Assembly (NCBI RefSeq): GCF_003991565.1 | Contig: NZ_CP032819.1 | Coordinates: 3,410,001 to 3,474,000, forward strand | Origin: Butyricimonas faecalis | GTDB lineage: Bacteria; Bacteroidota; Bacteroidia; Bacteroidales; Marinifilaceae | DNA length: 64,000 bases | Reading direction: 5' to 3' | Shown here: one piece after another, positions 1 to 64,000 of the stretch | Position numbering within the stretch: the stretch's first letter is position 1 | Layout of the letters: each line of letters starts with the position of its first letter | Made by a program: the position numbers and the translations under genes | The notes under the pieces: generated by a model | Databases searched by the model: none | What the model saw: only the letters and a program-made list of their open reading frames with translations | Told to the model about the DNA's origin: nothing

Positions 1-2
1 AG

Positions 3-416
3 ACGCCGGAAAGTGGAAAGATATATTCTATCAACGAGGGAAATTACGTGAATTTCCCCGTGGGTGTGAAAAAATATATCAAGTATTGTCAAGAGAAAGA
101 CGAGTCAACGAACCGTCCGTACACGTCTCGTTATATCGGCTCTTTGGTTGCCGATTTCCACCGGAATATGTTGAAAGGCGGGGTGTTCCTTTACCCGCAA
201 ACCAGTTCTCACCCGACAGGAAAATTGAGATTGTTGTACGAGTGTAACCCGATGGCGTTTATTGCCGAACAGTCCGGAGGGTTGGCTACAGACGGGGAGC
301 AGCGAATTCTGGAGATAAAGCCGGAGGCTCTCCATCAGCGGGTGCCGTTGTACACGGGCTCGAAGAAGATGGTACAGAAGGTACAGGAGTTTCTGACATT
401 CTTCAATAATATCTAG
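3..416 (+). CDS. fbp: Fructose-1,6-bisphosphatase class I, C-terminal part (cut by window start)
   Basis: This is the last ~137 codons of class I FBPase, which hydrolyses fructose-1,6-bisphosphate to fructose-6-phosphate in gluconeogenesis in the cytosol. The frame is open from base 3. The reading begins [15 protein letters not shown], the family signature before the sugar-binding region. It continues with [23 protein letters not shown] and then [20 protein letters not shown], which carries the conserved metal- and substrate-site Glu (LLYECNP). The GTG at 48 is only an internal valine codon, because the family sequence runs through it without a break. The gene is complete at its 3' end and is followed by a 14-bp hairpin and then the acyl-CoA synthetase gene. 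The identification is secure; the start lies outside the window. Confidence 0.95.
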
Positions 417-427
417 AAATAAAGAAC

Positions 428-465
428 TTCAAATGGATGATTGTAACAGCGATCATCCATTTGAA
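428..465 (+). terminator. Hairpin after fbp
   Basis: The arms 428-441 and 452-465 are perfect 14-nt inverted repeats around a 10-nt loop. No U-tract follows (ATTAAAG), so it may be a processing or stability hairpin or a weak terminator between fbp and the downstream gene. An AGGAGG lies at 474-479, but 18 nt before the next ATG, too far to be a normal Shine-Dalgarno. Confidence 0.55.
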
Positions 466-497
466 ATTAAAGAGGAGGTTAAAAATAAATCGAATAT

Positions 498-2555
498 ATG
501 ATAGCAAAACAATTAATTGAGCCAAAGAGCATTGTGGTTGTGGGTGGTTCTGATGACGTACACAAACCCGGAGGTGCCGTGTTACGGAATTTGCAAGACG
601 GAAACTTTAAAGGTTCACTTTACGTGGTGAATCCGAAGATGGACGAAGTGCAAGGAATTAAAGCATGTCGCGACGTGAAGGATCTTCCGGAGGTGGATTG
701 TGCCATTTTAGCCATTGCTGCTAAATTCTGCCCGTCAACCGTGGAAGTGCTTGCTAAACAGAAGAACACGAAAGCATTTATTATTCTCTCTGCCGGATTC
801 CATGAAGAGAACGAGGAGGGTGCCAAGTTGGAGCGTCAGATCGTGGAGACGGTGAATTCGGTAGGAGGATCATTGATCGGACCGAACTGTATCGGTGTTT
901 TGACAAATCATTACAGCGGGGTATTCACGAGCCCGATCCCGGAATTGAACCCGCAAGGGGTGGATTTGATTTCCGGTTCCGGTGCAACGGCCTTGTTTAT
1001 TATGGACTCGGGAATGCAAAAAGGGATCAAGTTTAATAGCATGTATTCCGTGGGTAATTCCGCTCAGTTAGGGGTGGAGGAGATTTTGGAATACATGGAC
1101 GAATCGTTTGATCCGAAGACGAGTTCTCGTGTGAAATTATTATACGTGGAGAGTATCGAGAAGCCGGAGAAGTTGTTGAAACACGCGTCTTCTTTGATTC
1201 GTAAGGGATGCCGGATCGCTGCTGTTAAGTCCGGAGGTTCTGCAGCCGGAAGTCGTGCGGCATCTTCTCACACGGGAGCTTTAGCCAGCTCGGATGTTGC
1301 CGTGGAAGCGTTGTTCCGCAAGGCAGGCATCGTGCGTTGTAACGGACGTGACGAGTTGATGACGGTTGCCGGAATTTTCATGCACCCGGAGATGAAAGGT
1401 CGTAATATGGCTGTCGTGACCCACGCTGGAGGGCCTGCCGTTATGTTGACGGACGCTCTTTCTAACGGAGGGATGGATGTTCCGCATATTGAAGGAGAGA
1501 AGGCACAAGAGTTGCTGGCGAAGTTGTTTGCCGGGTCATCTGTGGGTAACCCGATAGACTTTTTGGCAACAGGTACGGCTGAACAGTTAGGATATATCTT
1601 GGATGCTTGTGATCGGGATTTTGATAATATTGACGGGATGGCAGTTATTTTCGGTAGTCCCGGTTTGTTTCCCGTGTTTGATGTGTACAATGTTCTCGAC
1701 GAGAAGATGAAGACCAGCAAGAAACCGATTTTCCCGATTTTCCCTTCTTCCAAGATCGTGAAGGATGAGATTGCGGAGTTCGTGTCTAAAGGTCGTGTTT
1801 ATTTCCCGGACGAGGTGTTGTTTGGAAATGCCTTGTGTAAGATATACAAGACTCCTGCCCCGCAACCGGAGCATTTTGAAATGCCGGATATGGACGTGAA
1901 GAAAATCCGCGAGGTGGTGGATAACGCGCAAAACGGTTATCTGTCTCCAGACGAGATTCACGCGTTGTTGGATGCAGCCGGGGTAGCGAGAGCTAAAGAG
2001 GGCGTGTCTGATAACGAGGAGGAGATTGTTAAGATGGCGAAAGAGATCGGGTTCCCGCTGGTAATGAAAGTTGTCGGGCCGATCCACAAGTCGGATGTAG
2101 GCGGAGTCGTGTTGAACGTGAAGGACGAGGAGACGGTTCGCCGCGAGTTCAAACGGATGATGCAGATCAAGGATACATACGCGATCATGCTTGCCCAACA
2201 GTTGGATGGAACGCAAGTGTTTATCGGTGCTAAACGGGACGATAAGTTTGGTCACATGGTACTTTGCGGGTTGGGTGGTATCTTTATCGAGGTGTTGAAA
2301 GACGTGAAGGCCGGATTGGCTCCGATGTCTAAAGAGGAGGCTCACGGTATGATAAAAGAGTTGAAATCGTACAAGATTATACAGGGTGTTCGCGGACAAG
2401 AACCCGTGAACGAGGATAAATTTGCCGAGGCCGTGATGAGAATCTCCGCTTTGGTGAAGGTAGCCCCGGAAATCTTCGAGATGGATTTGAACCCGTTGTT
2501 GGGAAATAAAGATAACGTGGTGGCTGTAGATGCTCGTATTCGTATTGAAAAATAA
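498..2555 (+). CDS. ADP-forming acyl-CoA (acetyl-CoA) synthetase, fused alpha-beta subunits
   Basis: The 685-aa protein converts acyl-CoA + ADP + Pi into acid + CoA + ATP, a substrate-level phosphorylation step in fermenters, and can also run in reverse. Domain order: CoA-binding Rossmann domain (about 1-130), succinyl-CoA-ligase-like domain (about 150-290) and a C-terminal ATP-grasp domain (about 470-685). The phospho-acceptor histidine is visible in SSHTGALASS at H258. The ATP-grasp part has GFPLVMKVVGPIHKSDVGG and ends EMDLNPLLG, typical of the family. Alpha and beta parts are fused in one chain, as in many Bacteroidetes and Entamoeba enzymes. Which acid it prefers (acetate, propionate, branched chain) cannot be told from sequence. 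A 13-bp hairpin follows the stop. Confidence 0.92.
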   Translation: MIAKQLIEPKSIVVVGGSDDVHKPGGAVLRNLQDGNFKGSLYVVNPKMDEVQGIKACRDVKDLPEVDCAILAIAAKFCPSTVEVLAKQKNTKAFIILSAGFHEENEEGAKLERQIVETVNSVGGSLIGPNCIGVLTNHYSGVFTSPIPELNPQGVDLISGSGATALFIMDSGMQKGIKFNSMYSVGNSAQLGVEEILEYMDESFDPKTSSRVKLLYVESIEKPEKLLKHASSLIRKGCRIAAVKSGGSAAGSRAASSHTGALASSDVAVEALFRKAGIVRCNGRDELMTVAGIFMHPEMKGRNMAVVTHAGGPAVMLTDALSNGGMDVPHIEGEKAQELLAKLFAGSSVGNPIDFLATGTAEQLGYILDACDRDFDNIDGMAVIFGSPGLFPVFDVYNVLDEKMKTSKKPIFPIFPSSKIVKDEIAEFVSKGRVYFPDEVLFGNALCKIYKTPAPQPEHFEMPDMDVKKIREVVDNAQNGYLSPDEIHALLDAAGVARAKEGVSDNEEEIVKMAKEIGFPLVMKVVGPIHKSDVGGVVLNVKDEETVRREFKRMMQIKDTYAIMLAQQLDGTQVFIGAKRDDKFGHMVLCGLGGIFIEVLKDVKAGLAPMSKEEAHGMIKELKSYKIIQGVRGQEPVNEDKFAEAVMRISALVKVAPEIFEMDLNPLLGNKDNVVAVDARIRIEK

Positions 2556-2563
2556 TGTTTAAG

Positions 2564-2595
2564 ATTTCCCGGGAAGGTGTGGCTTCCCGGGAAAT
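2564..2595 (+). terminator. Perfect 13-bp hairpin after the acyl-CoA synthetase
   Basis: Arms 2564-2576 and 2583-2595 are perfect inverted repeats with a 6-nt loop and a CCCGGG core in each arm. Only TTG follows, so it lacks a classic U-tract. It ends 15 nt before the next ATG and so occupies the leader of the membrane-protein gene. Confidence 0.6.
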
Positions 2596-2610
2596 TGTAA
2601 AGTATGTGTG

Positions 2611-3297
2611 ATGAAAAAAAGTGATTTTATTGTTATCGGGTGCGTTATCGTATGCCTGTTGCCTTTCTTCGTGTGTGATTCCGTGTATTCTTTTTATAAA
2701 ACATTTAACGCCGAGCATGGTATGATTATGAGCTTTTTGAAGTTCGCGATCTTATCGACGTTTGGAGAATGTATCGGGTTGAGGATAAGTGCGGGAGTGT
2801 ATAACCGGGAAGGTTTCGGGATTTGGCCTCGTGCTATCGTGTGGGGGATTTTGGGCATGGGTATCAGTATGGCCATGACGATTTTCTCAAGTGGGGTTCC
2901 GGTCTTTTTGAAGACGATGGGGATGGAGAATGCCGTTGCCGTGATGGGCGAGAGTTTGTCGTGGGACAAGGTGTTCGTGGCCTTTTGTATTTCTGTGGCA
3001 CAGAACACGATTTTTGCTCCTGTTTTTATGACATTGCATAAGATCACGGATACACATATATTGACTCATGGCGGAACGTTATCCGGTTTTTTTACCCCGA
3101 TACAGATGGGGGAGATTATGGCCAATTTGAATTGGCGGGTGCAATGGAATTTCGTTTTCAAGAAGACGATTCCATTCTTCTGGTTCCCGGCTCACACGAT
3201 CACGTTCTTGTTGCCGGGTGATATGCGGGTTTTATTTGCCGCCTTGCTGGGGGTTATCCTGGGAGTTTTGTTGGCTATTGCCACGCATAAAAAATAG
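2611..3297 (+). CDS. Conserved integral membrane protein, function unknown
   Basis: A 228-aa hydrophobic protein; I do not recognise a named family. ATG 2611 (MKKSDFIVIG) is preferred over the GTG three bases upstream. Hydrophobic segments are visible near residues 6-23, 37-52, 73-93, 115-130 and 205-225, suggesting four to six membrane helices, with a lysine-rich end (ATHKK). Glycine-rich helices and a polar loop with GGTLSGFF separate the segments. Nothing around it (acyl-CoA synthetase upstream, flavodoxin downstream) fixes a role. GC content and codon use look like the neighbouring genes. Transporter or PMP22-like roles are possible but unsupported. Confidence 0.75.
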   Translation: MKKSDFIVIGCVIVCLLPFFVCDSVYSFYKTFNAEHGMIMSFLKFAILSTFGECIGLRISAGVYNREGFGIWPRAIVWGILGMGISMAMTIFSSGVPVFLKTMGMENAVAVMGESLSWDKVFVAFCISVAQNTIFAPVFMTLHKITDTHILTHGGTLSGFFTPIQMGEIMANLNWRVQWNFVFKKTIPFFWFPAHTITFLLPGDMRVLFAALLGVILGVLLAIATHKK

Positions 3298-3326
3298 ACG
3301 TCTATAACTTTTCGTCTTTCTTACCG

Positions 3327-3371
3327 TATAGTTTATAGTTGATGATAATGGTTTAATCACTATAAACTATA
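3327..3371 (+). terminator. AT-rich 13-bp hairpin with T5 tail, touching the next start codon
   Basis: Arms 3327-3339 and 3359-3371 are perfect 13-nt inverted repeats around a 19-nt loop, followed by TTTTT and then ATG at 3377. It can serve as terminator of the membrane-protein gene. Because the stem ends six bases before the apparent flavodoxin start, it could also sequester that start. Confidence 0.55.
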
Positions 3372-3376
3372 TTTTT

Positions 3377-4026
3377 ATGGATAAGAATAAGACTGAACAA
3401 AAGAGGTCGGGGGCGAAGCAAGAGGAAGTGAAAGAGGATACAACGTTACGTTTGACTGCCGACCTGAAGGGGAACTATTTACTGGATGAGCGGACGAGCG
3501 AGATGAAATGGTTGGGGATTTTTTATTCACCCTCGGGGGAAGTGTTCACCGGGTAGCCAAGATGTTGAAGAAGAAGATCGGGGCGGATCAAGTGGATATG
3601 TTTTGTGTAAGTGATATTCAGGCGGATAAGTTGTTAGACTATAAGAATTTGATATTGGTATGCTCTTCTTTGGGGCGTAGTACGTGGGAAAGGGAACAGA
3701 GGGATCGTTGGGCCAAGTTTTTCCCGAGTATGCGTAAGATTTCGTTGAAAGATCGTTTTGTGGCTCTTGTCGGCTTGGGTGATCACGTGACCTACCCGAA
3801 GAATTTCGTGGATGGAATGGGGTACATGGCGGAATTGGTGACAAAACTTGGCGGAACGCTTGTGGGAAAGACTTCGACAGACGGATACGCGTACGAGGAT
3901 TCTACTGCCGTGATCGATGATCTGTTTGTGGGATTACCTTTGGATGAGGATTTTGAACCGGAGAAGACGGATGCCCGAATAAGCAAATGGTTGGATATGG
4001 TGTTGCCGGAGTTCGAGCGAATTTGA
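3377..4026 (+). pseudogene. Flavodoxin with a -1 frameshift in a G-run
   Basis: The 3' part (frame of 3508-4026) is a clear long-chain flavodoxin, the FMN electron carrier. It has YKNLILVCSSLGRSTWE, the FMN-loop region VALVGLGDHVTYPKNFVDGMG, and the long-chain-type block STDGYAYEDSTAV followed by VGLPLDEDFE. Its N-terminal beta-strand and phosphate-binding loop lie in another frame: ATG 3503 gives MKWLGIFYSPSG and then reaches a stop at 3554-3556. Joining the frames at the G-run 3535-3539 (five G; six would restore the frame) gives MKWLGIFYSPSG-GSVHRVAKMLKKK, a normal flavodoxin start. The first frame is open back to ATG 3377, giving a 42-residue charged N-terminal extension of unknown meaning; ATG 3503 may be the true start. 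It could be a pseudogene, a variable tract or a sequencing error. Confidence 0.8.
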
Positions 4027-4085
4027 TCGTCGGTGACGAGCTGCAAGTTGCGGCGTGAATCATTGGGTCTGTATGGGGACTTACT

Positions 4086-4212
4086 AAATAAGCGGCTGTC
4101 GAATACGTCTTAGCCGGTCTACCCTCTCTAATTTTCCCTTACACAGGGGATGGATGGGTTGTCAAGCGGTGTTTTCTCCTCTTGTGTTCGACAGTCGCTT
4201 ATTTTTATTTTT
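4086..4212 (+). ncRNA. Structured non-coding RNA candidate closed by a 21-bp stem and ended by a U-tract
   Basis: Arms 4086-4106 and 4184-4204 pair over 21 positions, 19 Watson-Crick and two G-U. The two wobbles are valid only if the + strand is transcribed, since the minus strand would have A-C mismatches, so the strand can be assigned. The stem encloses ~77 nt containing a smaller CCC/GGG and ACCC/GGGT hairpin (about 4120-4160) and is followed by ATTTTTATTTTT. A long closing stem, a central bubble and an inner hairpin resemble 6S-type RNAs (Bacteroidales-1/6S family). However, it is shorter than usual 6S RNA and I see no conserved sequence that proves it. The upstream GC-richer stretch 4027-4085 may belong to the same transcript. 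It is not an ORF on either strand. Confidence 0.5.
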
Positions 4213-4245
4213 AAGGCATAAGCGAGGATTTGTTGAAAAAAGAGT

Positions 4246-4253
4246 TACTTTTG
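4246..4253 (+). promoter_or_regulatory. Putative -7 box before the DPP-IV gene
   Basis: TACTTTTG fits the Bacteroidetes -7 consensus TAnnTTTG and lies 73 nt before ATG 4327. The nearest TTTG (4229-4232) gives only a 13-nt spacer, so the -33 element is unclear. Confidence 0.4.
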
Positions 4254-4326
4254 AGGCAAGCGATTTCATGGTTTATTGGTCTTTACCGTGTAATCGTGCT
4301 TATGTAGAACGCAAAATGTATTAAAC

Positions 4327-6618
4327 ATGATGAGAAGTATTGTATGCCTACTACTCTTCTTGATGGGGAGTGGTGTATTTGCACAGAAGGCAAATTTTGA
4401 GGCTTGTGTCAAGTTTTCCGAGAAGAACCTTTCTGATTATGTCCATAGTTTATCGGTTTATCCCTCGTGGATTGGAAATTCTGATTTTTTCTGGTATTAT
4501 TACACGACGAGCGACGGGACGGTGTATTATTTGGTGGATGCCGGGAAAGGTAAGAAGCAGAAATTGTTTTCAACGGAGCGACTTGCAGCGAAATTAGCGG
4601 AGTTGACGGGTAAAACTGAAAATGTGCGGGATTTTAAATTGGGAGGAGTCCGTTTTGAGGGGGATAATCCTTATCGGTTGATATTTTCCAAGTACGGGAA
4701 AGATTTTGAATACGATGTGAAACGCAATGTCTTGAAAGAATATTCACGGGAAAGTAAAGGAAATAGTTTTAGTCACGTTCCTTATTGGCAACGCTGGTCT
4801 CCGGATAGCAACTATATGGTGTATGCTTATAAGCATAACGTGTATCTGCAGGAAAGAGGAGACACGATTTCTTACCAGTTGACGACGGATGGGGAGCGTT
4901 ATTATTCTTATTCTTTTCAACGGGATAAGGATACGGATAAGAGGGAAGGGGCATCAATTACCTGGTCGAGGGATTCCAAGGTGTTCTATGCTTTGCGACA
5001 GGATCGCCGGAATGTGGGAGAGGGATATTTGATTGACCATCTGGCAGAGCCTCGTCCGACGTTGAAGACTTATAAATTCCCTATGCCCGGGGAAAAATAT
5101 GTCTACACGTATGATTTGCATCTGTTTCACGCGGAAAAGAGATCGCATCAGGTGGTTGATATTGCGAAATATCCGGATCAAGAGGTGAAAATAATACTTT
5201 TTGATTTTAATAAATACCCGGAATATATTTATTTTACCCGTAAGAGCCGGACGTGTGACGAAATGGATCTTTGCCGGGTAGATACTCGTACGGGAGAGGT
5301 TTTTGAAATTATTCACGAACGTTGTGAACCGCATTTTACAGAGCAGTTGTTTGAATGCCGAATATTGAATGGAGGGGAGGATATTCTTTGGTGGTCAGAA
5401 CGTTCCGGTTGGGGGCAATATTATCTTTACAACAAGGACGGGCAGTTGAAGAATCCGGTGACGACGGGTGATTTCGTGGCCGGGAGAATCATGGAGATGG
5501 ATACGTTGGGACGTAGTTTCGTGTTTGAGGGGTATGGCCGGGAGAAGGGGATTAATCCGGAGTATCGTCTTTTCTATAAAGTGAATTTTGATGGTTCCGA
5601 TTTGACGTTGTTGACTCCCGGAGACGGGTTTCATTCGATTGATCTGGCCAAGAACGGGAAATATTTGATTGATAATTATTCTCGGGCGGATCAGGAGCCT
5701 ATTGCCGAATTAAGGAACATGAAGGGGAAAAAAATCATGGAATTGGAACGTCCCGATTTGCGTTTGCTGTACGAGACGGGATGGAAGAAGCCGGAACGGA
5801 TAAGAGTGAAAGCGGCAGATGGGATGACGGATCTTTATGGCGTGATGTATCGGCCGTTTGATATGGATACGACACGGAAGTACCCGATTATCGTGAACGT
5901 GTATCCGGGACCGCAAGAGAATTTTGTTCCACAGTCTTTCACGTTGGATGATAATGGAAACGAGTCTTTGGCTCAGTTGGGTTTTATCGTGGTGAATGTC
6001 GGCTTTCGGGGTAGTTGTTTTACCCGGGGACGAAATTATCACTGTTTCGGGTATGGAAATTTGAGGGATTATGCTTTGGCGGATTGCAAGTTCGTGGTCG
6101 AACAGTTGGCTAATCGATATTCTTTTATTGATTTGGATCGGGTGGGGATTTACGGACATTCCGGAGGTGGTTTTATGGCTGCAGCATCTATTCTGACGTA
6201 TCCGGATTTCTATAAAGTTGCGGTTGCCGCATCCGGTAATCATGATAATAATATATATACGAAATGGTGGGGTGAGACTTATCATGGCGTGAAAATGCAC
6301 GAAAAGAGAGTGGGAAAACAGGATAGCGTGGTATATTCGTTTGAATCCAAGATCCCGACAACAATTGAATTAGCCAAGAATTTGAAGGGGAAGTTACTGT
6401 TGATAACCGGAGATATGGATATTAACGTGCATATGGCCCATACAATCCGGTTGGCCAATGCATTGATGCAGGCAAATAAACGCTTTGATTTGATGCTTAT
6501 TCCCGGGGCAGATCACGGCTTGGGTTCTCCATATTATGTGAATCTTATCCGATATTATTTTGTTGAAAATCTTTTAGGACAAAGGCTAAATAGTGCTGAT
6601 ATGGATAAGGTTGACTGA
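4327..6618 (+). CDS. Dipeptidyl peptidase IV family serine peptidase (S9B), secreted
   Basis: The 763-aa enzyme is expected to release X-Pro/X-Ala dipeptides from the N-termini of peptides in the periplasm or at the surface. A signal peptide (MMRSIVCLLLFLMGSGVFAQ) leads into a DPPIV_N beta-propeller (about 80-480) and a C-terminal alpha/beta-hydrolase. The catalytic triad can be read as Ser612 in GIYGHSGGGF, Asp698 in GDMDINVH and His730 in GADHGLGS. Length matches the family. It sits just upstream of an ECF sigma/FecR/SusCD locus, which may import the products, but the 137-bp gap means it need not be in the same operon. Substrate choice is inferred from family only. Confidence 0.93.
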   Translation: MMRSIVCLLLFLMGSGVFAQKANFEACVKFSEKNLSDYVHSLSVYPSWIGNSDFFWYYYTTSDGTVYYLVDAGKGKKQKLFSTERLAAKLAELTGKTENVRDFKLGGVRFEGDNPYRLIFSKYGKDFEYDVKRNVLKEYSRESKGNSFSHVPYWQRWSPDSNYMVYAYKHNVYLQERGDTISYQLTTDGERYYSYSFQRDKDTDKREGASITWSRDSKVFYALRQDRRNVGEGYLIDHLAEPRPTLKTYKFPMPGEKYVYTYDLHLFHAEKRSHQVVDIAKYPDQEVKIILFDFNKYPEYIYFTRKSRTCDEMDLCRVDTRTGEVFEIIHERCEPHFTEQLFECRILNGGEDILWWSERSGWGQYYLYNKDGQLKNPVTTGDFVAGRIMEMDTLGRSFVFEGYGREKGINPEYRLFYKVNFDGSDLTLLTPGDGFHSIDLAKNGKYLIDNYSRADQEPIAELRNMKGKKIMELERPDLRLLYETGWKKPERIRVKAADGMTDLYGVMYRPFDMDTTRKYPIIVNVYPGPQENFVPQSFTLDDNGNESLAQLGFIVVNVGFRGSCFTRGRNYHCFGYGNLRDYALADCKFVVEQLANRYSFIDLDRVGIYGHSGGGFMAAASILTYPDFYKVAVAASGNHDNNIYTKWWGETYHGVKMHEKRVGKQDSVVYSFESKIPTTIELAKNLKGKLLLITGDMDINVHMAHTIRLANALMQANKRFDLMLIPGADHGLGSPYYVNLIRYYFVENLLGQRLNSADMDKVD

Positions 6619-6782
6619 CCATGTTTAAACGATCCTTTTTTGACAACTATTTTCAATAAGAAATTATTTGTAATTCAAAGATAACACTTTTTAGCTTAAC
6701 CTAATTATCAGCATTTAATTTTTTGTACTCACAAGATTTAACGTCTTTCTTGAAAATGCAAAAATCAAAAAAGGATCGTTTA

Positions 6783-7340
6783 ATGACAGAGGAACAATGT
6801 GAGTATATTCGATTTTTGAATGGGGAAGTGCTTATTTTTAAGCACTTTTTTAAAGAGCATTTCTCTAAGTTTTTTGCCTTTACGTCTCGCTTTATTAATG
6901 ATCCGTATGTGCGGGAAGATATAGTACAGGAAACTTTTATTGTTGTTTGGTCTCGGCATTTGAAAATGTTTGATTCTGAAGCATCCTTGCAGGCTTTTAT
7001 TTATCGAACTCTTAGAAACAAGTGTTTAGATTATATTCGTCATGAAAAAATTAAAGAACGTTATTCTAGTGAATTCTCAAAAGAATTGGAAACCAGTGAT
7101 TATTTAATGCAGGCAATCATAGATGAGGAGAGTCGTTTCTTAATTCACAAGGCGATACAATCATTAACCCCTCAGGTGCAGACGGTGATCAAATTGCATT
7201 TAGAAGGCAAGAAGAATAAGGAGATCGCGGAGGAAATGGGGATAAGTGAAACAACGGTGAAATTTCATAAATCGGTTGCTTATAGAGAATTGAATAAGTC
7301 TTTGGGACATTTGTTCTTAATAATTGCCATGTTATTATAG
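6783..7340 (+). CDS. ECF-type RNA polymerase sigma factor (locus 1)
   Basis: A 185-aa sigma-70 family ECF factor that would direct RNA polymerase to the downstream transport genes once released by FecR. Region 2 is seen in DPYVREDIVQETFIVVW and region 4 in the helix-turn-helix NKEIAEEMGISETTVKFHK. Start: ATG 6783 (MTEEQCEYIRFL) matches the usual N-terminus; ATG 6756 would add nine residues, and a TTG at 6723 is less likely. The protein ends in a hydrophobic LFLIIAMLL, common in sigma factors of FecR-type systems. fecR follows 72 bp downstream, and the gap holds an ATCTC/GAGAT hairpin. Its target promoters cannot be read from sequence alone. Confidence 0.93.
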   Translation: MTEEQCEYIRFLNGEVLIFKHFFKEHFSKFFAFTSRFINDPYVREDIVQETFIVVWSRHLKMFDSEASLQAFIYRTLRNKCLDYIRHEKIKERYSSEFSKELETSDYLMQAIIDEESRFLIHKAIQSLTPQVQTVIKLHLEGKKNKEIAEEMGISETTVKFHKSVAYRELNKSLGHLFLIIAMLL

Positions 7341-7412
7341 TTTTTGAAAAAAAGTAAAAAATTTACCTATACTGTTTTTTATCTCGATCGTTATTGGGAA
7401 AACGAGAGATAG

Positions 7413-8576
7413 ATGAAAGAGATAATTCAGTATTTATTTATAGCTAAATTAATCTGTAAAGAACGAATTGCCGGGTTGGATGATTCGGAAAAAAGACAAT
7501 TGGATTCCTGGAGGAGTGAGTCCAAGGAGAAGGAACATGTCTTTTTAAACTTACAAAGAATTTCCACGGAAGAATTAGAAAAACGGTATGATGGGGTGGA
7601 TGTTGATTTGAAATGGAAGAGTTTCAAGAAACGGCAACAACAAAGGAAGAGGAATATAAGAGTGGGAGTAGCAGTTGCGGCAAGTGTTTGTTTATTAATA
7701 ACAAGTGTATTGTGGTTGTGGTTGGGCACTTTAGGAGAGGAGCGAGTTGTACTGGCTGAACAGGGACAACAAAATAATGTTTGCCTTGTGTTGTCGACCG
7801 GAGAAGTGGTAGATATTTCGAACGTGGGACAAGATGAGGTAAAATTGGATAAAGGAACAAAACTTTATGAGGGGAATCGTTTGGAATATGTTCAACCGGA
7901 TTCTTTGCATAAAAAGGAGTTGGAGTTTAACCAGTTGATCATTCCGAAAGGGACATTCTACCATTTGGTTCTTTCGGATGGAACAAAAGTATGGTTAAAT
8001 GCAGATTCAAAGATAAAGTATCCGGTATCTTTTGGTCAAGATAAAAGGGAGGTCAGTTTGCGTGGAGAAGGTTACTTTGAGGTTGCAAAAGATAGTTCCC
8101 GTCCTTTTATCGTGAGTACGGATAAAATGGATGTGAAGGTGCTGGGGACTACCTTTGACGTGAATACGTACGAGGATGAGGGAAAGAGTTTTGTCGTTTT
8201 GGTCGAGGGGCTTGTGGAAGTGTCTGCAGGGAAAGGGGAATCCCGGATCATCACCCCGGGGTATATGGCAGAGGTGAATATGCATGACGTGCAGGCTAAG
8301 ATCCACGTTTCAAAATGTGACACAGAGCATTATATTGCTTGGAAGAGTGGTAATTTCAGTTTTAGGAATGCTTCGTTGACGGAAATTTTGAAACGAGTGT
8401 CCCGGTATTATGATGTAACCGTTATTCGAGAACAAGTATTTGAGGAGGAGTATTATACGGGAGATGTGTCAAGCGATGTATCGTTAGAGTCTTTGCTTGC
8501 CGTGATTGAGTCTTCAACTTCCGTGTCATTTAAAGTAGAACGCAAAATCGTCTATGTACAAAAGAAAAGAGATTAG
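7413..8576 (+). CDS. FecR-family anti-sigma factor (locus 1)
   Basis: A 387-aa inner-membrane regulator that holds the ECF sigma factor inactive until SusC signals. Residues 1-83 are the cytosolic sigma-binding part, one transmembrane helix spans about 84-106 (VGVAVAASVCLLITSVLW), the FecR domain (VILSDGT/VWLNADSKIKYPVSF type) covers about 165-290, and a C-terminal DUF4974 region starts at LTEILKRVSRYYDV, about 315-385. Start ATG 7413 gives the usual MKEIIQYLF N-terminus. The TAG stop lies inside a 12-bp hairpin that separates the gene from susC. Family and topology are secure; which sigma it binds is inferred from adjacency. Confidence 0.93.
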   Translation: MKEIIQYLFIAKLICKERIAGLDDSEKRQLDSWRSESKEKEHVFLNLQRISTEELEKRYDGVDVDLKWKSFKKRQQQRKRNIRVGVAVAASVCLLITSVLWLWLGTLGEERVVLAEQGQQNNVCLVLSTGEVVDISNVGQDEVKLDKGTKLYEGNRLEYVQPDSLHKKELEFNQLIIPKGTFYHLVLSDGTKVWLNADSKIKYPVSFGQDKREVSLRGEGYFEVAKDSSRPFIVSTDKMDVKVLGTTFDVNTYEDEGKSFVVLVEGLVEVSAGKGESRIITPGYMAEVNMHDVQAKIHVSKCDTEHYIAWKSGNFSFRNASLTEILKRVSRYYDVTVIREQVFEEEYYTGDVSSDVSLESLLAVIESSTSVSFKVERKIVYVQKKRD

Positions 8577-8602
8577 GCTAATTGGTCTTTCCTAATCTCT
8601 TT
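8566..8602 (+). promoter_or_regulatory. Hairpin overlapping the fecR stop, before susC (locus 1)
   Basis: Arms 8566-8577 and 8591-8602 are perfect 12-nt inverted repeats around a 13-nt loop that contains ATTGG. It stands 45 nt before the susC start, at the same junction as the related RNA elements at 39098 and 58676, but its stem sequence is not clearly homologous to theirs. It may be an attenuator between regulatory and structural genes. Confidence 0.5.
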
Positions 8603-8646
8603 AACGCAAAATGTTATATAGACATAACACACAAATATAGGTAAAA

Positions 8647-11600
8647 ATGATGGTAGAAAAGTTTTTTTTCAGAAAATTCAACAAGTGTTGTGCATTTTTG
8701 ATGCTATTGTTGTTTGCATCAGGCACGCTTTGGGCAGGGCATTCACCGGAAAAGATAACCTTGAAGGTGACCAATGAGAAGCTGGTTAAAGTGCTGGAAG
8801 AGATCAAAAAGCAATCCGGGTATAATTTCGTGTACAACGAGAAGTTCGTGAAGGATCTTGGCGGGATAACGGTAGATGTCAAGGAAGTCTCTTTGGATAG
8901 CGTGATGAAGGAAGTGTTGAAGGGGACGGGGTTGCGTTATCGAATTCAGGACCGGATTATTTTATTGGAGAGGGCTCCACAGGAATCATCCGGACGGAAG
9001 TTTAAGGTGATCCGGGGGAGTGTGAAAGATGAGGACGGGGCGCCATTACCCGGTGTTACGGTAATGATTAAAGGAACAACGATGGGCGTCTCAACAGATG
9101 CTACCGGGAATTTTGTTTTGGATATGCCGGATGGGTATCAGGTTTTACAGTTTTCTTTTATTGGGATGGAGACGCGGGAGGTCAAACTGGCAGGTGCGGA
9201 GACCCACGTGAATGTGGTGTTGAAGATGGCCGTGGGGCAGTTGGATGAGGTGGTTGTTTCCACGGGGTACACGCAGACGACTCAAAAACGAACCACGGGT
9301 TCCGTGGCTGTGGTGGGTAAAGAGGTGTTTGAAAATAAGGTGCCCACGTCGATAGATCAATTGTTGCAAGGACAGGTGGCCGGTGTGAGTATCGTGGCCA
9401 AATCCGGTCGTCCGGGTGAATCGGCAAAGATTCGGATTCGGGGAACGAATACGCTTACCGGGGATGCTGAGCCCTTATGGGTAGTTGATGGGGTGCCTTT
9501 GCAACGTAACATACCGAGTATTGAAAAAGGACGCATTAAAGCGGGAGATTTCAATGATATTTTTGCTAACGGTATAGCAGGGATAAATCCGAATGATATA
9601 GAAAATATTACCATATTGAAGGATGCTTCTGCTGCCGCGATTTATGGTTCAAGAGCCGCGGGGGAGTTATCGTGATCACGACGAAAAGAGGTAAAGTCGG
9701 AAAAATGGCTGTGAATTATTCGGCTAATTTTTCGATGGTGATGAAACCGCAAAGAGATGGTAATTTAATGAATTCGAAACAAAAATTGGCTTGGGAGCAG
9801 GAGTTGTGGGATGAATTTTCGGCAGATGGGTTTACGAACGGGACGTATTATCCGGTGGTTGGTATTGTCGGAATGTTACGGGCCAATAAGCTGGGGAAGG
9901 ACGGTAAGGTTTGGACCGACGAGGGGTTCGAACCGATGAGTGCCGCGGAGCAAGATGCTTATATAGCGGACTTGTCTAAAACCACGACGAATTGGTTTGA
10001 CGAGTTGTTCCGGACAGCCTTTTCGATGAATCACTACTTGTCTTTATCCGGGGGAAGTGATATAGCAACATATTATGTTTCACTTGGTTATTCGAAGGAT
10101 AACGGAATACTGAGAAAAACTTCTTACGATCGATACAGTTTGTCTACAAAGGTGAAATTGAATCCTCACGAGCGAGTTTCAGTAGATTTGGGAATTGATT
10201 TTTCTCAACAAAAATCAGATGGTTCCTCGTTGAATGTGAATCCTTTCCAATATGCTTATTTTGCCAATCCTTACGAGAAGCCGTATAATGAAGACGGCTC
10301 ATACAGACCGGATTATACGTATTATAATCTGAATCAAATTAATGGCGGGCGAGAGGCCATACTTCCTGCCAACGGGTATAATATTATGCGGGAAATTAAT
10401 GAAACGTCTAGTGTTGCAGATGATTATGCTGCCAATTTGATGTTAAGTTTGAATTACACGATTTCTTCAAAGTTCCGTTTTTCCGGTTTGCTTTCGTATA
10501 ATTTTATCAATAATAAATCGGATAACATCAATGGTATTGATACGTATGCCGCTTTTAGAGATAAGCCTAGTGTATTGGACGATTGGAATAGCCGGAGAAG
10601 TTACGGGTCAATTACCCAATCTTCAGCTAATAACACGAATTATAGCGCGAGATGGCAATTGAATTATTCGGATATTTTCAATTCGATTCATCGCCTGCAG
10701 GTATTGGCCGGAGCGGAAATACGAGGCTCTAAAGCGAAAAGTATTTACGAGAAACGTTATGGTTATGATCCCGTTACCGGAAATTCTTCTACCCCGGCCC
10801 CGGAAAAGACAGATGATAAGGTTGACTATAATAAGTTAGTGGATATGACGAATTTGATTGACGGGCTTTCCGGGCAATCTATCGAGGAAACTCGTTTCGC
10901 GTCGTTTTATGCTTCCGTGGATTATAGTTTGTATGATAAGTATATTGCCAGTCTCTCTTTCCGTACTGACGGGTCAAATAATTTCGGTAGTGACGAACAG
11001 TTTAACCCGACGTGGTCTTTAGGCTTGGCTTGGCACGTGGGTGACGAGCATTTCATGGAAAAACTTCGTCCTGTTCTTAGTCGTTTGAAGTTAAGTATGG
11101 CGATGGGATATACCGGGAACGTGAATAAAACGGAAAAGCCGGAGTTGATTATGTATTACTCAACCTCTTATCGGAAAACCGACTTGGAAAATCTTCGCAT
11201 CGGGGAAGTTCGGAAGGCTCCCAATCCTCATTTGCGTTGGGAGAAAACGCGGGATATGAAAGTAGCTTTGGATTTCGGACTTTTTAATAACCGGATTAAT
11301 GGTTTGGTTGAGGCGTATTATCGCTTGAGCAAGGATCTCGTGACAAGTGTTGATGTCCCTTACATGACAGGATTCAGGGGGCAAGGTTATAATACTTCTC
11401 AGATCGAGAATAAAGGAATTGAGGCAACATTGCAGGCGCTTGTCTTTAAGTGTAGTGATTTTAGATTTAACGCTTCGGTAAATGTAGCCTGGAATAGTAA
11501 TATTTTGAAACGTTACACGTCACCGATATCTTATTCGGCCAATAATTTTGTCGGGTATCCTCTAGGTTCGATTTTTGCAGGTAAATCAACGGGAATAAAT

Positions 11601-12269
11601 CCGGAAACCGGGTTGTATAAATATAAGCTACGTCCGGATGCAGATATTTTGAAGCCAACAGATTTGAGTGATGTGAATAACTATATATTCTACAAGGGAA
11701 CATCAACAGCTCCGGTAACGGGAGGTTTTAATTTTAGCTTCTCCTGGAAGACGCTTTCCTTGAATGTCGGCGGTGCTTATTCATTAGGAGGAAAGGTTGT
11801 GGATGAGATAACGTCGCCGGTGAGTTATAACACGATAAGCGTTACGGGAATGTCATCGGGAGAAAAGATCCCGACGAGTGAAAATGATTTGTACGTGAAT
11901 CATTTGAATGTGCGGAAAGACGTGACGAATCGTTGGACGGAGAATAACAGAACCGGAGTAAAGTATCCCAGGATTATCGATACGTATGGCGAAAAACTTT
12001 ATTATGACCAGATTTACCCGACATCCAGTACGATTACCCGGGCAACCATGCTGGAGAATGTCTCTTTCTTGCGGGTGAAAAATATGTCGTTGTCTTATTC
12101 GTTGCCTTTGGATGTGGTGAGTAAAATGGGTGTTTCTTCTTTGAGTTTTTCCTTTATCCTGACGAATTTATTTACGATAACGAATTATTCGGGATTGGAT
12201 CCGGAAACGCCCGGGGCCACTTATCCTTTGGCACGTTCCTGTTCATTTGGACTTAGTTTAGGCTTTTAA
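8647..12269 (+). pseudogene. SusC/RagA-family TonB-dependent receptor with -1 frameshift (locus 1)
   Basis: This outer-membrane importer is read as two frames: 8647-9675 (342 aa) and the frame ending at 12269 (865 aa). The first holds a signal peptide, an STN signalling domain (about 35-105), a CarboxypepD_reg-like domain (about 118-200, GSVKDEDGAPLPGVTV) and the plug (DEVVVSTGYTQ...). It ends wrongly as AAIYGSRAAGELS. The second resumes with VITTKRGK, the sequence that should follow GSRAAxGV. The break is at the G-run 9660-9664: five G are present and six would give SRAAGGVIVITTKRG. Everything else, including the C-terminal strand ending FGLSLGF, is intact, so the lesion is recent, a variable tract, or a sequence error. 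Substrate unknown; secreted DPP-IV nearby suggests peptides. Confidence 0.88.
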
Positions 12270-12280
12270 TTTGTGTGATT

Positions 12281-13672
12281 ATGAAGAATTTGAAAAATAT
12301 AAGTGTGTTTTTAATCGTATTCTTTGCTTGTGTATCTTGTAAGGAGTACTTGGATGTGAAACCGAAAGGCGAGGTGATTCCTAAGACGGCTGAAGAATTC
12401 GCTGCGTTGTTGAACAGTCATCTGAGCGAGATCGATGATGGTTATGACGATGCTATATTGGGCAACGCGATGGAAAAGTTGGAATTCGAGTGTTTTAGTG
12501 ATAACGTAGAGAATAGTTTGACAAAGAATGTCGTTGGAATGGGTGCTATTCCCAAATATGTGGGTGACCGCTTGAATTCGTTTAAGTCTGAATACGAGAA
12601 GTTGTATGCCTTGATCAGGAATTGTAACTTGGTGATACACGAAATGAAAGAGACTGACACGGAGATGGCAAAGGCATGTTATGCCACGGCCTACACGCTG
12701 CGGGGTGTCGCTTATTACAATCTGATGCGTCTTTTCTGTGAACCTTATAACAAGCAAAAGGCAGATGAACAATTGGGACTTTCAATCGTGACGCGTTTTG
12801 ATATGGAAGCACGCCCGAAACGGTCAAGTCTGCAGGAAATTGTGTCGCTTATAGAAGAAGATTTGAAGAAAGGAATTTCTTATAATTCCCAATCGGAAAT
12901 TTATCGTTACACGGTGGATGTGGCCAAAGCTTATTTGGCTAGACTATATTTTTGGTCACAAAATTGGGAACAGGCGATACCCGTGGCCAAAGAAATATTG
13001 GAGGCTTATCCCTTGGTGGAGGGAAACGAGTATGTTGAAATGCTCTCTGCCCAACATGCCCGGAAGGGTAATATCCTTTTGCGTTCTTACATGTTGTCTC
13101 ATACGAGTGGCGATCAGAACTATAATGGAGCCAAAGGGTATTTAGCCGTGAAACCTGTAAGTAAAAGTTTTATTGATCTATTTGTTGAGAAAGAGCAAGA
13201 TGTTCGGTATTCGTTTTTGTTTAACAATAAACGAGAGGCACAGAAGGTTCCGTTGGCTTGCGTCAGAAGCGCGGAGATGTGTTTGATTATGGCGGAGTCG
13301 TATGCTTATTTGAATCAAACACGAGAGGCGCTTGAGTATTTGAATTTGTTGAGGTCAAAACGGATTTCGAATTATACTCCCTATACCATGGGGAATTTAC
13401 CTGCCGTGGATGAGCTTGCTTTGGTCCGGGTAAATGCGGAAGGAGGGGCTTTTACTCCCTTGTTGTGGGCGATACATTGTGAACGACGGAAAGAGTTGTT
13501 CATGGAAGGTGATCGCTGGTTCGACTTGAAACGGAACGGATGCCCGGAGTTTTGGATTGCTAAAGACGGGCTTAAATACGAGACGAAACAATTTATGTAT
13601 ACCGCACCGATTCCTTCGAGGGATATTGATTTGATCCCGGGAATGATTCAAAATGAAGGTTATGTCAAGTAA
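12281..13672 (+). CDS. SusD/RagB-family outer-membrane lipoprotein (locus 1)
   Basis: A 464-aa surface lipoprotein that caps its SusC partner and captures substrate. The ATG at 12281 (MKNLKNISVFLIVFF) is chosen over GTG 12275 because it begins the signal peptide; the lipobox is FFACVSC. Family marks are EYLDVKPKGEVIPKTAEEF at the mature N-terminus, TAYTLRGVAYYNLMRLFCEPY (TPR-like helices) and the C-terminal CERRKELFMEGDRWFDLKRNG. It follows susC by 11 bp. The protein is somewhat shorter than many SusD proteins, but all regions are present. Confidence 0.93.
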   Translation: MKNLKNISVFLIVFFACVSCKEYLDVKPKGEVIPKTAEEFAALLNSHLSEIDDGYDDAILGNAMEKLEFECFSDNVENSLTKNVVGMGAIPKYVGDRLNSFKSEYEKLYALIRNCNLVIHEMKETDTEMAKACYATAYTLRGVAYYNLMRLFCEPYNKQKADEQLGLSIVTRFDMEARPKRSSLQEIVSLIEEDLKKGISYNSQSEIYRYTVDVAKAYLARLYFWSQNWEQAIPVAKEILEAYPLVEGNEYVEMLSAQHARKGNILLRSYMLSHTSGDQNYNGAKGYLAVKPVSKSFIDLFVEKEQDVRYSFLFNNKREAQKVPLACVRSAEMCLIMAESYAYLNQTREALEYLNLLRSKRISNYTPYTMGNLPAVDELALVRVNAEGGAFTPLLWAIHCERRKELFMEGDRWFDLKRNGCPEFWIAKDGLKYETKQFMYTAPIPSRDIDLIPGMIQNEGYVK

Positions 13673-13688
13673 TGAAAAGGAGGTAAGT

Positions 13689-13895
13689 ATGAAAACAAGA
13701 ATAATATTGATGGGTTTAGGGTTTGTTTTGTTGTCTTTTTGTGGAGGATGTGATAAACCGGATGATGTCCCGCCGCGTATTTTGACAGAAAGTCAGGATT
13801 ACCAGTTGCCTAAAGCACGACCGCTGACTTTGGAAGAACGAGAAGAGATACGGTTGCTGAAAGAGGAGTATAATAACGCGATTCAAGGGTTGTAA
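13689..13895 (+). CDS. Small lipoprotein, unknown function
   Basis: A 68-aa protein starting at ATG 13689 (MKTRIILMGLGFVLLSF) with lipobox FCGGC and a short charged tail rich in Glu and Arg (TLEEREEIRLLKEEY), predicted helical. It lies 16 bp after susD and 22 bp before the next lipoprotein gene, so it is part of the same transcript. A longer frame from 13653 exists but overlaps susD. No family recognised; small lipoproteins at this position occur in other SusCD loci. Confidence 0.7.
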   Translation: MKTRIILMGLGFVLLSFCGGCDKPDDVPPRILTESQDYQLPKARPLTLEEREEIRLLKEEYNNAIQGL

Positions 13896-13917
13896 TAGCT
13901 AAAGATTAAAGAGAAAT

Positions 13918-15201
13918 ATGATGAAGAATATTATATCGATTGCCTGCCTGCTGTTGTCGATGTGCTTTGTAGCATGTAACGATGATGACAGTGAAGAGAA
14001 AGGGCCTCAACTGGCTTTTTCGAAATTGATCTATACATTGGATGCCGAGAATCCTTTGGAGGTGGAGATTCAGGTTTCCGAACCGGTACAAGCGAATACA
14101 TCGGTTAAGTTTAACGTGCGGGGTGCTGCCGTTCAGGGGGAAGAGTATGAACTTTCGGCTGATGAGTTTGTTATTCCCGCGGGAGAAAGAACTGCTAGTA
14201 TTACCGTGACTCCCAAGAATAATTTCGAGGGAGGAAAAACGATAAAATTGGAATTGAGTCCGGTAGAGGGGTATGTATTGGGAGAATATAATTTTACGTT
14301 GATCGAAGTGCTTACTAAAGGACAGTTAATTTGTGCTTTTGCAGAAGAGAACTACGTGTTACCCGGAGAGCTTGAGGTTCGTATGAATGCAAAGGATGCA
14401 AATACGGGAAAATATTTCTCGGCGAGTACGGATACAAAAGTTCCTTTCATCGTGGGGAAACATTCAACGGCCATAGAACATGTGCATTATGAATTCGTGG
14501 ATAATCCTGATAAAATGTTTGTTATTCCGGCCAAAAAGAGTTATGGTACAATAAAAATTAAGTTTTTGAAATGGGAAGAGGGGAAAACGACCTTGTTTTT
14601 ATTAGTTCCGGACGGGAATGATCGAGTGCTGCCGGGAGATGTGGATCAAACTGAGATTTATATAAAAGGGATGACAACGCCTGATCGTTTGGTCGGAAAG
14701 TGGGCTTTCAAAGAGGTAACGTCAATAGAGTATCTGCGAGAGAATAATTGGTACGGGGGATTGGACGAGGTGGCACATTTACCGGAAAATAATTTACCGA
14801 CGGATATATTAGAGTTTGTGGACGGCGGGGCAAAGTTAAAAGTTCATGCAACGGGAGATATGGCGAAATATTTTAGGGATTGCGATGTAAAGTTCTTGAG
14901 GGAACAACAGTTATATTTGTATGAACTTGCCGGAATAGGTCGGCCGCCTATGGTTACTGCTTCTATGTTGGAATTGAGTCAAGCAAATGTGAATTTCTCT
15001 GGTACGAATGAAAAGTTGAGAGCAGTACAAGTCGGTTTTAGATTGTTGGATGATAAAGAGACTTTGGAAGTGACCGTGTTGGATTATGAACCTACTGACT
15101 TTCTGTATGATACATATAAGAGCAATGCTGATTATGCGGCAGAAGGCGATTTCCCGATGGATTTTCATATGGTTCGATATCATTTTACCAAAGTGAAATA
15201 G
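13918..15201 (+). CDS. Surface lipoprotein with Calx-beta-like N-terminal domain
   Basis: A 427-aa lipoprotein (signal peptide, lipobox CFVAC at the mature Cys) with an N-terminal region resembling Calx-beta/DUF4929-type domains: VEIQVSEPVQANTSVKFNV, FVIPAGERTASITVTPKN, GKTIKLELSPVEGY. A second region from about residue 260 (GKWAFKEVTSIEYL) looks like a lipocalin-like or treatment-specific C-terminal domain. Auxiliary lipoproteins of this type are usual third components of SusCD loci and probably bind substrate at the surface. Assignment rests on pattern recognition of the repeats, not on a named family; substrate unknown. Confidence 0.75.
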   Translation: MMKNIISIACLLLSMCFVACNDDDSEEKGPQLAFSKLIYTLDAENPLEVEIQVSEPVQANTSVKFNVRGAAVQGEEYELSADEFVIPAGERTASITVTPKNNFEGGKTIKLELSPVEGYVLGEYNFTLIEVLTKGQLICAFAEENYVLPGELEVRMNAKDANTGKYFSASTDTKVPFIVGKHSTAIEHVHYEFVDNPDKMFVIPAKKSYGTIKIKFLKWEEGKTTLFLLVPDGNDRVLPGDVDQTEIYIKGMTTPDRLVGKWAFKEVTSIEYLRENNWYGGLDEVAHLPENNLPTDILEFVDGGAKLKVHATGDMAKYFRDCDVKFLREQQLYLYELAGIGRPPMVTASMLELSQANVNFSGTNEKLRAVQVGFRLLDDKETLEVTVLDYEPTDFLYDTYKSNADYAAEGDFPMDFHMVRYHFTKVK

Positions 15202-15204
15202 ACG

Positions 15205-16167
15205 ATGAAGTGGTATATAGCTTTATGGATTGCATGCTTGTGGGCATGCAATCCTATTCATGGGGTGAAGGTTTCGGGAGATTTGCTTCATTATAAAGGA
15301 GATAAATTATATTTTGAAATCTGCGGACAAGACACAACCATTACGGTGGCTTTAGACAGTACGGGAAATTTTGAGACTATCTTGCCGTTAAAAGAAGCAG
15401 GATACGTGCGCTTGGCAAATGGAAAGGCTGCTTTTCCTCTTTATTTGCTGTCGGGGAAGAGCGTACGCTTGAAGATGGATGTGAAGAGCGTGCAGGAGGG
15501 TGACTATGAATCTGTTGAGTTCTTGGAGGGTGATAACCCGGAAACCCGAATGATGGTTGATTATTACCAAAAGCAGTGGTTCCCGTCAACACAGGAGATG
15601 TTTGTACTCCCGCCGGCTGATTTTAAACAGTTCATGGATTCCATTGTACGTTTTAATGATCGTATTATTTCAGCATTCGTGGAAAAGAACACGTGCGATC
15701 CGGCATTTGTGCAATTATTTCGAATGCAGGTAAAAGTGCCGTTGGCGGCCTCTTATTTTTATTATCCCATGTATCACTCCTTGTTAAATCGGGAAGACAA
15801 AAGTGAGACGCCTGCCGATTTCAATATATTTGATCGGATGCTGCCGAAAAATGATATAAATGTTTACCGGAGCGTGTATCGCTATAAGATCTACGAAGTT
15901 TCGTATTGGAATAATTTGCTGGGTGAAAAATTAGCTGATTTGATGTCCGAGCCGGAACGATTCGTGAATGCTTATATAGACGAGTTGAACAAATTGGGCT
16001 TGCATGAACAGATTCGGGATGATATAGGAAATAATTTCGTGATGCAGTATTATAATGAATTGCCGGAGGAAGCCGTGGCGATATTGAAAAACAGGTACAA
16101 AGAAATTGTAGTTAATCCGAAGTACGTGAAAGAAATAGAACGTGTTTTTCAAAATGTTTTGCCCTAA
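15205..16167 (+). CDS. DUF4369-like exported protein lacking the expected thioredoxin domain
   Basis: A 320-aa exported protein with an N-terminal DUF4369-type region (VSGDLLHYKGDKLYFEICG, then a DSTGNFETILPL strand pair) followed by a helical middle domain. In the usual AhpC/TSA-thioredoxin family this architecture continues, after a segment like NPKYVKEIERVFQN, into a TlpA/thioredoxin fold with CxxC. Here the stop codon comes exactly at that linker, and the next bases are the rpsP promoter. There is a Cys within a weak lipobox (LWAC). It is last in the locus-1 operon, four bases after the lipoprotein gene. It may be a natural short form that binds but does not reduce. Confidence 0.75.
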   Translation: MKWYIALWIACLWACNPIHGVKVSGDLLHYKGDKLYFEICGQDTTITVALDSTGNFETILPLKEAGYVRLANGKAAFPLYLLSGKSVRLKMDVKSVQEGDYESVEFLEGDNPETRMMVDYYQKQWFPSTQEMFVLPPADFKQFMDSIVRFNDRIISAFVEKNTCDPAFVQLFRMQVKVPLAASYFYYPMYHSLLNREDKSETPADFNIFDRMLPKNDINVYRSVYRYKIYEVSYWNNLLGEKLADLMSEPERFVNAYIDELNKLGLHEQIRDDIGNNFVMQYYNELPEEAVAILKNRYKEIVVNPKYVKEIERVFQNVLP

Positions 16168-16173
16168 AAGAAT

Positions 16174-16203
16174 TTTCAACTTTCAATTAATTGCTTATCT
16201 TTG
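16174..16203 (+). promoter_or_regulatory. rpsP promoter
   Basis: A perfect -7 box TATCTTTG at 16196-16203 with a TTTC at 16174-16177 in the -33 position (18-nt spacer). It lies just after the preceding gene's stop and 51 nt before the rpsP ATG. Confidence 0.7.
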
Positions 16204-16254
16204 CACCCGCTTATCGAGAATAGGCAAGTAATTAATCAGTTAAAATTAAAAAGA

Positions 16255-16830
16255 ATGGCAACTAAAATTAGATTAGCAAGACACGGTCGTAAAGGACGTC
16301 CGTTCTACCATGTAGTGGTAGCAGATAGTAGAGCACCGCGTGATGGTCGTTACATTGAAAGAATCGGTTCTTACAACCCGATGACCAACCCGGCTACGAT
16401 TGATTTGAATTTCGACAGAGCGTTATACTGGTTGATGACCGGAGCTCAACCGACTGACACGGCTAAAAGAATTCTTTCTTACGAGGGAGTACTTATGAAA
16501 AAGCACTTGTTGGAAGGTGTGAAGAAAGGTGCGTTTGATATGGCTGCTGCTGACACGAAATTTGAAGCTTGGAAGAAAGAGAAGATTGCTAAAATTCAGG
16601 CTAAAATTGCTCGTTTGGCTAACGAATCAGAGAGCGCTTATAAGGCTCGTCTGGAAGCTGAGACTAAAGTGAAAGAGGCTAAAGCTGAAATCGTGGCTAA
16701 AAAACAAGCTGAAATTGCAGCTGCAAAAGCTGAAGCAGAAGCCGCTGCCAGAGCAGAAGTAGAGGCCGCTGCAACTGAAGCCGCAGAGGCAGCTCCAGAA
16801 GCTCCCGCAGAAACTCCAGCAGCAGAGTAA
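16255..16830 (+). CDS. rpsP: 30S ribosomal protein S16
   Basis: A 191-aa ribosomal protein. The S16 core is residues 1-85: [37 protein letters not shown], and the strand-helix [22 protein letters not shown]. The start at ATG 16255 is fixed by this conserved N-terminus; an upstream in-frame TTG at 16201 overlaps the -7 box. From about residue 100 there is a long Ala/Glu/Lys-rich helical extension ending in alternating A-E-P repeats. Extensions are known in Bacteroidetes S16 but this one is markedly low-complexity. rimM follows 4 bp downstream, the conserved rpsP-rimM pairing. Confidence 0.97.
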
Positions 16831-16834
16831 TTTT

Positions 16835-17362
16835 ATGGTCAAGAAAGAAGATTGTGTAAAGATAGGGGAGATAGGTAAGACTCATAACTTACAGGGAGCC
16901 CTTGTTGTTTATACGGATAATGATCTTCTTGAACAATACATGGATGAGCCGGTGTTTATTCTTTTAGAAGGAGCACCGGTTCCCTTTTATATTGCCGAGG
17001 ATGGTTTGACGGAAAGAAACCATTCTTCTTATATTGTCAAATTTGATTTTGTTGACTCGAAGGAGCAAGCGGATCGTCTGGTAGGTCATGACCTGTTAAT
17101 GGATAAATACCTGTTGGAAGAAGAAAACGAATTGCCTTTTGAACTTTCCGACCTGATCGGGTATTCCGTGCTGGACGAGTCGACGGGAGAGACGGGTGTC
17201 GTGGAGCAGGCAGACAACTATTCGGGCAACGTGGTGCTCACGATAAAAATATTTTCCAAAGAAATTCTTCTTCCCGTATCCAATGAATATGTCTTGGGTA
17301 TTTCTCATGAAGAGAAAAAATTGCATGTAAATATTTCTGAAGAGATCAAAGAACTTTATTAA
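16835..17362 (+). CDS. rimM: Ribosome maturation factor RimM
   Basis: The 175-aa protein binds S19 and helps mature the 3' domain of 16S rRNA. It has the N-terminal RimM beta-barrel (IGEIGKTHNLQGALVVYTDN, then FIEDGLTERN-type strand AEDGLTERNHSSYIVKFDFV) and the C-terminal PRC-barrel (LSDLIGYSVLDE, then EILLPVSNEYVLGI). It is co-transcribed with rpsP (4-bp gap). Length is normal for the family. Confidence 0.96.
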   Translation: MVKKEDCVKIGEIGKTHNLQGALVVYTDNDLLEQYMDEPVFILLEGAPVPFYIAEDGLTERNHSSYIVKFDFVDSKEQADRLVGHDLLMDKYLLEEENELPFELSDLIGYSVLDESTGETGVVEQADNYSGNVVLTIKIFSKEILLPVSNEYVLGISHEEKKLHVNISEEIKELY

Positions 17363-17696
17363 GTCTTTTTAAACATTCAAACCTGTAAATAGCTAAAAAT
17401 AGAGAGTTACTTGCGTGTCTTATCGGGTGTTTCGGAGTAGGGTACTTATCGTGTAAAGTTCAATTTTTATTAAAGCAAAATATTTCAAGAAAATATTTCT
17501 AGTTTGGATCAATTTTATATTTGGAAAATTTTTCAACCACGTATAAAACATTAATAGTATCATTATCATTTTATTGCGATTTTGTTTTGGATAACTTTCA
17601 TGTTTTGTTAGTAAAAACATTTTTCCAAGAAATTTTTTTTCTTTAGTTTTGTCCTTAATGAATTGGCCATAAAAATACTATTTATATAATACGCTA
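17363..17696. other. AT-rich intergenic region before nrdJ
   Basis: A 334-bp stretch with no ORF. It contains a near-palindrome (AATATTT/AAATATT, about 17478-17498), a second TATATTTG-like box near 17516, and a likely nrdJ promoter. I see no cobalamin riboswitch B12-box here, although the downstream enzyme is B12-dependent. Confidence 0.6.
17621..17651 (+). promoter_or_regulatory. nrdJ promoter
   Basis: -7 box TAGTTTTG at 17644-17651 with a TTTT at 17621-17624, 19-nt spacer, about 45 nt before the start codon. Confidence 0.55.
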
Positions 17697-20261
17697 ATGG
17701 AACAAACTACGAAGAAAGTGGAAAAACAAAAAGAAACTGTGGAAGAAAGGAAAGTCTACACGCAAGAGGAGGCTTATAGCAGTTCCTTGAATTATTTCAA
17801 GGGGGATGAACTGGCTGCCCGTGTTTGGGTGAGCAAATACGCTTTAAAAGATTCCTACGGGAATATTTTCGAGTTGAACCCGGATGACATGCATCATCGT
17901 TTAGCTTCAGAAATCGCTCGGATCGAGAGAAACTACCCGAACCCGATGACGGAAGAACAGATTTTCGAGGTGTTGCGTGATTTTAAATATATTGTTCCGC
18001 AAGGAGGTCCGATGACGGGTATCGGTAACGATTATCAAATTGCATCCCTTTCTAATTGTTTCGTGATAGGACATGATGGTCCTTCCGATTCCTATGGCGG
18101 GGTGATGAAAATTGACCAGGAACAGGTACAACTGATGAAACGGAGAGGAGGCGTCGGACACGATTTGTCGCATATCCGCCCGAAAGGATCTCCGGTTAAG
18201 AATTCAGCCTTGACATCCACGGGAATTGTTCCTTTCATGGAGCGTTATTCAAATTCAACCCGGGAGGTGGCACAAGACGGTCGTCGGGGAGCGTTGATGT
18301 TGAGCGTTTCCATCAATCACCCGGATTCGGAGAGTTTCATTGACGCGAAAATGACCGAGGGGAAAGTAACCGGAGCTAATATTTCGGTGAAAATTGACGA
18401 CGAGTTCATGAAAGCGGTTATCGAGGAGCGTGATTATATTCAAAAATACCCGGTATATTCTGACGAGCCGAAGAACGTGAAACAGATCAGTGCGGTAAAA
18501 TTGTGGAATAAGATTGTTTACAACGCGTGGAAATCTGCCGAACCGGGCATCTTGTTCTGGGATACGATCATTCGGGAGAGCGTGCCCGACTGCTACGCCG
18601 ACTTGGGTTACAGAACGGTTTCCACGAACCCTTGTGGCGAGATACCGTTGTGCCCGTACGACTCGTGTCGTTTGTTGGCAATCAACTTGTACTCTTACGT
18701 GGTAAATCCTTTCGAGAAAAACGCGTATTTCGACTACGAGCTGTTTAAGAAACATGTGGCTATCGCCCAACGCCTGATGGATGATATCATTGACTTGGAA
18801 TTGGAGAAAATCGATGCCATTCTCGCGAAGATCGAGTCGGATCCGGAAGATAACGAGGTGAAAGGCGTTGAGATTCGTTTGTGGGAGAAAATCAAGGCAA
18901 AAGCCAGAGAAGGGCGTCGTACCGGGGTCGGTATCACGGCTGAAGGTGATATGTTGGCAGCTCTCGGGTTGCGTTACGGTAGTGATGAGGCGATTGATTT
19001 CTCCGTGGATATTCATAAACAATTGGCTATTGCCGCTTATGGTTCGTCTGTCGAGTTGGCCAAGGAACGCGGTGCGTTCAAGATTTTTGATGCCGAGCGA
19101 GAAAAAAACAACCCGTTTATTGCTCGTTTAAGAGAGGCTGCCCCGGAAATGTATCAGGAGATGGTAAAATACGGTCGTCGTAACATTGCTTGCCTGACGA
19201 TTGCCCCGACGGGAACAACCAGTTTGATGACGCAAACGACTTCCGGTATAGAACCCGTATTCTTGCCGGTTTACAAGAGAAGAAGAAAAGTGAACCCGAA
19301 CGACAAGAACGTGCATGTTGATTTCACGGATGAGATGGGGGATGCTTACGAGGAGTTTGTCGTGTTCCATCATAAATTTGCCGTCTGGATGGAGAAAAAC
19401 GGGTATGATATTCATAAACGCTACACGAACGAGGAGATCGATGAAATGGTGGCAAAGTCACCTTATTATAAGGCAACGTCTAATGATATTGACTGGGTTG
19501 CTAAAGTGCGTATGCAGGGCCGTGTACAAAAATGGGTGGATCACTCCATCAGCGTTACCGTGAATTTACCCGCGGATGTTTCGGAAGAGCTGGTCGGTCA
19601 ACTTTATATCGAGGCTTGGAAGAGTGGATGTAAAGGATGTACGGTGTATCGTGACGGTTCCCGTTCCGGAGTTTTGGTTTCCAATAAAGATAAAAAGCCG
19701 GAAGGAGGAGCGATGCCAGCCAAGCGTCCGAAAGAATTGGATGCAGAGATCGTGCGTTTCCAGAATAATAAAGAGAAGTGGATTGCCTTCATCGGTTTGT
19801 ATGGCGGACGTCCTTACGAGATCTTTACCGGTATCGCCGATGATGAAGAGGGAATCATGTTGCCGAAAGCCGTGACCAACGGTAAGATTGTGAAGAACAC
19901 GGATGAAGAAGGGAATAGCCGTTACGACTTCCAATTTTCGAATAAGAGAGGTTTCAAGACAACGGTGGAAGGATTGTCATACAAGTTCAATAAAGAGTAT
20001 TGGAACTATGCTAAATTAATTTCCGGTGTCTTGCGTTATGGAATGCCGATCAATCAAATCGTGGATTTGGTTGCCGCGATGGAATTCGATAATGAGAACA
20101 TCAACACTTGGAAGAATGGTGTGGAAAGAGCGCTACGGAAATTTATCCCGGACGGGACGGAAGCAACCGGTTCTGTTTGCGAAAATTGTGGTTCTAAATC
20201 TGTTATTTATCAAGAGGGGTGTTTGATCTGCAAGGTTTGCGGTTCTTCTAAATGCGGTTGA
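17697..20261 (+). CDS. nrdJ: Adenosylcobalamin-dependent (class II) ribonucleotide reductase
   Basis: The 854-aa enzyme makes deoxyribonucleotides using an adenosylcobalamin radical, working with or without oxygen. Visible marks are SLSNCFVIGHDG with the first redox Cys (about 120), the radical-site motif STNPCGEIPLCPYDSC (Cys and Glu about 313-315), the second redox Cys region RRNIACLTIAPTGTTSLM, and a C-terminal TSCPD-type region ending in a CxxC...CxxC zinc-ribbon (CENCGSKS, CLICKVCG). The KMI-rich first 20 residues are charged and variable. It stands alone with its own promoter and a very strong hairpin downstream. No class I or III reductase or NrdR is in the window. Confidence 0.96.
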   Translation: MEQTTKKVEKQKETVEERKVYTQEEAYSSSLNYFKGDELAARVWVSKYALKDSYGNIFELNPDDMHHRLASEIARIERNYPNPMTEEQIFEVLRDFKYIVPQGGPMTGIGNDYQIASLSNCFVIGHDGPSDSYGGVMKIDQEQVQLMKRRGGVGHDLSHIRPKGSPVKNSALTSTGIVPFMERYSNSTREVAQDGRRGALMLSVSINHPDSESFIDAKMTEGKVTGANISVKIDDEFMKAVIEERDYIQKYPVYSDEPKNVKQISAVKLWNKIVYNAWKSAEPGILFWDTIIRESVPDCYADLGYRTVSTNPCGEIPLCPYDSCRLLAINLYSYVVNPFEKNAYFDYELFKKHVAIAQRLMDDIIDLELEKIDAILAKIESDPEDNEVKGVEIRLWEKIKAKAREGRRTGVGITAEGDMLAALGLRYGSDEAIDFSVDIHKQLAIAAYGSSVELAKERGAFKIFDAEREKNNPFIARLREAAPEMYQEMVKYGRRNIACLTIAPTGTTSLMTQTTSGIEPVFLPVYKRRRKVNPNDKNVHVDFTDEMGDAYEEFVVFHHKFAVWMEKNGYDIHKRYTNEEIDEMVAKSPYYKATSNDIDWVAKVRMQGRVQKWVDHSISVTVNLPADVSEELVGQLYIEAWKSGCKGCTVYRDGSRSGVLVSNKDKKPEGGAMPAKRPKELDAEIVRFQNNKEKWIAFIGLYGGRPYEIFTGIADDEEGIMLPKAVTNGKIVKNTDEEGNSRYDFQFSNKRGFKTTVEGLSYKFNKEYWNYAKLISGVLRYGMPINQIVDLVAAMEFDNENINTWKNGVERALRKFIPDGTEATGSVCENCGSKSVIYQEGCLICKVCGSSKCG

Positions 20262-20289
20262 TGATTATATAGACTTTCAAGTTATAAAT

Positions 20290-20357
20290 AAAAGAGGGTA
20301 TCTGAAAAAGTCCTATTTGGCGTTCTCCAAATAGGACTTTTTCAGATACCCTCTTTT
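20290..20357 (+). terminator. 31-bp perfect hairpin after nrdJ
   Basis: Arms 20290-20320 and 20327-20357 are perfectly complementary over 31 bp with a 6-nt loop (CGTTCT). The right arm ends in CTCTTTT and the left begins AAAAGAG, so it would terminate in both directions. The stem is much longer than a normal intrinsic terminator. Confidence 0.85.
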
Positions 20358-20894
20358 GTATTGGAATGGATCAAAAATAAACCATGTGGATTAATAAAGC
20401 GAAACAGCTTGATGTTAAAATTAACAATTATTTTTCTCGTTAAAAAAATATCAATAATCGTTCATATATTGATTGCAAATGTACGACTTTTTATGAAACA
20501 TGAAAGATTTGGTCAAAAAAAATTTCATATTTTATTTACATTTTGTTTGATATACGCGTAAAACGACATAAATCGTCTGTTTTTGAGGTGGTATGTGCGT
20601 ATTTCGACACAGGTGTTACGAGTAATGTTTTAAAAAGAGTTCAATATAATCCAATTGGGAACAATACACATTTAATACGTTTGTGGCGATATCATTAATA
20701 TGTGAAAGAATCATTTAATCCTTATGTTATTGGATATCCCCAAAATCTTATTCTTTTAGGTAGTTATATACGATTTTGTTGTAAGATGTAAACTCCTGTA
20801 TGCAAGAAGGTACATTTACCATTCGTAATCCAATGGATAAGGGATTTATTTCTAAGACAAGCACTAATTCATTTCGCCACGGAGACGTGTCAGG

Positions 20895-20949
20895 GACGTT
20901 CACGAACGTCTTTGTAACGTCTTTGATTCGTCCTTGATACGTCTTTAAT
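20895..20949 (+). repeat. Palindrome plus four tandem 11-nt repeats
   Basis: GACGTTC-AC-GAACGTC (20895-20910) overlaps an array of four 11-nt units at 20906, 20917, 20928 and 20939, consensus ACGTCTTTGAT (the third is TCGTCCTTGAT). The exact 11-nt period, about one helical turn, places each unit on the same DNA face. Confidence 0.75.
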
Positions 20950-21333
20950 CCCTAAGAACATCGAATATGCCACGGAAGATAAACGTGTATTCCCTAGGAA
21001 AAGTTTACTTCGTTTTCCGTTGTAAAGTGGTATGTAAGTATCTTCTTTTTTTCTTTGCAAAGTTTGTGATTTTTATTGATGTAGTTTATCATAATTATTA
21101 AGTATTTGATATTTATGTACTTATTGTTGCGATAAACCTCTATTTCGATCCTTTCGAGTAAATAAAATGGCATGATAGATGACTAAATATGAGCATAAAT
21201 GCATTTCAACTTGTAGATAGATACTCTTGGATGGATAATATGAGGCTGGTTATGAGGAAAGTAAAACTAAATAGCAATTATCATGATTAATCGGGTTTAT
21301 GAGGCGTAACACTCTACTGTTCAATGGTTTGTG

Positions 21334-21357
21334 AATATCATTAAACGAACGTTTATT
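21334..21357 (+). promoter_or_regulatory. TAAACG-AA-CGTTTA operator-like palindrome
   Basis: The 14-nt inverted repeat sits at 21342-21355 inside a 24-nt block that recurs, reverse-complemented and identical, at 57361-57384 before another locus. A partial copy (TAAACGAACATTTT) lies about 80 nt downstream at 21424-21438. Candidate binding site for a dimeric regulator. Confidence 0.45.
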
Positions 21358-21505
21358 GATAGTACGAGATGTTAAAAATTTAGACGCAATATTATGCAAA
21401 AAATTACAAATATACACATTTAAGTTAAACGAACATTTTAGTGGAAAAAGTTACACTTTAGGGTGACTTGATATTTTTTAATTACCAATATAATTTATTT
21501 AAAGT

Positions 21506-24500
21506 ATGAACAAGAAACGGAATTTTGCAAAAATGGCACTTTTGGGTGTTTTGCTTTGTGGTCTTGCAAGTCCTACATTCGTCGGTTGTAAGGATTACGA
21601 TGACGATATAGAGAATCTCGAGACAAAAGTTGAAGAAATTGCAAATAGCTTAAAAGATTTGCAAGCTAAAGTTGGCGATGGAATCGTGAAGTCTGTTACT
21701 TATGATGAGGCAACAGGCAGATTGACAGTGGTTAGTACTAGTGGCACGGTAACTTATTCAACTCATCAAACTATCCCGACTTATAGTGTGGAGTTGAGAA
21801 ACAATGAGTTGTTTGTGAATAACGAGTCCAAGGGAAAAGTTAGTATCGATGTGCCTAAAGTTGAGGTAATAGACGGGAAGCTTTATATTGATGAAATTGC
21901 ACAAGATTTAAACATCGGGACTTCTACGAAAGTTGAGGTAAAAGATGATGGAATTCTCTATATTGATGATGAGCCGACCAATCTTATTGTACGTCCTGAA
22001 GTGAAAGTAGAAGGAGGTAAATTGTGGATTGGGACGCAATCTTATGATTTAGGTTTACCGAATGATGCTATTGCTTTTGTTAAAAATGACAAGGGTGTAA
22101 TAACCGGTGTCACGATTACATTAGGGGATGAATCTGCTTCTTTTAAAGTTCAAGAGGCTACTTATGTAACTTCATTGACCTATATCCCGACGAATTATGA
22201 TCCGGTCGTAGATAACGTGGCTTTCTTGCCTGTCGTTGTTACAGATGGAGATTCTGAGGAAGCTAGAGTTTATGAATATAACTTAGCCAATAAAAAATTG
22301 TGGTCTAACATGGCTTATGGCTGGGTTAAAATGCAATATCACGTGAATCCGGATGGCGTTCCATTCGAAAATTTTGAAGTTGTAGGACTGAAACGTCAGG
22401 ATGTAACCGTTCTGTCACGTGCTGTAACCCCAACTCTGGATGAAGTAACGGAAAAGGATTATGTTCAGGGAATCCTTACAATTCGTGCAAATGCTCAAGA
22501 TTTTGCTATTGCAAATAATACAGATGGTTATGATGATCCTAGTGTTGAGAATCCGAGAGAAGAAGATGATGCTCTAGCCACTGTGAATCAAGTTGCTCTT
22601 CAATTAAAAAATACCAAAGAGAATAATGGTATTGTTACTTCCGATTATGTTTCTGTAAAACGTATGGTACTTTTGCAAGAAAATATTCTTATTGGTTTGA
22701 ATAAAGATGCAGATCAAAAAAAATTGGTGCGTGGTGAATTTAATGATTTGGCCCAGTTGTACAAAATGGCTGAAGTTGATAAAGATGCTTATGTGGCTAA
22801 TATTCCAGTACATTTGAACGTGCAGTTCCAATCGGGAATCGATTTGAAGCCTTTGATTGAAGGATACACGAATTTTACTTATACAAACACGGGTGTTGAT
22901 TTGAAATTTAACCAAGAACTTTTGACTACTTTCGGTTTCGAACCTACTTATACTTATACGGTTGAGTCTTATGACTTGGCAGAAGTAGATCAAACGAAAT
23001 ATATCGATTCGGAATCTTTGAAAAATGGTGTGATTAAATTTGATCAAGCAAACACGGCTGCCATTGGTAGAAATCCGGTTATTCGGGTGAACATGAGTTT
23101 GGATGGTGGTAAAACAATCATCATGACCAAATTGTTAAAAATCAATGTGCTTAAGGAGCTTCAAACGGACGAAACGTTCATTATTGATGATCTTGAAAAT
23201 TTCACGGCATCTTGTAAAAATATTGAACAATATATTGATTTCGATCAGATATTCAATCACTGTCTGTATAGCAAAGATCAATTCGTGGAAGCTTATAGAG
23301 GAAACGATAAGTGGAGTTTATTCAAATTCAACGAGAAAACTAGTAAATGGGATAATATTACCACGTTAGTTGATGCAGATAATTCGTTTGTTGTATTGGG
23401 TGCAGAGGATCATAGTACTATACTTGGTACTGCATTGGATCGAAATAATAGAGCTACCATTCAAATGGCTAACACTATGAAAGAAGGTAGATACAAACTC
23501 CAATTGTATTTCGAAGCAAATAATACTTCTGTTGTTTACAAAACATTGACTGTGGAAGACGAATTTATTATTTCTCAGCCGACAGTGTATGCAAATATAA
23601 ATAGGACTTATTGGATCAATAACAACGCACAATTTAATGTTCAAGCTCCGAATACGGGTTATACCCCTGATGAGTGTATCTTTGACAAGAATTTGAATGA
23701 ATTCTTTGTAACAGATGCTAGTAATGGTAAAGCGGTATTGAATTATACTCCGGAGAGAGCAGATTATACATGTGCTACAGCTAAATTTATCTTCTCTACT
23801 GATGCTTCAGATAAAGCTACAGTTGTTGATGGTAATGGTAAGAAAGCAACAGTTATTGTTACCAACGATCAGATTACGAAGGGTGGAGAGGTTATTGCCA
23901 CGATCGTGGACGATCGTATCGTTTTGACTCCTTCTTTGGCAACTCAAGAATTGTTGAACACGGGTAAATTTACGATCAATAATGTTTACTTGGTAGTTAC
24001 TTTACCGAACGGCGAACTTATTGCAAAAGACTTTAATATCGATATCGTAAGACCGTTGAATATTAACCCGCTTGCATCGAAGGCATTTACGGATGCTCAA
24101 GATCTAGGAGATGAAATCGATTTAGATGAGATCCTTAGCATGTACGATTGGAGAGGAGCATCTTATGTTGTAACCTTCCCGGGAGATGGGGTAACCCCAA
24201 CAACTCCTGAGAATTTAGGTAAATTCTATGACGTGAAGAATATTAGTGCTGACAACTTACCATTCGTAACGACTCCGATTGAGGGTGCTACCAATGAGTA
24301 TTTGTTAACAAATAAGGAGATTCTCACGAACTTGGCAGATGACGGTCAAGGCAATTGGGTTCCCAATAGTAGCTTGACAGTTGACAAAGCTAGTGTAACT
24401 TTGCCTGTTGGAACTAACTTAACTCTTAAGAAGTCTGGTGATAAGTGGGTACTGAATTACAAGACGAACATGGGTACGATTATTTCTACTTACAAGATGT

Positions 24501-24580
24501 GGATCCCGGTTAAGGTGGCTTACAAGTGGGGATTTGTAATCGGTCAGGTAGAGGTGGAAGTAAATCCTGTTAACAACTAA
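21506..24580 (+). CDS. Large surface lipoprotein with N-terminal coiled coil (S-layer or cell-surface candidate)
   Basis: A 1024-aa exported protein. The signal peptide ends at a lipobox-like FVGC, followed by KDYDDDIENLETKVEEIANSLKDLQAK, a short coiled coil typical of the DUF4988/CKDYDDDI-type surface proteins of Bacteroidales. Residues 60-200 carry short beta repeats of the form VEVxDGxLYIDE (KVEVIDGKLYIDEIAQDL, KVEVKDDGILYIDDEPT, KVEGGKLWIGTQ). The rest is beta-rich with few Cys. Composition is rich in Asn, Thr, Asp and Val and unlike the GC-richer neighbours. It lies before an OmpA-family gene, a pairing that would fit a surface layer anchored to the wall, and it has a 1.1-kb leader, as highly expressed genes may have. 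The S-layer role is inference. Confidence 0.7.
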   Translation: MNKKRNFAKMALLGVLLCGLASPTFVGCKDYDDDIENLETKVEEIANSLKDLQAKVGDGIVKSVTYDEATGRLTVVSTSGTVTYSTHQTIPTYSVELRNNELFVNNESKGKVSIDVPKVEVIDGKLYIDEIAQDLNIGTSTKVEVKDDGILYIDDEPTNLIVRPEVKVEGGKLWIGTQSYDLGLPNDAIAFVKNDKGVITGVTITLGDESASFKVQEATYVTSLTYIPTNYDPVVDNVAFLPVVVTDGDSEEARVYEYNLANKKLWSNMAYGWVKMQYHVNPDGVPFENFEVVGLKRQDVTVLSRAVTPTLDEVTEKDYVQGILTIRANAQDFAIANNTDGYDDPSVENPREEDDALATVNQVALQLKNTKENNGIVTSDYVSVKRMVLLQENILIGLNKDADQKKLVRGEFNDLAQLYKMAEVDKDAYVANIPVHLNVQFQSGIDLKPLIEGYTNFTYTNTGVDLKFNQELLTTFGFEPTYTYTVESYDLAEVDQTKYIDSESLKNGVIKFDQANTAAIGRNPVIRVNMSLDGGKTIIMTKLLKINVLKELQTDETFIIDDLENFTASCKNIEQYIDFDQIFNHCLYSKDQFVEAYRGNDKWSLFKFNEKTSKWDNITTLVDADNSFVVLGAEDHSTILGTALDRNNRATIQMANTMKEGRYKLQLYFEANNTSVVYKTLTVEDEFIISQPTVYANINRTYWINNNAQFNVQAPNTGYTPDECIFDKNLNEFFVTDASNGKAVLNYTPERADYTCATAKFIFSTDASDKATVVDGNGKKATVIVTNDQITKGGEVIATIVDDRIVLTPSLATQELLNTGKFTINNVYLVVTLPNGELIAKDFNIDIVRPLNINPLASKAFTDAQDLGDEIDLDEILSMYDWRGASYVVTFPGDGVTPTTPENLGKFYDVKNISADNLPFVTTPIEGATNEYLLTNKEILTNLADDGQGNWVPNSSLTVDKASVTLPVGTNLTLKKSGDKWVLNYKTNMGTIISTYKMWIPVKVAYKWGFVIGQVEVEVNPVNN

Positions 24581-24671
24581 TATAACTGTACGAAGTAGAG
24601 TATGGAGTACAGATTACAATAAAATAGTGAACTCTTTCATGTTCATTATTGTTTGCAACCAGGAGAAGAAG

Positions 24672-24695
24672 GGGGTGTCTAGTTCTAGGCACCCC
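24672..24695 (+). terminator. Hairpin after the surface-lipoprotein gene
   Basis: Arms 24672-24682 and 24685-24695 pair over 11 positions with one T-G wobble and a 2-nt loop; GGGGTG/CACCCC forms the base. The tail is TGCTTTAAT, a weak U-tract. It may reduce read-through into the OmpA gene, giving more of the lipoprotein than of OmpA. Confidence 0.65.
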
Positions 24696-24731
24696 TGCTT
24701 TAATCAGGTAATTTTAATAGAAAGATAGCGT

Positions 24732-25958
24732 ATGAGAAAAATAGTATTGTCTTGTTGTCTATTGATGTTGACCTCGTTTTTGACGGCGCAGCAGCAAAAG
24801 AAAGAGATTTATAATGATTTCTCCCGTTGGAGCTTGGGGGTGAACGGGGGTATTTCCATTTTTCGTGGAGATATGGTTTCCTTCTCCGCTGATAAAACTT
24901 ACATCGGGGGACAAGGAGGTTTGCAACTCGGTTACCAGTTTACCCCGACTTTCGGTTTGTCATTGACGGCCGACATGGGGCAGGGGAAAGGGAGTGCCAA
25001 GGAGTGGGAGAAAGAGTTCAGGATTTACCCGAACGGGGAGTCTTATTATGGCACGAAGCCCGAGGCGGGTTTTGCTTACTACAACGACCTTTACGCGAAG
25101 GTGAAATATTTCACGCTAGGGTTACACGGGGATTTTAACGTGAATAACTTTTTCGGGACGAAAGAGATGCGTCGTTGGACGGTGGTGTTGAGCCCGGCAG
25201 TTTACTTGCAAAAGTTCTCGCCGAAGCTTTACGTGAAAGAGGATGACAAGCGGTTTGATACTTCTTCCACGCTGGATAACGACGTGAATCTGGGGCTGGG
25301 AGGAGACTTGGCTTTGCGCTATCGTGCCGGAAAGTATATCGATTTGCAATTGAAATCCGGTGTGGCGTGGATATCGAACAATAACTTTGACGGTGTGGCG
25401 ACTTGTTGCACGACCAAGTACAACTGGTTGGCGAATCTTTCGGTCGGGGTGGTGTGGAAGATCGGTAACAACAAGAAGCGTGAGAATTTGATGTACGCTG
25501 CCCCGGTAATACTTCCGACGAAGGAGGAGACGCGACCGGTGGTGAAGGAGGAGCAAAAACCGGTTGTCAAGAAAGAAGAGCAACCGATGGAGAACGTGGT
25601 GAGGGTGGTGGAAACCGTGGAGAAGGCTTTCCCGGTATTGCCGACGATTCATTTCAAGCGTAATTTGGCGGTTATCGACACGGTGCGTTATGCCGGAGAG
25701 CTGTCTCGTATCGTGGAAGCGTTAAAAGAGTTCTCCGGAGTGAAGGTCGACATTCGCGGTTACACGGACCACACGGGTACGGATCGTGTGAATCTGCCGC
25801 TATCCTTGAAACGTGCGGAGGCCTTGAAAGTCTACTTGATTGGCAAAGGCATTTCGACCGATCGGATGAGTACGTTCGGCGAGGGTAAGGATATGTCCGT
25901 GGATCAAAAGGACGTTTACACGGAAAAGGCTCGTAAGGTTGAAGTGAAAAAGCACTAA
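24732..25958 (+). CDS. OmpA-family outer-membrane/peptidoglycan-binding protein
   Basis: A 408-aa protein. The signal peptide ends at FLTAQ, then comes an N-terminal OmpA-like barrel (about 30-265) with alternating aromatic strands, a linker rich in Glu/Lys/Pro/Val (about 268-300), and a C-terminal OmpA domain (about 305-405). In this domain VDIRGYTDHTGTDRVNLPLSLKRAEALKVYL carries the Asp and Arg that bind meso-diaminopimelate in peptidoglycan. It likely ties the outer membrane to the wall and may hold the upstream surface protein. It lies 151 bp after that gene, behind a hairpin, and is followed by a bidirectional terminator. Confidence 0.92.
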   Translation: MRKIVLSCCLLMLTSFLTAQQQKKEIYNDFSRWSLGVNGGISIFRGDMVSFSADKTYIGGQGGLQLGYQFTPTFGLSLTADMGQGKGSAKEWEKEFRIYPNGESYYGTKPEAGFAYYNDLYAKVKYFTLGLHGDFNVNNFFGTKEMRRWTVVLSPAVYLQKFSPKLYVKEDDKRFDTSSTLDNDVNLGLGGDLALRYRAGKYIDLQLKSGVAWISNNNFDGVATCCTTKYNWLANLSVGVVWKIGNNKKRENLMYAAPVILPTKEETRPVVKEEQKPVVKKEEQPMENVVRVVETVEKAFPVLPTIHFKRNLAVIDTVRYAGELSRIVEALKEFSGVKVDIRGYTDHTGTDRVNLPLSLKRAEALKVYLIGKGISTDRMSTFGEGKDMSVDQKDVYTEKARKVEVKKH

Positions 25959-25978
25959 GACTCTCTATATTACACGGG

Positions 25979-26009
25979 AAAAGCCACTTTGTTATTTAAG
26001 GTGGCTTTT
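25979..26009. terminator. Bidirectional terminator between ompA-like gene and ribF
   Basis: Arms AAAAGCCAC.. (25979-25990) and ..GTGGCTTTT (25998-26009) pair across a 7-nt loop, with U-tracts in both directions. It serves both convergent genes. Confidence 0.8.
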
Positions 26010-26012
26010 ATC

Positions 26013-26942
26013 TTACGATTCCAATAATGCGAGTATTTTTTCCTGATCTTTCTGTAATTGGGCTCGTAATTCTTTGATATCATCGAATTTGCGTTCTCCC
26101 CGGATGCGAGTGATGAAATTTATCGTGATGGTTTTCCCGTACAGATCCCGGTTGAAATCGAAGATATATACCTCACAGGAAATTTGCCCGTCATTGCTGA
26201 CCGTGGGACGGATTCCGATATTAAGCATCCCGTTGAAGATCTCTTGCCCGATAATTACTTTGACGGCATACACGCCTATGGCAGGTAGTAATTTCCGTTC
26301 GTCGGAAACTTGGATATTTGCTGTCGGGAAGCCGATTTGGTGGCCGAGATGATGCCCGTAAACCACTTTGCCCGTGACAGAATAAGGATACCCGAGGAAG
26401 CGATTGACCGTGGTGATATCACCCACGGTTAGGGCGTTACGGATTTTCGTGGAACTGACATTTACATCGTCCTCCTCAAAAACGACTTCCTTTTCAAGGA
26501 AAAAGCCGTATTCATTCGCTAATTCCTGTAAGTTCTCGAAATTCCCGGCTCGATCTTTCCCGAATCGATGATCGTAGCCCACGACGAGCCCTTTGATTTT
26601 TAGTTTGTCAACAAGAATCTTTTTCACGAAATCGGTATAGGATTGCTGGGCAAATTCAAGCGTGAACTTCAAGATAATCAAGTGGTCAACGCCATATTTT
26701 TCCAGAATGGAAATCTTCTCTTCCAGCGTTGTCAGGATTCCTATTTTTTGTTCCCGGGGATAAAGCACTTCTCTCGGGTGGGGTTCAAAACTGATAATGA
26801 CGGATTCCCCATCAATACCGGCCGCTTTCTCTTTTAGATGTTGTATCACACAAGCATGACCTAAATGTACACCGTCAAAACTTCCAATCGTGACGACCGG
26901 ACATTTGATCTCTATATTTTCAACTCCGTGGTGAACCTTCAT
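26013..26942 (-). CDS. ribF: Bifunctional riboflavin kinase / FAD synthetase
   Basis: A 309-aa cytosolic enzyme that makes FMN and then FAD from riboflavin. The N-terminal FAD-synthetase half begins with the nucleotidyl-transferase signature GSFDGVHLGHACVIQHL (about 22-38) and has YDHRFGKDRAGN and SSTKIRNAL. The C-terminal flavokinase half has YSVTGKVVYGHHLG and IGFPTANIQ. Length and layout are standard. The stop is 4 bases from the bidirectional terminator. It is monocistronic here; the porin gene upstream is separated by about 160 bp. Confidence 0.96.
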   Translation of the reverse strand: MKVHHGVENIEIKCPVVTIGSFDGVHLGHACVIQHLKEKAAGIDGESVIISFEPHPREVLYPREQKIGILTTLEEKISILEKYGVDHLIILKFTLEFAQQSYTDFVKKILVDKLKIKGLVVGYDHRFGKDRAGNFENLQELANEYGFFLEKEVVFEEDDVNVSSTKIRNALTVGDITTVNRFLGYPYSVTGKVVYGHHLGHQIGFPTANIQVSDERKLLPAIGVYAVKVIIGQEIFNGMLNIGIRPTVSNDGQISCEVYIFDFNRDLYGKTITINFITRIRGERKFDDIKELRAQLQKDQEKILALLES

Positions 26943-27062
26943 TTCTTGTCGTTTGAATAGTTAGCGGCAAAAATAATACAAATAACTGAATTATGGGGCT
27001 AAAGAAGTCCTAATCACAGCAGATATATTTATCAACGAGCGATGGAAGGTTGAGATCATGCA

Positions 27063-27099
27063 AAAACCTTTCCGGCAATTTTGTTACCGGAGAGGTTTT
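27063..27099 (-). terminator. Terminator of the porin gene
   Basis: Arms 27063-27075 and 27087-27099 are 13-nt inverted repeats with one mismatch; on the minus strand the second arm runs into TTTTTG. It lies just downstream of the porin stop. Confidence 0.75.
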
Positions 27100-27103
27100 G
27101 ATT

Positions 27104-28342
27104 TTAGAACCGGTACTGTATCATCGTGTTGATACGACTGGCGTTGCCGTAATCTTTGTTGAAGTCATTCCGGCGGCCGAACACGTACTCTATGGCACAG
27201 GAACCGTATTCACTGAAATCCCAGAATAGGTTGGCGGCGGCATATTGCGCGTATTTGTATGATGTTGCAGGCATTCCGTAACGGTCAAGGACGCGGGCGT
27301 AGCTGTACATGATGTTTGATGTCAGGGCTTTGCACCAGTTGTGAGAAAATCCGATGTAGCCACCCCATGCACGGATTGCTTTTAATTTCCCTTCTGCCGT
27401 GGCACAGGGAACGAGGTCAAGTCCTGATCCGGAGATATCCTGTATGTAGTTGGAGATGCCTTTCCCGTACACGCCTTGGAAGCAGAGGGATGTATTTTCG
27501 GCAAATTGCCAAATACCACTCAATGAAACTCCGAAGCCGGTAACGATCCGGTCTTTTTCCTCGATGTTATCTTTATAGTACATATTTCTCAACACGGCTC
27601 CCGCTTGCAGGTGACTCCCGTTTTTGAAACTATACTTCACGTTCATCGGGATGTCCGGAATCCGTTGGTTGATGTACTTGGTAAATTCTCCTTCCGTGTA
27701 GGATGGCTCCACGTATTCCAAGGCCAAGGATGCTTCCAGGTTGTCAGTAAAATCATACGTGTAACGAATCTGTGGTTGGCGTAACGCTACTTCGCTGGAA
27801 GGGCCTTCCTCGTCTACCGTGGCCGGTCCTGCGGCAATATCGCAAAAGGTGCTCCAGGTCTTACCGATCGTGAATCCCTTGAATTTGATAAAAGCTTGTC
27901 TTAGAATCGGGGTACTCTGGTTCCCCTCGAATTCCATTTCCATGTAAGTCACCAGTCTGCCGACATCCGTATCCCCGACTAACTTGAAGAATAAACGGGA
28001 TTGCCCGACTGAAATGCCGTACCTACCTCCGGGTTGATCTCCTTTGAGAGCGATGGTGTTCGTGGTAAAATAATTGTCATTGGGAACCCCGTTAAAGTCG
28101 TAAATTCCCTGTACTTGCACATATCCCCCCACGCCGAAAACGAAGTTTTTATTCTTGTTGAAAAACACGAATCTTGGGGATGCCGGGTCGTTGAATGATA
28201 ACGGGAAAGCCTCTTTCATCATTTTGTAAAGGTTATCCGCGTCATTTTTTTCTGAAACGGAAGTCACGTTGACTTGCGCTCGTACCCCCGTGTAGAATCC
28301 ACAAGAGATGGCGATCAACAATAGCAATGTCAATTTTCTCAT
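27104..28342 (-). CDS. DcaP-like outer-membrane porin
   Basis: A 412-aa beta-barrel protein with signal peptide (MRKLTLLLLIAISCGFYTG...AQ) and no plug domain. After a short helical N-terminus, the sequence shows repeated amphipathic strands; FVFGVGGYVQVQGIYDFNG, GQSRLFFKLVGDTDVGRL and FIKFKGFTIGKTWSTFCD are the family hallmarks (strand, arginine ladder, constriction loop). It ends with an aromatic strand, NTMIQYRF. Role: diffusion channel for small, probably negatively charged solutes; specificity not readable. It is transcribed alone, with a terminator after it. Confidence 0.85.
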   Translation of the reverse strand: MRKLTLLLLIAISCGFYTGVRAQVNVTSVSEKNDADNLYKMMKEAFPLSFNDPASPRFVFFNKNKNFVFGVGGYVQVQGIYDFNGVPNDNYFTTNTIALKGDQPGGRYGISVGQSRLFFKLVGDTDVGRLVTYMEMEFEGNQSTPILRQAFIKFKGFTIGKTWSTFCDIAAGPATVDEEGPSSEVALRQPQIRYTYDFTDNLEASLALEYVEPSYTEGEFTKYINQRIPDIPMNVKYSFKNGSHLQAGAVLRNMYYKDNIEEKDRIVTGFGVSLSGIWQFAENTSLCFQGVYGKGISNYIQDISGSGLDLVPCATAEGKLKAIRAWGGYIGFSHNWCKALTSNIMYSYARVLDRYGMPATSYKYAQYAAANLFWDFSEYGSCAIEYVFGRRNDFNKDYGNASRINTMIQYRF

Positions 28343-28417
28343 AGCGTTACGAATTAATTGGTTAATTTAGTAACACTATATACGGGGAAGGGGAGTAAAA
28401 GTTGAGGATATGGCGAA

Positions 28418-28460
28418 TTTTATGATGATGAGGGTGCATCCCCCCTGCATCATCATAAAA
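28418..28460 (-). terminator. Terminator of glyS
   Basis: Arms 28418-28430 and 28448-28460 are perfect 13-nt inverted repeats (ATGATGATG/CATCATCAT core plus T4/A4). On the minus strand it ends in TTTT plus AAAATTCG and sits 13 bp after the glyS stop. Confidence 0.7.
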
Positions 28461-28472
28461 TCTACCGAATCA

Positions 28473-30029
28473 TTATATTTTGACTTCTTTCAGAATTTCC
28501 CGAAGATCTGTCTTTTTTCTCAAAATATCATGTAATTGGTCGATGGCCACGCGTTCCTGTTCCATGGTATCCCGGTAACGGATGGTGACGGCGTTATCTT
28601 CCAGCGTCTGGTGGTCGATGGTGATACAAAACGGGGTTCCGATTGCATCCTGACGACGATAGCGTTTGCCGATGGAGTCTTTCTCGTCGTATTGGCATCT
28701 GAAGTCCAGTCTCAACAATTTCATGATCTCTTCTGCCTTTTCGGGTAGCCCGTCTTTCTTCACGAGCGGCATCACGGCCAGCTTGATCGGGGCTAGGGCA
28801 GGGGGTAATTTCAATACAACCCGCGAGTCTTTAGATCCGTCCTCTTTCACGATCTCTTCTTCCGTGTAAGCGGCAGAAAGAATTTGCAGGAACATCCGGT
28901 CCACACCGATGGATGTTTCAATCACGTAAGGTACGTATGATTCGTTTAACTCCGGATCGAAGTACTGTATTTTTTTTCCGGAGAACTCTTGGTGACGTTT
29001 CAAATCAAAGTCCGTGCGGGAATGGATACCTTCCACTTCTTTGAATCCGAATGGGAAACGGAACTCGATGTCCGTGGCTGCATTCGCGTAATGCGCCAAC
29101 TTCTCGTGATCGTGGAACCGGTATTTTTCCGGTCCGAATCCCAACGCTTGATGCCAACTCATACGGGTTTCCTTCCATTTCTTGAACCAGTCGAGTTCAC
29201 TGCCGGGGCGTACGAAAAATTGCATTTCCATTTGCTCGAATTCACGCATCCGGAAGATAAATTGGCGTGCGACGATCTCGTTGCGGAAAGCTTTACCGAT
29301 CTGGGCGATACCGAAAGGAATCTTCATACGTCCGGATTTCTGTACATTCAAGAAGTTCACGAAAATACCTTGAGCCGTTTCGGGACGCAGGTATATCTTG
29401 CTGGCGCCTTCGGCCGTAGATCCCATTTCCGTGGAGAACATCAGGTTGAATTGACGTACTTCCGTCCAATTGCAAGTTCCGGATATCGGGCAAACAATCT
29501 TGTTGTCAATAATAATCTGACGAAGTTCAACCAGATCATTGTCATTTAACGCCTTAGCCATTCTGGCTGTCAACTCTTCCTTTTTCCGGATATTTTCCAG
29601 CACTTGCGGGTTCGTCTGGCGGTATAATGTTTCGTCAAACTTTTCCCCGAATCTCTTTTTTGCCTTGGCTACGTCTTTTTCGATCTTGTCGTCATATTTG
29701 GCAATATGCTCCTCGATCAGTACGTCTGCCCGGTATCTCTTTTTTGAATCCTTATTATCAATCAACGGGTCATTGAACGCGTCCACGTGTCCGGAAGCCT
29801 TCCAGATTGTAGGGTGCATGAAAATGGCAGAATCCAGTCCCACCACGTTCTCGTGTAGCAGTACCATGGAATCCCACCAGTATTTTTTAATATTATTTTT
29901 CAATTCAACACCGTATTGTCCGTAATCGTACACCGCTGCCAACCCGTCATATATTTCTGATGACTGGAACACGTACCCGTATTCTTTACAGTGTGCCACC
30001 AGCTTTTTAAAAATATCTTCTTGTGCCAT
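28473..30029 (-). CDS. glyS: Glycyl-tRNA synthetase (alpha2 type)
   Basis: A 518-aa class II aminoacyl-tRNA synthetase charging tRNA-Gly. It shows QTNPQVLEN in the N-terminal part, class II motif 1/2 region KAFRNEIVARQFIFRMREFEQMEMQFF and motif 3 VIETSIGVDRMFLQIL, followed by the C-terminal anticodon-binding domain (IKLAVMPLVKKDGLPE). This is the alpha2 (eukaryote/Gram-positive-like) form standard for Bacteroidetes. It lies downstream of the Na/Pi transporter gene on the same strand (80-bp gap with an AT-rich inverted repeat). Confidence 0.97.
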   Translation of the reverse strand: MAQEDIFKKLVAHCKEYGYVFQSSEIYDGLAAVYDYGQYGVELKNNIKKYWWDSMVLLHENVVGLDSAIFMHPTIWKASGHVDAFNDPLIDNKDSKKRYRADVLIEEHIAKYDDKIEKDVAKAKKRFGEKFDETLYRQTNPQVLENIRKKEELTARMAKALNDNDLVELRQIIIDNKIVCPISGTCNWTEVRQFNLMFSTEMGSTAEGASKIYLRPETAQGIFVNFLNVQKSGRMKIPFGIAQIGKAFRNEIVARQFIFRMREFEQMEMQFFVRPGSELDWFKKWKETRMSWHQALGFGPEKYRFHDHEKLAHYANAATDIEFRFPFGFKEVEGIHSRTDFDLKRHQEFSGKKIQYFDPELNESYVPYVIETSIGVDRMFLQILSAAYTEEEIVKEDGSKDSRVVLKLPPALAPIKLAVMPLVKKDGLPEKAEEIMKLLRLDFRCQYDEKDSIGKRYRRQDAIGTPFCITIDHQTLEDNAVTIRYRDTMEQERVAIDQLHDILRKKTDLREILKEVKI

Positions 30030-30109
30030 TTTTATTTAGATTTATGATTTTAAATTTTAGATTCTGCTACGTTGGATTTAATCGTAAATTTGAAATCTAA
30101 AATTGTAAA

Positions 30110-31804
30110 TTAATTGTCTGTTCCAATTTCCTTGATTGCTTCGGTTACGTTAATCGCGTAGTCCCCGATCTTCTCGCATTCGAAGAAAATATCACTGTAT
30201 ATAATGCCCGTGGCATAATCATATTTCTTTTCTTCGATCGCGGTCAGATGTTCCTGTTGCAGGATTGTCCGGTAGTCGTTGATCGTTTGTTCCACTTCGT
30301 AAGCTTTCTTTGCTTTTACCTCCTTGTATTCAATCGAGAGGTTGGTACACATGACTACGAGGGACTCGTCCACGATAGCCATCATGTGGTGTAATTTCTC
30401 GTCGATGAACTCGGGGAATTCCACATTTTGTTCATTTCGGCGTCCGATCGCTTTGGCTACGTTCAATGACGAGTCGGCGATACTTTCGATTTCCGACACG
30501 ATCTTGAACATGGCTCTAACCCGTTGCGAATTCTCCGTGGATAATTTGGACTCCGATACTTTCGTCAGATAATCTGCAATCTCGACTTCCACCACGTCAC
30601 TCTCGTCTTCCAGCTTGTCGATTTTATTGAATTTCTTTTCGAAATCCTTCGTGGGAGTGTGCAGGCATTCCACCACTTGTCGATACATATCCAGCGTGTT
30701 CTTCGCGTAGTGAGAAATCTCTTGTTTGGCTTGGAACAGGGAGGCGTCCGGGGTGGATAATAATCCGATTTTGATATGCTTCAAGGTGAAGGCATCGTCT
30801 GCCGATTCTTTTGATTTGATGATGCGGGTGACGAGTTTAGCGATCACTTTGATAAACCAGATCAGTATAAGTACGTTAGCCACATTAAAACAGGTGTGGA
30901 ACAACGATAGTGCCACCGGAACCGATCCCACGTTGTTAAATGGATCCCCGATTCCCAGGTAAATACTTAATCGGGCAACCCAGCCTAAAAATAACGGGAA
31001 TATGGCCAGTACCCACATGACCCCGAAGAGGTTGAACAGGAAATGAGCGAACGCGGCTCTTTTGGCTGTCGTGTTGGCAACCATGGCGGCAAGGTTTGCC
31101 GTGATCGTGGTTCCGACGTTTTCTCCTAAAACCATGGAAGCAGCGATGTCGTACCCGATCCAGCCGTTAGCACACATGACCAAAGTCAGTGCCATCGTGG
31201 CAGATGATGATTGTATCAAGATGGTCAGCACCGTTCCGATAATCATGAACAAGATGTAAGAACCATAACCTAAATCCGTGTAATTATGTAGAAAATTCAG
31301 AATCTCGGGATTTTCATGAATGTTCGGCATGTTTTCCTGCAGGAAGTTCAAGCCAATGAATAGAAGTCCGAAACCGATAATCAATTCCCCCCAGCTCTTG
31401 CGTATCCGTTTGGCCGAGAAAAGCAGGGGCAGACTCAACCCGATCAAGGGGAGAGAAAGACTCACCATGCTGATCTTGAATCCCAAGATGGAGATGAGCC
31501 ATGCCGTGAACGTGGTTCCCACGTTGGCACCCATGATGACCCCGATAGAACCGACGAGGTCGAGTAAGCCGGCATTAACAAAACTGACAACCATTACGGT
31601 AGTGGCTGAAGAACTCTGGATGATGGTGGTGATTAACAAACCTGTGATCACACCTTTCACGCGATTGGATGTCATTGCGGCGAGGATGGTCCTCATTTTA
31701 TTACCCGCTACCTTTTGCAAGGCTTCACTCATCATCTTCATACCGAAGAGGAACACACCCAATGATCCGATCAACTGCAAGAAATCGAGAATCGTGTAAT
31801 TCAT
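30110..31804 (-). CDS. Na/Pi-cotransporter II family protein with PhoU-like C-terminus
   Basis: A 564-aa inner-membrane transporter taking up phosphate with sodium. The two inverted Na_Pi_cotrans repeats carry the diagnostic IIQSSSATTVMVVSFVNAG and ILIQSSSATMALTLVMCANG motifs. About ten membrane helices span residues 10-330. Residues 345-560 form a PhoU-like cytosolic helical domain with repeated acidic helices (EDESDVVEVEIADYL, EIESIADSSL). Regulation by PhoU-type contact is likely but no PhoBR is near. It is flanked by a terminator on its groL side. Confidence 0.93.
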   Translation of the reverse strand: MNYTILDFLQLIGSLGVFLFGMKMMSEALQKVAGNKMRTILAAMTSNRVKGVITGLLITTIIQSSSATTVMVVSFVNAGLLDLVGSIGVIMGANVGTTFTAWLISILGFKISMVSLSLPLIGLSLPLLFSAKRIRKSWGELIIGFGLLFIGLNFLQENMPNIHENPEILNFLHNYTDLGYGSYILFMIIGTVLTILIQSSSATMALTLVMCANGWIGYDIAASMVLGENVGTTITANLAAMVANTTAKRAAFAHFLFNLFGVMWVLAIFPLFLGWVARLSIYLGIGDPFNNVGSVPVALSLFHTCFNVANVLILIWFIKVIAKLVTRIIKSKESADDAFTLKHIKIGLLSTPDASLFQAKQEISHYAKNTLDMYRQVVECLHTPTKDFEKKFNKIDKLEDESDVVEVEIADYLTKVSESKLSTENSQRVRAMFKIVSEIESIADSSLNVAKAIGRRNEQNVEFPEFIDEKLHHMMAIVDESLVVMCTNLSIEYKEVKAKKAYEVEQTINDYRTILQQEHLTAIEEKKYDYATGIIYSDIFFECEKIGDYAINVTEAIKEIGTDN

Positions 31805-31862
31805 AAAATCATGTTATTGTAATAAATTGAATTTGCGGTCGTAAAGGTATATAAAGTAAATA

Positions 31863-31891
31863 AAAAAAAGCCCCGGAAAGGGGCTTTTTTT
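31863..31891. terminator. Strong bidirectional terminator between groL and the Na/Pi gene
   Basis: AAAAAAAGCCCC (31863-31874) and GGGGCTTTTTTT (31880-31891) form a 12-bp hairpin with U-tracts on both strands. It ends groL transcription. Confidence 0.9.
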
Positions 31892-31909
31892 ATCTAAATT
31901 CCTCGATGA

Positions 31910-33553
<1,644 letters not shown>

Positions 33554-33628
33554 CTAATTTTAAATTTTTAATTTTAGATTGAAAATGGGATCACTTGAAA
33601 TTCGTTTTCCATTTTCCATTCTCAATGA

Positions 33629-33898
33629 TTAAAGAACCACCAGAATGTCTGATTGATTCATCACCAGGTACTTCTTGTCGTCGATATGAACTTCAGTTCC
33701 TGAATATTTACCGAATAAAACAGAGTCACCTACTTTGATTTCCATCGGTTCGTCGTGTTTGCCTTTCCCGGTTGCTACTACGATACCTTTTTGTGGTTTC
33801 TCTTTTGCAGAATCAGGGATAATGATTCCTGATGCAGTTTTAGTTTCTGCCTCTACCGGCTCTACAATGATTTTGTTAAGAACTGTCTTAAGTGCCAT
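33629..33898 (-). CDS. groS: Co-chaperonin GroES
   Basis: The 89-aa cap of the GroEL ring. It shows the mobile loop [21 protein letters not shown] and the C-terminal [23 protein letters not shown]. It is the first gene of the groSL operon. The intergenic 33545-33628 contains a GAAAATGG/CCATTTTC inverted repeat, perhaps an mRNA-processing site. Confidence 0.99.
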
Positions 33899-33947
33899 AA
33901 TTCTTAATATTTAAAAGTTTATTATTAATTAAATTCTTTTTTCAATT

Positions 33948-33955
33948 CAAAATTA
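33948..33955 (-). promoter_or_regulatory. groSL promoter, -7 box
   Basis: On the minus strand this reads TAATTTTG, matching TAnnTTTG, about 50 nt before the groS start. A possible -33 TTTG (plus-strand CAAA at 33982) gives a long 26-nt spacer. I see no CIRCE element. Confidence 0.5.
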
Positions 33956-33984
33956 CGCTTAGAGAAGAGCATAATTCGTGCCAA

Positions 33985-34027
33985 ACAAAAAAATGTCAGT
34001 ATGACTGACATACTGACATTTTTTTGT
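33985..34027. terminator. Strong hairpin downstream of secG
   Basis: Arms 33985-34003 and 34009-34027 are perfectly complementary over 19 bp with a 5-nt loop; T7/A7 tracts lie in both arms. It ends the secG operon, 24 bp after its stop, and isolates it from groS. Confidence 0.9.
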
Positions 34028-34050
34028 GCCGATTCTGAGAATCGTTATTC

Positions 34051-34422
34051 TTATTCTTGTGAAGTCGTGTTATTCTCTTCACCTGTTGTAGTGGTCGTGT
34101 TGTTGTTATTCATCGTCCCGAAATCAGGAATGGCCTGTGTTCCCGGAACTGCAGTATTGATTTGCTCTTGAATAGCAGATTTTTGTCCGGCTTGTTCACC
34201 TCTGGGGAGTACCATGGCAGATACAATACATAAAACAAGCATTGCCCCAGCTAATGTCCATGTCGCTTTTTCCAAGAAGTCGGTTGTCTTTCTTACACCC
34301 ATGATTTGGTTTGAAGAAGCAAAGGAAGAAGATAAACCACCACCTTTTGAGTTTTGCACCAATACGATCAATATAAGTAAAGCGCAAACAATAAAGATCA
34401 AAATAGAAACAGCTATGTACAT
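34051..34422 (-). CDS. secG: Preprotein translocase subunit SecG
   Basis: A 123-aa small subunit of the SecYEG channel. Two membrane helices are seen (about 3-22 and 53-73). Between them is the conserved LIVLVQNSKGGGLSSSFASSNQIMGVRKTTDFLEKATW. The C-terminal tail is a low-complexity Asn/Thr/Gly stretch (NNNNTTTTTGEENNTTSQE), common in Bacteroidetes SecG. It is the last gene of a minus-strand cluster (regulator, lptE, TPR-like, secG). Confidence 0.96.
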   Translation of the reverse strand: MYIAVSILIFIVCALLILIVLVQNSKGGGLSSSFASSNQIMGVRKTTDFLEKATWTLAGAMLVLCIVSAMVLPRGEQAGQKSAIQEQINTAVPGTQAIPDFGTMNNNNTTTTTGEENNTTSQE

Positions 34423-34424
34423 AA

Positions 34425-35135
34425 TTAGTTCTTATTATTATTAATTTTCTCTTTTATTTTTTCAATCTGAACCGCAAAGTAAACACTTTTTTCCGGATAT
34501 TTCAAACTTAATTTTAGATAAGTTGCAATGGCTTTGTCATATAGTTGCTGACGAACGTATATTTTTGCCAGAGTTTCCGAGAAAAATTCGGGTTTCTCAT
34601 TCGCGGCAGCCTCTGTGATTATGGGTGTGACCATGTTTTCCTCCGTGATCTTGGGCATGGAGGGCTCTTCTTGGATAAATTTATCAATAAGGTTATCTTT
34701 TCGTTCCTCTTTTTGTTTCTTGCGTGACAACCATTCACTCGCGATGGCATCTATCGGCAGGAATTCCTCTTCCGGGAACTCGTTTTCAAGCTGGTAGAAC
34801 GTGGTCGTGGGAACGGCTTTCTTCTCCTCTTCCTTGTCTGCCAGCAATTCAATGGCAACAGGTTCCGGTTTGAATACCGGATTACCGACTTCGTCCCAAT
34901 CCGATAATAGATTATTCAGGAAACGATAAAATTGTTTGTGATCGGGAATGTAAATCGTATTATGCTTCAATTTTTCGGGATAAGCCGAGTGTCCCGAATC
35001 GTGTAGCATTTTCAGATACACGATTCGAATCGTGGCGAAGTAAGGGAATTGTTCCATGAGAAGCTCCATGTTCCGGATGTCCTCTCCCTCTTTTCGTCCC
35101 GAACGTATAATATCAATTAATTCTTCCGCTTTCAA
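34425..35135 (-). CDS. Conserved Bacteroidetes protein with C-terminal TPR-like repeat
   Basis: A 236-aa soluble protein found beside secG in Bacteroidales. The N-terminal part (MKAEELIDIIRSGRKEG, then HDSGHSAYPEKLKHNTIYIPDHKQFYRFLN) is unique to the family. The acidic middle (about 90-170) is probably disordered. The C-terminal ETLAKIYVRQQLYDKAIATYLKLSLKYPEKSVYFAVQIEKIK is a single TPR-like helix pair. Function is unknown. It is tightly coupled to secG (2 bp) and lptE (3 bp), pointing to envelope biogenesis. Confidence 0.8.
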   Translation of the reverse strand: MKAEELIDIIRSGRKEGEDIRNMELLMEQFPYFATIRIVYLKMLHDSGHSAYPEKLKHNTIYIPDHKQFYRFLNNLLSDWDEVGNPVFKPEPVAIELLADKEEEKKAVPTTTFYQLENEFPEEEFLPIDAIASEWLSRKKQKEERKDNLIDKFIQEEPSMPKITEENMVTPIITEAAANEKPEFFSETLAKIYVRQQLYDKAIATYLKLSLKYPEKSVYFAVQIEKIKEKINNNKN

Positions 35136-35138
35136 CGT

Positions 35139-35657
35139 TTACCAATTTGTTAAGGCTTTGTTATAAATATCTTCAATAATTTTCTCCGTGATTTTCTTTA
35201 TCAAGTCCGGTTCAATGGCTTCGTAATTTTCATCGATCCCGTAGTCTTCATAATGCGAGAATGACGTGTCGAAGTCCGATTTGCCCGATTCATCTTTCGT
35301 GTTCGTGTATTTCACCCGGATCGAGATCGTCAACCGGTTCTTGGCTGCGATTTCATCAGCCGTGATGTCAACCGGGGTTTGGGTGAACCCGGTGATTTGT
35401 CCCTCGAAACGAATATCCCCGTCATTATCCGTCAATTCGGTCAGGTTCGTTCGAGAGCGTAGGTAGTTTTTTAGTGCTTCCGTGAAATCTGATCCTAAAT
35501 TTGGGGCAAAAGCGGTTTTGTTTGAAAAGTAGTCTACTGAAAATGTTTTTTCTCCGTGTTGTAACGACACGCCCGAAAACGAGTAACTGATACTTTGTAG
35601 CTTACATCCATTAAAGGCAAGCGCCAGCAATAATACAGGTAAAATTTTTTTGATCAT
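35139..35657 (-). CDS. lptE: LPS-assembly lipoprotein LptE (Bacteroidetes type)
   Basis: A 172-aa lipoprotein (signal peptide LPVLLLALAFNGC) that would plug the LptD barrel and help insert lipopolysaccharide in the outer membrane. Family features are SYSFSGVSLQHGEKTFSVDYFSNKTAF, LTELTDNDGDIRFEGQITGF and the C-terminal acidic helix IKKITEKIIEDIYNKALTNW. It lies next to the sigma-54 regulator gene and the TPR-like gene, the conserved order in this phylum. No lptD is in the window. Confidence 0.88.
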   Translation of the reverse strand: MIKKILPVLLLALAFNGCKLQSISYSFSGVSLQHGEKTFSVDYFSNKTAFAPNLGSDFTEALKNYLRSRTNLTELTDNDGDIRFEGQITGFTQTPVDITADEIAAKNRLTISIRVKYTNTKDESGKSDFDTSFSHYEDYGIDENYEAIEPDLIKKITEKIIEDIYNKALTNW

Positions 35658-35741
35658 GTGATGTTATCTTGATATGCACACAGTTCTATTTATTCTAGAC
35701 AAAGATAATTTTAATTTGCAAAAATCTTTCTCTTCATGTTT

Positions 35742-36974
35742 TCAAATTTCAATATCGTACTCTTTTAATTTCCGGTATAGCGTTCTCTCTGATATTCCGA
35801 GATCTTGTGCGGCTAATTTCCGCTTGCCGTGATTTTTTTCCAGGGCTTTCACGATCATCTCTTTTTCTTTCTCTTCCAGTGAAAGAGATTCCTCCACGAC
35901 AGCTTCCGTGTCTTCGATATGATTGTTCTTTTCCACGGAGATGGTCTTTTGCGGGGCTTGTCCTAGGAATTCCGATTGCGGGGTTTCATACAAATTTCGG
36001 AGAACGATGGAGGTTGAAGGCTCCGGTTCGGACTTTATCGTGTGTTCTTTTTGCATGATGTCGTACACGAGATGTTTCAAATCGTTCATGTCTTTTTTCA
36101 TGTCAAAAAGTATTTTGTACAGGATTTCTCGTTCCGTGGCGAAGCTATGATCGCTTTCCGGGTTAGATGTTAATGCCGGAAGCGTGTTATTTTGTGCCGG
36201 AAGATACTCTTTTAGTCTTAGGGCATCCACCGTTCTTTCCTGTTCGAGAATGGAGATTTGTTCCGTTATATTTTTTAATTCCCGCACGTTTCCCGGCCAC
36301 CGGTAGTTTTCGAGTATTTGCACGGCATCCTCTGTAAGTCGAATGGGAGGCATACGATATTTTTCGGCGAAGTCAGCCGCGAACTTCCGGAACAAGAGGG
36401 ATATGTCTTCTTTCCGGTCTCGTAGTGCCGGGATCGAGATAGGGATCGTGTTGATCCGGTAATAAAGATCTTCCCTGAACTTCCCATTCTTGACGGCTGT
36501 CGGTAGGTCCACGTTCGTGGCGGCAATCACCCGCACGTTCGTTTTTTGCACTTTCGACGATCCGACCCGGATAAACTCTCCGGCCTCAAGTACACGCAGC
36601 AATTTGGCTTGCGTGGACAATGGTAATTCCCCTACTTCATCCAGAAAAATCGTTCCCCCGTCACTGACCTCGAAGTACCCCTTCCGGTCGGCTAGCGCTC
36701 CAGTGAACGATCCTTTCTCGTGACCGAACAACTCGGAATCAATGGTCCCCTCCGGGATTCCCCCGCAGTTGACAGCGATATATTGTGCATGTTTACGGGT
36801 GCTGAAACTATGGATAATCCGGGGAAAAATCTCTTTCCCCACTCCACTCTCTCCCGTGATAAGCACGGTAAAATCCGTGGGTGCCACCTGTACGGCTTTT
36901 TCTATTGCCCGGTTTAGCTTGATGTCGTTCCCGATAATTTCGAAACGTTGTTTAATCGTTCTGATATCCTCCAT
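35742..36974 (-). CDS. Sigma-54-dependent transcriptional activator (AAA+ and Fis-type HTH, no receiver domain)
   Basis: A 410-aa activator. The AAA+ domain (about 20-260) has Walker A GESGVGKE, the GAFTGA-loop as GSFTGA (LFGHEKGSFTGALADRKG), Walker B GTIFLDEVGEL and the arginine-finger region. The C-terminal Fis-like helix-turn-helix is KNHGKRKLAAQDLGISERTLYRKLKEYDIEI. There is no N-terminal receiver or sensor domain; only ~20 residues precede the AAA+ part, so its signal is unknown. It is first in a cluster with lptE, the TPR-like gene and secG, suggesting envelope-related control. A TAAATTTG-like box lies upstream on its strand (37056-37063). Confidence 0.94.
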   Translation of the reverse strand: MEDIRTIKQRFEIIGNDIKLNRAIEKAVQVAPTDFTVLITGESGVGKEIFPRIIHSFSTRKHAQYIAVNCGGIPEGTIDSELFGHEKGSFTGALADRKGYFEVSDGGTIFLDEVGELPLSTQAKLLRVLEAGEFIRVGSSKVQKTNVRVIAATNVDLPTAVKNGKFREDLYYRINTIPISIPALRDRKEDISLLFRKFAADFAEKYRMPPIRLTEDAVQILENYRWPGNVRELKNITEQISILEQERTVDALRLKEYLPAQNNTLPALTSNPESDHSFATEREILYKILFDMKKDMNDLKHLVYDIMQKEHTIKSEPEPSTSIVLRNLYETPQSEFLGQAPQKTISVEKNNHIEDTEAVVEESLSLEEKEKEMIVKALEKNHGKRKLAAQDLGISERTLYRKLKEYDIEI

Positions 36975-37050
36975 ATGATTTACAATTTATGAATTCTTTA
37001 TTCTTAACCTCCGGAGTGGAGCGTGAAAAAAAATCCAACCCTCAATATCT

Positions 37051-37068
37051 AACTGCAAATTTAGCAGT
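37051..37068 (-). promoter_or_regulatory. Palindromic promoter region of the sigma-54-regulator operon
   Basis: AACTGC (37051-37056) and GCAGTT (37063-37068) flank a minus-strand -7-like box TAAATTTG (37056-37063), 82 nt before the start codon. The palindrome could be an operator over the promoter. Confidence 0.4.
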
Positions 37069-37121
37069 TTTAGCTGACAAAATAGCATAATGGGGAGAAT
37101 AAAATTACAAAGAGTATATGC

Positions 37122-37155
37122 TTGGATAGGAGAGAAAATAAATTGCTTATATTTG
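37122..37155 (+). promoter_or_regulatory. Promoter of ECF sigma gene (locus 2)
   Basis: TATATTTG at 37148-37155 is an exact -7 match; TTGG at 37122-37125 is the possible -33 element (22-nt spacer). The expected start of transcription falls near 37162, inside the TAAACG palindrome and about 13 nt before the ATG. Confidence 0.6.
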
Positions 37156-37158
37156 CGC

Positions 37159-37177
37159 AATAAACGAACGTTTTATG
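37159..37177 (+). promoter_or_regulatory. TAAACG-AA-CGTTTT palindrome at the transcription start (locus 2)
   Basis: AATAAACGAACGTTTTATG runs into the sigma-gene start codon. It matches the element at 57361 (AATAAACGTTCGTTTAATG) and, inverted, the one at 21342. A bound protein here would block transcription initiation. Confidence 0.45.
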
Positions 37178-37726
37178 ACAGAAGGGACTTCGATAGATAT
37201 AAATGGTTTGATAAGAGGTAATGAAAAGTCTTTTCAAATACTTTTTATAAACTATTATTCCGTGTTGGTCTCTTTTGCAATGAAATATCTTGAAAGCCAA
37301 GATGTTGCAGAAGATATCGTGCAGGATGTCTTTGTGAAGATATGGGAAAGTCGGGAAAAGTTAGGTGAGATTGATAACTTGTCTGCTTATTTGTATCAGA
37401 TGGTTCGTTTCAAGAGTTTTAATTATTTACGTGCGGAGAAAATTCGTCAAGATGCCACGAAATCTTTTGCGGAGGAATTGGACGAAATCGAGATGAATGA
37501 ATATATCAAAAACGAAACATTCCGAATTGTCATGCAAACTTTAGAAGATTTGCCATCTGGAAGCAGAAATGTGTTTTCTCGGGCAATACAAGGTTATTCA
37601 GCTAAAGAGATAGCTGAAGAGTTGGGAATTGCTGTAGAGACCGTGAAAAAGCAAAAACAAATAGCTCGTAGGATACTTAAAGAGAAATTGGGAAATTTAT
37701 TTACACTTTTTTTCGCTATGTGGTAA
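37175..37726 (+). CDS. ECF-type RNA polymerase sigma factor (locus 2)
   Basis: A 183-aa ECF sigma factor. Region 2: VAEDIVQDVFVKIWESREKL; region 4 helix-turn-helix: SAKEIAEELGIAVETVKKQKQIARRILKE. It ends in a hydrophobic tail, LGNLFTLFFAMW, as in other FecR-linked factors. Start ATG 37175 (MTEGTSIDINGLIRG) is clear and sits 20 nt from the -7 box. A terminator lies between this gene and fecR, so sigma and anti-sigma levels may be uncoupled. It may also serve the orphan fecR at 57503. Confidence 0.94.
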   Translation: MTEGTSIDINGLIRGNEKSFQILFINYYSVLVSFAMKYLESQDVAEDIVQDVFVKIWESREKLGEIDNLSAYLYQMVRFKSFNYLRAEKIRQDATKSFAEELDEIEMNEYIKNETFRIVMQTLEDLPSGSRNVFSRAIQGYSAKEIAEELGIAVETVKKQKQIARRILKEKLGNLFTLFFAMW

Positions 37727-37796
37727 ACATTTTTTTTCGCTATAGTGTTGTTAGTGTCTAGATATAAGCGGGAAATGGAGGAAAAGTGAAGTTTTT

Positions 37797-37820
37797 AAGA
37801 GGAGGGATACCTCTTTTTTT
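37797..37820 (+). terminator. Intrinsic terminator between ECF sigma and fecR (locus 2)
   Basis: AAGAGG (37797-37802), a 7-nt loop, CCTCTT (37810-37815) and a T-run up to 37820. The spacing to the fecR start at 37852 is 31 nt. Confidence 0.7.
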
Positions 37821-37851
37821 ATTTTGAAGTGTCACCTCAATATAAATAGGC

Positions 37852-39072
37852 ATGAAAAGTATGAGAACATATAAAGGAATTCCGACACTTTTATCAAAAG
37901 CTCTTTTAGGAACACTTTCCGGAGAGGAAGAATGCTCCTTGAAGGAATGGCGTGAGGCAAATCCGGAGAATGAACGGTTGTACGGAAGTGTGATGAACGC
38001 TGAATATATGGTTCAAAAAAGTCAAGAGATAGCAAATGTTGATATTGTGAATGGTTATATGAACGTGCTTCAGAAACGAAAGCGTAATATCAGAGTACGA
38101 AGAATTCGTCGAGTCGTAAGTATTGCGGCAGGAGTTGTTCTTCCGTTATTGGCAGCGGTTTTGTGGTATGGAACAAGAGAAAAAATGGAGAATGTACAGG
38201 AACAGGTGACAAGCGTTATTCGGCATGGAGAGGTGAAAGCGGAGTTGCTATTGGCGGATGGAACAACACGGATTTTGAGTTCGGAAGTGACCGATTCGTT
38301 ATTTAGACAACAAGGGGCAAATATTGTCGTGCAAAATCAAGGAGTAAGTTACCAAGGGGATTCTTCTGTTGTGGAAGAATGCTACAACACGTTGCGAGTC
38401 CCGCGAGGGGGAGAGTATTCAATCACGTTGAGTGATGGAAGTATCGTGTATCTGAATTCAGAGTCCGAGCTTCGTTATCCTGTGAAATTTGTGGGGGAAG
38501 ATCGTCGGGTTTATTTGTCCGGAGAGGCTTATTTTGATGTGAGTAAGGATAAAGAACATCCATTTAGCGTGGACGTGAACGGGTCGGTCGTGAAAGTGTT
38601 GGGTACGAGTTTCAACGTGCGGGCTTATGCGGATGAGAATGAAATCTTGACGACCTTGGTGCAGGGATCTGTCAGGTTTTCTGCTGGGAAAGAATCTGTC
38701 GTTTTGAAGCCGGGTGAACAAGCTGTATTGAATAAGTCAGGACGAGTGGTAATCAAAGAGGTGGATACTTATTTGTACACGGCTTGGAAAAATGGTGTTT
38801 TTGCATTTGAAAAACAACGATTGGAAGAGATTATGAATGTAGTTGCCCGTTGGTATGATGTGAATATATTTTGGGAGAATGCCTCCCAAAAAGAGGTGAC
38901 ATTCACGGGAAAAATGAAACGGTATGATGATTTTTCCAAAGTGGTAGAGATGCTTGAAATGACGGGAAACACGGAATTTGTGGTTAAAGAAAATAATATC
39001 TTTATTCGAGAAAATAGAATTTTATATACCTCCTTTTTCTTTTTGATGTGTCATTGTGATGTAAACAGATGA
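37852..39072 (+). CDS. FecR-family anti-sigma factor (locus 2)
   Basis: A 406-aa inner-membrane regulator. A cytosolic N-terminal part (1-87) is followed by one transmembrane helix (about 88-106), the FecR domain from LRVPRGGEYSITLSDGSIVYLNSESELRYPVKF (about 180-300) and a DUF4974 C-terminus at LEEIMNVVARWYDVNIFW (about 325-390). After the usual end (NIFIREN) there are ~18 extra residues (RILYTSFFFLMCHCDVNR) with two Cys, absent from the paralog at 57503. It probably responds to the SusC at 39175. Confidence 0.94.
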   Translation: MKSMRTYKGIPTLLSKALLGTLSGEEECSLKEWREANPENERLYGSVMNAEYMVQKSQEIANVDIVNGYMNVLQKRKRNIRVRRIRRVVSIAAGVVLPLLAAVLWYGTREKMENVQEQVTSVIRHGEVKAELLLADGTTRILSSEVTDSLFRQQGANIVVQNQGVSYQGDSSVVEECYNTLRVPRGGEYSITLSDGSIVYLNSESELRYPVKFVGEDRRVYLSGEAYFDVSKDKEHPFSVDVNGSVVKVLGTSFNVRAYADENEILTTLVQGSVRFSAGKESVVLKPGEQAVLNKSGRVVIKEVDTYLYTAWKNGVFAFEKQRLEEIMNVVARWYDVNIFWENASQKEVTFTGKMKRYDDFSKVVEMLEMTGNTEFVVKENNIFIRENRILYTSFFFLMCHCDVNR

Positions 39073-39097
39073 AAAGCAGTTTTGCAAAAAGATAAAT

Positions 39098-39153
39098 AAA
39101 AAGACAGGATATTGGCCGTATCCCGTCTTTTTCCCGGAAAAACCGGAATTGTT
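39098..39153 (+). promoter_or_regulatory. Conserved two-hairpin RNA element between fecR and susC (locus 2 copy)
   Basis: Hairpin 1: arms 39098-39111 and 39119-39132 with loop TTGGCCG and one internal A-C mismatch. Hairpin 2: CCGG (39134-39137), AAAAA, CCGG (39143-39146), followed by AATTGTT. The element begins 77 nt before the susC start. Compared with 58676-58730, three pairs of hairpin 1 differ and each change is compensated on the other arm; the loop TTGGC and the A-C mismatch are unchanged. Confidence 0.75.
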
Positions 39154-39174
39154 TCATTAAATATTGACAAATGT

Positions 39175-42100
39175 ATGAAAAAAAATTGGATGCACGATCT
39201 TCCATGGCGTGGAAGGTTATGGAAAACATGTTTAATTATGAAATTTTTAGTATTACTTCTGTTCGTTGCGGCATTGCCTTTATCTGCCAGTGTGTATGGT
39301 CAAGAGGCTAGAGTGACCCTTCATTTGAAGAATGCTTCATTTGAAGAGGTAGTAAAAGTCTTGGAAAAAGCTACTAGTTACACTTTTTTATATCGCGATC
39401 ATCAGGTTGCCAATATTAAAGAATTAAACTTGGAGTACACGGATGTTGATATTAAAGTGGTATTGGATGCTTGTTTGAAAGGGACTGGACTTACTTACCG
39501 GTTGATGGATAACACGATCGTGATTCAACATGTTGCCGTAACAAGTAGCGATACGCTTTCCAAGGTTACCGTGAAAGGAATAGTGAAAGATAAAAAAGGG
39601 GAATTACTTCCCGGGGTAACTATTCGGGTAAAAGGGACAACTTTAGGGTTTGTAACCAATGTAAAGGGGAAATTTGATATTGATTTGCCCAAACGGGATA
39701 GTCTAGTATTGATTTTTTCTTTCGTGGGCTATAAGCAGCAGGAGATAGCAGTGAAAAAAGACAATAAACCTTTGACTATTGTACTGGTTGAAGATCTGCA
39801 GGAAGTGGAGGAAGTTGTAGTAACGGGTATATTTAACAAACCGAAGGAAAGTTTTACGGGAGCGGTTACGGCTGTGACTAAAGAGGACATTAAGCGGAAT
39901 TTTTCTCGGAATTTATTGCAAACATTATCCAATTTGGATCCGAGTTTTCGTATCGTGGAGAATAATGCTTACGGTTCGGATCCGAATGTTTTACCAGAGA
40001 TCCAGTTGAGAGGGGCATCTACTTTTGCAAACGTGCAGGATTTGCAATTGGCGACCCGTGCGGAGTTGAATTTACCCTTGTTTATTTTGGATGGTTTTGA
40101 GGTTTCTTTGGAGCGGGTGCAAGATTTGAATAACGAGGATATCGAGAATATTACAATCTTGAAGGATGCGAGTGCGACGTCTATTTATGGTTCCCGGGGA
40201 GCAAACGGCGTTGTAGTAATCACGTCGCTTGTGCCGAAAGCCGGTACGTTGAAAGCAAGTTATCGGGGGAGTGTAAAACTAGAAATACCGGATTTGAGTA
40301 CTTACGATTTGTTGAATGCCAAAGAGAAGTTGGATTTGGAATATCGATTAGGAGCGTGGGATGCGGAAGCTTATCAAGATTTGTACCGAGAGTTAAAAGA
40401 GAAAGTGGATAACGGCTTAGATTATGATTGGCTATCTCTTCCGGTGCGGACTGGCGTGGGGCAAAATCATAGTTTGAACGTGATGGGTGGAAACGAAGAG
40501 TGGCGTTTTAGTGCTAATTTGGCTTACGACGAAACTATCGGTGTCATGAAAGGATCCGATCGAAAGAATTTTAACGGCTCGCTAAATCTGAGTTATCAAA
40601 CTAAGAAATTGATGGTTTCGGAAAACCTTGCCATCGGAACGAATAATAATGCTAATAGTCCTTATGGTACATTTTCGGATTACGTAGCGATGAATCCCTA
40701 TTGGACTCCCTATGATGATAACGGTAAGTTGATAGAGAATTACGATCATCCGCTGACTACATCTGCCAATAGTAAAAAAGAGAATCCTGTATATAATAAG
40801 TATATCGGGAATTGGAATAAAACCAGATACACGAATGTGCGGAATTCCACCAGTGTACGGTATAATTTCACGGAGAATTTTTATTTGGTAGGTACGTTGG
40901 GACTGTCCCGGAATTTTAGTCAAGCGGATAATTTTGTACCTCCTTCTCATAAACAGTTTGCAGGGAAAGAAGTGAATCAAAAAGGAAGGTTTGGGAGAAC
41001 CGAAACTGAAACTAATCAATGGCAAGGGCGTTTGAATTTGAATTACACGAATACTTTCAACGAAAAGCATATGCTGACATTGGGAGGTTCCGGCGAGATA
41101 GAAGAAAAAAAGGAGGAGAGACTATCATGGGCTGGCACGGGATTCTCGAATGATAATATCGATTTCCCGTCAATGGCATTGGGGTATGGGGATAACACGT
41201 ATCCGACAGGTTCTAAAAATACAACCCGCCGTATCGCTTTGATTTTTTCAGGTAATTATTATTATGATATGCGTTACTTCTTTGACGTAAATTTTAATGC
41301 GAACGGCTCGTCTTCTTTTGGAGAGGATAGCCGATGGGCTACATTTTGGTCGGTAGGAGCCGGGTGGAATATCAGTAATGAAGAATTTTTTATCGAGTAC
41401 GTTCCTTTTATTCAATGGTTGAAAGTAAAAGGTTCTTATGGAGTTTCTGGGAATATGGGATTTAGTCCGGAAGATGCGATGGCTGTGTATACTCTGGATA
41501 CGGAAAATGATTATATGTCACGATTCGGGGCTTATTTGAAAGCATTCGGCAACTCGACATTGAAGTGGCAAAATACTTACCAATTGAATCTGGGGGTAGA
41601 ATTGCACACGTGGAATCGTCGTTTGCAATTTGAATTCAGTTATTACGATAAGTTGACGAATAATACGGTAGCGGAAATGTTACTTCCCATATCTCATGGC
41701 TTCGGGACGGCTAAGGCTAATTCCGGTTCAATTAGAAACAAGGGATGGGATGCGAAAGTTACCGTGAATTTGTTCCATAATCCAAATAGAGGTTTTACTT
41801 GGAGTGTAACGGGTTCTTTTAATCACACGAAAAATCTTATTGAAAAGATTTCGGAGGGGTATAAGAAGTTCTTGAAAGAATTGAATTCAAGTATGTACAC
41901 GGCTGATGTGTATTATCGATACCGTGAAGGTTATTCTATGGATGCGATTTACGGGTTGCGTACTGTGGGAGTAGACCCCGCCACGGGACAGCGGATGTTT
42001 TTAACGAAAGACGAGGATGTAACTTTTGCTCAAAATGCGGAGGATATGGTTTATTTGGGAGATCGTTTACCCAAGATAAACGGTAATTTATCTACGAATC

Positions 42101-42528
42101 TGGCTTATAAAGGGTTTATATTGACTGTTGGTTTTGGCGTGAAATGGGGAGGTAAACAGTTTAATAGTACATTGGCAAACAAAACGGAAAACGCTTACTT
42201 GATTCTTAATCAGGATCGTCGCGTGTTATCGGATACTTGGCAGAAACCGGGTGATATTGTTCCTTACAAGAAGTTGATGTTGAATTCTGCGAGTACGAAT
42301 ACTTTTCCTTGTGATGCTTTTGTCCAAAAGGATAACGTGTTCCAGTGTACGAATATTAATGTTTCGTATAATTTCTCGGATCAATTTTGCCGAAAGTTAG
42401 GACTTAAAGGTTTGTCGCTAGGTGCGAATCTTTCGGATGTTTTTTACATTTCAACTGTTAAACGGGAACGGGGGACAAGTTATCCGTTTTCTCGTAACCC
42501 GATTTTTTTTCTTTCACTTTCATTCTAA
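39175..42528 (+). CDS. SusC/RagA-family TonB-dependent receptor with STN domain (locus 2)
   Basis: A 1117-aa outer-membrane importer. The start at ATG 39175 (MKKNWMHDLPW) is chosen because the same start context, TACAAATGTATGAAAAAA-like, recurs at 58754. The signal peptide ends at SASVYGQ. Next come an STN domain (about 50-120, ARVTLHLKNASFEEVVKVL), a CarboxypepD_reg-like domain (VKGIVKDKKGELLPGVTI), the plug with TonB-box-like EEVVVTGIFN and GSRGANGVVVITS, and a ~700-residue barrel ending NPIFFLSLSF. No frameshift here. It pairs with the SusD 12 bp downstream; substrate unknown. Confidence 0.94.
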   Translation: MKKNWMHDLPWRGRLWKTCLIMKFLVLLLFVAALPLSASVYGQEARVTLHLKNASFEEVVKVLEKATSYTFLYRDHQVANIKELNLEYTDVDIKVVLDACLKGTGLTYRLMDNTIVIQHVAVTSSDTLSKVTVKGIVKDKKGELLPGVTIRVKGTTLGFVTNVKGKFDIDLPKRDSLVLIFSFVGYKQQEIAVKKDNKPLTIVLVEDLQEVEEVVVTGIFNKPKESFTGAVTAVTKEDIKRNFSRNLLQTLSNLDPSFRIVENNAYGSDPNVLPEIQLRGASTFANVQDLQLATRAELNLPLFILDGFEVSLERVQDLNNEDIENITILKDASATSIYGSRGANGVVVITSLVPKAGTLKASYRGSVKLEIPDLSTYDLLNAKEKLDLEYRLGAWDAEAYQDLYRELKEKVDNGLDYDWLSLPVRTGVGQNHSLNVMGGNEEWRFSANLAYDETIGVMKGSDRKNFNGSLNLSYQTKKLMVSENLAIGTNNNANSPYGTFSDYVAMNPYWTPYDDNGKLIENYDHPLTTSANSKKENPVYNKYIGNWNKTRYTNVRNSTSVRYNFTENFYLVGTLGLSRNFSQADNFVPPSHKQFAGKEVNQKGRFGRTETETNQWQGRLNLNYTNTFNEKHMLTLGGSGEIEEKKEERLSWAGTGFSNDNIDFPSMALGYGDNTYPTGSKNTTRRIALIFSGNYYYDMRYFFDVNFNANGSSSFGEDSRWATFWSVGAGWNISNEEFFIEYVPFIQWLKVKGSYGVSGNMGFSPEDAMAVYTLDTENDYMSRFGAYLKAFGNSTLKWQNTYQLNLGVELHTWNRRLQFEFSYYDKLTNNTVAEMLLPISHGFGTAKANSGSIRNKGWDAKVTVNLFHNPNRGFTWSVTGSFNHTKNLIEKISEGYKKFLKELNSSMYTADVYYRYREGYSMDAIYGLRTVGVDPATGQRMFLTKDEDVTFAQNAEDMVYLGDRLPKINGNLSTNLAYKGFILTVGFGVKWGGKQFNSTLANKTENAYLILNQDRRVLSDTWQKPGDIVPYKKLMLNSASTNTFPCDAFVQKDNVFQCTNINVSYNFSDQFCRKLGLKGLSLGANLSDVFYISTVKRERGTSYPFSRNPIFFLSLSF

Positions 42529-42540
42529 TTTGGAAATATC

Positions 42541-43962
42541 ATGATAAGAAAAGGTATTTATATATTATGCACGTCTTTGGCACTGGGGTGTTGTGCGTGT
42601 AACGATTGGCTTACGATTGTGCCGGAAACTACGCTTGTAGCGGATAATTTGTTTGAAACGGATAATGGTGTTCTTCAAGCTCTGGATGGTGCTTATGTTT
42701 TAGCTGCCGAGTCTATATACAAGCCTAACGGTTATATGGGTGGGGGTGGTTTTGCCGAATATTTGGCGTGTACATGGACGAACACGAATGTAGATTTAGC
42801 AGCCCACGTGTACAATTTGGATAATGCTTCGTTTGCAACCGGTCTGGATGCTGTATTCATGGCGTTTTATAAAATCATCAATTCGTTGAACCCGATGATC
42901 GAGGGATGTGATAAGAATCGGGAGAAATTGAGTGACGAGTATTATAATATAGTGAAAGGTGAGGCATTGGCTTTGCGGGCTTCGTTGCATTTGGATTTGA
43001 TACGGATTTGGGGACCGATGCCAATGCGGGTGGATGCTTCCATGGAATATTTGCCTTACGTGACACGAAATTCCATAGAGAATTACCAGTATCATACATT
43101 CAAACGGTTCATGGAGTTGTTGGTGGCAGATCTGGATGAGGCTGAGCAATTGTTGCAGAAGTCCGACCCGATTTTGAATTACCCGTCTGACGGTAGCACG
43201 GAATACACGGGATCTTGGACAGACCGGAAGAGTCATTTTAATTATTACGGAGTGTTAGGATTGCAGGCTCGTGCCCGATTGTGGATGGGGGATAAAGAAG
43301 GTGCCGTGCGTTATGCCGCGATGGTGAAAGATGCGAAAAACGAGGATGGAACGCCGAAGTTTACTTTGGCTGTGGAAGGGAATATCGGTAATAATCTTTT
43401 TTATCCGGAACATTTGTGTGGCGTGAATCAAGATAAATTTGATTACCAGCAGAGTGGTTTCAACCCGGGTATTACGATGCTCGGATATTATAATTCCAAT
43501 TACAATTCATTCGTGAACGACTTATTTGATGGGAATACAAATGATTTGAGATACAAGAGTCATTGGAGTTGGACTAGAAATCAAATGAGGCAAAATGTTC
43601 GTGTAACGAAGAAATATAATGAGATGTATCCCGGTTCTACGGCAAAACGGAATATGCCGGTGGTGCGTTTGGCTGAGATGTATCTTATTATTATGGAAGC
43701 TGGAAGTTTGAGTGAGGCGAATGTCGCTTACGAGGAGTATAGTGCGGCTCGTAATCTCACGTATACTCCAATGTCGGAATCAGATAGACAGGAGAGGGTA
43801 TTGTGGGAATATATACGGGAATTTGCAGCCGAGGGGCAAAATTTCTTCACGTATAAGCGTTTTGCCGTGAAACGGATGTTGTGGCAGAATAGTGAAGCGG
43901 AAGATTGTGGCGAGGAGCAGTATGTATTGCCATTACCCCCGAGTGAATACAAGAAAAGATAA
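42541..43962 (+). CDS. SusD/RagB-family outer-membrane lipoprotein (locus 2)
   Basis: A 473-aa lipoprotein: signal peptide MIRKGIYILCTSLALGCC, lipobox GCCAC. The mature N-terminus NDWLTIVPETTLVADNLFET, the TPR-like KGEALALRASLHLDLIRIWGP and the C-terminal WEYIREFAAEGQNFFTYKRF are typical. The C-terminus ends QYVLPLPPSEYKKR, the usual IPxxE block in altered form (PLPPSE). It forms the substrate-capture lid of SusC-2. Confidence 0.93.
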   Translation: MIRKGIYILCTSLALGCCACNDWLTIVPETTLVADNLFETDNGVLQALDGAYVLAAESIYKPNGYMGGGGFAEYLACTWTNTNVDLAAHVYNLDNASFATGLDAVFMAFYKIINSLNPMIEGCDKNREKLSDEYYNIVKGEALALRASLHLDLIRIWGPMPMRVDASMEYLPYVTRNSIENYQYHTFKRFMELLVADLDEAEQLLQKSDPILNYPSDGSTEYTGSWTDRKSHFNYYGVLGLQARARLWMGDKEGAVRYAAMVKDAKNEDGTPKFTLAVEGNIGNNLFYPEHLCGVNQDKFDYQQSGFNPGITMLGYYNSNYNSFVNDLFDGNTNDLRYKSHWSWTRNQMRQNVRVTKKYNEMYPGSTAKRNMPVVRLAEMYLIIMEAGSLSEANVAYEEYSAARNLTYTPMSESDRQERVLWEYIREFAAEGQNFFTYKRFAVKRMLWQNSEAEDCGEEQYVLPLPPSEYKKR

Positions 43963-43978
43963 TAAAAAACAGATGGTT

Positions 43979-44542
43979 ATGAAAAAGTTACTTATAGCAT
44001 TGGTAATCGGGTTAATCGGGTATGCCTGTTCGGAAGAGAAAGTAGGGGTGTATTCTTTGGAACGTGATTACATTTATTTCCAGTACGAGTCGTCAAGATT
44101 GGGTACGACAATGAATGTTGCGGATAGTGTGTATCTATATTACAATTCTTCTTCGGTTAGCGTGAATTCGTCACGACAACGGGATACGTTCTTTTTCAGA
44201 GTAAAGGTTGCCGGTATGGCAAGAAGTGTGGATCGCAAGATTAATATAGAACCGTATAGTTTCTTGACGAATGGTAGAGAGGAAGCGATAGCGGGAGTGA
44301 ATTACGTGGCTTTTGATGATCCGGAGATGGAGAAATGTTGTGTCGTTCCCGCTGATTCCGTGAGTGTGAATATTCCGATCATTGTTACTTATAATCCGGC
44401 AATAGCAGGGAGTTATAAAGGTTTTATGCTAGCTTTTAAACTGGTCGATTCAGACGATTTTGAAATAATGGCGACTAATCCTAATCTTAGTGCTAATCCG
44501 GCACGTACTCATGCTTTCGTGCAATTTACTCAGAGTAATTAA
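43979..44542 (+). CDS. DUF4843-type surface lipoprotein
   Basis: A 187-aa lipoprotein. Start ATG 43979 (MKKLLIALVIGLIGYAC) with lipobox GYAC is preferred over the upstream frame extension that overlaps susD. The DUF4843 pattern DYIYFQYESSRLG, then DTFFFRVKVAGMA, and PADSVSVNIPIIVTYNPAI is visible across the length. DUF4843 proteins are common auxiliary members of SusCD loci and are thought to bind substrate; no enzymatic motif is present. It is 16 bp after susD. Confidence 0.85.
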   Translation: MKKLLIALVIGLIGYACSEEKVGVYSLERDYIYFQYESSRLGTTMNVADSVYLYYNSSSVSVNSSRQRDTFFFRVKVAGMARSVDRKINIEPYSFLTNGREEAIAGVNYVAFDDPEMEKCCVVPADSVSVNIPIIVTYNPAIAGSYKGFMLAFKLVDSDDFEIMATNPNLSANPARTHAFVQFTQSN

Positions 44543-44568
44543 TCGTTATTAATTGATATTGTCGTAAT

Positions 44569-44605
44569 TTCCTTCACGGTCGATGTTTTCATTGACCGTG
44601 AGGAA
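44569..44605 (+). terminator. Terminator of the locus-2 SusCD operon
   Basis: CTTCACGGTC (to 44581) and GACCGTGAGGAA (44594-44605) form a stem of about 12 bp with one bulged base and a 12-nt loop. The tail GTTTATT is a weak U-tract. Confidence 0.6.
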
Positions 44606-44651
44606 GTTTATTGACATGTACTGATGTTTTAAAGATTTTAAATTATAGGAC

Positions 44652-45737
44652 ATGAAAAAGTTTGTATCGTTATTTACTGGTATGTTGATGATAGTGTCTG
44701 TGTTCGCACAGACTAATTTTCAAGAGTTGACGTTGGAGAAAGCCTTGGAGAAAGCGAAGAGCGAGCATAAGAAAGTTTTCGTGGATTGTTACACGTCATG
44801 GTGCGGACCGTGTAAAATGATGGCGGAGAAGGTGCTTCCCTTAAAAGAGGTGGGCGAGTATATGAACGAACGTTTTGTGTGTATCAAAGTAGACATGGAG
44901 AAAGGGGAAGGACCGGATCTCGCCCGAAAATATAAGGTTACGGCTTACCCGACTTTTCTGGTATTGCAGACGGATGGCAGTTTGATGCAACGTGTCGTCG
45001 GTGGCACGTTGGACGGGAAAGAGTTTATTCAGAAAGTGGATGCCGCTTTTGATGAAAATTCGGCTGCTAATTTGGAAGCCGAATACGTCGCGGGAAATCG
45101 TGAGATGAATTTCTTGTTGAAATACACGAAAGCTTTGATTACGGCTTGTGATTTGGATAAAGCGAAAGCCGTGGCGCAGGACATCATTGGTTCGTTGGAA
45201 GATAGCCAGAAATGTACGGAGCCTTACTGGTTTATTTACGAGGACATAAGTTTGTCACCAATGGGCTCCGGGAATATGAATTATTTCTTGAAACACACGG
45301 AGCAATTTCGTGAAGGTGTTGGCGTCGAGAAAGTAGATAAGAAATTAGTTTCTTTATTTGATTTGCAATTGGAGGAGATTATCCGTGGAAAAAATACGAC
45401 CGCCACTTTGGCTGATGTTGAAGATATCCAAAAAACATTGGATGCTTATAAATTAACTGGACAGGATTATTTGTACGAGTATATAGAGTTAATCAAAGGA
45501 ATGAAAATGGGAAACACAGATAAGGTGTTGGAAATGTGTAAGAGGGTGTTCCCGAAAATGGCAGACGAAAAGATTGCTTATCTGTATTTTATGCCGATTC
45601 TGAGTTTGAAGGGGAAATGGAACGACAAGCAGAAAGAAGAATTGGATACATTGACCGAACAGTTGGCAGAACAGGTTGAAATGTCTACTCTTAAAGCATC
45701 CTTGCGTAATTTCAAGACAGCAATTGCTCGGTTGTAA
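44652..45737 (+). CDS. Exported thioredoxin-fold protein with C-terminal helical region
   Basis: A 361-aa periplasmic protein (signal peptide ending SVFAQ). The N-terminal thioredoxin fold (about 22-140) has VFVDCYTSWCGPCKMMAEKV with the CGPC active site, cis-Pro in KVTAYPTFLVL, and length normal for DUF-type thioredoxins (thiol:disulfide reductase DsbD-gamma-like). Residues 150-360 are all-helical, TPR-like, without recognised family. It likely reduces or holds disulfides of exported or surface proteins. It stands downstream of the SusCD operon terminator and upstream of a TlpA-like gene. Confidence 0.85.
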   Translation: MKKFVSLFTGMLMIVSVFAQTNFQELTLEKALEKAKSEHKKVFVDCYTSWCGPCKMMAEKVLPLKEVGEYMNERFVCIKVDMEKGEGPDLARKYKVTAYPTFLVLQTDGSLMQRVVGGTLDGKEFIQKVDAAFDENSAANLEAEYVAGNREMNFLLKYTKALITACDLDKAKAVAQDIIGSLEDSQKCTEPYWFIYEDISLSPMGSGNMNYFLKHTEQFREGVGVEKVDKKLVSLFDLQLEEIIRGKNTTATLADVEDIQKTLDAYKLTGQDYLYEYIELIKGMKMGNTDKVLEMCKRVFPKMADEKIAYLYFMPILSLKGKWNDKQKEELDTLTEQLAEQVEMSTLKASLRNFKTAIARL

Positions 45738-45835
45738 AGAAATCAGGAAACTTTTTATTTAACGTAGATGAAAAAGGACATGGTGATCGAGTGTTCAATT
45801 TCTCAGGATATTGTACAAATATTAAATACTTTGGT

Positions 45836-46357
45836 ATGAAGAAATGGTTGATAATTTTTAGTTTATTGTGTCCAGTTATGGGGGTGGCGCAGATGAAGGC
45901 AGGGCTTGTGCCAGTACGGGATACTGCAGAATTGAAAGTCGGAGATCGAGTTCCGAATTTTGTTTTTCGTGATACAGCTAATCGGGAAGTGTCTTTAAAA
46001 CAATTTCGAGGAAAATACGTGGTAATTGACGTGTGGGCATCGTGGTGTTACCCTTGTAAGCAAGAGTTCCCTACTCTGACAAAATTGGCTGAACGATATA
46101 AGGAGAAAAAAATCGTTTTCGTGAGTCTTTCTTGTGACACGGAGGAGCAACGTTGGCGGAATGAGTTGTGGTGGGGAAAAATGCGTGGTAACCAGTGGTG
46201 GATTGCGGGTGATGAATCTTCGATGATTGCTTTTCGAGTGAGAGCGATTCCCCGGTTAATATTGTTGGATAAAAAGGGACGGATTGTGGACTTGAAATTG
46301 CCAAAACCTTCCGATTCTAGGTTTGAAAAGATGCTAGAAGACTTGAAAGGAATGTAA
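45836..46357 (+). CDS. TlpA-like thiol-disulfide oxidoreductase
   Basis: A 173-aa exported thioredoxin of the TlpA/ResA family. The start at ATG 45836 (MKKWLIIFSLLCPVMGVAQ) gives a clean signal peptide; a frame extension from 45791 adds 15 unlikely residues. It shows VGDRVPNFVFRDTANREVSL, the CxxC active site VWASWCYPCKQEFPTL and cis-Pro region VRAIPRLILLDKKGRIVD. It probably reduces specific periplasmic disulfides. CYPC (rather than CGPC or CPPC) is unusual but within the family. Confidence 0.92.
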   Translation: MKKWLIIFSLLCPVMGVAQMKAGLVPVRDTAELKVGDRVPNFVFRDTANREVSLKQFRGKYVVIDVWASWCYPCKQEFPTLTKLAERYKEKKIVFVSLSCDTEEQRWRNELWWGKMRGNQWWIAGDESSMIAFRVRAIPRLILLDKKGRIVDLKLPKPSDSRFEKMLEDLKGM

Positions 46358-46417
46358 TGGTAGCAGTTTTTTATAAATCTAGGAGAATCTTGTTTTAGCC
46401 TTCTTTTATTTTTGGAA

Positions 46418-46528
46418 ATGTGGGAACGGTTTTTAGAAAAGATGAAGCCAAAGATTAAATTATTTTGGACGAGATTGACATCATACTGGATTTTTTGGGG
46501 TACTGGCATAAGTTTACTTGTTGGATAA
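46418..46528 (+). CDS. Possible small ORF (36 aa)
   Basis: ATG 46418 to TAA 46526-46528 gives MWERFLEKMKPKIKLFWTRL followed by a hydrophobic half (TSYWIFWGTGISLLVG) that could form a single membrane helix. A basic front and a Trp-rich hydrophobic end are reminiscent of small membrane proteins. There is no visible Shine-Dalgarno and no homolog in the window. Coding status is uncertain. Confidence 0.3.
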   Translation: MWERFLEKMKPKIKLFWTRLTSYWIFWGTGISLLVG

Positions 46529-46552
46529 GTCAACTTTTTTAGAATAGAACAT

Positions 46553-46606
46553 ACAACACAAACACAGCAAGTACATTGAAGATTGTTCATGCTGTGTTTG
46601 TGTTGT
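46553..46606. terminator. 16-bp hairpin between convergent genes
   Basis: Arms 46553-46568 and 46591-46606 are perfect inverted repeats (ACAACACAAACACAGC type) around a 22-nt loop. No U-tract on either side, so termination is only one possibility. Confidence 0.5.
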
Positions 46607-46701
46607 GTAGTTGCTTGCTTCTTGTCATAGCCCATCCCTAGCTTAGTCCTAAGGCAAGTGCGAACAAGTGTATAATATAATTCTTTTCGGATTCGTCACT
46701 T

Positions 46702-48333
46702 TTACCTCATCCTATTGTTCGTGTATTTCGTGATCAATGTGTTTCTGAGTTGTACGTAGGTTTGCATGATCGTGTCGGCACATTCCTGCGTGTATTTATT
46801 GAGTAATTCTATTGCTTTCTTGGGATTTTTCTTTTGCAAGGCGATGAATTCTTTCTCGATTTCAGCGTTACGTTCGAAGAAGGATTGTTCCATGGGAGTC
46901 CGTGCGGCGTCTAAATCCTTTTTTCCATCCTGCCAATTCAGATAGAGTAAGTTATCGACAAAGTCGATGGCCCAGCGGGCGGAATTGTCCGAGTATTCTT
47001 TGGGGTTATACGTGGAATAGACTTCCGGTACGTGGGTCACTCCCGTGAAGATAGGCAGGTATGGCGACGTGTAGGCATTGTCTTGGAAAACCCAGTATAT
47101 TCCACCGATTTCCCGGGGAAGATCCGAACGGAGCTGGGCAACCATGCCGTATTCCCCGTCAACCCGTGCTACTAGGCGTCTGCGGGTAGTCTTCATTAAC
47201 TTTTGCGTTTCACCGGAGGGGAAAGGGGTGGCCAGTTTACTTTTCACCATGTTCCCGTTCTTGTCCGGGTAATACCAGACGGCATCATTCTCTTTATCAT
47301 AGATAGTTCCCGAGAAAGTGGAACGTTGGAAGTCCATGAAATCTTTCACGGATACTTGTCGTTCCGGTTTAAAGGAGAACGGGTACACGCTAAGCGGCTC
47401 CACGTATTGGATATACTGGTTCAGGTTGTCGAACGGATTGTTGGTGCGTCTGGACGGGATCGGGTCGAGGGAGGGTGCAAAAGTGTTGACGAATAACCAA
47501 AAACGGTTCGTGGCCCATTCTCTGGGAGTCGGGGCATATACATCCTGCCAAACGAAAGGTTGTCCGCTTTCCGGGGAATACCAGCCATTTTCAATAGCTA
47601 CCTGTTGGTAGTTGGAGGAGGCTCGGAATTGTTCCGGCTTGGAGAGGTCGATCTCTTTGATAATACTCCAGTTGGGGATAATGGCGATTTCGTCATCCGG
47701 CACTCGTTGTGCGGCCCAGATCACTCCCGGCTTGCCACTTTCCGGTGTCCAGTCTTTACCGACACTGAAAAGTTCGAGTACCCATACTCCTTCCGGATCT
47801 GCAATTGTGAGGCATTCCGATTCCGGTCCGCAAGAGGGGAGAAACCCGTATTTTTCCATGAGAGAGGTGATGAGTGTAAGGGCCTCTTCTGCTGTCTTAC
47901 AGCGTTGTAAGGCAAAGATCATCGCCTGCTCCACGGTCATGATCTGTTTCCCTTCTCCCTTGGATACTTGTAATTCGGGGCGTTGGCTCGTGGTGCTTTC
48001 CCCGATACATAGCTGGTACTCGTTGATGTGAGAGTAGGCCGATTGGAAATACGTGTAGGTTTGTTCAACTTGTGGGATATAGCCTAAGATTTCCCCGTTG
48101 TCATCCAGAGGAAGGTCAACCCGCTGTATGCCGTAATACACGGGTGCCATGCTCCCTTTGGGGAATTTCTGGCCCGGTACCACCCGAATACGACAATCAG
48201 CACCTGCGTCCGTGTGAGAGTTTAATACACTACCATCGACCGTGGCTTTTTTCCCGGCCACGATGATCGTGCAAGCTTTTCCTGTTTGGGAAAAAAGGAA
48301 GGCTGCTACTAGAAGTAAAAAGAAGGTTTTCAT
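46702..48333 (-). CDS. C69-family dipeptidase (secreted)
   Basis: A 543-aa N-terminal-nucleophile hydrolase (peptidase family C69/U34). Signal peptide cleavage before Cys21 in TGKACTIIVAGKKATVDGS would expose the nucleophilic Cys, as family members require. Further marks are NSHTDAGADCRIRVVPGQ, EEALTLITSLMEKYGF and ECLTIADPEGVWVLEL, SFFERNAEIEKEF. It cleaves dipeptides in the periplasm. It is convergent with the thioredoxin-like genes. Together with the DPP-IV at 4327 it suggests peptide use; that link is inference. Confidence 0.92.
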   Translation of the reverse strand: MKTFFLLLVAAFLFSQTGKACTIIVAGKKATVDGSVLNSHTDAGADCRIRVVPGQKFPKGSMAPVYYGIQRVDLPLDDNGEILGYIPQVEQTYTYFQSAYSHINEYQLCIGESTTSQRPELQVSKGEGKQIMTVEQAMIFALQRCKTAEEALTLITSLMEKYGFLPSCGPESECLTIADPEGVWVLELFSVGKDWTPESGKPGVIWAAQRVPDDEIAIIPNWSIIKEIDLSKPEQFRASSNYQQVAIENGWYSPESGQPFVWQDVYAPTPREWATNRFWLFVNTFAPSLDPIPSRRTNNPFDNLNQYIQYVEPLSVYPFSFKPERQVSVKDFMDFQRSTFSGTIYDKENDAVWYYPDKNGNMVKSKLATPFPSGETQKLMKTTRRRLVARVDGEYGMVAQLRSDLPREIGGIYWVFQDNAYTSPYLPIFTGVTHVPEVYSTYNPKEYSDNSARWAIDFVDNLLYLNWQDGKKDLDAARTPMEQSFFERNAEIEKEFIALQKKNPKKAIELLNKYTQECADTIMQTYVQLRNTLITKYTNNRMR

Positions 48334-49100
48334 GTGCGATATGATTTTTTTGTTTTGTGATGATGTGTTTTTGTTCTCTAAGTTATTAAATAGCTATGAT
48401 ATATATTGTCTAACCGACTCCATCTATACCTGGTGGCAATATATACAAAAAATTTTATTGTTTAGTATTTGTAAGCGGAAACATGATCTTAGTTCAACAC
48501 TTAGAAGAGATAGTTATGGGAAAGTAATCCGGTATATAGTCCGATTTAATACACGAAATCAAGATAAAAATATGATTACATTCGGATCACTACCGTGTAA
48601 AACGCTATTAGAACGCTATTAAAACCCTATTAAAACGCTATACAGAATAGCGTTTTAATAGCATTCTAATAGCTTACTAAAAATTTTATACACGGTAGAG
48701 ATCTGCTAGTGATCCGGATTTGTTATCGTTCTGTTGTTTTAATAGGGCATCTATATAGTATGAAATGATACAATACATACCGAATGCTTTTATCGCTATG
48801 CTTGTAATACTCAAAAAAATAATTTGATCCTTATATCGAACTTGCGTTGAAGCCCCTATTTATAGGAGGTGTAGTGAAGCTGACGGAGGAGTTTTATGTG
48901 AAAAAAGAGTTTTGACACGTCTTTTTTTGTATTCTTTTTCACCCGAATGTAGGTGTGGATTGTATTAGTATAAATGTAATTCTCGGGGGAGATAATTTAG
49001 TATTCATTTTGGGGAATCAGGCTGGAGAGAAGCTTGGTGTTAGTGTTTATTATTCATTTCGAAGGACGAGTAGGTTTTTTTAATACTAAAAGTACATGCA
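48334..49100. other. 767-bp non-coding region with giant repeat hairpin
   Basis: It contains the hairpin/repeat array 48584-48715 and otherwise AT-rich sequence. The frame 48242-48622 overlaps the divergent C69 gene in the other direction and is not credible as a gene. It separates the divergent C69 gene from the accessory cluster starting at 49101, so promoters for both should lie here; I could not place clear -7/-33 pairs. Confidence 0.6.
48584..48715. repeat. ~130-nt imperfect inverted repeat built of 11-nt units
   Basis: Outer arms GGATCACT (48584-48591)/AGTGATCC (48708-48715) and CTACCGTGTA (48590-48599)/TACACGGTAG (48689-48698) enclose four direct 11-nt units starting at 48599, 48610, 48621 and 48632 (consensus AAAACGCTATT). 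Three inverted units follow, starting at 48646, 48657 and 48668. The inner 15 bp CTATTAAAACGCTAT/ATAGCGTTTTAATAG pair exactly. The right arm has a 9-nt insertion. Possible roles: protein-binding array, MITE or structured RNA. Confidence 0.8.
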
Positions 49101-50165
49101 ATGAAAAAAAGAGGTGGTTATTTGAGTATCGTTTTGATGGTTTTGTTTTGCAGTTCATGTCGGGATTTGTTTCCCGTGCAGGTTCGACAAGGGAATTTCC
49201 GTGAGGTTCTGGATGTCATGCGATTAGATGGGAAGAAAGTCTTAATCTTATTAGCCTCAAAGGATTGTAGTGTGTGTGAAGCGACAAAAGATGATTGGGC
49301 TGGAGATAAAATGTTAGTAGAAAAATTGAATAGAAACTTTCGTGTGTGGCAATTGGAAATTACTGACGAGAAGAATGCATTGATTCCTCAAGTTCTACGT
49401 TCGCTGTCTACCCCGACACTGATCATAGCAGATAGTAGTATGCGAATAGAATATTTGCATACGGGATTTATTGGAGCCGAAGGATTATCGTCTGTGTTAC
49501 AATTGTTGGAACGGGGACAGAATGTGCCTCCTCGTTTGAATGTACCTCTTTACACGTCGTATTCTTCGGATTTCTATTCTTTTTTTGAGAATGTTTTGCA
49601 GGCAGCATTTCAATTAACTTGCCCGGATACGGATACGATAATCTTGCAGAATGGGATGCTCCGGGTAAAGAAGTCATTGGATACGGAACCTTATTTTATG
49701 AATCTTTATCTCGGATGGCGATATTGCACCTTCTTTGGAGATGATAAGCAAGCCTTTGAGTACAAAGAAAGGGCGTTAAGGAATTTAGATGATTTAGATA
49801 AGTTACTTTATTGCGAGTATCTCGCTCAAATGGAATTCGGGGAGACACGAGAGACTAATGGGGAAAAGAAACGGCTTTTTGCTGATCATTATGATTTTAC
49901 AAGGGAGGCGGATGATAAAGAGACCAAGTTTGATATTGTTTACCGGAATTCGTTTGATTCTCCGATAATTATTTCTGCCATAGAAACAAGTTGCAATTGT
50001 TTGTCTTTTTCGTGGAATCGAATGCCTTTGTTGCCCGGGAAAGCCGGAGTGATAAGGGTTAAATATAAAACAACGGGGGAAGGACGGGTTTATAAAAAGG
50101 CGTATGTATTTTCCAATTTGCCGGATTCGCCTCACGAGATACAATTACGTTGTACTAATAATTAA
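49101..50165 (+). CDS. Exported thioredoxin-fold lipoprotein with C-terminal DUF1573 domain
   Basis: A 354-aa lipoprotein (signal peptide, lipobox LFCSSC). Residues 30-145 are thioredoxin-like with KVLILLASKDCSVCEATKDDW, a CxxC in the form CSVC, and STPTLIIADSS with the cis-Pro. The middle is helical (about 150-255). The C-terminus (about 265-354) is DUF1573-like: FDIVYRNSFDSPIIISAIETSCNCLSFSW, then LLPGKAGVIRVKYKTTGEGRVYKKAYVFSN. This Cys-containing domain (CNC) and its immunoglobulin-like fold usually sit alone or beside peptidases. It is first in the accessory cluster and likely handles disulfides of the Cys-rich microproteins downstream; this is inference. Confidence 0.8.
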   Translation: MKKRGGYLSIVLMVLFCSSCRDLFPVQVRQGNFREVLDVMRLDGKKVLILLASKDCSVCEATKDDWAGDKMLVEKLNRNFRVWQLEITDEKNALIPQVLRSLSTPTLIIADSSMRIEYLHTGFIGAEGLSSVLQLLERGQNVPPRLNVPLYTSYSSDFYSFFENVLQAAFQLTCPDTDTIILQNGMLRVKKSLDTEPYFMNLYLGWRYCTFFGDDKQAFEYKERALRNLDDLDKLLYCEYLAQMEFGETRETNGEKKRLFADHYDFTREADDKETKFDIVYRNSFDSPIIISAIETSCNCLSFSWNRMPLLPGKAGVIRVKYKTTGEGRVYKKAYVFSNLPDSPHEIQLRCTNN

Positions 50166-50169
50166 AGTA

Positions 50170-50769
50170 ATGAAAAAGAAACCGGATATAAGTTTTATTG
50201 TGTTTCTGGTGATTATTATTGCCGGAGGGATATATGTAAATTATTTGACAGCTTCGAGAAACTATTGGCGGGAGACGTGTCATTACCGGGAAATGGGGAT
50301 CGAGAGAATGCACGAGGGTACGGATTTCCTATTAAGATTACTTTTCGAAACGTATAAAAAGAAATGGTGGGATGGCGATTCAATCATCAGGATTCAAACA
50401 AATGAAAGGTCGGATAGTATTCATGATGATTTGCGGGATTGCATGGTGCTTTACATCGCTGGTGATATGACAGATAAATTATGGGATCAACGATTAAGTT
50501 ATATGTTGAATACGTGTAAGGATGTGGACCCGTCTCGGTTGGTTGTCGTTGCCGATGAGAAATGTGATCCGGCTTTATTTGAGATATTGAAAACTTACCC
50601 GTATCGAGTATTTGAAACTGGACCTTTAGGGAATAGATTAGGACGAGAAACCGCAATTTTTCACGTTGGAACTCAACGGCAGGTACAGGCTTATTTGATA
50701 TTGAATGATCATACGTTGAGCGTGTTGAATAATTATATGAAATTGATCCGGGATGATTATTTAAAATAG
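50170..50769 (+). CDS. Membrane-anchored exported protein, unknown family
   Basis: A 199-aa protein starting at ATG 50170 (MKKKPDISFIVFLVIIIAGG), 4 bp after the preceding gene; the longer frame from 50104 overlaps that gene. One N-terminal membrane helix (about 7-26) anchors a soluble domain with alternating strands and helices (DSIHDDLRDCMVLYIAGDMTDKLWDQRL, VDPSRLVVVADEKCDPALFEILKTY, TAIFHVGTQRQVQAYLILND). Cys at three positions. I do not recognise the family. Spacing says it is translated with the thioredoxin/DUF1573 lipoprotein. Confidence 0.7.
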   Translation: MKKKPDISFIVFLVIIIAGGIYVNYLTASRNYWRETCHYREMGIERMHEGTDFLLRLLFETYKKKWWDGDSIIRIQTNERSDSIHDDLRDCMVLYIAGDMTDKLWDQRLSYMLNTCKDVDPSRLVVVADEKCDPALFEILKTYPYRVFETGPLGNRLGRETAIFHVGTQRQVQAYLILNDHTLSVLNNYMKLIRDDYLK

Positions 50770-50826
50770 ATATAGCCATGTACCAGGCGAGGTTGGTACG
50801 GATGATTTACTTTATACTTTAAAACT

Positions 50827-51060
50827 ATGAAAAAGCAAGTGAAAAAATTAGTGGTGTTTCTTGGAGTTGCGGGAGCGTTTGTTTTAATGTCGTTTAATGA
50901 ACCGAGGTGGTTTGATGATGCCGTTGATATCGTGACGTATTGTGGACCTAATGGGCGTTTTGTTGAAATTGATTATCAGCCTAACAAGCATGCTTATTAT
51001 GGGTATTGTGAATGCCGTAATGGTTGGTTTGGCGATCGTTGTGAATTTATGCCGGAATAA
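50827..51060 (+). CDS. Secreted half-EGF-like microprotein, copy 1
   Basis: A 77-aa protein with a signal peptide (MKKQVKKLVVFLGVAGAFVL, cleavage likely near SFN or EP) and a ~50-aa mature part holding exactly four Cys (39, 61, 63, 72). The end reads YYGYCECRNGWFGDRCEF, the CxCxxGWxGxxCE signature of the C-terminal half of EGF-like domains, which is rare in bacterial secreted peptides. The mature part begins NEPRWFDDA. It is paired with a propeller gene 65 bp downstream and duplicated at 52397. Signal, adhesin or toxin-like role is unknown; small size and Cys pattern argue for a secreted, disulfide-bonded ligand. Confidence 0.75.
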   Translation: MKKQVKKLVVFLGVAGAFVLMSFNEPRWFDDAVDIVTYCGPNGRFVEIDYQPNKHAYYGYCECRNGWFGDRCEFMPE

Positions 51061-51124
51061 AAATTGAGTGTATTAAATGGTTGTTTCCTGGTGGAAATTA
51101 CCATTTGATTTTATTTTTAAGAGT

Positions 51125-52324
51125 ATGATGAATATTAGACTTTTGTTTTTTTGTTTTGTCTATTTCTTTCTTTTGGAAAGAGGCTATGGGCAAGTGAAAT
51201 CTTCCGATGTACCTGTGATTCGTCTTTGTCCGGAAGAGGCTCAGACGTTAAAGATGTCGGAATTGTTCACCGGTTACCGGGTAATGTCGTTAAAGGGGTG
51301 TTCTTACACGTGGGTGAAAAATATTTTAGAACTGGATGACCGATTTATTGCTTTGTTTGAGATAAGCCTTGGTAATAATTATATTGCAGAGTTTGATAAA
51401 TCTGGAAATTTTAAACGAAAGATAGGAAGTAATGATGATTGTGACAAGTATCATTACGTTCATGATATATTTTTTGAGTCAAACGGGACGCTTGGAGCTT
51501 ATGCTTCTTCGAATCCGGAGTACTTAAACTACTCGCTGGAAGGGAAATTGAATTATCGCCGGGCAATAAAAAATACAACCGGTATTTGGGACGAGGATTT
51601 TGCTTTGAAAGGGCGTGTGGGGAATGATTTGTATTTATGGTGTCGACGTTATCGACAAGGTAAAAATTATTCCGAAAGTTATTGGTTAAAAGTTATGACG
51701 ACTGACGGTCGTCTTGTTCGGCAATTTTTCCCCTTGAAGGGATTGAAAAACAGTGATAAAGGTTCTTTTTATCGTTATCGGGATACGATCAAATTGTATA
51801 ATGTTTATGACAGTTATATTTATTCCGTGGAAGGGGATCAAATAAGCCCAAGTTATTATGTTGATAAGGGCCAACATTCAGTTCTTCTTGATTTTGAATT
51901 GTGGTGTAAAGACAAAGAGAAAGCGAATCTGGAAGCTGGTTTACATAGTATAGATGTAAACGAAAATCGAAAATATGTAATGGGCAGTTATTTTTGGAAA
52001 GAACGGTATTATTATTTTGTACATGATAAGTCAAATGGAAAGACTTGTAATTATGTTTCGATAGATGATGATATTTTGTTCTCTTTGTCTTTCCCGATTA
52101 AATATTTCCCGTCAGTTTATTTTGATAATTGGAATAAATTTGATAATCACTATATCTATTTTTATTATCGTCCTCAGGCTTTTATCCGAAAGGTTGATCG
52201 TTTGAAAGAACATTTATCACCTTCGGCATGGGATGAATTTTGTCGGAAACATCCGGATATCATCAAAATATATCAAGAGAATGATAGAGATGCTTTTGTT
52301 ATTATCAGTTACAAGTTTCGATAG
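51125..52324 (+). CDS. Exported 6-bladed beta-propeller-like protein, copy 1
   Basis: A 399-aa exported protein. The start at ATG 51125 (MMNIRLLFFCFVYFF) is chosen since the longer frame from 51077 adds no signal. The signal peptide ends near GYGQ. The mature part starts VPVIRLCPEEAQTLKMSELF and has repeated strands (EFDKSGNFKRKIGS, YSLEGKLNYRRAIKN, MTTDGRLVRQFFPL), the pattern of 6-bladed propeller/BF3164-like proteins. It ends DEFCRKHPDIIKIYQENDRD, nearly identical in copy 2. It likely sits in the periplasm or on the surface and may bind the microprotein encoded just upstream; pairing is the only evidence. Confidence 0.75.
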   Translation: MMNIRLLFFCFVYFFLLERGYGQVKSSDVPVIRLCPEEAQTLKMSELFTGYRVMSLKGCSYTWVKNILELDDRFIALFEISLGNNYIAEFDKSGNFKRKIGSNDDCDKYHYVHDIFFESNGTLGAYASSNPEYLNYSLEGKLNYRRAIKNTTGIWDEDFALKGRVGNDLYLWCRRYRQGKNYSESYWLKVMTTDGRLVRQFFPLKGLKNSDKGSFYRYRDTIKLYNVYDSYIYSVEGDQISPSYYVDKGQHSVLLDFELWCKDKEKANLEAGLHSIDVNENRKYVMGSYFWKERYYYFVHDKSNGKTCNYVSIDDDILFSLSFPIKYFPSVYFDNWNKFDNHYIYFYYRPQAFIRKVDRLKEHLSPSAWDEFCRKHPDIIKIYQENDRDAFVIISYKFR

Positions 52325-52396
52325 CGGGGCGAACGGTGTAATATAGCCAGTACTAGGCGAGGTTGGTACGGATGATTTACTTTATACTTTAAAACT

Positions 52397-52636
52397 ATGA
52401 AAAAGCAAGTGAAAAAATTAGTCGTGCTTCTTGGAGTTGCGGGAGCATTTGTTTTGATGTCGTTTAACGAGCCGAGGTGGTTTGCAGGAATATATGATGT
52501 TAAAATGTTTTGTTCAGACCATGGCCGTTTTGTTGTGCTTGATTATAATTTGGAATGGGATGCTTATTACGGGTATTGCGTCTGTAATCCAGGGTGGTTT
52601 GGTAATATGTGTGAGTTTATGGAGGAAGATTTGTAA
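52397..52636 (+). CDS. Secreted half-EGF-like microprotein, copy 2
   Basis: A 79-aa paralog of the protein at 50827, with Cys at the same residues (39, 61, 63, 72) and end YYGYCVCNPGWFGNMCEF. The first 28 residues are identical apart from one residue. Between residues 30 and 56 the two copies differ strongly (loop between Cys1 and Cys2), while the GRFV and YYGYC segments and the Cys frame are kept. Such a pattern would fit diversifying loops on a fixed scaffold. Confidence 0.75.
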   Translation: MKKQVKKLVVLLGVAGAFVLMSFNEPRWFAGIYDVKMFCSDHGRFVVLDYNLEWDAYYGYCVCNPGWFGNMCEFMEEDL

Positions 52637-52705
52637 ATAAAATTGATGCCAAATGAATTCTTTTCTTTGAAGGAGAATCGTTTGGCTTTTAAAATATTAA
52701 ATATA

Positions 52706-53902
52706 ATGAATTTTAGGGTGCTGTTTATTTATTTACAATTGTGTTTATTTTTACAAAATGGATATAGCCAAGAGTCTTCTCTTGTTGTACCCGTGATCCG
52801 TCTTTGTCCCGAAGAGGCAATAACGTTAAGAACATCTGAATTATTTGATGGCTATCGAATATTCTCGTTAAATGGTTGTTCCTATGACAGGATGCTCGAT
52901 ATTTTAGAAGTTGGAGATCAATTTATTGCTTTATTGGAGATAAAAATGGAAGAGCGTTATATTGCGGTGTTTGATAGATACGGTCATTTCTTGCAACGGA
53001 TCGGGAATAACGTGGATTTTGATAAGAGAGTTGGCATTAATGGGATTCAGTTGGAACCAGATGGAACATTAGGTGTTTATGTAACTAGGGCTTATTTGAA
53101 TTATTCGTTAGATGGAAAATTGAATTTTCGTAGAAAGATAGAGAATTCTACAGGAATGCGGACAACAGGTTTCAGTCTACAAGGAGGTGTAGGTAATGAT
53201 TTGTATTTGTGGCGTATGTATCAACAACAGGGAAATAAAAATTCTGATAAATATTGGCTAAAGATTACAAATACTGATGGTCATACGGTTCTTCAGTTTT
53301 TTTCTTTGGTGGGACGTGAGCAAGGTGAAGAATATAGTTCTTATACATATGATGGTTGTATTAGATTGTATAATGTTTATGATAGCCATGTTTATTCTGT
53401 GGAGAAAAATCGTGTGATTCCTTGTTATTGCTTGGATAAGGGGAAACATACAACTCTTCTTGATATGGAATTATTACTCACAGATTGCGGTAAAGCTGTT
53501 CAAAAGGCGGGTATAATACATGTTAAATTGAAAGAAAATCAGAAGTATGTGATCGGGGAGTATTTTTTTAAGACGAGGTATTATTATTTTGTTCATGATA
53601 AATCCAATGGAAAGACTTCTAATTATGTTTTTGTTGATGATGATATCTTGTTTCCATCGTCTCCCCAATCTCGTCTTTTCCCATCAACTTACTTCCAGGC
53701 TTGGAGTGATTTGTATTTTGATGATTGTTATTTCAATTTTTATTATCGTCCGCAGGATTTTACCCGAAAGATAGATCGTTTGAAAGAACATTTATCACTT
53801 TCGGGATGGGATGAATTTTGTCGGAAACATCCGGATATAATCAAAATATATAAAGAGAATGATGGAGATGCCTTTGTTATAATCAGTTATAAGTTTCGGT
53901 AG
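52706..53902 (+). CDS. Exported 6-bladed beta-propeller-like protein, copy 2
   Basis: A 398-aa paralog of the protein at 51125 with the same start (VPVIRLCPEEAITLRTSELF) and the same end. ATG 52706 gives a signal peptide (MNFRVLFIYLQLCLFLQNGYSQ). The middle blades are about as long as in copy 1 but the residues differ more than at the ends. The gene lies 69 bp after its microprotein and 30 bp before the membrane fusion gene. Confidence 0.75.
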   Translation: MNFRVLFIYLQLCLFLQNGYSQESSLVVPVIRLCPEEAITLRTSELFDGYRIFSLNGCSYDRMLDILEVGDQFIALLEIKMEERYIAVFDRYGHFLQRIGNNVDFDKRVGINGIQLEPDGTLGVYVTRAYLNYSLDGKLNFRRKIENSTGMRTTGFSLQGGVGNDLYLWRMYQQQGNKNSDKYWLKITNTDGHTVLQFFSLVGREQGEEYSSYTYDGCIRLYNVYDSHVYSVEKNRVIPCYCLDKGKHTTLLDMELLLTDCGKAVQKAGIIHVKLKENQKYVIGEYFFKTRYYYFVHDKSNGKTSNYVFVDDDILFPSSPQSRLFPSTYFQAWSDLYFDDCYFNFYYRPQDFTRKIDRLKEHLSLSGWDEFCRKHPDIIKIYKENDGDAFVIISYKFR

Positions 53903-53932
53903 TTTGTAATGTTGTTATTAAAAATTGTAATT

Positions 53933-56900
53933 ATGGATGTCAGTTATATTAAATTAATGGCAAAGTACGAAGCGATACAGTTTCGTCGGGGGTGGATATT
54001 TAAGTTGTTCGCCTTGATTGTTGTGGGTATTAATGTATCACAATTGTTTATTCAGGGTAATTTTGTGAGAAACGAGTGGTATTGGATGGCTTTACCTTCG
54101 TCTTTCCCTTATTTTCAAGCCTTGTGTTTTAACATCGTGCAGGTGTTGTTCGTGATTTTTGCCGTGCATGAAGTCTTGAATCGGGAAAAACGGGATACGG
54201 AAGCATCCTTGTTGGTTCACCCGATAAGTAACGTGGAGCGAAGTTTCGGACAGGTGTTGGGAATCGCAAGGGTTGTCTTTTTGACCTGTCTAGTCTCTAT
54301 GGTATTTTCGATGTTGGTGAATCTTTTTGCGAGTGATTCTCAATTTTCTTTCTGGATATATGTTTTTTATTTTGTGACGTTAGTGTTGCCCGGCTTCGTG
54401 TTGTCGGTGGGAATGGCAATGTCGCTTTTGGTATGGGGGAAAAATCGGGTGGTGGTATCTCTGGTTTTAATACTCGTTTTTGGTGTTGTCGGGTTGTATT
54501 TGTATGATATAGGCAATGGTTTTTTTGATTTTACAACGCGTGCTCTCCCGAATATGTTTTCGGATGTGACAGGACACGTGAATCTGTGGTGTTATCTTTT
54601 GCAACGTTTGGCGTGGTTATTGGGAGGAACTGGTTTGCTGTTTCTGGCAATCGGTTTTGCAAATCGTTTACCGAATTGTTTCAAATCGGTGAAAAATACG
54701 AGGATGGTGGGTATGGTTTGTATTATTCTTTGGGCTTGCATGGGAGTTTTGTATTTTTTACCGCATATAGGGGAGATAGATGTGCGGAAAGAATATGTTC
54801 GAACATTCGAGCGATATATTGAGGAACCGACGGGAGACTTGGAGTCGTTGTCTCTGGTTTTTCGGCAATCAGGGGATTGTTTTACGGGCGATTGTGAGTT
54901 GATGTTGAAAAATACGACGGGAGAAAAGATGAACCGTCTGTTGTTGTTTTTAAATCCGGGTTTGGCAGTGAAACGAGTAATGGTTAGGGGACAGGAAGTT
55001 CCTTTCGTTAGAGATCATCAAGTATTGACCGTGGATGTGCCACTTGGCGTGAAAGATAGTGTAAAATTACAAGTGGTGTATGCCGGGAAGATAGACGGTC
55101 GTATCTGTTACTTGGATATTCCGGATGAAGAGTATTACCGGACTTCCGGGGATATTGGATTTTTCCGATTGGGAAAACAAAACGTTTTTTGGGGAGAGAA
55201 ACAAACCTTGTTGATTCCGGAGTGTTTGTGGTATCCGGTAACGTGTTCGCCAGTAAATCCTGTAATGCCTTGGGATACACGAAAGAATTTTACGCGATAC
55301 ACGTTGTCCGTGGTGGGAGAAACAGATCGAACGGTCATTTCACAAGGAGCTCAAACACGACATGGGGATACGTTGCGATTCACGAATGAAGAGCGTTTGA
55401 CGGGTATCACGTTTTGTGCAGGAGATTACGAGAAGAGGTCTGTTATGGTAGATTCTGTGTTATACTCGTTGTATTATTTTCGTGGACATGATTTTTTTTC
55501 GGAAGATTTTGATGATCCGGAGTTTAATATCGTTGAAGTATTGAAGACGAGTACGGCTTTTTTACGTGAGAATGGAACGGGATATTTTTTTAAACGATTG
55601 ACATTGGTAGAAACGGCCCTACCTTTCGCATCGTATTTTCGTAAGCAGAAAGGTGGGAGTGATCGAGTTCAGCCGGAATTACTTTTACTACCGGAATATG
55701 CAGTTACGATGGTTTCATCGAATTTTAAAAAAGCGATAAAGGCTGGAATTAAATTGGAGAGTGTGTTTTGGAGATGGACGGGAGGTAATTTCCAACATCC
55801 TTTACTCTCTTTTCGGCGTACTAGTTTTAAACCAGGAAAAATGCAATTATCAGAAGATCTCAGTGAAATGGAAGAAGTGGAAAATCCTCTTTACATTTTT
55901 CCGCTCTCAACTTATTATGTGCGAAATGTTCGCTCGGAAAAGTACCCTTTAATGGATATTTTTTTTAGTACTTTTTTTCATTCCCCTTGGGAAAGTTTAG
56001 GAGATCGAATATCATATCAAGTTTTTAATCAATATGTAGAAATGTCTGCATCGGATTATTTCTTATCAAGGACGTTGGAAGATGCAGCAAAAGATCGTAA
56101 TTTGTCGCTTGAGTTGTTAGAACAAATGGTGAAGTTAAAGTGTACTTACCTACGTAAAAGGATCTCTATGCAAGTACCAGAAGAAAAATTCAAACGATTT
56201 TTGGAGCAGGCTTCTTCCTTTAGTCGTTTTCGAGAATTTTCTCTTGATGATTTTGAGACAATGTTTCGGGATTCTTTAGGGGTAGATTTTGAGCCTTTCT
56301 TTAGGGAAATATACATGGTAGAGGGATTACCAGTTTTTGAAGTAAGGGATGCAAAGATGAGGAAAATAGAGACAGACGAGTATTCCGGGTTTCAGATTTC
56401 CTGTAAAGTGTTGAATTCGGGAAAGACAGATGGTATATTTTCTTTTGGAGGATTATTAGGCTATATGTCTAAAGAAGAGGTGCTAAAGGATTATTATCTT
56501 CCGGCAGGAAAAGCGATGGAAATATGGTTACCATGTGATAAGAAGCCATTGTATGTAGGATATTGTACAAATATATCCGGAAATCGCCCGATGGACATTT
56601 GGGTGAATTGTGATGTTGAAAATGAAATTATTATGGAATGTACAAGTGGCGAACGGGAAATTGATTCGAAGTATTTTAGAAAATTGAATGATGAAATCGT
56701 TGTGGATAATCAAGATTCGGGGTTCTCGTTAGTGGACGCTGCTTCACGAAACAAGATGTATGCATTTTTTCATGGAAATAAAGAGAAAGGAAAGTATAGA
56801 AAACCAATTTCGGCCCCCGGGATGTGGCGTCTTGTTTATAATAAAATTTTTTATGGAGAACCCGAACGTTCCGCTTATTACAAAATTTGTGGGACTGGGG

Positions 56901-57232
56901 AATCCAAGGCAATCTGGCGGGCAAATCTTCCCGAAAACGGATTATACGAGGTGTTCGTGGCGAATCAAAGTGATTACGCTGCATCTTCTATATTTACGTT
57001 TATATCGGGAGTGCATTCTTTGCCCCGGGTGTATCAATATTACACGTTGCATCATGCAGAAGGAGTGGAAGAGATTCAACAAAAGATGAATCCCCGAAGG
57101 AACGTGGAATGGCTTTCTTTAGGAAATTTTCGTTTTAATAAAGGAGAAGCAAAATTAGAGTTGTCAGATAAAGGCGTTGAAGGACAGCGAGTTTTTGCAG
57201 ATGCGGTCAAGTGGGTTCGAATAAGAGAATAA
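53933..57232 (+). CDS. ABC-2-like membrane protein fused to an inactive M1-like region and a golvesin-like C-terminus
   Basis: A ~1100-aa protein; ATG 53933 (MDVSYIKLMAKYEA) is the family-like start, ATG 53909 would add eight residues. Residues 1-290 have about seven membrane helices (e.g. GLYLYDIGNG-flanked segments) in an ABC-2 permease arrangement. Residues 300-820 match the extracytoplasmic part of permease/M1-aminopeptidase fusions (DRVQPELLLLPEYAV), but the HEXXH zinc motif is missing; FFHSPWESLGDR and YVEMSASDYFLS mark the degenerate site. The last ~145 residues read EWLSLGNFRFNKGEAKLEL and VFADAVKWVRI, golvesin/xanthan-lyase-like. No ATPase gene accompanies it. It ends the accessory cluster; export of or response to the microproteins is a hypothesis. 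Confidence 0.7.
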   Translation: MDVSYIKLMAKYEAIQFRRGWIFKLFALIVVGINVSQLFIQGNFVRNEWYWMALPSSFPYFQALCFNIVQVLFVIFAVHEVLNREKRDTEASLLVHPISNVERSFGQVLGIARVVFLTCLVSMVFSMLVNLFASDSQFSFWIYVFYFVTLVLPGFVLSVGMAMSLLVWGKNRVVVSLVLILVFGVVGLYLYDIGNGFFDFTTRALPNMFSDVTGHVNLWCYLLQRLAWLLGGTGLLFLAIGFANRLPNCFKSVKNTRMVGMVCIILWACMGVLYFLPHIGEIDVRKEYVRTFERYIEEPTGDLESLSLVFRQSGDCFTGDCELMLKNTTGEKMNRLLLFLNPGLAVKRVMVRGQEVPFVRDHQVLTVDVPLGVKDSVKLQVVYAGKIDGRICYLDIPDEEYYRTSGDIGFFRLGKQNVFWGEKQTLLIPECLWYPVTCSPVNPVMPWDTRKNFTRYTLSVVGETDRTVISQGAQTRHGDTLRFTNEERLTGITFCAGDYEKRSVMVDSVLYSLYYFRGHDFFSEDFDDPEFNIVEVLKTSTAFLRENGTGYFFKRLTLVETALPFASYFRKQKGGSDRVQPELLLLPEYAVTMVSSNFKKAIKAGIKLESVFWRWTGGNFQHPLLSFRRTSFKPGKMQLSEDLSEMEEVENPLYIFPLSTYYVRNVRSEKYPLMDIFFSTFFHSPWESLGDRISYQVFNQYVEMSASDYFLSRTLEDAAKDRNLSLELLEQMVKLKCTYLRKRISMQVPEEKFKRFLEQASSFSRFREFSLDDFETMFRDSLGVDFEPFFREIYMVEGLPVFEVRDAKMRKIETDEYSGFQISCKVLNSGKTDGIFSFGGLLGYMSKEEVLKDYYLPAGKAMEIWLPCDKKPLYVGYCTNISGNRPMDIWVNCDVENEIIMECTSGEREIDSKYFRKLNDEIVVDNQDSGFSLVDAASRNKMYAFFHGNKEKGKYRKPISAPGMWRLVYNKIFYGEPERSAYYKICGTGESKAIWRANLPENGLYEVFVANQSDYAASSIFTFISGVHSLPRVYQYYTLHHAEGVEEIQQKMNPRRNVEWLSLGNFRFNKGEAKLELSDKGVEGQRVFADAVKWVRIRE

Positions 57233-57248
57233 TTTTTTTATTTTATCT

Positions 57249-57270
57249 TTCACCCAGATAAGAGGGTGAA
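57249..57270 (+). terminator. Hairpin after the accessory cluster
   Basis: TTCACCC (57249-57255) and GGGTGAA (57264-57270) form a 7-bp stem; weak, but placed 17 nt after the stop of the fusion gene. Confidence 0.5.
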
Positions 57271-57360
57271 TTGTAATATGAGTAGATTTGCTTTGGTTGT
57301 TTGTAAAAAAGAGGAGAAAGCAGTAAAATAAAGTGCGGGGAATGACGGATTAAAAATATG

Positions 57361-57384
57361 AATAAACGTTCGTTTAATGATATT
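57361..57384 (+). promoter_or_regulatory. TAAACG-TT-CGTTTA operator-like palindrome (locus 3)
   Basis: Identical, in the opposite orientation, to the 24 nt at 21334-21357. Followed by ATG but no gene. A partial copy (TTAAACGAAGG) lies at 57488-57498, 5 nt before the fecR start. Confidence 0.45.
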
Positions 57385-57502
57385 TCTATTTAAAGATAAA
57401 TAATCTTTTTCTAAATTTAGTATATCTCTTGTTGTCAGTAAAATAACAGTTTTCTATTTTTTTATTAGATCCATTTTTGTTCTCTTATTAAACGAAGGAA
57501 TA

Positions 57503-58672
57503 ATGAGAGATTTGACGAATTATTTGCATATACCTTATTTGATCGTGAAAGATTTGCATGGAGAGCTTTCCGATAAGGAGCGATTAACTTTGGAACAATG
57601 GTTGGATGAGAGGGAAGATAATAAATTATTGTTTGAAAAGATTCGTAATCAGAGAGATTCTCAACAACGAATTCAGTTAGTTAAGAAGTTGCACAAGAAT
57701 TCTGCTTGGAAACGAGTGGATCGGGCAACCGGGGGGAAGAGGTCGTGGATCACGTATTGTATCCGATATGCTGCTGTTGTCGTGTTTGTTATTTCCAGTA
57801 TTTTTTTCGTGATGTATTTACTGCCGGAAAAATCTTCCCAAATGCCGTTACATTCAGAAGTCCGTATTAATCCGGGTAGCATAAAGGCCGAATTGATTCT
57901 GGCAGACGGACAACATCTGCCTCTTGACGGGAAAGAGGAAAATTCGATATTATCGGATCAAGATGGAGTGACAATCATAAAGGGGAATGCAGGGATTCGT
58001 TATGAAAGTAAGGATTCAGACGGAAAGTTAGCATACCATGAGTTGAGAGTTCCAAGAGGTGGTGAATTTTCTCTCGTGCTGGAAGATGGAACTGAAGTGT
58101 ATATTAATTCGGAGACAAAATTCCGTTACCCCGTGAAATTTGAAGAATCAGAGCGTCGGGTTTTCCTAGTGGGAGAGGCTTATTTTAAAGTAAAGCGGGA
58201 TGAGAATAGGCCTTTTCGTGTGGAGATGGAAGGGAATCGGATAGAGGTACTCGGAACCGAGTTTAATGCTCGATATTACTTGGATGAGGATAAACAAATG
58301 ACCACGCTTGTTTCGGGGAAAGTTAAATTTATTTCAGGGAAAGACAAGAGTCTGGAACTCTTCCCCGGAGAACAAGCAATTCTTACGAGCAAAGGGGAGC
58401 TGGTTAGGAAAAGTGTGGATGTTAATTTATATACCGCTTGGAAAGATGGGAATTTTGTATTTCGTAAACAACGTTTGGAAGAGGTGTTGAACACGTTGGC
58501 TCGTTGGTATGATGTGGAGGTTTTTTATGAAGATGTTTCTCGGAAAGATGTTGTGTTTACGGGAAACATGAAGCGGTTTGAACATTTTGAGGAGATTATT
58601 GATCTTTTGCGGATGACGGGGGATACGGATTTTGAAATAAAAGGGAAAAATATTTTCGTGAGACGTAAATAG
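57503..58672 (+). CDS. FecR-family anti-sigma factor without adjacent sigma gene (locus 3)
   Basis: A 389-aa protein closely similar to the FecR at 37852: N-terminal DLTNYLHIPYLIVKDLHGELSDKE, transmembrane helix about 88-107, LRVPRGGEFSLVLEDGTEVYINSETKFRYPVKF, and the DUF4974 end LEEVLNTLARWYDVEVFYED...NIFVRRK. The usual ECF sigma gene is absent; the 270-bp region upstream holds a remnant-like palindrome instead. It may act with the sigma factor at 37175. susC follows 81 bp downstream behind the conserved RNA element. Confidence 0.93.
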   Translation: MRDLTNYLHIPYLIVKDLHGELSDKERLTLEQWLDEREDNKLLFEKIRNQRDSQQRIQLVKKLHKNSAWKRVDRATGGKRSWITYCIRYAAVVVFVISSIFFVMYLLPEKSSQMPLHSEVRINPGSIKAELILADGQHLPLDGKEENSILSDQDGVTIIKGNAGIRYESKDSDGKLAYHELRVPRGGEFSLVLEDGTEVYINSETKFRYPVKFEESERRVFLVGEAYFKVKRDENRPFRVEMEGNRIEVLGTEFNARYYLDEDKQMTTLVSGKVKFISGKDKSLELFPGEQAILTSKGELVRKSVDVNLYTAWKDGNFVFRKQRLEEVLNTLARWYDVEVFYEDVSRKDVVFTGNMKRFEHFEEIIDLLRMTGDTDFEIKGKNIFVRRK

Positions 58673-58675
58673 AAA

Positions 58676-58730
58676 AGGACAAGGTATTGGCACTACCTCG
58701 TCCTCTGGATCCGGTTAAACCGGAATTGTT
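58676..58730 (+). promoter_or_regulatory. Conserved two-hairpin RNA element between fecR and susC (locus 3 copy)
   Basis: Hairpin 1: arms 58676-58686 and 58694-58704, loop TTGGCAC, with the same internal A-C mismatch as the locus-2 copy. Hairpin 2: CCGG (58711-58714), TTAAA, CCGG (58720-58723), then AATTGTT. It starts 78 nt before the susC ATG, matching 77 nt at locus 2. Confidence 0.75.
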
Positions 58731-58753
58731 ATACTTTAAAACTTTACAAATGT

Positions 58754-61700
58754 ATGAAAAAAACAGGTAGTTGTGTCCATCTTTGGATAAGATGGCTATT
58801 AAAAAGGTTGTTAACAATGAGATTGCTAGCATTTTTTCTGTTTCTAGGTGTTGTTCCGGTTTCAGCTACGGTGTTCGGGCAATACGCCAAAGTTTCTTTA
58901 CGGGTTGAGAAAGCATCGCTTGAAAAGGTGATGGATATTCTGGAACAATCTACGGATTATAGGTTTGTTTATCAGAATAGTCAAATAGAATCTGTGCGTA
59001 ATCTGACTTTGGATTTAAAGGATACAGATATTCGGGATGTAATGAAAGAGTGCCTGAAAGGGTCTAGTTTGACATTTAATGTGGTGGGTATGAATGTTGT
59101 GATAGTACCATTGAAAGAGATGCCGTTACAACAGAACGTGAAAAAGGAGAAACAAGTAAAAGGCCGGGTAATGGACAAGGAGGGATTGCCTTTGCCTGGG
59201 GTATCTGTGATGATTGACAGTACCACGATGGGAGTAGTGACGGACGTTAATGGAAATTATGTATTAACTTATCCGGAAATGAATAATGTGCGTTTACGTT
59301 TCTCTTTTGTAGGAATGCAGACGAAATATGTGACTGTCGGGAATAATACGGTTATCAATGTGGTATTGGAGGAGGAAATAAATCGTTTGGACGAGGTTGT
59401 GGCTGTCGGTTACGGTACTACGAAAGCGAAAGATATGACGGGAGCTGTTTCCCGGCTTGGGAAAAAGGAGATTGAGACGGCTCCAATGGGCGCTTCCATT
59501 CAATCGATGTTACAGGGACGGGCTCCAGGAGTAAACGTGATGATCAGTTCTGCGTCCCCTACTTCTCCGGTGTCGGTAATTATCCGAGGATCATCATCCT
59601 TGTCGGGAGATTCGCAGCCGTTGTGGGTGATTGACGGGGTTCCGGAATATTCTGCTGGAACATCAGGAAATATTTCGAACACGTTGTATAATCTGAATCT
59701 GACAGATGTCGAGACGATAGATATTCTTAAAGATGCGTCAGCAACAGCCATATACGGTTCAAGGGCTGCCAATGGAGTGGTTCTTGTGACAACGAAACGG
59801 GGTAAAAAAGGGATGAAACCCACGTTGGAGTTCTCTGCCCGTTACGGGATTCAGACCATGAACGCGAATGATTTCGGGGTGTTGAATGCCGAGGAGTATA
59901 TTGCTTTGTCGAAAGCATCCGTACGAGCCAGTTTCTTTACAAGAGGAAGTTTGGATTATTTTACTCGGCAATATATAGATGAGACAAAATTTAATGCTAA
60001 AACGAATTACAGTCAGTTTGATTTGGAAACGCTAACGGATGATTTATTCTTGGAAGATGCTTATTATGGGGCAGATACGGATTGGTGGGATTTGATGACG
60101 CATAATGCGGCGACACAAGAGTATAGTTTGGGTATCCGCGGTGGATCGAAAGAATCTTCTTATAGTTCCTCTTTCTTTTATAAAGATCAAAAAGGAATCG
60201 TGAAAGGCGGTAGTTCAAAATTGTTGGGTGGTAGCTTTAATTTTGATGCATCTATTCGGGATGTTGTTCGTTTTAAATTGGGGTTGCGTGCCACATCCCG
60301 TGTAACAGACGATAAAGATGGCATGATCGGTACGATATTGAATATGCGTCCGGACTACCCAGCCTATACCGAGGACGGATCAATTAATATGATCAGTTAT
60401 TACGTGGAGAACCCTCTTTTTACATTAAAGAATATTAAGGAAGGAAAAGGGAAGGATTTTACCGGTTCATTAGGTTTGGAATGGGATATTATTCCCGGTC
60501 TTACTTTACGAACAAATGGAACTTTAAAGTATGGTATAAATAAGAATTTGACTTATAACCGTAAATATTATGATGATGGTATCAGTTCTTCCACGGTTTC
60601 TAAAAATGAAAGTTATACTTACGTGTGGGATAATACGTTGACTTATCTTAAAACACTGGAAGATCATAATTTAGTCGGTTTGTTGGGTTTCTCGATAGAA
60701 AAATACGAATCTGATGGATTATCAGCCTCTGGATCCAATTTTCCAGATGATGAGGTGTTAACAAACTTAGGAAGTGCAGCAACAAAGAATTCGATTGCTT
60801 CAAGTTATAATTCCAACACGTTGGTTTCAACATTTGCCCGTTTGGAATATAAATTCAAGAATCGTTATTTGGCCACGTTTACTTTCCGTGCAGACGGTTC
60901 TTCCAAGTTCGGACCGGATAAACGTTGGGGATATTTCCCATCGGGAGCTTTAGCTTGGATAATCTCCGAGGAAAACTTTTTGAAGGATTATTCTCATATA
61001 GTTTCTTATTTAAAATTGAGAGCGTCTATCGGAAAGACCGGTTCGCAAAATTTAGGCAATTATGCTTGGCGTACGTTGATGGGATCGGCAACTTATAATG
61101 ATGCTCCGGGAATTAAACCTTCTTCGTTGGGAAATGATATTTTGCAGTGGGAGTCCCAAGTGCAAAAGGAGATTGGTTTGGATTACGGTTTTTGGGATGA
61201 TCGTATTCGGGGATCTATAGGGTATTATCAGAAGAAGGTAGATAATTTGTTATATAGTGATCCGGTTCCTTATTCTTCTTCTTTCTCTTCAGTGACTCAA
61301 AATATCGGTTCTTTAAAAAATAAAGGATTCGAGTTTGATGTTAAGGTGGATATTATTAAGAATACACAAAAAGACCTGACTTGGGATTTTGATTTTAATG
61401 TGGCGAGAAATATTACGACATTGGAGAAGTTGAATAGTGAGGCCGAGTATTTCGGGGGCGGAGCTTATGACTATTTCAAGATCAAAGTGGGAGGGAAAAC
61501 GGGAATCCTGTACGGGTATAAGTACGGGGGACGTTTGATTCGGACGAATGAAGAGTTGGTTGCCTTGAAAACGGTTAATCCGGAGACTGGGCAACAGCAG
61601 TATTACCGGGATAATAATAATTACGAGCGTCCGGGTGATTTGTATATTATGGATTTGGATGGTGACGGACAGATTACGGCAGATGGCGATCGTACGGAAA

Positions 61701-62227
61701 TCGGTAATGCGAATCCGGATTTCTTCGGGGGATTTGGGACAACGCTTTATTGGAAGGGATTGATGGTGAATGCTACATTCACGTATTCGGTTGGTGCCGA
61801 TCGTTTTTATGATGAAGAAAAGAGTAGTGCCGGAGATATTAATGCATATAATGTTTCGAAAAATGTGTTGAAGTCATGGACGATGAACCCAGGGGTAGAC
61901 AGAGGTTATCCAAGGGCTATGTATTATGGCTGGGGTTCCAATTCCATTATTACGGATCGTTATGTACATGATGCTTCATTCTTAAGATTATCAGCGTTGA
62001 ATATCAGTTATCGTTTACCGAAACGATTATTCGGGTCCAGTATCGTGGATGCGATTGATCTGACATTCCAAGCCACGAATCTATTTACTTGGACAAAATA
62101 CCCGGGTATGGACCCGCAAGGAAACTTTAGCACGTCTTACAGTGCTTTTTATAATATGGGTATTGATTATAGTAGTTACCCGTCTGCTAGAACCTATAAT
62201 GTGGGAATAAAAATAACTTTAAAATAG
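58754..62227 (+). CDS. SusC/RagA-family TonB-dependent receptor with STN domain (locus 3)
   Basis: A 1157-aa outer-membrane receptor. Signal region MKKTGSCVHLWIRWLLKRL leading to ATVFGQ; STN domain (KVSLRVEKASLEKVMDILEQ), CarboxypepD_reg-like domain (VKGRVMDKEGLPLPGVSVMI), plug with DEVVAVGYGTTKAKDMTGAVS, GSRAANGVVLVTTKRGKKG, and the barrel ending YNVGIKITLK. DGDGQITADGDR near residue 975 is a typical extracellular loop (EF-hand-like). Intact, no frameshift. Works with the SusD 3 bp downstream. Confidence 0.95.
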   Translation: MKKTGSCVHLWIRWLLKRLLTMRLLAFFLFLGVVPVSATVFGQYAKVSLRVEKASLEKVMDILEQSTDYRFVYQNSQIESVRNLTLDLKDTDIRDVMKECLKGSSLTFNVVGMNVVIVPLKEMPLQQNVKKEKQVKGRVMDKEGLPLPGVSVMIDSTTMGVVTDVNGNYVLTYPEMNNVRLRFSFVGMQTKYVTVGNNTVINVVLEEEINRLDEVVAVGYGTTKAKDMTGAVSRLGKKEIETAPMGASIQSMLQGRAPGVNVMISSASPTSPVSVIIRGSSSLSGDSQPLWVIDGVPEYSAGTSGNISNTLYNLNLTDVETIDILKDASATAIYGSRAANGVVLVTTKRGKKGMKPTLEFSARYGIQTMNANDFGVLNAEEYIALSKASVRASFFTRGSLDYFTRQYIDETKFNAKTNYSQFDLETLTDDLFLEDAYYGADTDWWDLMTHNAATQEYSLGIRGGSKESSYSSSFFYKDQKGIVKGGSSKLLGGSFNFDASIRDVVRFKLGLRATSRVTDDKDGMIGTILNMRPDYPAYTEDGSINMISYYVENPLFTLKNIKEGKGKDFTGSLGLEWDIIPGLTLRTNGTLKYGINKNLTYNRKYYDDGISSSTVSKNESYTYVWDNTLTYLKTLEDHNLVGLLGFSIEKYESDGLSASGSNFPDDEVLTNLGSAATKNSIASSYNSNTLVSTFARLEYKFKNRYLATFTFRADGSSKFGPDKRWGYFPSGALAWIISEENFLKDYSHIVSYLKLRASIGKTGSQNLGNYAWRTLMGSATYNDAPGIKPSSLGNDILQWESQVQKEIGLDYGFWDDRIRGSIGYYQKKVDNLLYSDPVPYSSSFSSVTQNIGSLKNKGFEFDVKVDIIKNTQKDLTWDFDFNVARNITTLEKLNSEAEYFGGGAYDYFKIKVGGKTGILYGYKYGGRLIRTNEELVALKTVNPETGQQQYYRDNNNYERPGDLYIMDLDGDGQITADGDRTEIGNANPDFFGGFGTTLYWKGLMVNATFTYSVGADRFYDEEKSSAGDINAYNVSKNVLKSWTMNPGVDRGYPRAMYYGWGSNSIITDRYVHDASFLRLSALNISYRLPKRLFGSSIVDAIDLTFQATNLFTWTKYPGMDPQGNFSTSYSAFYNMGIDYSSYPSARTYNVGIKITLK

Positions 62228-62230
62228 GAT

Positions 62231-63694
62231 ATGATGAAGAAGTTAAGTTATTATATCATGTTGTTGGGGATCGTGTTCTTTACTTCATGTGAGGATTTTT
62301 TGGATCAGGTTCCCAAGCATAATTTGACACTGGATAATGCCGTCACGGATTATAGTGGGGCAAAAAATATTCTTAACGGAATGTATGCAATTGTGGCTTC
62401 CAGTTCCGAGTTTGGAGGGGCAACTTGGTGTAGGTTGTCTTCACAGGGCGGATTTTATTCGTCTTACACGGCTCATTTTAATATGTCGTATAAAGAGGGT
62501 TTCAATGATATGAATGGAACATGGAAGTCTTATTACACGTTGGTAAATTCAGCTAATGCTGCGATTGAGGCTATTTCAAATCTGGCAGAAAATAAATTTC
62601 CAACACCAGAACGTAAACAGGAGATGTTGGCGGAAGCACGGTGTATGCGGGGCTGGGCTTACATAAATTTATTCTGGTTCTTTGGAAGATGGTGGGATGC
62701 AGATGATTCGGCTTATGGAATTCTATACCGGGATAAAATGTCTAATTTGAGTAATTTGCAGGTTTCTCGTCTAAGTGTGGGTGAATCTTACACGAAGATA
62801 TTTGAGGATTTGGATGATGCTATTGCTAATATGCCGGATTTTACGACTTCTCGTTATTTATCCCGGCAAATGGCACAGGTGATAAAGGCAAAGATATTAC
62901 TTTACCGGGGTGTGATGAGGGGATCTACTCAAGATTTGAAGGATGCTCTGATATTGGTTGAAACTGTGAAACGGGATGCTCCTGCTGCGTGGCAGATGGA
63001 GACGGATATTGCTGTTATGTATAAAGCCGGATGGGATTCAAAAGAGGTTTTGTGGGCAAGGTATTTGGGTGATTTTGCTAGCACGACTTCTTACGAGTTT
63101 GATTATTCGTATAATATCGGTTATAATAATACTTATTCTGATATTGCAACCGGATGGTTAAAAGAAGATCCCCGGTATGAAGTGGTAATGGATTCGGCTA
63201 GAGCACCGGAAACTTGGGATACGAAGAAGGTTTTTACTCCCGTGAAATTGTATCATGGTGGAAGATATGATACGAAGGATGCTCCTTACGCTACTTATTA
63301 TTTCCGTTATGCGGAGTTGTATTTGATGGAAGCTGAACTGAAAGCTCGCTTGGATGATTATTCTTTAGAGGAGGCATTAAAGCCGTTAAATGATATGCGG
63401 GCGTGTCGGACAAATCCGGTTTTACCGGCTTTATCTCCCGGTAACAAACAAGCTCTTTTAAGGGCTATATTTCAGGAGATTTGGGTGGAGCAGTTCCTGG
63501 AAAACGGAAGCGAGTATTTTGCTGCTTTACGGTTTATAAATGACACGGATGCTAGTGTAGCCCAGAATAAACCTTGGATATACACGTTGAAGCCGGATGT
63601 AAATTTCACGGAGAACCAGTATTGCTGGCCGATTCCGGAAAATGAACGGATTAAAAATCCATTAGCCGTTCAGAATCCAGAGCTTGGTAATTAA
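62231..63694 (+). CDS. SusD/RagB-family outer-membrane lipoprotein (locus 3)
   Basis: A 487-aa lipoprotein: signal peptide MMKKLSYYIMLLGIVFFTSC with lipobox FTSC, mature end EDFLDQVPKHNLTLDNAVTD. TPR-like region EARCMRGWAYINLFWFFGRW and the C-terminal block IFQEIWVEQFLENGSEYFAALRF with ending CWPIPENERIKNPLAVQNPELGN (IPENE, typical of SusD). It is the partner of SusC-3. Confidence 0.95.
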   Translation: MMKKLSYYIMLLGIVFFTSCEDFLDQVPKHNLTLDNAVTDYSGAKNILNGMYAIVASSSEFGGATWCRLSSQGGFYSSYTAHFNMSYKEGFNDMNGTWKSYYTLVNSANAAIEAISNLAENKFPTPERKQEMLAEARCMRGWAYINLFWFFGRWWDADDSAYGILYRDKMSNLSNLQVSRLSVGESYTKIFEDLDDAIANMPDFTTSRYLSRQMAQVIKAKILLYRGVMRGSTQDLKDALILVETVKRDAPAAWQMETDIAVMYKAGWDSKEVLWARYLGDFASTTSYEFDYSYNIGYNNTYSDIATGWLKEDPRYEVVMDSARAPETWDTKKVFTPVKLYHGGRYDTKDAPYATYYFRYAELYLMEAELKARLDDYSLEEALKPLNDMRACRTNPVLPALSPGNKQALLRAIFQEIWVEQFLENGSEYFAALRFINDTDASVAQNKPWIYTLKPDVNFTENQYCWPIPENERIKNPLAVQNPELGN

Positions 63695-63728
63695 TTCAGA
63701 TATCTGATAAACGATAAAAAAGAGATTT

Positions 63729-64000
63729 ATGAGAAAGTGGTGTTTTATATTTGTTCTTATTATAGGATTGGCTGCATGTTCTGATGATAAAGACGTGCTT
63801 GCTCCTGTACCTAATGATGTGACATTAAACGAACTGTCACTAGAGCGGTTTACCCATATAATTCCTGATGGTGGTTTTACCTCAAAAGCTGCACATAGGA
63901 ATTCTGTGACCTTTAATACAAAGAAAAATGGTGACGGAACGTATGCTGGGTTTGCTTATTCCAACCGGAATAATCGTTCTTTTACGTGGACGGCCACGCA
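63729..64000 (+). CDS. Surface lipoprotein, partial (cut by window end)
   Basis: An open frame from ATG 63729 to the window edge (90 codons): signal peptide MRKWCFIFVLIIGLAAC with lipobox LAAC, then SDDKDVLAPVPNDVTLNELSL and GTYAGFAYSNRNNRSFTWTAT. The GFAYSN...TW pattern resembles DUF4465-like lipoproteins that follow SusCD in many loci. It starts 34 bp after susD. Only a fragment can be read, so family is tentative. Confidence 0.65.
   Translation, partial: MRKWCFIFVLIIGLAACSDDKDVLAPVPNDVTLNELSLERFTHIIPDGGFTSKAAHRNSVTFNTKKNGDGTYAGFAYSNRNNRSFTWTAT

What the first reader, a model, noticed from the sequence alone, without database searches (positions are those of the whole stretch)
50785..53902. 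Tandemly duplicated pair: secreted four-Cys half-EGF microprotein + beta-propeller protein
Two 77-79 aa secreted proteins keep Cys at identical positions and the CxCxxGWxGxxCE ending, while the loop between Cys1 and Cys2 diverges. Each is followed by a paralogous 6-bladed-propeller-like exported protein. The 42-nt leader is identical in both copies. EGF-like half domains in a small free bacterial peptide are unusual, and the pairing suggests a ligand-receptor or ligand-carrier system. It is reminiscent in layout of NVEALA-leader peptides beside BF3164-like propellers in Bacteroides, though the sequences differ.
Basis: partly seen in the sequence, partly recalled or inferred. Interest (0 to 1): 0.75.

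Follow-up and report, generated by a model that had tools for sequence, protein, structure and literature searches.

The report
EGF-like microproteins paired with beta-propellers
A bacterium, apparently of the Bacteroidales, carries two copies of a tiny secreted protein that resembles part of an animal EGF domain, each placed directly before a gene for a six-bladed beta-propeller protein; relatives place other small cysteine-containing peptides in the same spot, which suggests peptide-plus-propeller pairs that could be tested for binding.

Summary
Two four-Cys microproteins with signal-peptide-like starts (77 and 79 aa, Cys at 39/61/63/72) each precede a PF17170 six-bladed-propeller-family protein. 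The C-terminal half reads as an EGF domain lacking the 1-3 disulfide: the best PDB sequence matches are EGF-domain proteins, and a Cys-preserving shuffle finds none, though Pfam EGF cut-offs are not reached. I found only four copies, in two genomes of one bacterial family; order and class samples add none. All four precede a propeller; in one, peptide and propeller are both broken. The layout matches NVEALA-peptide/propeller pairs in the same genome, one with a propeller homologous to the window's, but the microproteins are not NVEALA members. Of 57 family propellers fetched by Pfam, 16 have a small secreted Cys peptide directly upstream, against 2 of 125 other own-genome genes; one such peptide is a peritrophin-A protein. 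The tandem units are old paralogs with homogenised ends. I read the pair as a secreted EGF-like ligand with its own propeller partner. Binding is inferred; structure predictions were uninformative.

The parts
49101..50165 (+). lipoprotein-like protein (lipobox by eye) with thioredoxin-like N-terminal part (CSVC motif) and C-terminal DUF1573; possibly first gene of the transcription unit
   Evidence: PF07610 63.8 bits (cut-off 26.1), Thioredoxin_2 25.1 bits (below its cut-off 27); one near full-length match (residues 10-335 of 354) in another genome (G009) among 56
50170..50769 (+). 199-aa protein with hydrophobic N-terminal anchor, no family match (ORF opens at 50104; start chosen by eye)
50780..50914 (+). 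5' homogenised repeat, copy 1 (untranslated leader plus signal-peptide codons)
   Evidence: 95% identity to 52350-52484; dS 0.35 in the leader codons (18 synonymous sites)
50827..51060 (+). EGF-like four-Cys microprotein 1 (77 aa)
   Evidence: PDB sequence matches of profiles that contain it
51077..52324 (+). six-bladed-propeller-family protein 1 (PF17170); probable start 51125 or 51128
   Evidence: 53.6 bits, cut-off 22.9
52139..52324 (+). 3' homogenised repeat, copy 1 (propeller C-terminus)
   Evidence: 89% identity to 53717-53902; dS 0.14 for residues 363-402
52350..52484 (+). 5' homogenised repeat, copy 2
52397..52636 (+). EGF-like four-Cys microprotein 2 (79 aa)
   Evidence: EGF_Teneurin PF23106 20.2 bits, below cut-off 24.3; PDB matches
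52643..53902 (+). six-bladed-propeller-family protein 2 (PF17170); ORF opens at a TTG, probable start 52706
   Evidence: 26.3 bits, cut-off 22.9; 56% identical to copy 1
53717..53902 (+). 3' homogenised repeat, copy 2
53909..57232 (+). 1107-aa ABC-2-type membrane protein with Golvesin_C domain, starting 6 nt after propeller 2; no HExxH motif
   Evidence: PF25275 47.2 bits (cut-off 31.6), PF12730 21.3 bits (below cut-off 27); paralogs

Best explanation
The locus encodes two tandem, diverged versions of one envelope module. A small EGF-like peptide with two predicted disulfides (the EGF 2-4 and 5-6 pairs, lacking 1-3) crosses the inner membrane, folds in the envelope and docks on the six-bladed propeller encoded directly after it, as EGF-type modules dock on six-bladed propellers in animals. 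The upstream thioredoxin/DUF1573 protein would handle the disulfides. Shown: the genes, hydrophobic signal-like N-termini, EGF sequence character of the C-terminal half, gene-order linkage in four of four copies, joint decay of one pair, the shared layout with NVEALA peptides, and the mosaic history of the two units. Inferred: disulfide pairing, physical binding, final location, the role of the upstream gene, and the biological use (signalling, adhesion or antagonism).
For: Four of four EGF-like microproteins found are followed by a propeller: two in the window, L018 (4 nt before a 402-aa propeller about 30% identical to the window propellers) and L020, where the peptide has an in-frame stop and propeller remnants lie in separate frames. 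Linkage thus holds across strong propeller divergence, and one pair decayed together. The window propellers' next homolog in the own genome (E 1.7e-7 and 1.7e-8 to the window's, 1.3e-11 to L018's) has an NVEALA peptide directly upstream (PF14055 33.3 bits). Among 57 complete propeller loci fetched by Pfam alone, 16 have a small secreted-type peptide with at least two Cys within 150 nt upstream, against 2 of 125 non-propeller genes of the own genome (Fisher p 1.5e-7; loci not phylogenetically independent). In one search, 21 of 30 fetched NVEALA loci have a propeller directly downstream. EGF character; a shuffle control gave 0 PDB hits and three shuffles gave 0 Pfam hits. Precedent: the nidogen six-bladed propeller binds laminin gamma1 EGF-like modules (PMC11260871, passages seen).
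Against: No binding evidence. Both AlphaFold models are poor (pLDDT 55.4 and 36.4), so neither the EGF fold nor a binding surface could be checked. The family is four genes in two genomes, and the window pair arose by duplication. In one search, 41 of 57 propellers lack such a peptide, so propellers do not need one. The G041 propeller, the next-closest in another genome, shows no microprotein upstream. Pfam EGF scores stay below cut-offs. Co-transcription alone could explain linkage.
Confidence: 0.5

Rival explanations
1. Peptide and propeller are separate envelope proteins that share an operon (for example for adhesion or nutrient binding) and never touch.
For: 41 of 57 propellers lack such a peptide; the run of genes also holds unrelated proteins.
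Against: Peptides of unrelated kinds (EGF-like, NVEALA, peritrophin-A) lie directly before propellers of two Pfam families, and one pair decayed together.
Confidence: 0.22
2. The microprotein is an inter-bacterial antagonistic peptide and the propeller its cognate immunity or neutralising protein; tandem diverged units reflect specificity diversification.
For: Small peptides with conserved leaders and variable mature parts; tandem units whose ends are homogenised and middles diverged; propeller arrays in the genome with few peptides could be read as orphan partners.
Against: No PADLOC match for 5 proteins (that library covers anti-phage systems, so it is a weak test). The mature region shows no sign of positive selection (dN 0.44, dS 1.17). 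By eye no C39-type peptide exporter lies among the neighbouring ORFs.
Confidence: 0.2
3. The microprotein acts on an animal host as an EGF-module mimic, and the propeller holds it at the cell surface.
For: Weak PDB sequence matches include EGF-family ligands such as spitz/lin-3, heregulin, betacellulin, TGF-alpha, amphiregulin and HB-EGF.
Against: Only two of the three EGF disulfides can form; the Arg before the last Cys of copy 1 is not kept in copy 2 or L018. Better matches are generic EGF repeats (scavenger receptor F1, integrin beta-3, Notch, Reelin). The NVEALA peptides scanned have no EGF match. The host of the organism is not known to me.
Confidence: 0.04
4. The EGF likeness is convergence on a short CxCxxGxxGxxC motif and the peptide has another fold (this can be true together with any of the other readings).
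For: Best local matches cover only about 16-20 residues; Pfam EGF models stay below cut-off; the fold could not be predicted.
Against: Four of four copies keep C-x(1-3)-G-x-F, then C-x-C, then C-x8-C, with Phe in what I take to be the place of EGF Cys3 (register recalled, not computed); Cys-preserving shuffles find no EGF hit.
Confidence: 0.25

Closest known systems
NVEALA peptides (Pfam PF14055) next to six-bladed propellers (PF17170 DUF5128, PF15869 TolB_like)
   Same: Small secreted-type peptide directly upstream of a six-bladed-propeller gene; the propeller beside one NVEALA peptide in this genome is homologous to the window propellers.
   Different: No PF14055 match at E<=1 and no N[VI]EALA motif in the window microproteins; the mature part is EGF-like. 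The word NVEALA gave 0 papers in the held library.
EGF-like domains (PF00008, PF07974, PF23106)
   Same: CxCxxG[WF]xGxxC ending, spacing 1 then 8 between the last three Cys, Gly and aromatic positions.
   Different: Four Cys instead of six; the whole protein is one free partial domain with a bacterial signal-like N-terminus; scores below Pfam cut-offs.
Nidogen propeller with laminin LE module (animal basement membrane)
   Same: An EGF-type module and a six-bladed propeller as partners (precedent only; PMC11260871 passages).
   Different: Animal multidomain proteins with a Tyr-Trp-Thr-Asp propeller; homology was not tested and none is claimed.
Peritrophin-A peptide + PF17170 propeller in G054 (L135), and 106-aa peptide + PF15869 propeller in G009 (L079)
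   Same: Same layout in the same bacterial family; L079 also carries a homolog of the window's Trx/DUF1573 gene and an ABC-2/Golvesin paralog.
   Different: Unrelated small proteins: CBM_14 at 52.4 bits in L135, sub-threshold CBM_14 (16.1 of 22.1 bits) in L079.

Membership tests
NVEALA (PF14055) | profile score at or above 27 bits | tested here: not met
   no match at E<=1 for the two window copies or L018; NVEALA peptides of the own genome and of G009 score 33.3, 27.2 and 27.7
NVEALA (PF14055) | N[VI]EALA-type motif after the signal peptide | tested here: not met
   sequences
NVEALA (PF14055) | gene directly upstream of a six-bladed propeller | tested here: met
   window copies, L018, L020 remnant; for NVEALA itself 21 of 30 loci by script
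EGF-like domain | Pfam score above cut-off | tested here: not met
   PF23106 20.2 of 24.3 for copy 2, 12.5 for copy 1; PF07974 14.3 and 15.0 of 22.1; L018 16.5 of 24.3; L020 piece 21.1 of 24.3
EGF-like domain | six Cys in three disulfides | tested here: not met
   four Cys in each copy
EGF-like domain | C-x-C-x8-C ending with conserved Gly and aromatic residues | tested here: met
   spacing 1 and 8 in four of four; 10 of the 11 PDB hits at E<=1 are by name EGF-domain proteins, the 11th an ant-venom peptide whose fold I recall as EGF-like
EGF-like domain | EGF fold | tested here: inconclusive
   AlphaFold2 pLDDT 55.4, pTM 0.25; no fold search run
PF17170 six-bladed beta-propeller | profile score above 22.9 bits | tested here: met
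   53.6 and 26.3 bits
PF17170 six-bladed beta-propeller | propeller fold | tested here: inconclusive
   AlphaFold2 pLDDT 36.4 with a two-row alignment
toxin-immunity pair | peptide inhibits non-immune kin, partner protects | not testable with these tools
   needs bench work

The most novel reading that the evidence does not exclude
Envelope modules of this bacterial family, and perhaps of Bacteroidales at large, follow a general scheme: an exchangeable small disulfide peptide (NVEALA-type, EGF-like, peritrophin-like) plus a dedicated six-bladed propeller that receives it. In the window lineage this reproduced the EGF-module/six-bladed-propeller pairing known from animal laminin-nidogen, so the bacterium would have a free EGF-like ligand with its own propeller receptor, in two diverging specificities kept in tandem with homogenised ends.
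Probability: 0.25. Interest if true: 0.8.

Novelty: new variant of a known kind. Interest (0 to 1): 0.55.

Why it matters
Propellers of PF17170 and PF15869 occur in many copies in some genomes of this family (up to 23 PF17170 matches in one genome), and their Pfam descriptions give no function. If the peptides encoded directly upstream are their ligands, many unexplained propellers gain a testable partner. The EGF-like version offers a compact system: two natural, tandem, diverged pairs in which specificity can be tested by crossing partners.

Tried and rejected
Recent duplication: rejected, because synonymous sites in the middle of the unit are near saturation. Silent leader cassettes elsewhere: none convincing in six genus genomes (next match E 0.015 over 24 nt). 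Structured 5' leader RNA: a 7-bp hairpin is kept with one wobble change, but neither leader folds better than shuffles (z -0.48 and 0.69), so not claimed. Wider occurrence: the order search (393 genomes) gave hits in 8 genomes besides the own one, all at E 0.001-0.008, and none of the 8 loci shows a plausible small secreted ORF there; the class search (395 genomes, E<=0.001) hit only the own genome; neither sample need contain G048. A DNA pattern for YGYCxCxxGxxGxxC in genome contigs gave 2 hits, in Rhizobiales and Azohydromonas, which I did not open (I expect about 4 by chance, own estimate); that collection may leave out the source genome. The propeller scan of genome contigs confirmed none; phage records gave none. 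PDB search with the propeller pair gave 6 hits at E 0.15-0.6, none a propeller by name. Fold searches were not run because both models are of low confidence. Literature: NVEALA gave 0 papers; five family names gave 1 paper, off-topic by title and not opened; the listed titles showed nothing on this pairing, but searches matched far more papers than were listed. Only listings were seen, except passages of PMC11260871.

Counts with caveats; 9 of 66 fetched propeller loci were dropped as incomplete or at contig ends; among its 17 positives with two or more Cys, L004 looks like a truncated propeller start and L154 looks spurious (L154 is not among the 16; L004 is); of 9 NVEALA loci scored not adjacent, 3 end at a contig edge (L100, L110, L114), 2 (L119, L120) do show a propeller next to the peptide, and 4 (L098, L099, L111, L117) do not. 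Propellers there were recognised with profiles I built from own-genome and window propellers plus L018 and L079. The one search set (8 of 30 propellers against 5 of 146 other genes) includes loci fetched because of this finding, and one of its 5 other genes follows an NVEALA peptide; one search leaves the finding's own loci out of the propeller side. Its 125 control genes come from the own genome, partly from stretches picked around ABC-2/Golvesin paralogs, while its propellers come from the whole family and are not independent. The Fisher test mixed criteria and is not used.
Full report
What is there. The window carries, on the + strand, a compact run of genes: a lipoprotein-like thioredoxin/DUF1573 protein (49101-50165), a 199-aa membrane-anchored protein (50170-50769), microprotein 1 (50827-51060), propeller 1 (51077-52324), microprotein 2 (52397-52636), propeller 2 (52643-53902) and a 1107-aa ABC-2-type/Golvesin_C protein (53909-57232). 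The scan shows no terminator-like site on the + strand between 50165 and 53902. Microproteins are 68% and propellers 56% identical. Both propellers pass the PF17170 cut-off.

What the microprotein is. The signal-peptide-like starts are nearly identical, while the mature parts differ. The C-terminal half reads YGYCxCxxGWFGxxCEF. Searches of PDB sequences return, at the top, proteins that by name hold EGF domains: scavenger receptor class F member 1 (E 2.5e-7 to 2.6e-5, raised by its repeats), integrin beta-3, Notch, selectins and EGF-family ligands. The L020 piece gives Notch 2 at 3e-4 and Reelin at 1.7e-3, and its 22 hits at E<=0.5 are all of that kind by name. Hits of other kinds appear only at E>0.5 (a methyltransferase, a phage tail fibre, an aminotransferase). 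A shuffle of copy 2 with Cys fixed gives 0 PDB hits at E<=5, and three such shuffles give 0 Pfam hits. Pfam EGF models reach at most 21.1 bits, below their cut-offs. In four of four copies the first Cys is followed by x(1-3)-G-x-F, and the last three Cys have spacing 1 and 8. I read the four as EGF Cys2, 4, 5 and 6, with Phe in the place of Cys3; this register is recalled, not computed. AlphaFold2 gave an all-beta model of low confidence.

How widespread it is. Of 56 genomes of the bacterial family, two hold it: the own genome (two copies) and G048 of another genus (L018, E 1.2e-8; L020, E 8.5e-5, with an in-frame stop). A third genome's hit (L019, E 0.009, one stop inside) shows no small ORF at the place. 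Five other genomes of the same genus lack it. Samples of 393 genomes of the order and 395 of the class add nothing convincing.

Linkage. L018 lies 4 nt before a 402-aa propeller about 30% identical to the window's. L020 is followed by propeller remnants in separate frames (matching L018 propeller residues 189-258, E 6e-8, and window propeller 2 residues 309-327, E 2e-4). So all four copies precede a propeller, and one pair decayed together.

A wider pattern. In the own genome, NVEALA peptides (PF14055) precede propellers at L014 and L016, and the L014 propeller is homologous to the window's. Of 30 NVEALA loci fetched from 48 listed matches, 21 have a propeller directly downstream by script. 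Starting instead from propellers fetched by Pfam, 16 of 57 have a small secreted-type peptide with two or more Cys within 150 nt upstream, against 2 of 125 non-propeller genes of the own genome (p 1.5e-7; caveats in Tried and rejected). Some of these peptides are not NVEALA: L135 holds a peritrophin-A (CBM_14) domain at 52.4 bits, and L139, L158, L162 and L177 have no PF14055 match at E<=1. In G009 a 106-aa peptide and a PF15869 propeller share a locus with the one near full-length homolog of the window's thioredoxin/DUF1573 gene and an ABC-2/Golvesin paralog. The peptide seems exchangeable while the propeller stays.

History of the tandem. Propeller residues 363-402 (dS 0.14) and the microprotein leader (dS 0.35, dN 0.01, few sites) are more alike than the rest (propeller blocks dS 0.68 to saturation, mature peptide 1.17); repeats of 135 and 186 nt mark these ends. 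This points to old paralogs whose ends were homogenised by recombination, which leaves the mature peptide and most of the propeller free to diverge together. Selection on the leader's nucleotides could contribute. Mature-region dN/dS is about 0.4, so constrained rather than positively selected. No further copy of the leader was found in six genus genomes.

Mechanism. My best reading is a secreted EGF-like ligand with its own propeller partner in the envelope, the upstream thioredoxin-like protein handling disulfides. Animals give a precedent: the nidogen six-bladed propeller binds laminin gamma1 EGF-like modules (PMC11260871, passages seen). Binding, localisation and use are inferred. The rivals are mere co-transcription, antagonism with immunity, and host mimicry; convergent EGF likeness could accompany any of them.

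Verdict. The layout is a variant of an existing peptide-propeller arrangement for which my searches found no functional paper; the EGF-like peptide is the new element. The weak points are the tiny family, the lack of structural confirmation and the absence of any binding data.

Noticed in passing
window 53909-57232 and own-genome loci L080-L091: The ABC-2/Golvesin_C protein gives 20 matches in the own genome and 10-19 in the five other genus members (15 in G016 of another genus), but one or none in many genomes of other genera (some matches are pieces of one gene). Of 12 own-genome paralog loci opened, five follow a small secreted-type protein (FnIII-like 121-158 aa in L081, L089, L091; 140 aa in L087, L088; by eye), and L080 follows an ABC ATPase. 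None of 14 checked sequences has HExxH.
   Followed up: partly
L084 (flipped) 6550-6858: A 102-aa peptide with a double-glycine-type leader near an HlyD-like gene and a C39-type ABC exporter, followed by an ABC-2/Golvesin paralog: looks like a bacteriocin-type export locus (names by eye).
   Followed up: no
L089, L090, L091: Three ABC-2/Golvesin paralogs are split into two overlapping ORFs rather than one fusion.
   Followed up: no
L135 (G054): A 140-aa secreted-type protein with a peritrophin-A (CBM_14) domain above cut-off, 10 Cys after the signal peptide, directly before a PF17170 propeller.
   Followed up: partly
L014, L015 (own genome 107-140 kb): A dense array of six-bladed-propeller-family proteins of both Pfam families with only a few NVEALA peptides between them.
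   Followed up: partly
window 57503-63694: A FecR-like/SusC/SusD set without a visible sigma-factor ORF of 150 aa or more directly upstream; the set at 37175-43962 has one (names by eye).
   Followed up: no
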